Source of the DNA: a virus
Direction: 5' to 3' (one strand)
Length of the DNA: 29,407 nt
Virus record (IMG/VR): IMGVR_UViG_3300009073_000142
Coordinates: 1 to 29,407 of that record
Position 1 is the first letter of the stretch, and every line of letters starts with the position of its first letter. This document shows, one piece after another, positions 1-29,407 of the stretch. A model generated the notes under the pieces. That model was not told where the DNA came from, did not search any database, and saw only the letters and a program-made list of their open reading frames with translations. A program made the position numbers and the translations under genes.

Positions 1-372
1 GAAGGAACGGTATTGTCCAAACTTCTTAAAGCGTGGAAAACCGTGACCTCTTTGCCTCATGGCCTCAAAAGACGCATCAACCCTACCCAAAACATCTTGC
101 AGTACTTGAGAATGCACATCCTTCAGGTGTGGCAAGACTTTCTTAGCTTGAGTCAGGTTTTTCTTTTGAGGGTAATAGCCAGGATAGGGAGCATCTGCAG
201 GAATTATGTACTCAGACTGCAGAGAACATCTGTCTATCTGGCACTTACGGCTACCGATCCAATCTTTTCGCTCTCGCAACGCATAGTTGTACACAGAGCG
301 ACAAGTCTCAAGCCAAGACAGCATTCGTGTCTCTTGCTCAAGGCTAGGGTAAATCCGGTAGCGGTACGTCAT
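1..372 (-). CDS. tnpB: TnpB, IS200/IS605-family RNA-guided nuclease (5' part, cut by window edge)
   Basis: Reading the minus strand from the ATG at 372 gives 124 residues that begin MTYRYRIYPSLEQETRML and run off the left edge. The N-terminal pattern is typical of the OrfB_IS605 helix-turn-helix domain: YRIYP, then a CRSVYNYAL segment, then VHSQVLQDVLGRVDASFEAM and a GFPRFKKF stretch. TnpB proteins are RNA-guided nucleases carried by these elements. The RuvC and zinc-finger parts lie outside the window. I chose the ATG at 372 over the one at 381 because an AGGAG sits about 10 bases before it. A possible -10 (TATAAT) lies at 388-393. The family call is firm; whether the full gene is intact cannot be seen. 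Confidence 0.85.
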   Translation of the reverse strand, partial: MTYRYRIYPSLEQETRMLSWLETCRSVYNYALRERKDWIGSRKCQIDRCSLQSEYIIPADAPYPGYYPQKKNLTQAKKVLPHLKDVHSQVLQDVLGRVDASFEAMRQRGHGFPRFKKFGQYRSF

Positions 373-400
373 GGTGAACATACTCCTATTATAGCTTTTT

Positions 401-426
401 CTAGGGAGGTAAGATGTAGTCCCTAG
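401..426. mobile_element. Hairpin at the presumed left end of the tnpB element
   Basis: CTAGGGA (401-407) pairs with TCCCTAG (420-426) around a 12-base loop, just upstream of tnpB. IS200/IS605 elements lack inverted repeats and instead carry imperfect subterminal hairpins, so this is a candidate left-end hairpin. The exact element boundary is not resolved. Confidence 0.4.
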
Positions 427-492
427 AATTGTTCCCTGCGGTCACCGCTCCTCATCCCGACGTTGACCGCTTCGTTTCACTTGCAGTACAAA

Positions 493-507
493 GCGGGGCT
501 TCCCCGC
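493..507 (-). terminator. GCGGGG hairpin after the head operon (terminator or IS-end palindrome)
   Basis: GCGGGG (493-498), loop CTT, CCCCGC (502-507). Read on the minus strand it lies about 30 bases past the stop of the connector gene and is followed by TTTG, so it could be a weak intrinsic terminator of the 5117-539 operon. A near-identical hairpin with similar flanks lies in inverted orientation at 29258-29274. That second copy makes a mobile-element origin just as likely. Confidence 0.4.
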
Positions 508-538
508 GATTCGCTAAAAAAGAACTAAGCAGCTCAGC

Positions 539-901
539 TCAAATTAAACGAGCCCCTACAACAGCAATGCGATCTCGCAACTTCATGAATTCTCTGCCAT
601 AGGTTGTCATCCCCAGCTCATCTTGCTCAAACCCACCGACAATTTGGCGAGGTGTAGCTGCTTGACCTGAAGCCACTTGAGCCGCTTGCCCCGCTGATAT
701 TGCCGTGTCATCTAGATCCATCGCTAACCGATGGGCTGTCATAAGCATGATCCCCCGAACTTGAAACTCCCCCCATATGTCCCGTGGGCAGTCAAAGCAT
801 TCTGCTTGGTTCAACTCATCTTGAATTAAATCCAAGTCAATACAAGCAAACTTCTTGAATTTGCCTTGGCTAATAAAATTAGTAGCATTAACCGCTGGCA
901 T
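539..901 (-). CDS. DUF4054-like head-tail connector protein
   Basis: 120 residues with the layout of the DUF4054 phage family, which sits next to the major capsid gene in many siphophages and myophages and is thought to be a head-completion/connector protein. Visible family features are an acidic N-terminal helix region, an IWGEF motif, a MLMTAHRLAM helix (residues about 52-61), a Gly/Ala/Gln linker and a terminal MTTYGREFMKLRDRI segment. It starts at the ATG 899-901, overlapping the stop of the upstream HhH gene by one base (TAATG), so translation is probably coupled. It is the last gene of the minus head operon. The assignment rests on motif layout only. Confidence 0.6.
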   Translation of the reverse strand: MPAVNATNFISQGKFKKFACIDLDLIQDELNQAECFDCPRDIWGEFQVRGIMLMTAHRLAMDLDDTAISAGQAAQVASGQAATPRQIVGGFEQDELGMTTYGREFMKLRDRIAVVGARLI

Positions 902-1233
902 TAAAACTCAACCAGTAGTTGAATCTCAGCCCATTCCTTGTCTGTTAAACGAGAAATACCGCTTTTAGACTTCAGCTCTTCAAAATCAGCATAAGGACGG
1001 TTTTTTATAAGTTGCTGAGCCGTAGCATCTCCAATTGATGGCAATGCAGTCAATGCCTTCTTGTCCGCAGAATTAATATTCACCAGCTCCAAAGTCGCTT
1101 TTGGAGCTGGTGACGGCTCTGGTGCTGCCGGTGCAACGATAGCCTGGCCAGAAGAACCTTTCTGTACACCGGCAAACCGTGGCTGATTGCCCACCAGTTG
1201 ACGGGCTGTACTAAGCCTACTAAAAAGTGACAT
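901..1233 (-). CDS. ComEA-type helix-hairpin-helix protein in the head operon
   Basis: 110 residues from the ATG at 1233. That start is preceded by AAAGGTTGATAGG and lies 4 bases past the stop of the previous gene; a longer form from 1287 would overlap that gene by 50 bases. A basic N-terminus and a Pro/Ala linker lead to a C-terminal HhH domain: VNINSADKKALTALPSIG, then AQQLIKNRPYADFEELKS. This is the ComEA/HhH3 pattern, a non-specific double-stranded DNA-binding fold with the GIG-like hairpin here as PSIGDA. In this position a DNA-end or connector role is plausible. The neighbours are an unknown gene upstream and the DUF4054-like connector downstream. Confidence 0.65.
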   Translation of the reverse strand: MSLFSRLSTARQLVGNQPRFAGVQKGSSGQAIVAPAAPEPSPAPKATLELVNINSADKKALTALPSIGDATAQQLIKNRPYADFEELKSKSGISRLTDKEWAEIQLLVEF

Positions 1234-1237
1234 CCTA

Positions 1238-1780
1238 TCAACCTTTGCGTGCTTCTTCGAGCTGTTGTTCCTTCTTTCGTAAGTCACTAATGCGATTTAC
1301 AATTGCCTTCTTCACTAGCTGGCGATCTGGTGATATTTCTTTGCTATTACACTCACGCAGCCATTCAATATCATCACAACTACGAATAATCTCCATTGCA
1401 TCTTTAGGCGCATAATCCACCGTTGTATTAGTAGATATCTCACCCTCAGGCAATGGCAGCTTATCCATTATTCGGATAACCCCAATTTGCTCCAAAGTCT
1501 CAAACCAAAGCTGCTGCTTTAGTCGTGCCACCTCTTCTACACTTAAAACATTCAAGCCTTCGTTCAGGAATTCACCTTCAACTTGCAAATCAGCATTATC
1601 TTGATATGCCTTGTTGCCATCAGGCAACCTAGTTAAAACCTTAGAAACACCTACTTCCGAAACACTTGGCAAGCGAATTGGGCCAGAACGAGGTGGATCA
1701 AAATTCTTGGTGCTGACAACAACCCGTACAGTCTTAGACTCCGGGGTGACAACTTTGACAGGAAATGGAGCTGTTAACAT
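1238..1780 (-). CDS. Hypothetical phage head-operon protein
   Basis: 180 residues of no family I recognise. The N-terminal part (about 1-60) is rich in Val, Pro and basic residues and may be beta-rich. The middle holds helical, acidic segments (SVEEVARLKQQLWFETLEQIG). The last ~40 residues, NRISDLRKKEQQLEEARKG, look like a charged coiled coil. GGAG lies about 10 bases before the ATG at 1780. It sits directly after the capsid gene and 4 bases before the HhH gene, so a head-completion or assembly role fits by position only. Confidence 0.6.
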   Translation of the reverse strand: MLTAPFPVKVVTPESKTVRVVVSTKNFDPPRSGPIRLPSVSEVGVSKVLTRLPDGNKAYQDNADLQVEGEFLNEGLNVLSVEEVARLKQQLWFETLEQIGVIRIMDKLPLPEGEISTNTTVDYAPKDAMEIIRSCDDIEWLRECNSKEISPDRQLVKKAIVNRISDLRKKEQQLEEARKG

Positions 1781-1796
1781 TCAAAAATCTCCAAGC

Positions 1797-2759
1797 TTAG
1801 ATGCCAGTAACAATGTGCATAGACAAAGGCCGGTAAACCACTAGTCCACCGTACTTAAAGAAAGCAATACGCTCATAGCCAAGTGACTTTCTCTCCCAGT
1901 TGTTCCAAGTAAGAGGCTGCATCACTCTTGCTTTTACCCGAGTGCGATCGCGCTTGTAAGCAATCATGATGTCTGTACCACCAATACCTGCACCCTCCAG
2001 TTCATTAACAGGAAAGATGTCTTTGATATAAGGTGTCTTCTTAAAAAACTGTTCTAGAATCGTCTCCGGCAAAGTTGGGTCAATTCTGGCAGAAATCAAA
2101 TAATGGTATTTTTCAACTGGCAATAAAAGTACATCCGGTCTCTCCACTTGCTTGGTCAGCTTCACCACACTAGTAACCGCATCATTCAGCATTGCCAAAA
2201 TCTGAGTCGGCGTTGAACTTGCGTCTAAGCGATAAGGACTAAACGAATTAAGCGCAGCAGAATGGTTAACAAACCCCTCAAACCCACTAGGCGTGCCATC
2301 AGTCGTCCGACCGTAAGCAATCAACTCATTCATTTCTTGCTCGGAGGTTTCCGTTACCGTTTGGATTTGCTCCTTAGAAAGGTCTTCCCCCAAATGAACA
2401 GTTGCCTGAATGTCGTCATCACTGTAGTAGCAGCCGCCCGCAAACTTATGAACATTCTGAGTAAATTCTTGACTCAGAACTGCCACATGAGGTACATCCG
2501 TGGCATAACTGCGAATTAACTTAAAATGGCCCACCCGATCCAATTGTCGGTAAGTTACCGTTCGTGCCCAAGGCTTATTCTGGATGTCTAGAGGGACAAT
2601 ATCGCCGCGAGAAAACGGCAAATCCGCATATTCAACACGTTGAACATCAGATTCAATATCCTCCAAGAGGCGCATGAACTGCCCAACCGTCGCATCGTCT
2701 AAACGAACGTTTTGGCCGACTGAACGGGTTCCCGGAGTATTTAATAGCGAGTTTGGCAT
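1797..2759 (-). CDS. Major capsid protein (DUF2184/HK97-fold type)
   Basis: 320 residues, the usual size for DUF2184-family major capsid proteins. The features I rely on are an N-terminal helical arm (TVGQFMRLLEDIESDV), a conserved middle with QEMNELIAYGRTTDGTPSGFEGFVNH, a PDVLLLPVEKYHYLISARI strand-helix segment, and a C-terminal AFFKYGGLVVYRPLSMHIV region. It self-assembles into the icosahedral shell after cleavage or scaffold exit. The gene order protease, cement, capsid, connector is the standard order for this phage group and supports the call. The ATG at 2759 follows the cement gene by 38 bases. Confidence 0.8.
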   Translation of the reverse strand: MPNSLLNTPGTRSVGQNVRLDDATVGQFMRLLEDIESDVQRVEYADLPFSRGDIVPLDIQNKPWARTVTYRQLDRVGHFKLIRSYATDVPHVAVLSQEFTQNVHKFAGGCYYSDDDIQATVHLGEDLSKEQIQTVTETSEQEMNELIAYGRTTDGTPSGFEGFVNHSAALNSFSPYRLDASSTPTQILAMLNDAVTSVVKLTKQVERPDVLLLPVEKYHYLISARIDPTLPETILEQFFKKTPYIKDIFPVNELEGAGIGGTDIMIAYKRDRTRVKARVMQPLTWNNWERKSLGYERIAFFKYGGLVVYRPLSMHIVTGI

Positions 2760-2797
2760 AGTCTTAAACCTGTAGGTGGTAATGCAGTATTTCCTAA

Positions 2798-3622
2798 TTA
2801 AGACAACTCAACCAAAACAATGGTAGAACCATCTTTGAGTTGAGCTGTTTTCTTTGCTGCAGCATTCGGAACAGCATCAGCATTAGTGTTAGTGTTAGAC
2901 ACCCAACCTCTTGACGCCGCATCATACGAAGCATAAAGAGTATCTGCAGGAGAAATGTCTCCCTGCAATGCCCGCATCCAAAGCCCATCGTTACTCAGGG
3001 TTTTACGCACCACATCTACTGCATCTCCGCTAGGATATTCGGTTTTAGCATTGGGTCCAACTGAATCTTTTTCAACAAAATAAGTAGAGAGCGCCCCCCC
3101 ACATACCTTCAGTCCAGACTCCATTGGTCGAACTTGGTTAAACGCATCTCCTGCATCTTGAGCAACAAATACTCCAAACTGAATTGTGCCCGACTTTGCT
3201 GCACCCGTTTCAGTAATTGCCATCGCACCACCACCTGTAGTGGTGTACGTCAAAGTAGAGATTACATCTTCATTAGGATTACGGCCTGTCACCGTCACCT
3301 TAGTAGCATCCGCATCGCTTGTCGCCACATCGTAAATTGAATCCGTAAAATTAAGCGCATTAGACAGCTCTTCCGTAATATCTGCAACAGTATGAGCCGC
3401 AGTAAAGCTTATATATGCGCTAGTTTGAGCCGTTTGTTTCCCCGGAATTTCCGCCACAACCTCATAGCTTGCTGCCCCAGCACCTGCTGCAGCTGGCTCA
3501 AGGTCAAAACTCTGAGGTTGGTCATTCGCTGTGTTTACCATGCTGGCAACTTGCGGAGTCCCTTGGCCACTAAGAAAGCCAGGGTGAGCAGGGTCAAAAT
3601 TTCTAGAGTAATTTTTTTGCAT
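2798..3622 (-). CDS. Capsid cement/decoration protein with an inserted beta domain
   Basis: 274 residues. The ends resemble structural cement proteins of this phage group: the N-terminus has FDPAHPGFLSGQGTP, and the second half has IQFGVFVAQDAGDAFNQVRP, then VDVVRKTLSNDGLWMRAL, then a short C-terminal STIVLVELS. Such proteins clamp capsomers from outside. Between about residues 45 and 145 lies a Thr/Ala-rich beta domain (YISFTAAHTVADITEELSNAL, then TKVTVTGRN). It resembles a domain of the protein at 26654 in the other arm of the window. It sits directly upstream of the capsid gene. Confidence 0.65.
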   Translation of the reverse strand: MQKNYSRNFDPAHPGFLSGQGTPQVASMVNTANDQPQSFDLEPAAAGAGAASYEVVAEIPGKQTAQTSAYISFTAAHTVADITEELSNALNFTDSIYDVATSDADATKVTVTGRNPNEDVISTLTYTTTGGGAMAITETGAAKSGTIQFGVFVAQDAGDAFNQVRPMESGLKVCGGALSTYFVEKDSVGPNAKTEYPSGDAVDVVRKTLSNDGLWMRALQGDISPADTLYASYDAASRGWVSNTNTNADAVPNAAAKKTAQLKDGSTIVLVELS

Positions 3623-3671
3623 AAGTCTGTGCCATGAGCTGGTTTAGATCGGTAAAAGTGACGCGCCTGGA

Positions 3672-5117
3672 TTACTTGTGTAAAGCACCCGGGGATTTTT
3701 CTCTGTCCATCTTCTTCTGAGCAGGAGAACGCTCCTCACCCTTGTCAGCCTTTAAAGTGCTGCGACGAGTCAAACTCAGAGCTGTCTCTAGATTGTCTGC
3801 ATGGGTAATGCTGTCTTGATGGTTAAAAGTAACTGGCGGCTGCGCATCTTCAGTAAAAACGGATTCTGCAATAATGTCGTAGCGGGCATTTACATAATCG
3901 TCTGTGGCATCTTCACGGATCCCCTCAGGCGTTAAAGTATCTACCACAAAAGCTTTGATGTCATCCACATCCCAGCTGCTATCTCCACGAACTTGATTAG
4001 TATCCACGCCGTAAGCAGTCAAGATTTCATTAGCCTCTTGCCACATGTCTATCCGTTCTGCGACATCATCATATTCATCTTCTTTATAGTCGCCATCCTG
4101 CTCATATGTATCCATGTCCTTTTTAGAACGACGCCTTTTAGTAGGATTCAACTCGTCCATTAGCTCACCCCCTTCTTCTTCATCGACGTCATCCATGGGG
4201 TCATCCATATCAAAGTTGTACGCAGAAATCATATCCTGATATTCATCTAGCGTGTCTTCTAAGGCATCTGCCCGCCCACGCTGGATTTGAACTTCCTGAG
4301 CCGCTTCTTGTAATGCCTCTTCTAGCTCATCAATTTTCAGTAATGCGTTATGGCCCACATTAATTTCATTGGTTAAAGCGGTCACCAACCCAGACGGCAT
4401 ATCTGCCTCCATGCCGTCATAACGAATGCCACTCATAAACAAGTTTTCAGGTAATTTAGCCATTGATAAAGTCCTAGAAGGTTTGAGGTCAAAGATTTGA
4501 GGCGCAGCGTCTTGGTTTAAGTTGAGATCTTGAAAACAGCAGTCACAGCGATGCCCAGTAAAATCATAAAAATCTAAGCCATCCATCCTTAAGCCACAAT
4601 CTGGGCCAGCTCGACCTGTGCCCACAAGGGCTGTATGGTTGTATTCGACATTGGTCTGTCGGGCATCATAAGGCTGCCCTCGAAAAGTTCCCGATTGCAT
4701 AACCAAATCAGTTCGGTAACCGCACGACAGCTGCCTCATACCACTGTGCAATGCTCTGATTCCGTCCGATCTCTGGATGTTGTATACAACCTTGATTAAG
4801 CCATCCCCAACCACTTCGATCTCATTGGAGCTAGAGCCTTGACCATATTTGTCATAGTTTTCTGGATTAACAGGAACAGGGGGATGCCCTAAGGTGAAAG
4901 GTTTACCTGCTAATGTCTGTAAAGAGTCCGACCTTAAAACATCGTCTGGGTGACGTAATTCACGGCGCAAAGACCCATCAGCATTCCGGTAAGGGAATAC
5001 CCCCACACGAGTAGGGATCCCCACCACGGTGACAAAGCCTTCTGGGCTTGTAATGATCTGCTGAACCCCACCTGAATCAAACCGATTAACAGGCCGAAGT
5101 TTTTCTAAGGTTTTCAA
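3672..5117 (-). CDS. DUF2213 prohead maturation protease with scaffold-like C-terminus
   Basis: 481 residues. The first ~190 match DUF2213: TLAGKPFTLGHPP (69-80), GMRQLSCGYRTDLV (126-139), YDARQTNVEYNHTALVGTGRAGPDC (150-174). His161 and Ser131 are the obvious catalytic candidates, by analogy with assemblin-like prohead proteases. Residues about 240-300 are a coiled coil (IDELEEALQEAAQEV and onward), followed by a very acidic Asp/Glu stretch and a basic RRRSKKD patch, as in a scaffold. A protease-scaffold fusion is common in phages and fits the absence of a separate scaffold gene. A CHRCDCC-like cluster (HRCDCCFQD, 189-197) is unusual and may bind metal. The start is TTG at 5117 with CTGGAAG just upstream. 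Confidence 0.8.
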   Translation of the reverse strand: MKTLEKLRPVNRFDSGGVQQIITSPEGFVTVVGIPTRVGVFPYRNADGSLRRELRHPDDVLRSDSLQTLAGKPFTLGHPPVPVNPENYDKYGQGSSSNEIEVVGDGLIKVVYNIQRSDGIRALHSGMRQLSCGYRTDLVMQSGTFRGQPYDARQTNVEYNHTALVGTGRAGPDCGLRMDGLDFYDFTGHRCDCCFQDLNLNQDAAPQIFDLKPSRTLSMAKLPENLFMSGIRYDGMEADMPSGLVTALTNEINVGHNALLKIDELEEALQEAAQEVQIQRGRADALEDTLDEYQDMISAYNFDMDDPMDDVDEEEGGELMDELNPTKRRRSKKDMDTYEQDGDYKEDEYDDVAERIDMWQEANEILTAYGVDTNQVRGDSSWDVDDIKAFVVDTLTPEGIREDATDDYVNARYDIIAESVFTEDAQPPVTFNHQDSITHADNLETALSLTRRSTLKADKGEERSPAQKKMDREKSPGALHK

Positions 5118-5204
5118 ACTTCCAGTAAATACAGTCCATCAGCAGTTTAGAAACTTGAATCCTTCTCTACTAAAATCGATCCAATAAAGCACCCTTTTGA
5201 AAAC
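5118..5204. promoter_or_regulatory. Divergent promoter region between head operon and regulator cassette
   Basis: 87 bases separate the divergent starts of the protease gene (-) and the HTH gene (+). Both transcripts must start here or just upstream, so it is the natural operator for the HTH protein. It is AT-rich with TAAAAT and AATAAAG stretches, but I see no clear -35/-10 pair or strong palindrome. Confidence 0.4.
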
Positions 5205-5846
5205 ATGAACCCCTACCGGATAATTGCGAAAAAACTAAGAAGTTATCGAGATACAGCAGATATCACCCAAGCCGAGCTATCTTCACTAGTTACCGAAATT
5301 CTCCGGCCTGAAACTGTTGCTGCATACCACTTAAAGCGATTAAGGACTGTTTGCAACCTCACTCAGCAAGAAATGACAACCTTAGTTAATACCTTCCTAC
5401 ATTTAATTGATTCGGTGGGAATGCCCACTCGAATGGCAACTAGCAAAGTGGAAAATGCTCGCCGTCGATTAGATTTTTTAGAAGCAATGGCTATTTGTAT
5501 CGCCTTAGAAATTCCGCCTTGGGCATTACTGCCAGAAAGCCTGCAAAAGTTGCAGCCTAAGTTGTCAATTGCAAAATTGTGGATTTTTAAACGTCAATAC
5601 CAAGGATGTTATTTATTTGAGCATGTTTGTTCTGAAACACGCATCCTCACCCTTTGCATAACACCTCAGTTAAACTTGAAACAGCCGGAAGGTAAAAAGC
5701 ATCTTGACTTGGATGACATTATTATCAATAACCCTTGGTGCAAGGATTTAATTTCAACTATTTTGGCTAACCCGATGTTGAACCCTACCCCTATGGACTT
5801 AACCGTCACTTCATCTGGAGAGCTAAAATGGACTACGTTGCCTTAA
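5205..5846 (+). CDS. XRE-like helix-turn-helix regulator
   Basis: 213 residues. The N-terminal half has two HTH-like segments: residues about 9-31 (KKLRSYRDTADITQAELSSLV) and 43-62 (LKRLRTVCNLTQQEMTTLVN). Both show the LR..R...LTQ.E...L pattern of Cro/CI-type domains. A further helix ends in ALEIPPWALLPESL, the usual tail of XRE domains. The C-terminal half is unrecognised. It is divergent from the head operon and first of a three-gene plus cassette; its 3' end overlaps the HicB-like gene by 19 bases. It is likely to control the divergent promoters at 5118-5204; the target is inferred. Confidence 0.65.
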   Translation: MNPYRIIAKKLRSYRDTADITQAELSSLVTEILRPETVAAYHLKRLRTVCNLTQQEMTTLVNTFLHLIDSVGMPTRMATSKVENARRRLDFLEAMAICIALEIPPWALLPESLQKLQPKLSIAKLWIFKRQYQGCYLFEHVCSETRILTLCITPQLNLKQPEGKKHLDLDDIIINNPWCKDLISTILANPMLNPTPMDLTVTSSGELKWTTLP

Positions 5847-6040
5847 TTGAGAAAAGAGGTGATCTACACATAGGTACAATTCCTGATATCCCTGGATGTG
5901 TTGCTGTCGCACCCACTTATGCAGAAACTCAACGCAAACTGCAAAATGCTATTACTGTTCACAATGATCGACTGAAATCGTACGGCAGCCTCGAACCGCA
6001 ACGCCACAAAGCCTGTACGATCTCAATACTGACTCGTTGA
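5828..6040 (+). CDS. Orphan HicB-like protein
   Basis: 70 residues with the partial RNase-H-like fold pattern of HicB antitoxins: YVALIEKRGDLHIGTIPDIPGCVAVAPTYAETQRKLQNAI, matching the usual strand, fPDlPGC, T..EA helix order. GGAG lies about 8 bases before the ATG, inside the end of the HTH gene. No HicA toxin (a small dsRBD-like protein) is next to it. The C-terminus is short and has no DNA-binding domain, so it may be a stand-alone partner of the HTH protein rather than a toxin-antitoxin antitoxin. Confidence 0.65.
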   Translation: MDYVALIEKRGDLHIGTIPDIPGCVAVAPTYAETQRKLQNAITVHNDRLKSYGSLEPQRHKACTISILTR

Positions 6041-6044
6041 TGCC

Positions 6045-7805
6045 ATGCTAGAACCTCAAACTCAAGTTGTGCTCCTAGATCACAGCACAACTCAGGCTGT
6101 CTATATCCCCTTAAACAAGATCGAGCCCCATCCATTCAACCCTCGTCCTTATTCTCAAAAATATGGTTGGCGAGTCATTGATCAAAATGTTGAAGTACTG
6201 ATCCATTCCATTGATAGCTTTGGCTACGACAGTTCCGAGCCTGTGCTATTGCGAGATATGGAAGATGGGACCTATCAATGCATAAAAGGCCACACCCGAT
6301 GCGTGGCCCAAAAGACTAGAGGAGAGTCAGAGATCCTAGCATTTGTCCGCCAAATGAATGAAGTGGATGCTGCGATCGCATTAGTCACCCTACAAGGTTC
6401 CAGTGTTGACTCCTGGAGTCGCCGCCGCCATGCCTATGAATGCTGCCACAGCTTTGGCCATGGCAACCTGCTTAATGTCACTGAATATGCCGAAAAAATC
6501 AATGTGGCACGGCAAACCGTCAGTGCTTGGCTAAAAGAATACGAAGTCAGCTTGGCTTTAATCAAGTCAGACTTAATCTCTGAAGACAATCTAAGACAAA
6601 GCCTTAGCGCTAAAATGGCTAGTGATATTGCTCGCCTTGATTCCACCGATTGGGTATGGTTTGCCTCCGTGCTACTAAATCATACCTGGACAGAAAAAAA
6701 CCGACAAGCAGCCATTGACACCGTCGTAAACCTTTCCAATACAGAATTTCCCGAGAAACATCTAGGGTGGATCAAACTGCAAACCTGGAAAGAAGCAGCA
6801 GCCTTAGAGGCAGGAGACACCGGCAATACCAATGCCATTGGCCTCTTAAATGAATGCGTTGCTTGCGTCAATGTCGCCCTACTCAACATGGACGAACATC
6901 GCCCTGTCTGGATATTTAACAAAAACAATGAACCTAAATTAGAACACTGGAACTTGCAAAAGCATTTTCTTGAAAGGCTTGCCACCCTCAATTCCATCTC
7001 CCCTTTTCAAATTCAGCAGCAAGAGTCCTACTTATATGCAGAAATTCAAGAGCTAGATACAAGCTACAAAGCCTTTATCAAAGAACATGAAACTCAGCAA
7101 CAGCTGAAATTACATCAAGAAGCTGAGCGACAACGGCTATTAATTCTGCAGCAAAAATATTGCCCAGAAGCCACCAAGAATGTCATGGGTATTCCCGTCG
7201 AGATAAAACTAGACGCAGTCTTTATTAATCCCAGTAGCCTTAACTATAAATTTACTGATGAGCAACTAATCCTAGAAGCCACCGAAAACTTAAAAGACAC
7301 CGGATATGTGATTACGTTTATCCCCGATGGCCTTTCCTTGTTCCAGTGGCAAAGCGCTCTAGAATACACCGGATGTCTAAAGTTTTTGGAGCTGTTAACC
7401 TGGGTCAAACCAGGCTCAGCCCATCTTCATAGTGATGGCCGCTACGTCAATAACGTGGTGTTTGTCCATGTGGGAGTTCCCACTAACAGCACCACCCATT
7501 ACTTCAATGCTCTCAATACACACCTAAAGACCAGCATTGGATTTCCCGATGTGATTGAAACAGAAAAATTAAAGTGGTCAAAAAACCAAATTCCAATTGA
7601 TCTAGCCACTTATTTACTGAATCTATACACCCCCCCTGACGCCACCATTTTTGATTGTGCAACAGCCTGTGGCACCTTTAGTGCTTGCAGTAAATTCATG
7701 AAACGCAAAGCATTTTGGTATACAAACAAAGAGGCACTGTTTACTCGAATCAGCGAGCGATTGAATAACAGCCCTTTCCATGAAAGCCTTCAAATAACCC
7801 AATAA
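6045..7805 (+). CDS. ParB-like protein fused to a degenerate DNA methylase domain
   Basis: 586 residues. The N-terminus is a ParB/Srx-type domain: IPLNKIEPHPFNPRPYS (21-37), with the nucleotide-binding box here as CIKGHTRCVA (79-88). A HTH follows (TEYAEKINVARQTVSAWLKEY, 146-166). The middle is helical with a coiled coil (about 340-370). Residues about 388-575 have the layout of a beta-class N4/N6 DNA methylase (motif IV before motif I), but motif IV DPPY is NPSS (395-398) and the SAM loop, normally like DPFxGSGTT, is DCATACGTF (537-545). This suggests lost or altered catalysis. ParB-methylase fusions are frequent in phages, where they methylate or organise DNA. It starts 4 bases after the HicB-like stop and ends before a strong terminator. 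Confidence 0.75.
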   Translation: MLEPQTQVVLLDHSTTQAVYIPLNKIEPHPFNPRPYSQKYGWRVIDQNVEVLIHSIDSFGYDSSEPVLLRDMEDGTYQCIKGHTRCVAQKTRGESEILAFVRQMNEVDAAIALVTLQGSSVDSWSRRRHAYECCHSFGHGNLLNVTEYAEKINVARQTVSAWLKEYEVSLALIKSDLISEDNLRQSLSAKMASDIARLDSTDWVWFASVLLNHTWTEKNRQAAIDTVVNLSNTEFPEKHLGWIKLQTWKEAAALEAGDTGNTNAIGLLNECVACVNVALLNMDEHRPVWIFNKNNEPKLEHWNLQKHFLERLATLNSISPFQIQQQESYLYAEIQELDTSYKAFIKEHETQQQLKLHQEAERQRLLILQQKYCPEATKNVMGIPVEIKLDAVFINPSSLNYKFTDEQLILEATENLKDTGYVITFIPDGLSLFQWQSALEYTGCLKFLELLTWVKPGSAHLHSDGRYVNNVVFVHVGVPTNSTTHYFNALNTHLKTSIGFPDVIETEKLKWSKNQIPIDLATYLLNLYTPPDATIFDCATACGTFSACSKFMKRKAFWYTNKEALFTRISERLNNSPFHESLQITQ

Positions 7806-7863
7806 TGAGTCATATTCTCACAAATAAAAGAGTAAAATAGATTCAACCGTGATAATCAAACTG

Positions 7864-7889
7864 AGTGCTCTATTTAGAGCACTTTTTTT
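7864..7889 (+). terminator. Intrinsic terminator of the ParB-methylase cassette
   Basis: AGTGCTCT (7864-7871), loop ATTT, AGAGCACT (7876-7883), then a run of seven T (7883-7889). A perfect 8-bp stem with a T tract 58 bases past the ParB-methylase stop is a textbook rho-independent terminator. Confidence 0.9.
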
Positions 7890-7923
7890 GCCCGATCCAA
7901 TTGTTTTTTGTGTTAAGTAATGT

Positions 7924-7945
7924 AAAAAGTGTCAGGCACCTGACA
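7924..7945 (-). terminator. Intrinsic terminator overlapping the stop codon of the portal operon
   Basis: On the minus strand TGTCAG, loop GTGC, CTGACA is followed by C and five T (plus-strand A run 7924-7928). The TGA of the gpG-like gene (7932-7934) lies in the 3' arm of the stem. It ends the long 19351-7932 operon and faces the plus-strand terminator at 7864-7889. Confidence 0.75.
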
Positions 7946-8375
7946 ATTCAGAGCCGTTCAGATACCGATCAATAATTGCCAGTATTTCCTGCTGATCCGT
8001 TTGTGAAATCCCTAAATGAATCCGCTGAGGAACCCCGATGCCCAACTGATGCTTGCGAGCACGTTCAAGCTTGTTAGTCACTCTCACCTTGTTTTGATTA
8101 ACAGAATAAAAATAAGAGCTGCGCATACGGCCTGTGGCTTGCAGCACTTTAAGGATTTGACCTCGCTGTCGTTTCAAATTTAGAGTGTATGTCGAGTTTG
8201 GCCGCCAAGGTTGACCATTGGGGTCAATCTGAAATTCAAACCGTTCATCCGTTGCCAGTAAAATATATTCCCCAATCTCTTTTAAGGCGGGTTCTAGATT
8301 CTGCAGTTTCCGCTCTAGCTCTGTTAAGCTCGACCGCAATTTTTTGTCGTCAATCTTGACTGATACTTCAACCAA
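7932..8375 (-). CDS. Phage virion morphogenesis protein (Mu gpG-like)
   Basis: 147 residues matching the phage virion morphogenesis/tail-completion family related to Mu gpG: an N-terminal coiled segment (LERKLQNLEPALKEIGEYIL), then FEFQIDPNGQPWRPNSTYTL, then the basic KRQRGQILKVLQATGRMRSSYFY, then KHQLGIGVP. The family caps the neck end of the head-tail joint. The start is TTG at 8375, chosen because GAGGG lies about 8 bases before it. It is the last gene of the portal operon, 10 bases after the gpF-like gene. The stop codon lies inside the terminator stem. Confidence 0.85.
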   Translation of the reverse strand: MVEVSVKIDDKKLRSSLTELERKLQNLEPALKEIGEYILLATDERFEFQIDPNGQPWRPNSTYTLNLKRQRGQILKVLQATGRMRSSYFYSVNQNKVRVTNKLERARKHQLGIGVPQRIHLGISQTDQQEILAIIDRYLNGSELSGA

Positions 8376-8385
8376 TTTCGTCCCT

Positions 8386-9231
8386 CTAAGGTTTTTGCGA
8401 TCGCAAAGTTAACGCCGAATTGACCAGCTGCTGAGTTTGCGGGTTAAGCCGTGGCATTGCCGTCTTAAGATACGCCAGTCGTTCTGCATCGGTATAGCCC
8501 GTAACCCCGAAAGGGGCTCTAAAACCCTTATCGGCAATAGCGTGAGGATGGGGTATGTTCTCCAGTTTTTCATACCCAAACCGCTCTAAAATCCTCTCAT
8601 TTACTAGGAAGGCACGGCATCTGCAAAAGAATCCAGCTGGAAGCCGCAACCCTTGCCAAAACGAGTGATCTGCCGGTATTGCTTTTCTGTGGAGCGCCAA
8701 GTGATGAGGCCTAGGTACCACACTATCTCCATGTCTCCATACTTTCCAAGGCCGACTCTCTTGCAAAGCAGGGTCACTCATCATCTTTTCGCGGCCAGCA
8801 CCATAAGCTCCTCTAACATTTGTGTCATAAATCACTTTCAGTCGAGCGGCGTCAGGTCGATAGCCTCTACGACCTAGCAACCGCTTAAACTGGCGTTTAA
8901 ACACTTTTTCATCCTTACCCGTTTCAATCTGCTGCAATAGCAAGAACCGAGTGGCATCCAAATAATCTCCACGGGTCACCCCAGTGATACTAAACGCCCA
9001 AGTGTGGTACAAGTCATCTACCTTTCGTAAATCAGCCAAAGGAATAATCAATTTTGTTTTGAAAAATTCCACTGCATCCGTATAAGGCATTTTGATCCAC
9101 TCAGGAATCTCGTCGAAGCGCCAGTCTTCGTCCCCCTCATCTATTACTTCAGCTTGCCCTCCGTAATAGCCCAAAATCATCGACTGGGCTAAGGCCTCCT
9201 CAAACTTTTCAGAAGGCAATAAATTAAACAA
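8386..9231 (-). CDS. Phage head morphogenesis protein (Mu gpF-like minor head protein)
   Basis: 281 residues. The C-terminal half is the phage Mu F-like domain: KVIYDTNVRGAYGAGR, then RPWKVWRHGDSVVPRPHHLALH, then FWQGLRLPAGFFCRCRAFLV with the paired CRC cysteines. It is a minor head protein that acts near the portal. The start is uncertain: TTG at 9231 has GAGG only two bases away. The frame stays open and reads like protein (WIDTQPSFKQATDHLED) up to a stop near 9336, with no ATG, GTG or TTG in it. A non-standard start is therefore possible. The upstream gene ends at 9321. Confidence 0.85.
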   Translation of the reverse strand: MFNLLPSEKFEEALAQSMILGYYGGQAEVIDEGDEDWRFDEIPEWIKMPYTDAVEFFKTKLIIPLADLRKVDDLYHTWAFSITGVTRGDYLDATRFLLLQQIETGKDEKVFKRQFKRLLGRRGYRPDAARLKVIYDTNVRGAYGAGREKMMSDPALQESRPWKVWRHGDSVVPRPHHLALHRKAIPADHSFWQGLRLPAGFFCRCRAFLVNERILERFGYEKLENIPHPHAIADKGFRAPFGVTGYTDAERLAYLKTAMPRLNPQTQQLVNSALTLRSQKP

Positions 9232-9320
9232 GTCCTCTAAGTGGTCCGTTGCTTGCTTAAAAGAAGGCTGGGTGTCTATCCAATTAGCAGAGATCTCAAC
9301 CCAATTAAGAATCTCCGCTT

Positions 9321-12300
9321 CTACTTTTTTGCATAGACCTCAGCAATGTAATCCGCCAGGTCCACCTCATCTCCCACATCCGTGTGAAACGGAATATCCG
9401 GGTCATAGTACATCTGCGACGTCTCTAAGAGTAGATCGTATCCATCCACCCCTGCCATATCATCCACATCAAATCGGGTCACGTCTGCCACGCCCAATAT
9501 AGGGAAATCCTCATCCGTATAGCCATCCTGCCTAGCCTGCTCTTGCAGCATCTCCAACTCACGAGTTAGAGACCGGCGGCGGGCATTTATCTTCCGAATC
9601 TCTAGCTGATGTCCTCGTCGTTCCGCCTCCAGCCGATCCGTAGGGATATTAGTAGGTGCATTAGTGCGAGTATTAGATCGCTGTACCTTATTTAATTTCT
9701 TAGTGGCTTCCGCCATTTGGCCATGACTAGCTACCATTTGCTGAGATAGCGTCACAATCTTATTCGACAATTCCTGCTGAGCTACATCAGACGAAGTCAG
9801 AATTCGCTCTGTCTTGCGTGTCTTAGGATTCTGTATTTTCTTTTTCGCAGCTTTTGCCTTTTTGCGGATATTGCGCAACTGCCGTAACAACGGCTTTTCT
9901 CGTTCGTACTGACCATCCACTAAATATTCGGTTTGCAGTCGTGACCTTTCCTCATCCGAGATACGCTGTCTAACTTTGCGGGCATAATCCAAGCCCTGTC
10001 CCATGGCCTTTTGCACTGCTTTCTGGCGATTGTCAATCTCTTGGACCACAATGTCAGCATCAGCCTTCTCCGATTCACGGGTCACCCCTTCAATGGACGA
10101 AGATACAATTTCAGCATTGCGCTGCACCACTTTCTTGGCTTGGTTTGTCTGCTGATTTAGCTTGCCATTAGTCTGCTTCCACAAACGAGATTTCCAAGCA
10201 TCCACTTTTTTCTGAGCATCAGTAAAAGCTTGGCGATAAACTTTCTTTGGCTTTTTAATCAACGCCTCAATTTGACTACTCTCAGTTGTCACCTTGTCAG
10301 CTAGCTGCTCAATGGCATATTCCCTAAATGCAGCCCGTTGCTCCACCGTATCCAGCTTGCCGCCAAACTGCGATCGCAACTCTATTGCCGCGTCATTTAA
10401 CTCTCCCTCATTAGCAATTACCCATTGCTCACCTTGCTTACTTGACATCATGTCCAGTGCTTCAGATGCCCGCCGCAACTTGGGAACAAATCTAGGAACA
10501 CCCATAATCGCACTGTTCTGAGCCATCTGCTTGTTCTGAGCATAAGCTTGCTCAAACTCCATCTGCTCTTCCATTCCCTGCTCAAACTCACGAATCGCAG
10601 TAGCTTGGTTATGAGTCGTCTTCAAAACCACCGAACCCACTTCTTTGTGAGCAGTATGGTCTTTAAGCATCTTGCGATACTCAACCTCTTCCTCAGTGGT
10701 TAACTGAGAACGGTTTGTTGGCAGCTTAGCCAGCCGCTCTTGCTGCTGTTCTAACCGCTGTTCATAAGCCTCTAAGTCGCCATAGGCTTTATTGACCCCT
10801 AGAACCATTCCCCTTGTCTGAGCCAACTGGTCATAAGCATCTTGTATACCCTCCGTAGGATATTCCCCTGACAAATCCTTCATCTGCAGGTCAATATCCC
10901 GCAACAGGCTTTCTGAGCGGTTAACCAATTCTTCTCGCTTGCCCCGTGGCAAGGTTTGAGATAACTGCTTTGCATCTTCTTGTAGCTGAGATAGCCGCTC
11001 CCCTGCAGAGCGTACCGTTGGCCCATATTTTTGGAAGTAAGGTTCCGTTAAAGGGTTATACAACTGCCCGTAAGCTGCTTCCGCTTCATAAATCTGCCGG
11101 TCTAGCTCTCTAGTCTTGCCAGAATTATCCTTATAGCCTTCTAGCTCCCCTGCTAGCTTCTGGTATAAACCAATGCCCTTATCTTTCTGTAGTGCCTTAG
11201 CTGATGCAATGCGAGATTGTCGCCGCTGAAAATCAGCCTCTGAGCCAAAGTCATCCACTTCAGGGACTTGGTTCGCCCCCCGATCCCGCTTAGGCCGTAA
11301 ATTCTCATACTCAGTGGCTGGCGTACTCCAAGGATCAGGAGGAGTAGTATAGCCCGCTTGCAGCAATCGAGTTTGAGTGGTTTCAACCGTTGAAACCTGA
11401 TTAGAAGGTGATGCAAGTCCAGACTCAGGCAACTGATCCCAAGGACTAGGAGGCGTTGCAGCCTTAAAAGGAGCTGGTGCTAACAGAACTGGTGCTGGAG
11501 ATATAGCCGATGGTCCTCTTGGGGCCGATGCGCCCGATGCGCCTGATACTGGAGATGCAGTGGGTGGACCTTGCCAAGGATCTGGTTGCTCTGTGGCCTT
11601 AAAAGGAGCTGGTGCTAACAGAACTGGTGCTGGAGATATAGCCGATGGTCCTCTTGGGGCCGATGCGCCCGATGCGCCTGATGCTGGAGATGCAGTGGGT
11701 GGACCTTGCCAAGGATCTGGTTGCTCTGTGGCCTTAAAAGGAGCTGGTGCCGCTGCTTGGGCGGCAACTTCCGTTTTCGGCTCTGGCTTAGGCGTTCCTT
11801 TAGCCTCAGGTTGTGGAGGTGCTTTTGCTCTAGATGCTGCCGCCGATGGCATCTTGTCTTTTGGTGGCGATGCAAGTGATGCGACAGATGCAGTCCTAGC
11901 GCGAGATGATTTAGATGTGGGCGATCGTGGTTTATCTCTTGGAGACTTAGCTCTCACAGCAGCTGTTGCTGCTAAGCCTCCTGCTGCCCCCGCCCCTGCC
12001 AAAGCTAAACCTGAGATTGCCACAGCTGCTATTTTTTGGCGTTTTGTAAATCGACTTCCACTTGCCTCTGCAGAAGCCCCTGTAGTCGTAGGTAATTTAC
12101 GGCAATAGCCACCTCCTGTGACCGCATTGTTTGCAACCCAAATTTTGTTCGGGCCACAGCTGCGGACTAAGCGTTTACCCGTTTTAGGTGCATCCTCATG
12201 CCAAATGTCTTGTCGATAGTCTTGAATCTGCTCCGGGGCAACCTCCACATACCAACTCTGGTCTGAGTTAAACTGATCATAAGTATCCCGGTTAATGATG

Positions 12301-12533
12301 CTTAAGACATCTTCAGGAGATACCTCCACCTCATCTAAAATTCGTAACCCCTGATTAATCCGCCCCAGTGACATCAAATTAGCTGGAGACTCAGCCACAT
12401 GGCGAACATAATCTTCTAAAGTCGGTAAAGCTGGAACTAACAAATGAAGTGGTAAATTGCCTTCCACCAAAACAGGTCCTGCAACGCTAAACACGTTCGA
12501 CTCTCCGTTCTCGATGTATTCCAGCGTAAGCAT
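9321..12533 (-). CDS. Large Cys-pair-tagged protein with Pro/Ala repeats and long coiled coil
   Basis: 1070 residues, function unknown. Order: an acidic N-terminal region (1-120); a Cys-pair module SCGPNKIWVANNAVTGGGYC (125-144); an Ala/Gly-rich hydrophobic segment (about 168-193) that could span a membrane; a basic Ser/Arg/Lys stretch; Pro/Ala-rich disorder with two 45-residue tandem repeats and the start of a third (APAPFKATEQPDPWQGPPTA); then about 600 residues of charged coiled coil (many Gln, Glu, Lys, Arg); and an acidic C-terminus (VDDMAGVDGYDLLLETSQ). It resembles neither a tape measure, which would carry hydrophobic segments throughout, nor a known head protein. It lies between the 2H/HipA fusion gene (gap 2 bases) and the gpF gene. 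A packaged internal or ejection protein is my inference. Confidence 0.65.
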   Translation of the reverse strand: MLTLEYIENGESNVFSVAGPVLVEGNLPLHLLVPALPTLEDYVRHVAESPANLMSLGRINQGLRILDEVEVSPEDVLSIINRDTYDQFNSDQSWYVEVAPEQIQDYRQDIWHEDAPKTGKRLVRSCGPNKIWVANNAVTGGGYCRKLPTTTGASAEASGSRFTKRQKIAAVAISGLALAGAGAAGGLAATAAVRAKSPRDKPRSPTSKSSRARTASVASLASPPKDKMPSAAASRAKAPPQPEAKGTPKPEPKTEVAAQAAAPAPFKATEQPDPWQGPPTASPASGASGASAPRGPSAISPAPVLLAPAPFKATEQPDPWQGPPTASPVSGASGASAPRGPSAISPAPVLLAPAPFKAATPPSPWDQLPESGLASPSNQVSTVETTQTRLLQAGYTTPPDPWSTPATEYENLRPKRDRGANQVPEVDDFGSEADFQRRQSRIASAKALQKDKGIGLYQKLAGELEGYKDNSGKTRELDRQIYEAEAAYGQLYNPLTEPYFQKYGPTVRSAGERLSQLQEDAKQLSQTLPRGKREELVNRSESLLRDIDLQMKDLSGEYPTEGIQDAYDQLAQTRGMVLGVNKAYGDLEAYEQRLEQQQERLAKLPTNRSQLTTEEEVEYRKMLKDHTAHKEVGSVVLKTTHNQATAIREFEQGMEEQMEFEQAYAQNKQMAQNSAIMGVPRFVPKLRRASEALDMMSSKQGEQWVIANEGELNDAAIELRSQFGGKLDTVEQRAAFREYAIEQLADKVTTESSQIEALIKKPKKVYRQAFTDAQKKVDAWKSRLWKQTNGKLNQQTNQAKKVVQRNAEIVSSSIEGVTRESEKADADIVVQEIDNRQKAVQKAMGQGLDYARKVRQRISDEERSRLQTEYLVDGQYEREKPLLRQLRNIRKKAKAAKKKIQNPKTRKTERILTSSDVAQQELSNKIVTLSQQMVASHGQMAEATKKLNKVQRSNTRTNAPTNIPTDRLEAERRGHQLEIRKINARRRSLTRELEMLQEQARQDGYTDEDFPILGVADVTRFDVDDMAGVDGYDLLLETSQMYYDPDIPFHTDVGDEVDLADYIAEVYAKK
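11461..11750. repeat. 135-bp in-frame tandem repeat
   Basis: Units start at 11461 and 11596, with the first ~20 bases of a third at 11731; each opens with GCCTTAAAAGGAGCTGGTGC. The two full copies differ at very few positions, for example GATACTGGAG against GATGCTGGAG. They encode a 45-residue Pro/Ala/Gly/Ser repeat in the 1070-residue protein. The near-identity points to a recent duplication. Confidence 0.9.
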
Positions 12534-12535
12534 GG

Positions 12536-14416
12536 CTAACCTAGATGAATTTTATTGATGCAATTGCGTAAGTCTAAAAGCTTGGGATGATGACGTTTAA
12601 AAAGCGACACTCGCTTTTTAATTTCTACGTCCATATCTTCCGGTGGTGCAGTCATTTGTTCAGCATCAGTAAGGGTAGCTTTAGTTGTCTGCATGATCTG
12701 GCCAATCACTTGCTCATAGGGATGCTGGTCAATTAAGTCATGAAGATGCTGGCGATAAATTTTAAAGTTTTCAATGGTTGAAGCTGAAGCAAGATTTAGC
12801 CGATCAGTGCGCTCCAGCCATCGCTCCACCGCTGCAATGACCCATGGCACAAAAGAGTTTTGAGGCCCATGCCCCATAAATGCCAATTTATGATCCACTG
12901 CATAGATGTTCTGAGTGGGAAATTCTAAGTAAAGGTTGGCCACTGTCCGATCTGGGTTAGAGACAAACAAGTCAAACGCAGCTATTTTGGCTAAATCGGC
13001 GTGGCTAATGCTGTTCTCCCAGACCCTATCTGCCATCTCCGCTGACATAGGCATCAATCCCAGTTGAATCATGTAAGGACTTAGTACCGTTGAGTTCATG
13101 CCTATTTCAATCGGTGTGCCTGGCGGAATCAAGTGTAAGTTGCCGCCTATTTGCGATCGCAACTTAAAATTATTTCGGTAGATAATAGGTACAATCTTCA
13201 CCTCATTAACAGGTGTATTAGAAGAACGCCCGATATAGCTAGCTACAACCTCAGCTACCATTTCAGCGGTACGACCTGGGCAAATTATCTCCGGTTGCTG
13301 ATAAATCCCCTCTTCACCCGTCACAGGATTAAACACATATTGCGCTGTAGACGTAGTCCCAATCAATGCCTGTTTGTCCTTGTCCAACTCAAATTGATTA
13401 AATCGGTGCATCTTCACCACTTGCAAAAGAGGAAGATTCTCTGAGGTGAACTGAATAACTTGAGGCGACAATGTATCTGGCTGCCTTTGCCAATATCCGC
13501 CTTTGAATTGTTTTGGGTCTTTCACCCAATTACCAGTATCTTCACGGTCTTCTAACTCTCCACCTCCCACCAACTCAGGAGTTCGTTCTAGCCAATCTGC
13601 CGGATCATTCTCTCCACTCAAACCAATCAGGTGCTGGTTGCTATCTACAAACAAACTGACATTATTAAACGACACAAAAGTATCAGGGATACAAATTACA
13701 GGTTGTTGGCTACCAGACGGCACGTAGGCCAGAGTGATATGAGGTGTATATCCATGGTTTTGCTTATGCTCCAGCTTGCATAAGCTCAGAATATAAAGGA
13801 TGCGATCTCGCAAAGCTAACAGCTTAGGCGAATCAAACGTGGCATAAACAACATCCATCCAATCACTAGACGAGCTAGCGTTAAAACGTCCAATCCCTGA
13901 GATTGTCCCAACAATAGGCCAAGACCATTGGCCTAACTCTGACAAAAGCTTCAATAACTTTTTCTGCTGGGGTAACGAATCAAACTCACCTAAATAAGCC
14001 AAAGTAATATGCAGATTATTGGCCTGCTCCCGATTTGCGATCGGCACATGAGACAGCACCTCCAAGCCAATATGTTCTGGCAATGCCAATGCGATCATCA
14101 CCCGCTTAGGCTGCTTTAATTTAGCCGCACTGCGCTGGTGACGGGTAATCAGCGATTTCACAGCTGATTCATAAGTCGGGTTTAACTGCCTAGGGGCAAT
14201 TTCATCTAGACGGTATCCCAATGCTTTCAGGATGCTGGCACGAAATTGATCTGTACCAGCATCCTGACGCACTAGCGGTTGATGAAAAGACTGTACGCAA
14301 ACCTTTAAGACATTAGATGCCTCTTGGGTAATTTGCTCTTCACTTAAACCGTCCAGATTCACCCTAGGGTCAACCGCATGGATTAATGCCTTCGCATTAA
14401 TAGGTAGGATAGGCAT
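12536..14416 (-). CDS. Fusion of 2H phosphoesterase (2'-5' RNA ligase-like) and HipA-like kinase domains
   Basis: 626 residues. Residues about 103-260 form a 2H phosphoesterase with both signature motifs, LHITLAYLG (His136, Thr138) and PHITLAYVP (His226, Thr228). The fold is that of LigT/2'-5' RNA ligases and of the phage anti-CBASS nuclease Acb1, which cut cyclic or 2'-5' nucleotides. Residues about 330-560 resemble HipA-like Ser/Thr kinases: AAFDLFVSNPDRTVANLYLEF (479-499, with Asn487, Asp489, Asn494) and IYAVDHKLAFMG (504-515, Asp508), so both phosphotransfer motifs look intact. The N-terminal 100 residues are unrecognised. It sits in the portal operon, 3 bases after the twin-tag gene and 2 before the 1070-residue gene. 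I read it as host-directed (defence evasion or takeover), but the substrate is unknown. Confidence 0.7.
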   Translation of the reverse strand: MPILPINAKALIHAVDPRVNLDGLSEEQITQEASNVLKVCVQSFHQPLVRQDAGTDQFRASILKALGYRLDEIAPRQLNPTYESAVKSLITRHQRSAAKLKQPKRVMIALALPEHIGLEVLSHVPIANREQANNLHITLAYLGEFDSLPQQKKLLKLLSELGQWSWPIVGTISGIGRFNASSSSDWMDVVYATFDSPKLLALRDRILYILSLCKLEHKQNHGYTPHITLAYVPSGSQQPVICIPDTFVSFNNVSLFVDSNQHLIGLSGENDPADWLERTPELVGGGELEDREDTGNWVKDPKQFKGGYWQRQPDTLSPQVIQFTSENLPLLQVVKMHRFNQFELDKDKQALIGTTSTAQYVFNPVTGEEGIYQQPEIICPGRTAEMVAEVVASYIGRSSNTPVNEVKIVPIIYRNNFKLRSQIGGNLHLIPPGTPIEIGMNSTVLSPYMIQLGLMPMSAEMADRVWENSISHADLAKIAAFDLFVSNPDRTVANLYLEFPTQNIYAVDHKLAFMGHGPQNSFVPWVIAAVERWLERTDRLNLASASTIENFKIYRQHLHDLIDQHPYEQVIGQIMQTTKATLTDAEQMTAPPEDMDVEIKKRVSLFKRHHPKLLDLRNCINKIHLG

Positions 14417-14419
14417 CGG

Positions 14420-15532
14420 CTAAGCACAAGAGCAAGGCCGCTTATGGCGACATTCATAACAGCCGCACTCCGGCTCCGTCAGCATCATCTGTCCCGCCGC
14501 CGCCAAAGACGCCACATCAGGATACATTGCATCCTCATTCAGCTCATTATTGCTAAAGGTTTTGCGTGCTTTCTTCGCCGTGCGCCGCACAGTAGCTGCT
14601 GCTCTCAACCCTTGGCGTTTAGCTTTATGGCCCACCTGTTTTGTCTTTGTAGACGCCTCGCCACCAAGTTCTTTAGTCCCTCTAGCTATGTCAGCCCCCG
14701 CTTGCTTAGCTTGTCCGCCTAATCCCTTAGCTTTTCTACTTGCTTTTGCCCCAGCTACAACGCCTTTTTTGTATGTTTTTCTAGCAGACTTGCGGATATC
14801 TCCACCCACAGCTTTTGCTGCTTGGCTATAATCCACTTTATCCTTATCGTCCTTGCCCTTATTCAATTCATTGCGTTTCTTATGCACAGCATAAGCACCC
14901 CCTGCCCCAGCTGCCGCTACACCAGCAGCTGCTAGCCCTAAGGCCAATTTGCCGCCCCCTTTGCCAGAAGACCCACCCCCCTCATGGCACTCGGTATCAT
15001 CAGGGATATAAGAGTCGCCGCACTTCTTATCTAGGCGAGTTTGGGCATAAGACAAATCATAAATACTAGCGCTGTCATTGTGAGCAAGCGATCTTAAATG
15101 CAAAGTCAATGTTTTGATGTCAGCGTCGTCTTGACTATATCTGTCATAAGACATAGCACGATGCTGTTGGCGTCTTGTATTTGCCGCCCCAGACCTACTT
15201 GGCGTTGTCGCCCCAGACCTACTTGGCGTTGTCGCAGCCCGTTGCTTCATCTTTTCTGGGGTATTGTTCTTTCGCTGTGACCGTGCAATATTTCGTTTCG
15301 ATTTTTCCTGCTTTAGGCGTGAAAGCTTTCCTTTTTTACGCAATTTATTTGCGCCATAAGCAGCCCCTGCCACTCCTGCAGCTGCAACCCCTGCAACTGC
15401 TAAACCTTTGGCTAGCCCGCCCCCTTTGCCAGAAGACCCACCCCCCTCATGACACTCGGCATCATCAGGGATAAAAGAGTCGCCGCACTTCTTGTCTAAG
15501 CGCACCGTATTTCTATAACAACGAGTTGGCAT
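14420..15532 (-). CDS. Protein with two Cys-pair tag modules and Ala/Gly membrane-like segments
   Basis: 370 residues, no family known to me. It carries the same module twice: RLDKKCGDSFIPDDAECHEG (11-30) and RLDKKCGDSYIPDDTECHEG (166-185). Each is followed by GGSSGKGGG and an Ala/Gly/Val-rich hydrophobic segment (40-62 and 195-215) and then basic residues. Two PSRSGA-type repeats lie at about 101-117. Residues 245-325 are very rich in Lys, Arg, Ala and Gly, histone-like, and could bind DNA. The C-terminus is Cys-rich (PECGCYECRHKRPCSCA), a possible metal site. GGAG lies 8 bases before the ATG. The layout suggests a basic, membrane-seeking, packaged protein; that is inference. Confidence 0.65.
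   Translation of the reverse strand: MPTRCYRNTVRLDKKCGDSFIPDDAECHEGGGSSGKGGGLAKGLAVAGVAAAGVAGAAYGANKLRKKGKLSRLKQEKSKRNIARSQRKNNTPEKMKQRAATTPSRSGATTPSRSGAANTRRQQHRAMSYDRYSQDDADIKTLTLHLRSLAHNDSASIYDLSYAQTRLDKKCGDSYIPDDTECHEGGGSSGKGGGKLALGLAAAGVAAAGAGGAYAVHKKRNELNKGKDDKDKVDYSQAAKAVGGDIRKSARKTYKKGVVAGAKASRKAKGLGGQAKQAGADIARGTKELGGEASTKTKQVGHKAKRQGLRAAATVRRTAKKARKTFSNNELNEDAMYPDVASLAAAGQMMLTEPECGCYECRHKRPCSCA
14953..15505. repeat. Duplicated tag-coding segment
   Basis: The coding sequence for the tag and Gly-rich linker occurs twice as near-identical direct repeats of about 85 bases: 14953-15037 and 15420-15504. They differ at scattered positions such as GGCATC against GGTATC. A more diverged third copy is in the next gene at about 17545-17620. 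Confidence 0.8.
15185..15232. repeat. 24-bp tandem duplication
   Basis: Two exact 24-base units (15185-15208 and 15209-15232) encode TTPSRSGA twice within the twin-tag protein. Confidence 0.85.
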
Positions 15533-15550
15533 TAATTTTTCTCCATGAAT

Positions 15551-16225
15551 CTAAAGTGCTGGTGAAAACTGCGCAAGAGTCTGCGCATAGACACGGTCGT
15601 AAACAGGATTTTCTGGCAAAGAGTTCCCAACCTCTCTGTAACCTATTCCTGCAGCTTGCAATGGGTTTTGTCTGATATGGTGCACTTTTTGCCTTAAATA
15701 TGCTCGTCGATTCGTATATTGCAATTGAGACCAAAATCTAAGCTGCTGAGTCGTCATGGGTTCATTTCCTTCAACCCCATTCAGCTGGTTAAACATCAAA
15801 TCATACTGCTGTCGGCCCATTCCAGCACCTACCGGATCGCATTCCATCACCATGGCCCAGCCCGCTGTTCGAGCTTCCAATGTTGTTGGATAGAAAGGAG
15901 CAGATGGACTGATATCATCTAATCCCATTGCTACTCGAAATAGCTTGATTTGATCTTGGTAATTCTGTAAATCACCCTGTGCCATAATCAACAAATTTTT
16001 GCGAACGGATTCTAGGTCAAGCAGCTCTATCCCTGACTGCAAGGCCTGAGCATAGGCTAAGTCCAATGCTTCATCTGCCTCCTCCATAAACTGAAATGGA
16101 GTTCCTCCATCTGGGCCTTGGTTTTCTAAATGGAGAAATTTCTTGAAGCGGGAGAATATGTTGCGATCGCACCTAGTCTGAGCATATGCAAATGAGTAAG
16201 CATCAAAGTTTGGCGCTGTTTCCAA
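15551..16225 (-). CDS. Hypothetical portal-operon protein, probably the separated C-terminal half of the upstream gene
   Basis: 224 residues from a TTG at 16225 with no ribosome-binding site before it. The frame is open without any ATG, GTG or TTG back to the TAA of the upstream gene at 16409, and it is the same frame as that gene. Residues 12-22, FAYAQTRCDRN, resemble the start of the Cys-pair tags, and YAQ recurs (LAYAQALQ, RVYAQTLAQ). The body is helical: LESVRKNLLIMAQGDLQNYQDQIKLFRVAMGLDDI, then PMTTQQLRFWSQLQYTNRRAYLRQKVHHIRQNP. No family is recognised. Possible explanations are stop-codon readthrough, a nonsense mutation that split one gene, or re-initiation. Confidence 0.5.
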   Translation of the reverse strand: METAPNFDAYSFAYAQTRCDRNIFSRFKKFLHLENQGPDGGTPFQFMEEADEALDLAYAQALQSGIELLDLESVRKNLLIMAQGDLQNYQDQIKLFRVAMGLDDISPSAPFYPTTLEARTAGWAMVMECDPVGAGMGRQQYDLMFNQLNGVEGNEPMTTQQLRFWSQLQYTNRRAYLRQKVHHIRQNPLQAAGIGYREVGNSLPENPVYDRVYAQTLAQFSPAL

Positions 16226-16265
16226 GCTGTCAGTATTTTGTACGGGTTCCTGCTCCTCCTGCTCT

Positions 16266-16370
16266 GGCTCCTCCTTCTCCTGCTCTGGCTCCTCCTTCTC
16301 CTGCTCTGGCTCCTCCTTCTCCTGCTCTGGCTCCTCCTTCTCCTGCTCTGGCTCCTTCTGCTCCTGCTCT
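16266..16370. repeat. 21-bp tandem repeat coding for (PEQEKEE)n
   Basis: Four exact 21-base units (16266-16286, 16287-16307, 16308-16328, 16329-16349) and a fifth diverged one (16350-16370), inside a longer low-complexity tract to 16410. On the minus strand, in the frame joining the two flanking genes, it encodes an acidic PEQEKEE repeat. The tract is open in all three minus frames. Confidence 0.9.
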
Positions 16371-16408
16371 GGCTCTGGCTCCTGCTCCTGCTCCTTCTCC
16401 TGCTCTTC

Positions 16409-17665
16409 TTAACGTGGATCATCAATCTTGACCCCAGCAGCCAGTAACAACTGCATGAATTGAGCTTTGTACAAGTGCGTCAGTAAATCACCTGTAACAT
16501 CCAGTTCCGCAAACTGTTTTTCAAACTCCGTAATCTTGCTGACAATAACATCCACTGCCATCTGCTGATTCTCTGGCGTTGGCTCCATTGCATCTAGCAC
16601 CCACAAGCTGTCTGTATTGTCAGCTCGACCCGCAGTAGCCAACTGCTTCTTTTTCTGGCGATGCCGATGCTGTTTACGTTTGTTCCGTAACTTCCGCTCA
16701 ATCTTCTGATTTGGCGCACCATTGAGCGTATACTCTATCTCTTTGGCTGACAGCTTTGTGTCATCCAATAGGTAATCGTTAAATTTCTGGGTGGCATTTT
16801 TCGGATCAAACGAGGCAGCAGCAGCCCCCACTACCTTGGATGCAGATGAAGTAAAAGCACTGACGCGATCCGCTTGAGTGGCATAGGCCTTACCCTCCGT
16901 AATCGCCCGTGCTAAGCTCTCACAATTTGACTCAAACCCATTCCAAGTAAAATTGCGACCCACTAAGCTCTCTGCTCGTTTAACCACTTCTTCCGGGCTA
17001 TATTCCTTTGTCCCTTTCTTTAAATACATTTCCTCCTTTGGCACTGACTCAAACTGTGTGCCATTCTCCTCGATCTGGCCATCTAAGCCTGAGCGAACAA
17101 TCCTAGGACGAGTATCCGGCCCTTTAACTCCGTCTGGCCCCATGGTCACTTCAATCATCTCGTGGACACCCTTGTCGTTCTTGCCCACATAAACCCCGTA
17201 ATGATACCGGCGAATATCCTTAGCACCAGGCTGAAAAAACATCTTACGGATCATCTGGCCTGGTTCAAACTTGTCATAGGTGGCCCGTGTTTCATCGTCA
17301 GGCATTCCATCAGCAGGCCTGCGCAAAGTTGGAACGTCTTTAGCGATCTCACTAGCTTTTACATCATGGTTAATAGTTCCTACGGCAGTTCCTAAAGCAG
17401 CTGCACCTGTAGCGGTGCCAGCTGCTGCGATCATGGCAGCATTTCGTAAATCCTTATTCAAGCCGTGCTTTTTAGGCACAGAAGCACCGCTACGGGCCTT
17501 AGATTTAGCGCCTGCAGCTGCCAGCCCTAACTTCTCTTTGCCACCAGACTTGCCCTTACCTATATGGCATTCAGCGTCATCAGGGATATAAGACTTCCCG
17601 CATTTCTTGTCTTGGCGCACAGCATTGTACGCAGTCCAATACGCATCGTTTTCGATAGTCGTCAC
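16409..17665 (-). CDS. Cys-pair-tagged protein with LRAT/NlpC-P60-like domain
   Basis: 418 residues. It has a tag RQDKKCGKSYIPDDAECHIG at 17-36, then an Ala/Gly hydrophobic stretch (73-98). Residues about 133-268 look like an H-box/NC (LRAT-like) domain of the NlpC/P60 superfamily: FEPGQMIRKMFF, RYHYGVYVG (His155), KGVHEMIEV (His168), LVGRNFTWNGFESNCESLARAI (Cys248). Members are thiol acyltransferases or lipases on membrane lipids, or peptidases. The catalytic Cys and both His are present. The C-terminal part has a very basic patch (KLRNKRKQHRHRQKKK) and helices. The start is GTG at 17665; AGAGGTGA, overlapping the portal stop, serves as its ribosome-binding site. The stop is TAA at 16409-16411, with the same frame continuing open beyond it. 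Confidence 0.7.
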   Translation of the reverse strand: MTTIENDAYWTAYNAVRQDKKCGKSYIPDDAECHIGKGKSGGKEKLGLAAAGAKSKARSGASVPKKHGLNKDLRNAAMIAAAGTATGAAALGTAVGTINHDVKASEIAKDVPTLRRPADGMPDDETRATYDKFEPGQMIRKMFFQPGAKDIRRYHYGVYVGKNDKGVHEMIEVTMGPDGVKGPDTRPRIVRSGLDGQIEENGTQFESVPKEEMYLKKGTKEYSPEEVVKRAESLVGRNFTWNGFESNCESLARAITEGKAYATQADRVSAFTSSASKVVGAAAASFDPKNATQKFNDYLLDDTKLSAKEIEYTLNGAPNQKIERKLRNKRKQHRHRQKKKQLATAGRADNTDSLWVLDAMEPTPENQQMAVDVIVSKITEFEKQFAELDVTGDLLTHLYKAQFMQLLLAAGVKIDDPR

Positions 17666-17668
17666 AAC

Positions 17669-19351
17669 TCACCTCTTGTTTAACTGCGCCCACCGTCGGC
17701 CATACACAGAGTCTGGCCTTAGAAAAGGTTGATATAAAGTTAATGCTGAATCTTGCTTTTGCTCCTCTTCTACAGCGGGAAGTGCTGCTTGCTCTTCTAG
17801 CTGCGCATCTGGCAGCTGTTCCAATTCTTCTGGACTAGCAAATTCTTCTAAGTTACTAAAGTCACCGAATCCTCCAAAATCCTCAAAGCCCAAATCTTCA
17901 TATCCCTCTTCTCCCATCCCTTCTTGACCTGGCTGCCCCCCTTCAGCCTGAGCCATTGCCCTGTCAACCGCCGCTTGGTACTGTTCTTGGTCTAAGACTG
18001 TCTCGTGGGAATACTGAGATCCTCCAAACCGTGATTGGCGCACTTCCTGAGGTAATAACACTTCTAGGCCGACATAAGTCTGATCCACACTGGCTTGCTG
18101 AGATCGCTTGGCAATAATGTCCATTTCCGACTCAACCACCAATGACTTATAGTCATAGCTCCAGTCGTCAGGTAGTACTCCGCCTGTAGGACCGTCTTTT
18201 GCCTTAAAGATCAGCGTAAACAACCGTTCATGGATAGGTCTAATATGTTCTTCTTGGTACTGACTGATCGTCTCAGCCCAAGTAAACATCTCACTCTCTC
18301 CAGTGGCACCTAAGCCACTAGGGCTTTCCCCAAACAAAATAGTATGAGGAATTTTAGTAGCCCCAATCAACTCATTGCGAAACCCTTCTGCAATATCTGA
18401 TAACCCTGAATAATTACGGGTTAAAAATTCTGCCCTTTCATTGGAATCCACCACCAATCCCCGAAAGGTAGACAACCCCATCATGATTAGCTCAAATCTG
18501 CGCTTTAACTCTGCCTCTCCCCCTTTTTGAGTAGACAGCTGCTTAAGGTTATTCATGGTGAACACAAACACATCAAAGCTAGCCACCATATTGGCAATGC
18601 CTGCATTGACGGTGTCGTACCGCTGAAATGCATCAAATATCAAGTTGATTAAAGACTGTCCCCACCCATAAGTGTTAAATGGGTTGCGCAACATCATATC
18701 GGGAGGCACTTCAATGCCATCAAACCGCAATATGCGACTGTTATGCACATATCGGTTTCCGTCTTTTTGTAAATCGCCTAATTTACGGGCATAGTGCCGC
18801 GATAACACCAACTCATACCGCACTGGATCTAGGGGATTAAAGTCCAAAGTCAAATCAGGCCGCAGATGATTAGTGTCTAGAGGTTCAATGGTACGGATTG
18901 ACTGAATATTATCCTCGTCTAATGGCTCCCAAGCCGGTCGGCCATCCTCAATCACCATCACCCCCCCACAACCCCCATAAATGGCACTCCATGTGCCCAT
19001 CCGAGTTAAAGTCTTTTTTAGGTGTAATCGTTTCGTGTAGTCATTAAAATCTGAGATGACGCTTTGTGCCGAGTCATCTCCCCCTAACTTCAACTCATAT
19101 CCTCGACGCAAAGCTGCTCCAATATGCGCAGTGCACGCTCGCTGTAACAACCAACTAGATGCATATAACTCTTCCAACTGGATCTTATTAAGCCGACGCC
19201 CCATCCCCACTTGGGTATGCATGGACTTGTCATACTCAGGGATACCCACACCAGTTAAAGCGTTGTATAGCGCTCCAGCATCCATTCTGAATTCATCAGT
19301 TCTTTGAGCTGAATCAGCTTGGTTGGCTATATTCTCAGTATCAGAAGGCAT
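17669..19351 (-). CDS. Phage portal protein (DUF1073 type)
   Basis: 560 residues matching the DUF1073 portal family: GIPEYDKSMHTQVG near the start, WLLQRACTAHIGAALRRGYEL (68-88), GTWSAIYGGCGGVMVIEDG, YVHNSRILRFDGIEVPPDM, and the signature GATKIPHTILFGESPSGLGATGESEMF. The portal is the dodecameric DNA channel at one head vertex. The C-terminal ~110 residues are an acidic Gly/Glu-rich tail (YEDLGFEDFGGFGDFSNLEEF) instead of the 2H phosphoesterase domain found attached to some DUF1073 proteins. That domain type occurs two genes further on here, in a separate protein. First gene of the 19351-7932 operon; the terminal TGA doubles as part of the next gene's ribosome-binding site. Confidence 0.85.
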   Translation of the reverse strand: MPSDTENIANQADSAQRTDEFRMDAGALYNALTGVGIPEYDKSMHTQVGMGRRLNKIQLEELYASSWLLQRACTAHIGAALRRGYELKLGGDDSAQSVISDFNDYTKRLHLKKTLTRMGTWSAIYGGCGGVMVIEDGRPAWEPLDEDNIQSIRTIEPLDTNHLRPDLTLDFNPLDPVRYELVLSRHYARKLGDLQKDGNRYVHNSRILRFDGIEVPPDMMLRNPFNTYGWGQSLINLIFDAFQRYDTVNAGIANMVASFDVFVFTMNNLKQLSTQKGGEAELKRRFELIMMGLSTFRGLVVDSNERAEFLTRNYSGLSDIAEGFRNELIGATKIPHTILFGESPSGLGATGESEMFTWAETISQYQEEHIRPIHERLFTLIFKAKDGPTGGVLPDDWSYDYKSLVVESEMDIIAKRSQQASVDQTYVGLEVLLPQEVRQSRFGGSQYSHETVLDQEQYQAAVDRAMAQAEGGQPGQEGMGEEGYEDLGFEDFGGFGDFSNLEEFASPEELEQLPDAQLEEQAALPAVEEEQKQDSALTLYQPFLRPDSVYGRRWAQLNKR

Positions 19352-19426
19352 AGCGATAAATGAAAGTTTAATCTATTGTCGATCACTGCTCCTTTCTGTG
19401 CTTAAGTTTGAGCTAATTGAACTACC

Positions 19427-19448
19427 CTCCGCTGCTAAAGCAGCGGAG
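19427..19448. repeat. Perfect 9-bp inverted repeat between portal and glycosyltransferase genes
   Basis: CTCCGCTGC, loop TAAA, GCAGCGGAG. It is followed at 19450-19463 by GTTCCCGGTCACCG, which resembles GTTCCCTGCGGTCACCG at 431-447 next to the tnpB element. There is no T tract, so it is not a clear terminator; it may be a remnant of an IS200/IS605-type end. It occupies most of the 143-base gap between the divergent genes, where the promoters of both must lie. I see no convincing -35/-10 pair. Confidence 0.55.
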
Positions 19449-19494
19449 AGTTCCCGGTCACCGAAATCCCCATTAACGAATTACACAAAAAAAT

Positions 19495-21285
19495 ATGGAC
19501 TATACCTCTGCATTAGTACGCGCAGCTCAAGCCACGTCCACTGCACTTATTGAAAACATCAAACCTAAACTAAAAGATTTTATTTATGCAGAAACAGTTA
19601 CTCCTATAAATGCCGAGCATTTACTTCGTACTATCCAGCATTCAAATCAGCCCATTACTCCTGAGATATCAGAGCTGATCATCCATGCTAGCCATCGCAT
19701 GTCTTACAACCTCAAGCGCATTGATCTTGCCATTGGCTTATTAAGCATTTTGGCCCAAGCAGATAGACAAAACTTCGACTGCTTGACCCAACTAGCCCTT
19801 CACTTGCAAACTAGTGGCCAAACTCAAGCCGGATTAGCTACTGCCTATAAAGCCCGTAAAGCCGCTACGCATCCTTTAGACCAGATATTTGCTAACTACT
19901 TAATCATGAGAGGCATGATGATGGCCTGCAACGGCTACTTCATTGACTTCGTTAGCGACATTAAACAGCAAATGGTGGATCAGATTAAATCTCTTGGCAG
20001 CCAGTCACTATCAGGCAACAGCACCCAAATGATCCGCCTTTACTCCGTCAATTACTGGATCCCCTATTTTCTAGATCGGCCCCAAGAATTTAGAGAGATC
20101 CTTCGCTTCACCCACACTGCGATCGCAACCTTCTTAAAAGCAAGCCACCCAAAAATCTCTGAGAAATGCGATCGCCTTAGAACCAAGCCCACCGATCGCA
20201 ACAATATCCGTATCGGCTTTATTGGTCACACCTTCAGCACCCATTCTGTGGGCTATCTGCTACGCCATCTAGTGTGCAACCTTGAACGATCTGACGTGCA
20301 CCTCTATGCCCTTATGCTTTTACCCAAAAACCCAGGAGAAGACCCCCTCCAAGACTGGTATGAATCCTGTATGCACACCACTCGCCACTACAGCACTGAC
20401 GGTCCTACCATTGCCAGCCAAGTGGCAGATTTAGAGCTAGATATCCTCATAGACCTAGATTCCCTCACCCTAGACATCACCCAGGCAATCATGGCTTTTC
20501 ACCCTGCCAAAGTGACTATGTCTTGGCTTGGGTATGATGCAGCCAGCAACACCGGCACAGATTACTACCTGTGCGATACCTTTACATGCCCTGAAAGCCA
20601 AGCCCAGTTTTACCAAGAGCAACTCTTATATTTAGACCAACTCGTTGGTGTTAACGGCTTTGAATCAGGATTGCCCTCTCTCCAACGCAGCGACCTAGAT
20701 ATCCATGACGAATTTGTCTACCTCGTCATCCAGCGCTCAACCAAACTACATCCTTTTGTCTTTGATTTGTACATGGAAATCTTGAGTCGCACTAAAAATA
20801 GTGTACTAATCCTCAAATGCCCTGGTGACAACGACCTTATTCAAACCTTTGTTCAAAATGTAGCTGCCACTCACAAAATAGATCAACATCGCATTAAATT
20901 TATGCCCATCTCCGCCAACGAGCAAATCCATCGTGCCAACATCCAAATCATGGCTGACTGCATCCTAGATAGCTACCCATACTCTGGTGCTACCACTACC
21001 CTAGAGTCGCTGTGGAACACAATCCCCATCGTCACCTTTTGTGGTGAACAAGTTAGCTCTCGAACAACCGCTAGCTTTATCACCGCTCTAGACTGTGCTT
21101 ATCTTGGCGTTGCCCATAATGGTCCAAGTTTTATTGAAAAAGCCGTGCAGCTGTGCACCATTGAAGAACGTTATCAAGAGTACAAGAACCGCCTACACAC
21201 AGCCAAAACCAAAAGCCACAGTATTTGGGATGCAGAAACCTTTGCCCATAACTTTAAGCAAACCATTCTCTCAGTGCTCAACTAG
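19495..21285 (+). CDS. SPINDLY/GT41 O-GlcNAc-transferase-like glycosyltransferase
   Basis: 596 residues. The N-terminal ~215 are helical with TPR-like repeats (for example FDCLTQLALHLQTSGQTQAGLATAYKA). Residues about 237-596 match the bacterial SPINDLY-type OGT domain: IRIGFIGHTFSTHSVGYLL, FHPAKVTMSWLGYDAASNTGTDYYL, DCILDSYPYSGATTTLESLW, and a C-terminal FAHNFKQTI. These enzymes transfer a nucleotide-activated sugar to Ser/Thr of proteins, and the TPR part binds the protein. It starts at ATG 19495 without a clear ribosome-binding site. The 3' end overlaps the convergent giant glycosyltransferase gene by 15 bases. Its position beside the portal suggests a virion or host protein as acceptor (inference). 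Confidence 0.85.
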   Translation: MDYTSALVRAAQATSTALIENIKPKLKDFIYAETVTPINAEHLLRTIQHSNQPITPEISELIIHASHRMSYNLKRIDLAIGLLSILAQADRQNFDCLTQLALHLQTSGQTQAGLATAYKARKAATHPLDQIFANYLIMRGMMMACNGYFIDFVSDIKQQMVDQIKSLGSQSLSGNSTQMIRLYSVNYWIPYFLDRPQEFREILRFTHTAIATFLKASHPKISEKCDRLRTKPTDRNNIRIGFIGHTFSTHSVGYLLRHLVCNLERSDVHLYALMLLPKNPGEDPLQDWYESCMHTTRHYSTDGPTIASQVADLELDILIDLDSLTLDITQAIMAFHPAKVTMSWLGYDAASNTGTDYYLCDTFTCPESQAQFYQEQLLYLDQLVGVNGFESGLPSLQRSDLDIHDEFVYLVIQRSTKLHPFVFDLYMEILSRTKNSVLILKCPGDNDLIQTFVQNVAATHKIDQHRIKFMPISANEQIHRANIQIMADCILDSYPYSGATTTLESLWNTIPIVTFCGEQVSSRTTASFITALDCAYLGVAHNGPSFIEKAVQLCTIEERYQEYKNRLHTAKTKSHSIWDAETFAHNFKQTILSVLN

Positions 21286-24200
21286 GGGATTAACAATATC
21301 CGACAACAGCTCCCCTATGCGAGTAGAAAAAACCAATCGACTGCTATGATCCGTGAATTTACTTACAGGATTATCTGCAAATGCTGCTTTGGTGCGCAAC
21401 CATAACTGCTGATCCGAGAAATAAGATTCAATCAGACTGCTAACCAATTCCATGTATTCCGACTTAGACCCCACCACTTGCATATGCATTCCTAACACCT
21501 CAAGCATAGAAGCCCCCATGTTAGACACAGGCAACTCATTGGCAGCCGTAACAATAGGGATATTCAGCTGCAAAGGATCCAATAAAGACGTCATCCCTCC
21601 ATAAGGAAAGCTATCTAAATATAAGTGAGCCCCCTGTAAGTGGGCTAGTAGTTCAGAACGGCTACCAAGGGGAGACTGTAAAACCTTGACTCGCTCCAAC
21701 AAGTCAGCGCCCACTTCCCCTGCCTGCTCATGCAAATGCTCCATAAACCTTTGCACTGGGTACTTATTACTCCAATTAGGGTTAAACGGGTACAAGAACA
21801 AACAGGCCTGCTCATGGTTGTTAATAATCTCCAAATACGTCCTCAGCATAATGTTATTGAGCTTGTAGAAATTCGCACCACAAATCATCACAAATTGGTC
21901 TTTGCCAAACAGCTCACACACCGTAGTGCATTGATGGGTCTCATCCACTGGCAACATATGAAAAACTTGAGCTGGCGAATTATGGACAATCAGCTTTTCT
22001 GAGTAATGCTCAGAAAATTGACGCTGTTGCGAAGTGTCCCCCACAAAATAACTAGAGGTAATATAGCCATCGATAGTAGAAAATTGAGGGCTAATAGGGC
22101 AATTGTGAGAAATAACTTGGTACCGAGCCAATCGAAACTGAGCCAGTAAGCTACTGATATTGGTCACAGCTGTCAGATTAGAGCCAAAGTAAATCACATC
22201 AAAATTCAACTCTCGAATTGCACGTACTGCTTGCTGCAAAAAGGTTTTCATCCCCTCGGCATCTTCAGATGCTAAAGGACAAATATCTGAGAGGATCACA
22301 GTTTGATTCACATAGTTCTTTGCTATATCCATCACCTGTGATGGATTGTCATAGACACTGAGTAAAGTCACCTCAGTGTTTTCGTTCGGTATGTTCAGCC
22401 AAGGCAAATTTGCATAACCCTCAGTCTGAGAAGCCATGGTTTCCACTAGCACACCAATAGAAATTGGCGTGTCCGGCTGTTTTGGTTCCATCTCCCATTC
22501 GAGATCCATGCCCCAAGCCTTCATCAGCGATTGGAATAAATCAGCCCGCCGCCGCATAGTAAATTCAGCCTTGTCTAAGAAGTAAATGGGGATAAAATTT
22601 AGCTGAGCTAGAACTTGAGCCGTAAAACCAGAAATCCCTTTACATTCGGCCTGAAGCGTCTGAAGCAGACTCACAAGCCCGCTTAAAACAGTCCCATAAA
22701 CTTCAATATCGTCAACCGTTAAAGTGGCAAAATTTGCAAATTCATTTATAGCCCCTACCCCTTCTACAACATGTTTTCTTAACTCGTTTTGAAACAATAA
22801 AGAGTCATAATTTTGGTTAAACACAGACTGTTGAACAAACACCTCTTTCTCAATAGAGGCTTGGTACACCCCATCTAAGTTTTTCCAAACTGGTAAATCG
22901 GGAAATCTGCATTCTGAAGATGACTTCCCAGCAAATAACAGCTTAAAAACCATGCTACTAGGGATGTGCTGTCCAGAATGAATGCCAATATTTTCAACAA
23001 GGTGTGTGCTAGACAATACACAAAACCCATTATTCTCCCAAATCTTCAACTGCCATAAATAATCCCAGTTCAGATTGCCAGCAACTAAATGCTTAAATTT
23101 AGCGGTCCAAAAATCAACAAAATGGTGGCTAAAGGACGGTACACCCTGGAATTTTGGCTCAAAATTCCTTTGGATCATTGCCCTCAATCTGTCTGGGTGC
23201 GATAAATAGCTCCCATTAACTTCTGTCATCCGGGCTTTTTGCCAACGGCTTTTCCAAGTAGCCCATCCCCAGCAGTGAGGGAATTTAGACAAATGCAGCG
23301 ACTCTTCTTCTGGATTGAGTTGAAAGTTATTGCCACTGATATGCCAAATTCGCTGATCTCCTTCAAAATGGTTCAGCATTTGTTGGCAGTACTGGAAAAA
23401 AGTAGGATCTGGAACGCAGTCATCCTCTAAGATGATGGCTCGATCCGTCAACTCAAACACCTGCTGCAAGCCTGAAATAACCCGATGGGCTCCACCCATG
23501 TGCTCATCCGCCTCAATCCAGGCTATTGGGCAATCTCGAAACCCCTGCTCAATAATCTCCTTGACGTCCTTGCATAGCTGGTGATCCTCTTGTGCACCTG
23601 GAGCATCAAGAATCGCATACACAATACCAGGATTTGCAGCTGCGATCGCATTCACAACAACCTGCGTCAATTCAGGCCGATTGTAGGCAATCAGCACCAC
23701 AGGAGTCTGTAGCTTCGGATCTTTCCACTCAAAGTAAGCACCCCCCACTTGAGTAATTTCCTTTAGCTTCACCTGGGGATAAGCAACAACAAACTCATCA
23801 ACCGCTTTTTTAGTCCCTCGCCAATGGTGATAGTCGTCCACCTGAACGACCGCCCCTGCACTTAAATAAAACGCAGAAGACATCAAAGTTTTTAACGTAC
23901 TTTTATAAAAGTCTGTGTCGCTGTGCAAAAATGCAATTTCATCAATGTATTCGCTTAGAAAAGCCTTGTAATCTGTGTTGATATTTATCTTCACCAGCTC
24001 AAAAGGCTGATCGTCGCCGCCTAGTGCAGCCAAAATATTATCAACTACTTTTTGCTCGTTAACCGCAAGATCTCCCTCAGCCCGTTCAGAAGGAGCAGCA
24101 GACGTGCCAGCTATCTGTCCATCCTGGCTTCCTGGGGCAACCATTCCGGTAAAAGTATCTACCCCATGCACTAGGCGATATTGTTTGCTGTAGTGGTTGA

Positions 24201-26517
24201 CCACATATATCAAGACAGCTGTAGATCCACCCTGGTAAACCCCACAATCTATAAAGTCACCAGGGATGCCAGCTAAGCAGACAGCCTTAGCATTCTCAAA
24301 TAGTTGCCGCAAACGGTCCTTAGGCAAGAGAGTTATGTCTTTGACCTGCTTATAAAGCAGGTCAAACTCCGTATTCGAGTGATCTAATTCTGAAGCTTTA
24401 CCTTGCATGATTTGTCCGCTTAACGACTTCAAGAAATCAGGAGTCGGCCAATCTACGGCTGGATCTGGGCAATGCAAAGGCAAATCGACATTCCCCCTAA
24501 ATACCACTCCTATCATCTGCTGAGTTGTATAAATCCTGAATTTCCAGCCCTGTTCTACTAAATACAAAAAGCCTTTGTAAACATCAGGACTAACTAAGTC
24601 GTGAAATATAATGGCACAACGGTCGCTAACTACTTTTGAAGCTGCGATCGCATCTGCTAAAGGTGCCTCCCCCTCATGGTCTCCATCAATCAAAATTAAA
24701 TCAAAAGGGTCCCCCTCATATTGCTCAAAAAACTGTTCACTTTTGGTCGGGATTAGTTGTGTTCGGCTAATTAAATTGGTGTCATACAGCAAATTCACAA
24801 GATAAGCCTTCCATGGAGACTGATTTCTGAGACTCTCACCCAGCAACACATCCACAATAGTCAGCTGTGACTCAGGCACTTGAAGCAAGTGAAGGGAGCA
24901 CCACCCAAACCAACAGCCAATTTCAAGCATATTTTTGCGGGGAAACTGCAAGGCTATGTTGTAAAGGATCGTGGCCTCATCTAAATTGAAATACCCCACC
25001 ATAGGATAGTCCCGATGAAAATACATCTGGTGAGGGATGTGGCTCCGTAAATAATCCCAGTTAGAGCGCACAACTCCTGAATCAAGGCTAGGAAACAGAG
25101 GCCGTAAATCTATAGGAGTTAAATTTGGTGAAACGTAGTCATAGTAACTCTTTTGCTTTAGACTTCCTTCAATGACCCCAATTAAACTCGAAGTCATATC
25201 TGCTTCAAGAAACCGCTCAACTAAATAGTTTTTTTGAGTTAGACACCGTTCGCTAATCAAAGCAGGGTCTTGAGTAAAGAAATTACAAATATGCGCCGCC
25301 AACTCTGCTTCGTCAATGTCAGAAGGAACTACAAATAATTCATCCCCTGCAAAGATCTCTGGGATACCTCCTACATTAGAAGCAATAACCGGCACCCCAG
25401 CAGCCATAGCCTCCAAAATTGCCATAGGCAGTCCTTCGTACTGGCCAAGGTGCACAAACAAATCGGCAATATTTAAGTACGGTAAAACATCACTCTGGTG
25501 ACCAATAAATGTAACATCACTATCCAACTTCAAAGCAAAAACCAGATTCTCTAAGGCCTGTCGTTCTGGCCCATCCCCTACAATCAGCAATTGAAACGAA
25601 TTCTCTGGCATTTGCTGCTTTATTAGCTTTTTAAATGCTCTAACTATTTTGCCGACTTGCTTTTCTGGAGAGAGTCGGCCTACACAGACAATGGTCTTCA
25701 TTTCTGTTAGGGGCAAGATTCCTTGGTTTACGCACAAAGGAATCAAAACACTTTTAGGCAAAGGGATAAAATAACGAGAATCAACCCCGTTATAGATAAC
25801 ACGTCCTTTATGCTCTAGATGAAAATATTTTTCCAAGCAAGCTAAGCTGTATCCGCTCACAGCGATCACATCTTCTGCCCTGCCGTAAATCAGTTTTAAT
25901 CGTTCACACTCTGCTGCAAACTTATCTTGCAAATATGGCTCCACCAGGTGCTCGATGCAAATATACGGAACTTCTGCTAGAGCAGCCGCTTCACGGGCTG
26001 CAAGCATAGAAACTGGGCAGCTATCTTCAAACACGATCAAGTCCGGCTCAAAATCTTGAATTAAAGTCAGAACCGGACTAGAGTCTGTAAGAGTGCTGCT
26101 GAAGTGAGTGACGGTATTGTAAGGAATTTCATAGATAAATAAATTGGGATGCTCAGATAAATCCTCTAACCGCAAATCTTCAGTGGAAGACATCGCCAAT
26201 GCTACGGTAAAACCCGCCTGGATTAATTGCTTAGCAAGACTAAAAGCATGGGTGGCTACCCCACCCCATCCTGGATCATCTGTAATCAAAGCAATTCGTT
26301 TGCTTCGCCCATATCCAGACTCTGACTTGCTGTATTGATTAAGCTGATCTGGTAGTTTTGAAATCACTATCTGGGGATCAGTTTCAGGCTCTCCTACTAA
26401 TATCTGAGTGGGCTGGTATTGGCCCATGCCGTAAGTCTCGGGAATGCAAAATTGCGCTATGTCACCTGTAGCCAGCTCAATGAGCAAAGGTTGATACCGT
26501 ACATTTGCTTGACTCAT
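21271..26517 (-). CDS. Five-domain glycan enzyme: GT4, methyltransferase, TylF-like methyltransferase, GT-A, GT41-like
   Basis: 1748 residues from ATG 26517 (a GTG at 26535 would add six; numbering below is from it). Domains: GT4 (about 80-455) with IVCVGRLSPEKQVGKIVRAF and GQYEGLPMAILEAMAAGVPVIAS (E367, E375); class I SAM methyltransferase (505-680) with MLEIGCWFGWCSLHLL and DLILIDGDHEGE; TylF/macrocin-type O-methyltransferase (735-935) with GDFIDCGVYQGGST, HSDTDFYKSTLKTL and QVDDYHHWRGTKKAVDEF; GT-A transferase of the HlpA-like type (943-1190) with IILEDDCVPDPTFFQYC and CWGWATWKSRW; a helical linker; and a C-terminal GT41-like domain (1355-1754) with LYLDSFPYGGMTSLLDPL. Motifs of the first four domains look intact. 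It probably builds and methylates an oligosaccharide in one chain. No ribosome-binding site is clear. It converges on the SPINDLY gene. Confidence 0.85.
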   Translation of the reverse strand: MSQANVRYQPLLIELATGDIAQFCIPETYGMGQYQPTQILVGEPETDPQIVISKLPDQLNQYSKSESGYGRSKRIALITDDPGWGGVATHAFSLAKQLIQAGFTVALAMSSTEDLRLEDLSEHPNLFIYEIPYNTVTHFSSTLTDSSPVLTLIQDFEPDLIVFEDSCPVSMLAAREAAALAEVPYICIEHLVEPYLQDKFAAECERLKLIYGRAEDVIAVSGYSLACLEKYFHLEHKGRVIYNGVDSRYFIPLPKSVLIPLCVNQGILPLTEMKTIVCVGRLSPEKQVGKIVRAFKKLIKQQMPENSFQLLIVGDGPERQALENLVFALKLDSDVTFIGHQSDVLPYLNIADLFVHLGQYEGLPMAILEAMAAGVPVIASNVGGIPEIFAGDELFVVPSDIDEAELAAHICNFFTQDPALISERCLTQKNYLVERFLEADMTSSLIGVIEGSLKQKSYYDYVSPNLTPIDLRPLFPSLDSGVVRSNWDYLRSHIPHQMYFHRDYPMVGYFNLDEATILYNIALQFPRKNMLEIGCWFGWCSLHLLQVPESQLTIVDVLLGESLRNQSPWKAYLVNLLYDTNLISRTQLIPTKSEQFFEQYEGDPFDLILIDGDHEGEAPLADAIAASKVVSDRCAIIFHDLVSPDVYKGFLYLVEQGWKFRIYTTQQMIGVVFRGNVDLPLHCPDPAVDWPTPDFLKSLSGQIMQGKASELDHSNTEFDLLYKQVKDITLLPKDRLRQLFENAKAVCLAGIPGDFIDCGVYQGGSTAVLIYVVNHYSKQYRLVHGVDTFTGMVAPGSQDGQIAGTSAAPSERAEGDLAVNEQKVVDNILAALGGDDQPFELVKININTDYKAFLSEYIDEIAFLHSDTDFYKSTLKTLMSSAFYLSAGAVVQVDDYHHWRGTKKAVDEFVVAYPQVKLKEITQVGGAYFEWKDPKLQTPVVLIAYNRPELTQVVVNAIAAANPGIVYAILDAPGAQEDHQLCKDVKEIIEQGFRDCPIAWIEADEHMGGAHRVISGLQQVFELTDRAIILEDDCVPDPTFFQYCQQMLNHFEGDQRIWHISGNNFQLNPEEESLHLSKFPHCWGWATWKSRWQKARMTEVNGSYLSHPDRLRAMIQRNFEPKFQGVPSFSHHFVDFWTAKFKHLVAGNLNWDYLWQLKIWENNGFCVLSSTHLVENIGIHSGQHIPSSMVFKLLFAGKSSSECRFPDLPVWKNLDGVYQASIEKEVFVQQSVFNQNYDSLLFQNELRKHVVEGVGAINEFANFATLTVDDIEVYGTVLSGLVSLLQTLQAECKGISGFTAQVLAQLNFIPIYFLDKAEFTMRRRADLFQSLMKAWGMDLEWEMEPKQPDTPISIGVLVETMASQTEGYANLPWLNIPNENTEVTLLSVYDNPSQVMDIAKNYVNQTVILSDICPLASEDAEGMKTFLQQAVRAIRELNFDVIYFGSNLTAVTNISSLLAQFRLARYQVISHNCPISPQFSTIDGYITSSYFVGDTSQQRQFSEHYSEKLIVHNSPAQVFHMLPVDETHQCTTVCELFGKDQFVMICGANFYKLNNIMLRTYLEIINNHEQACLFLYPFNPNWSNKYPVQRFMEHLHEQAGEVGADLLERVKVLQSPLGSRSELLAHLQGAHLYLDSFPYGGMTSLLDPLQLNIPIVTAANELPVSNMGASMLEVLGMHMQVVGSKSEYMELVSSLIESYFSDQQLWLRTKAAFADNPVSKFTDHSSRLVFSTRIGELLSDIVNPLVEH

Positions 26518-26653
26518 GATTTTGCGATCGTACACAGTACTTCAGCCCTAATGGTAGTTCGGTACTGCACCCAAGAGGTGCCCGATTGTTTATTGCGCTC
26601 CGTTACCCCGTTTTGCAAATTAAAAATGATGATAGTCAATATGAGTAAATATC
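26518..26653. promoter_or_regulatory. Divergent intergenic region
   Basis: About 136 bases between the divergent starts of the giant glycan enzyme (-) and the 26654 gene (+). Promoters of both must lie here or just upstream. It contains AT-rich stretches (TTGTTTATTG, AAATTAAAAATGATGATAG) but no pair of boxes I can defend. A six-codon ORF starts at 26641 and ends over the start of the 26654 gene; it could be a leader or chance. Confidence 0.3.
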
Positions 26654-27322
26654 ATGCCTGAAGAAACTGGACAACAAGGCGGTACACTAGCCTTCACCAC
26701 TTCGTTTACCACCACATCCAGTAATGTTGCTGCACTGCAAGGCATATCCCATATGGATACGCCCCAGCAAGGTAGTATTTCATTCCATCAATCTCTATCT
26801 AGCGGCGAACCAGTTCAAAGTGACTCTTTTGAAGTCGGCGGAGCATTTGCCCCTGGAGACCAAACGGTTGTCACTCTCACTAAAGCAGGGCAAGCGACTG
26901 ATTACGTTAACCAAGTGCAAACAGGTGAAACCTTTGAAGCAATTCTTGATAATCTAGTCAGCCGTATCAATCTAGACGTTGATGTTGCCGCTGACTATAC
27001 CTACACCGGAACTGTTGGAGCAGTAACCTTAAAAAGTGCTACTGGTGAAAACTACACCGTTGCAGTAACCAGCTCTGGAGGAATGACCACCTCAACCGTC
27101 ACTTCCATCTCTACAGGGTCTGGTGCAGCTGCCTTAAAAATGCGCAAGCTAGGAGAAGTGACTGTAAATTACAGCCTAAACTCACAGGGTAATCCCCAAG
27201 TCCAAGATACTTACAAGTTTTTTGATGGCGCTGAAACCCCTGCCCTCGTTCAGTCTTTAACCCTATCCGCTCAAGTTCATCCTCTAAATATCATTCAACT
27301 CCAGCAAAATAATGGCGCTTAA
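26654..27322 (+). CDS. Beta-rich phage structural protein (tail-tube- or cement-like)
   Basis: 222 residues, Thr/Ser/Gly/Val-rich with few charged helices, as in phage tail-tube or decoration proteins. Residues about 68-150 (GDQTVVTLTKAGQATDYVNQV, GETFEAILDNLVSRIN, GAVTLKSATGENYTVAVTSSGG) resemble the inserted domain of the cement protein at 2798. The C-terminal third (VTVNYSLNSQGNPQVQDTYKFF) is also beta-like. No exact family is recognised. Its TAA overlaps the ATG of the next gene by one base, so it heads a coupled four-gene operon. Confidence 0.55.
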   Translation: MPEETGQQGGTLAFTTSFTTTSSNVAALQGISHMDTPQQGSISFHQSLSSGEPVQSDSFEVGGAFAPGDQTVVTLTKAGQATDYVNQVQTGETFEAILDNLVSRINLDVDVAADYTYTGTVGAVTLKSATGENYTVAVTSSGGMTTSTVTSISTGSGAAALKMRKLGEVTVNYSLNSQGNPQVQDTYKFFDGAETPALVQSLTLSAQVHPLNIIQLQQNNGA

Positions 27323-27999
27323 TGAACTTAGAGTTTGAATATGTGCACCGCTGCTGGATTTATGCAGCAGCAGAAAAAACACCCTATACCGTAGATGCCT
27401 ATGCCAAACAACAAGGAGTGAGTTTTGACCCCGGCACTTGTTTGCTGCGAATGGTTTTCCCAAACCAAGACGCTGCATTAAACTGTGTAGCAGGAAATCA
27501 AGATTTTGAAATTCTCTACAATGTGCCACAATTCACGTTCGTGGAGTTCTTAGCACAGGAAAAGCCCGTGAGCGGTAAAGACACCATGGGCTTAAGTGAT
27601 TATGTTGTACCTGCTTACACAAGTGGAGATGCGATCGCATTTATCCAACAACAAGCCACAAGTATCACCCCCTTGCAAATTGTAGAACCCGGAAAAGCGA
27701 CTGGTCATAATCAAGTGGCAATCCATCAAGGGGGAAAGTTTGAAGCCTCTAAAAATCTGAAAGGGAAAACAATCACTATCCGCCGCTTGCCTGTGATCTA
27801 CCCTGAAGTCATTAATGGTCTTACGAAACCCCTACCTTCTATTACCGTTCATCTCGTATTCACAGACCGCCAAGGGCGCTTCCAGTTATACTCTATTAAT
27901 GCCCCAGAGATTATTCCCACCAATCAATACACCACTACTGAAGTGATCATCCAAGCTAAGGTCAACCTTGACAAGGTCAGCTGTCGCGCCTTTGCTTAA
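27322..27999 (+). CDS. Hypothetical protein of the 26.6-29.3 kb phage operon
   Basis: 225 residues, not recognised. Mixed alpha/beta composition with a charged N-terminus (MNLEFEYVHRCWIYAAAEKTPYTVDAYAKQQG), a Gln/Thr-rich middle and a beta-rich second half (TVHLVFTDRQGRFQLYSINAPEIIPTNQYTTTEVIIQAKV). No signal peptide or membrane segment. The start overlaps the upstream stop (TAATG), and the next gene begins 18 bases after its stop. Operon position suggests a tail or neck component. Confidence 0.6.
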   Translation: MNLEFEYVHRCWIYAAAEKTPYTVDAYAKQQGVSFDPGTCLLRMVFPNQDAALNCVAGNQDFEILYNVPQFTFVEFLAQEKPVSGKDTMGLSDYVVPAYTSGDAIAFIQQQATSITPLQIVEPGKATGHNQVAIHQGGKFEASKNLKGKTITIRRLPVIYPEVINGLTKPLPSITVHLVFTDRQGRFQLYSINAPEIIPTNQYTTTEVIIQAKVNLDKVSCRAFA

Positions 28000-28017
28000 T
28001 CAACGAAACGGAGGCTT

Positions 28018-28473
28018 GTGTTGGCTAGAGCTAAACAGCAAATCTTTATCCACAACATATCCATAGGGCAGCATATCAAGTTCCATCGGGATCAAGGGCC
28101 AACACTCCCAGAAGAACTGGTGGTTGCCAGTATGGAGCAAACGCCTCGACCTATCTTGCAAGAAACCCTAAATCTACTGATCCCTCTAGTCATTAATGAA
28201 TGTTGCCTGAGTGATCAATGGGAAGTTGATGGTGAAATTCGAGGGCTAAGTCTGAAATGGAATACGCCCACAGAGTACAGCATTGCCAATATCTCTATTG
28301 CCCTAAACCGAGAGAGAAGACAGTCAGTAATAGTGTCTATGCCCCGTATCAGCATGGATTATATAAGCATGGACACTGAAAAAATTATTGACAACGTGCT
28401 GAAATATGCCAAAGATTACTTAGACGGTAAGTATGCGCAGCTGGAATTATCCTTAGTGCGCAGCATCAGTTGA
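28018..28473 (+). CDS. Hypothetical protein of the 26.6-29.3 kb phage operon
   Basis: 151 residues, not recognised. GGAGG at 28010-28014 precedes two adjacent possible starts, GTG at 28018 and TTG at 28021; the TTG has the better spacing (6 bases). The second half (EYSIANISIALNRERRQSVIVSMPRI, then KIIDNVLKYAKDYLDGKYAQLELSL) is strand-strand-helix. It overlaps the next gene in a TTGA junction. Confidence 0.6.
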   Translation: MLARAKQQIFIHNISIGQHIKFHRDQGPTLPEELVVASMEQTPRPILQETLNLLIPLVINECCLSDQWEVDGEIRGLSLKWNTPTEYSIANISIALNRERRQSVIVSMPRISMDYISMDTEKIIDNVLKYAKDYLDGKYAQLELSLVRSIS

Positions 28474-29252
28474 GCGAAACTCAAGAAATCACCTACGGCC
28501 ATAGCATCATTCGCTTAATTCGCGCCCCAAAAATGCGTGATGTACCACTTATCCATGGCTATCACAATCGAATGCGTGCTGCCATGGATAAATATAGTAT
28601 TCCTGACTGGCCACCTGATCTACCCATGCTCGAATGGTACGTTCACTACCACCAAGAGCTAGACTGGCCAGCCACATTGTTACCCTCAGAAAACACAACC
28701 TTATGTGAATTCTGCTATGAGCATTTTGGCTTCTACTACCACCGTATTTCTGAATTCTTGCAATGCGAAAATGAACCCCTAGGATTCAACTGGATTGAAA
28801 ACGCCGAACTGCGATCGCTTCATGAATTTTTTGTTGCCACAGAAGAAGTACAACACTGGGAGCATGAAGAACTGATTCCAGGTCTTTCCCGCCTTCGACA
28901 AATGCTAGGTCAGAGCTATCCAGATCCAACCATAGAACCAGAGCCTTATAAACCCCTGCCTAGTGGCTGCGAAGTGGCTGGCATAATTGCCAATTTATGC
29001 GTCAACTTTGAAGGAACAGGCCCCCTGCAATGGCTAGAAGTCAGCCCTTACCTAGGTCGATGCATCTTACAAGATGCCCATGAATTATCTCAGCGCGCAC
29101 AAGATGAATCCAAAAAAGGCAAATCCACAAAAGCTAAGCGAGTACCACCTTCCATCGTAGAAGGTGAAGACCGGTCAGATTTTGTGGAAGTAAAACCCTA
29201 CATCAAATCTCAATTAGACGAATGGGAGATTAAGTACCCGCCCAACTTCTAG
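28470..29252 (+). CDS. Hypothetical protein of the 26.6-29.3 kb phage operon
   Basis: 260 residues from a TTG at 28470 that overlaps the upstream TGA (TTGA), so it is translationally coupled. The sequence is rich in Trp, Tyr, His and Glu (SIPDWPPDLPMLEWYVHYHQELDWPATLL), with a CEFCYEHFGFYYHRISEFLQC cluster (about residues 72-92) that could bind metal, then acidic helices (FFVATEEVQHWEHEELIPG) and a basic Ser/Lys linker near residues 215-230. No family is recognised. It is the last phage-like gene; six bases after its stop comes the GCGGGG hairpin at the presumed IS end. Confidence 0.55.
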   Translation: MSETQEITYGHSIIRLIRAPKMRDVPLIHGYHNRMRAAMDKYSIPDWPPDLPMLEWYVHYHQELDWPATLLPSENTTLCEFCYEHFGFYYHRISEFLQCENEPLGFNWIENAELRSLHEFFVATEEVQHWEHEELIPGLSRLRQMLGQSYPDPTIEPEPYKPLPSGCEVAGIIANLCVNFEGTGPLQWLEVSPYLGRCILQDAHELSQRAQDESKKGKSTKAKRVPPSIVEGEDRSDFVEVKPYIKSQLDEWEIKYPPNF

Positions 29253-29257
29253 CTAAT

Positions 29258-29274
29258 CGCGGGGCTTCCCCGCG
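29258..29274. repeat. GCGGGG hairpin, inverted copy of the one at 493-507
   Basis: CGCGGGG, loop CTT, CCCCGCG. Read on the minus strand with flanks it is GTACAGCGCGGGG...CCCCGCGATTAGC. The left copy reads GTACAAAGCGGGG...CCCCGCGATTCGC on the plus strand. The two copies therefore bracket the phage gene block as inverted repeats. Confidence 0.7.
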
Positions 29275-29285
29275 CTGTACATCGG

Positions 29286-29407
29286 TTGACGCACTCCCAC
29301 CTCTAAAGAGAGTGGGATTCAGCGCTACTGGCGTAGATTGCAGAGCTAGGCTCTGTCTTACGTCTACTCACACTCTAGACAACGCCCTGCCTAGTTGGAT
29401 TGCTCCA
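29286..29407 (-). mobile_element. Probable right end of a second IS200/IS605-type element (tnpB 3' remnant)
   Basis: On the minus strand a reading frame ends ...ESHSL and TAG at about 29309-29311. The stop lies in a hairpin CCCACTCTCTTTAGAGGTGGG (29297-29317), followed by AGTGCGTCAA. This stop-in-hairpin plus GTCAA arrangement is typical of tnpB 3' ends, where the guide (omega) RNA scaffold lies. Upstream frames are broken by stops (for example TAG 23 codons before the end), so the gene is a remnant or my frame is wrong. Too little sequence is visible for certainty. Confidence 0.45.

Follow-up and report, generated by a model that had tools for sequence, protein, structure and literature searches.

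Multidomain viral enzymes that build glycans, and phages that carry glycan genes as cargo, are already known in kind. In the chlorovirus PBCV-1, the protein A064R is a single polypeptide of two rhamnosyltransferase domains and one methyltransferase domain (GT-GT-methyltransferase), which finishes the glycan of the capsid protein and O-methylates its terminal sugar, and A111/114R joins three glycosyltransferases (GTs) in one chain (PMC9614988, PMC7826918). Che8 and Rita, two mycobacteriophages, have also been reported to bear glycans on capsid protein (cited in PMC11256854), and proteins are the substrates of the GT41 enzymes OGT and SPINDLY (PMC9715652). Among phages of cyanobacteria, Synechococcus phage S-CBS4 carries GT4-like, GT2-like and methyltransferase genes (gp014-gp016) between its portal and protease genes. 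As far as our literature search reached, a multidomain glycan enzyme that includes a methyltransferase was not found for tailed phages. Here we describe a two-gene cassette in a metagenomic IMG/VR virus record of 29,407 bases (hereafter the window, meaning the whole of this stretch), in which five such domains share a single reading frame.

The window is a fragment of a tailed virus that is related, judging from protein similarity, to the cyanophages PaV-LD, CL131 and S-CBS4. A cyanobacterial host is likely, because the major capsid protein is nearest to that of Planktothrix phage PaV-LD (40%) and the portal to those of Aphanizomenon phage CL131 and S-CBS4 (36%); these are the phage head genes beside which a sequence-only reading of this DNA had correctly placed the long chain. 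The cassette consists of exactly two genes (Table 1), the long gene and a gene for a 596-aa GT41 protein that the earlier reading had not mentioned; the two are convergent, and their 3' ends overlap by 15 bp.

Table 1. Predicted features of the cassette and its surroundings (window coordinates; aa, position in the long chain)
Feature	Position	Strand	Basis
Major capsid protein	1797-2759		
Portal gene, left border of cassette	17669-19351	minus	PHROG 146/220; 36% to CL131 and S-CBS4 portals
Second cassette gene, 596-aa GT41 protein	19495-21285	plus	PF13844, 3.1e-31
Five-domain chain, 1754 aa	21271-26535	minus	GTG start at 26535; alternative ATG at 26517
GT41-type domain and region before it, about aa 1283-1754	21274-22689	minus	Profile search; alignment
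HlpA-like GT-A glycosyltransferase domain, about aa 939-1225	22861-23721	minus	Homologues; EDD at aa 1037-1039
TylF/NovP-type O-methyltransferase domain, about aa 716-937	23725-24390	minus	Pfam; PDB matches including NovP; alignment
Methyltransf_24-type SAM methyltransferase domain, about aa 468-703	24427-25134	minus	Pfam; homologues in L131 and L104
GT4 glycosyltransferase domain, about aa 79-467	25135-26301	minus	Pfam; BshA-type structures; EX7E
Homologue of PaV-LD ORF056L / CL131-type portal neighbour, right border of cassette	26654-27322	plus	
Homologue of PaV-LD ORF055L and CL131 gp010	27322-27999	plus	
Homologue of PaV-LD ORF054L and CL131 gp007	28470-29252	plus	

The long gene runs from its GTG through 1754 codons with no internal stop. 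The sequence-only reading had described a single chain of about 1750 residues at 21271-26517; that frame is real, and the reading evidently used the ATG six codons in, which gives a version of 1748 codons. Its five catalytic domains are borne out by Pfam, by a GT41 profile and by HlpA-like homologues, in the order GT4 - methyltransferase (PF13578) - TylF-type O-methyltransferase - HlpA-like GT-A - GT41, and at the level of family assignment these comparisons confirm the union of three sugar-attaching and two methyl-attaching enzymes in one protein. Family support is clear for four of the five. The GT4 domain matches PF13439 (aa 90-253, 6.6e-18) and PF00534 (aa 278-419, 3.6e-34), both above cut-off, with BshA-type GT4 enzymes as its nearest solved structures, and the two methyltransferase domains match Methyltransf_24 (aa 537-646, 4.9e-17; 63 bits against a cut-off of 26.3) and TylF (PF05711, aa 735-916, 2.8e-21; 76 bits against 23). 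The Pfam match of the GT41 domain (aa 1547-1701, 9.6e-6) falls just under its cut-off (24.6 against 25 bits), and a three-member profile built from the C-terminal part of the chain and its Acaryochloris and Azospirillum homologues matches SPINDLY over the whole catalytic region (1e-37) as well as human and bacterial OGTs over the catalytic region, the homology spanning both catalytic lobes. The GT-A assignment is drawn from close homologues and a conserved EDD motif: all Pfam models stay below cut-off in this stretch (best GNT-I, E 0.016), which aligns with most of the length of standalone bacterial proteins that carry the annotation HlpA-like or glycosyltransferase, the best being a plasmid protein of [Synechococcus] sp. 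NIES-970 (162 bits, 33%). Matches of this domain to solved structures (GnT-I, POMGnT1) were weak, and its single-sequence model reached a pLDDT of 37.5 (37-38 across the single-sequence models), too low to be of use. No TPR family was matched by Pfam in the long chain or the 596-aa protein, although degenerate repeats are still possible.

The catalytic motifs of the first four domains are intact, as they had looked to the sequence-only reading. The GT4 domain carries the EX7E motif as EGLPMAILE (aa 367-375), the Methyltransf_24 domain has LEIGCWFGW (SAM motif I) and an acidic IDGDHEG, the TylF domain shows DTDFYKST and VDDYHHW, both of them conserved in NovP and further family members, and the GT-A domain has LEDDCVP and WGWATWK. 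In the GT41 domain of the long chain, Lys at aa 1558 aligns with K665 of SPINDLY and the FPY-G-T motif keeps its Tyr and Thr, and Gln stands at the position of SPINDLY His495. SPINDLY itself loses its activity when K665 is lost, and its H495A and H495F variants are dead, possibly through an effect on structure (PMC9715652); the GT41 domain of the long chain may accordingly be inactive or altered. From the aligned residues, domains one to four look competent and the GT41 domain uncertain; rather than several domains lacking catalytic residues, only the last has one of them replaced. The separate 596-aa protein keeps the His, Lys, Tyr and Thr equivalents, including His at the H495 position.

The place of the cassette is defined by comparison with related phages. 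In PaV-LD, the ORF056L/055L/054L set starts 98 bp from the portal and diverges from it, and CL131 shares this arrangement with a gap of 69 bp, so that the gap of 7.3 kb in the window stands against about 70-100 bp in annotated relatives. Judging from these genomes and from further viral loci, the divergent gap between the portal and the ORF056L-type gene is a cargo site, because one locus (L017) has no insert there and three others hold unrelated cargo of 3.5-4.8 kb (L014:6503-9986, L018:5177-9953 and L021:6503-9986), comprising a cupin-like protein, cysteine-rich proteins without a Pfam match and an adenylate-kinase-like protein. The cassette thus has the mark of phage cargo (a moron), namely additional genes where related phages have an empty site. 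Its GC and GC3 equal those of the phage genes, and a recent acquisition detectable by odd composition was rejected on these grounds. GC3 is also alike across all domains of the long chain. Promoter-like sites were fewer than in shuffled sequence and terminators were near chance. No sugar-nucleotide synthesis gene was seen within the window, and donors would therefore come from the host or from the rest of the genome.

Several other genes in the window were noted as well. Two successive head-region proteins (14420-15532 and 16409-17665) share a cysteine motif, KKCG-S-F/Y-IPDD-ECH with a Gly-rich stretch after it, of which one minor protein has two copies and the next has one; a pattern search found it in none of the fetched relatives. 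The second of these genes, which adjoins the portal, also contains an LRAT/NlpC-like domain (7e-7) with a strong homologue in L012:3-3683. A further protein of the head operon (12536-14416) combines a 2H phosphoesterase (2'-5' RNA ligase-like) domain with a HipA-like kinase domain; the 2H fold is common to some phage anti-CBASS enzymes. In the head region, the gene at 6045-7805 combines a ParB_N domain with a weak match to N6/N4 DNA methylase, and the start of an IS605 OrfB/TnpB-type gene (1-381) is cut by the window edge.

To the sequence-only reading, this order of domains in a phage locus was unfamiliar. The order itself was found nowhere else in the collections searched; the locus, in contrast, is not unique in kind, because GT and methyltransferase genes flank the portal almost constantly in S-CBS4-like cyanophages, where they are separate genes. 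We fetched 80 viral portal loci (L012-L091) by similarity, of which 46 continue for 2.5 kb or more beyond the portal, and an S-CBS4-type GT4 gene lies downstream of the portal on the same strand in 44 of these 46, a figure that describes this lineage and not phages at large since the loci are the best-scoring ones. Several S-CBS4-like loci add further GTs (PF04488, DUF4422, CAP59), methyltransferases (TylF/Methyltransf_24-type, FkbM and C-methyltransferases) and UDP-galactopyranose mutase. Like the window, these islands set GT and methyltransferase genes beside a related portal; unlike it, they hold separate genes downstream of the portal and on its strand, whereas the window has a fused chain on the portal's other side. 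The GT4 domain of the long chain and S-CBS4 gp014 both match PHROG 2170, and there is no direct sequence match between the two, so that nothing points to a recent fusion of that very gene.

No full-length relative of the chain was found in viral contigs, phage records, plasmids or species genomes. Since the viral contigs and species genomes were searched with exact short peptide patterns, which find close relatives only, the architecture may still occur in cyanobacterial chromosomes, and the novelty of the five-domain order applies to the collections searched, in which those chromosomes had no sensitive search. A portal scan of genomes gave a sole match (L092), in a phylum without PsaA. In viral contigs, the GT41 alignment and a first GT-A alignment had no matches, an improved GT-A alignment found five loci and the TylF alignment at least 80; the best relatives of the single domains are bacterial. 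Parts of the chain are fused or colinear elsewhere. On viral contig L104, TylF, Methyltransf_24 and Methyltransf_11 are fused in one chain of 871 aa, which both methyltransferase domains of the window match at about 30%; here the order of TylF and Methyltransf_24 is the reverse of that in the window, the protein has no GT4 or GT41 domain, and the gene comes after a frame that resembles a transposase, so that the contig may partly be host flank. On L107, separate genes for Methyltransf_24, TylF and HlpA-like GT-A proteins follow one another as the domains do in the long chain, the first two being separated by a radical SAM gene; none of these proteins has a GT4 or GT41 domain. In L131, FkbM, TylF and the closest Methyltransf_24 homologue lie beside phage tail genes. 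These domains thus travel together as genes, and the long chain could most simply be read as several such genes fused. Among cellular proteins, a 1587-aa glycosyltransferase from a plasmid of Azospirillum sp. B510 (L006) is likewise a long chain with GT4-type domains and a C-terminal GT41 domain (26% identity), but in it the methyltransferase and HlpA-like domains of the window chain find no match.

With moderate confidence, and reasoning from domain content and by analogy, we propose that the cargo cassette makes a glycan with O-methyl groups, probably attached to a protein of the virion or of the host, following a logic like that of A064R and with a virion protein as the most likely target. 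If active, as we infer, the product of the long gene would be a cytoplasmic chain carrying out several sugar and methyl transfers, in which the GT4 and HlpA-like GT-A domains may add or extend sugars, the TylF and Methyltransf_24 domains may O-methylate sugar hydroxyls, and the GT41 domain, together with the separate 596-aa protein, may attach sugar to protein; the order of these steps is our proposal. The presence of two GT41 modules suggests a protein acceptor, since characterised members modify proteins, and the setting among late structural genes speaks for a virion protein, most likely one from the neighbouring operon. In favour of this proposal are the five domains in one frame with their motifs, the defined insertion site, the GT4 genes at 44 of 46 sister loci, the lack of a membrane-like stretch, the TylF and Methyltransf_24 genes by the tail genes of L131, and the precedents of A064R and of Che8 and Rita. 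Against it stand the absence of the cassette from the nearest sequenced relatives, the Gln at the His495 position and the lack of a sugar-nucleotide synthesis gene in the window. The methylated-oligosaccharide assembly line for a virion or host protein put forward in the sequence-only reading accordingly has a footing in the five transferase domains and the phage structural region, while the assembly line and the virion target go further than these, with the GT41 domain short of one active-site residue.

The cassette might instead alter sugars at the surface of the host cell (those of lipopolysaccharide, sheath or capsule), for instance against superinfection, in which case the chain would modify a surface glycan and not a protein. 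Methylation of the end sugar commonly caps surface polysaccharide, and bacterial surface-glycan clusters (NIES-970 plasmid, Azospirillum, Niveispirillum) encode these domain types in proteins of their own. We nevertheless consider this rather unlikely, given that neither cassette protein has a membrane-spanning-like stretch (best 19-residue mean hydropathy 1.55), that the cassette lies in the late structural region and adjoins the portal, with no integrase seen within the window, and that such GT41 enzymes as OGT and SPINDLY have proteins as their targets (PMC9715652). A host cytoplasmic protein might also be marked during takeover, for example by O-glycosylation of a regulator, the other domains extending and methylating the mark. 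Eukaryotic GT41 proteins modify intracellular proteins (PMC9715652), and the GT41 module is the element common to both cassette genes; the structural-region position and the portal islands of sister phages point to a late, virion-related use, which makes such a role improbable in our judgement. It is quite improbable, too, that the cassette is a recently acquired piece of cyanobacterial chromosomal glycan machinery with no selected viral function, or a decaying gene: the bacterial best relatives of single domains, the active-site residue lost from the long-chain GT41 and the failure to find a second copy of the architecture among the viruses searched would fit, but 1754 codons are kept without a stop, the motifs of four domains are intact, and GC and GC3 are phage-like. 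Finally, the record is metagenomic and possibly incomplete, but an assembly artefact or chimera is very improbable because it would need four junctions that all keep the frame, and because the domains resemble one another in GC3, in an insert of uniform composition whose borders are both homologous to PaV-LD/CL131 neighbour genes in the same order.

Returning to a glycan-building cassette for a virion protein, its fullest version would be a one-chain assembly line of a tailed phage that begins an oligosaccharide on a virion protein of the phage itself, lengthens it and methylates it twice, and so the equivalent, in a bacterial virus, of the chlorovirus enzymes, having evolved by fusing enzymes which are separate beside the portal in sister phages; this we put forward tentatively, as a possibility. 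Should the chain work, it would allow one to ask, by way of just one gene, if tailed phages glycosylate their particles and for what reason. Furthermore, the near-constant GT and methyltransferase genes beside the portal of S-CBS4-like cyanophages suggest that glycosylation of virion or host is regular in the life of these abundant viruses and tends to be missed in annotation. The sequence-only reading had held that a one-chain assembly line for a methylated oligosaccharide would be new, which holds for this five-domain order in the collections searched and not for virus-encoded multidomain enzymes as such. In domain make-up, A064R and A111/114R resemble the long chain as virus-encoded single chains with several transferase domains; they differ in belonging to a virus of a eukaryotic alga and in having three domains in 638 and 860 aa, respectively, whereas the chain described here has five, among them two methyltransferases and a GT41 domain.
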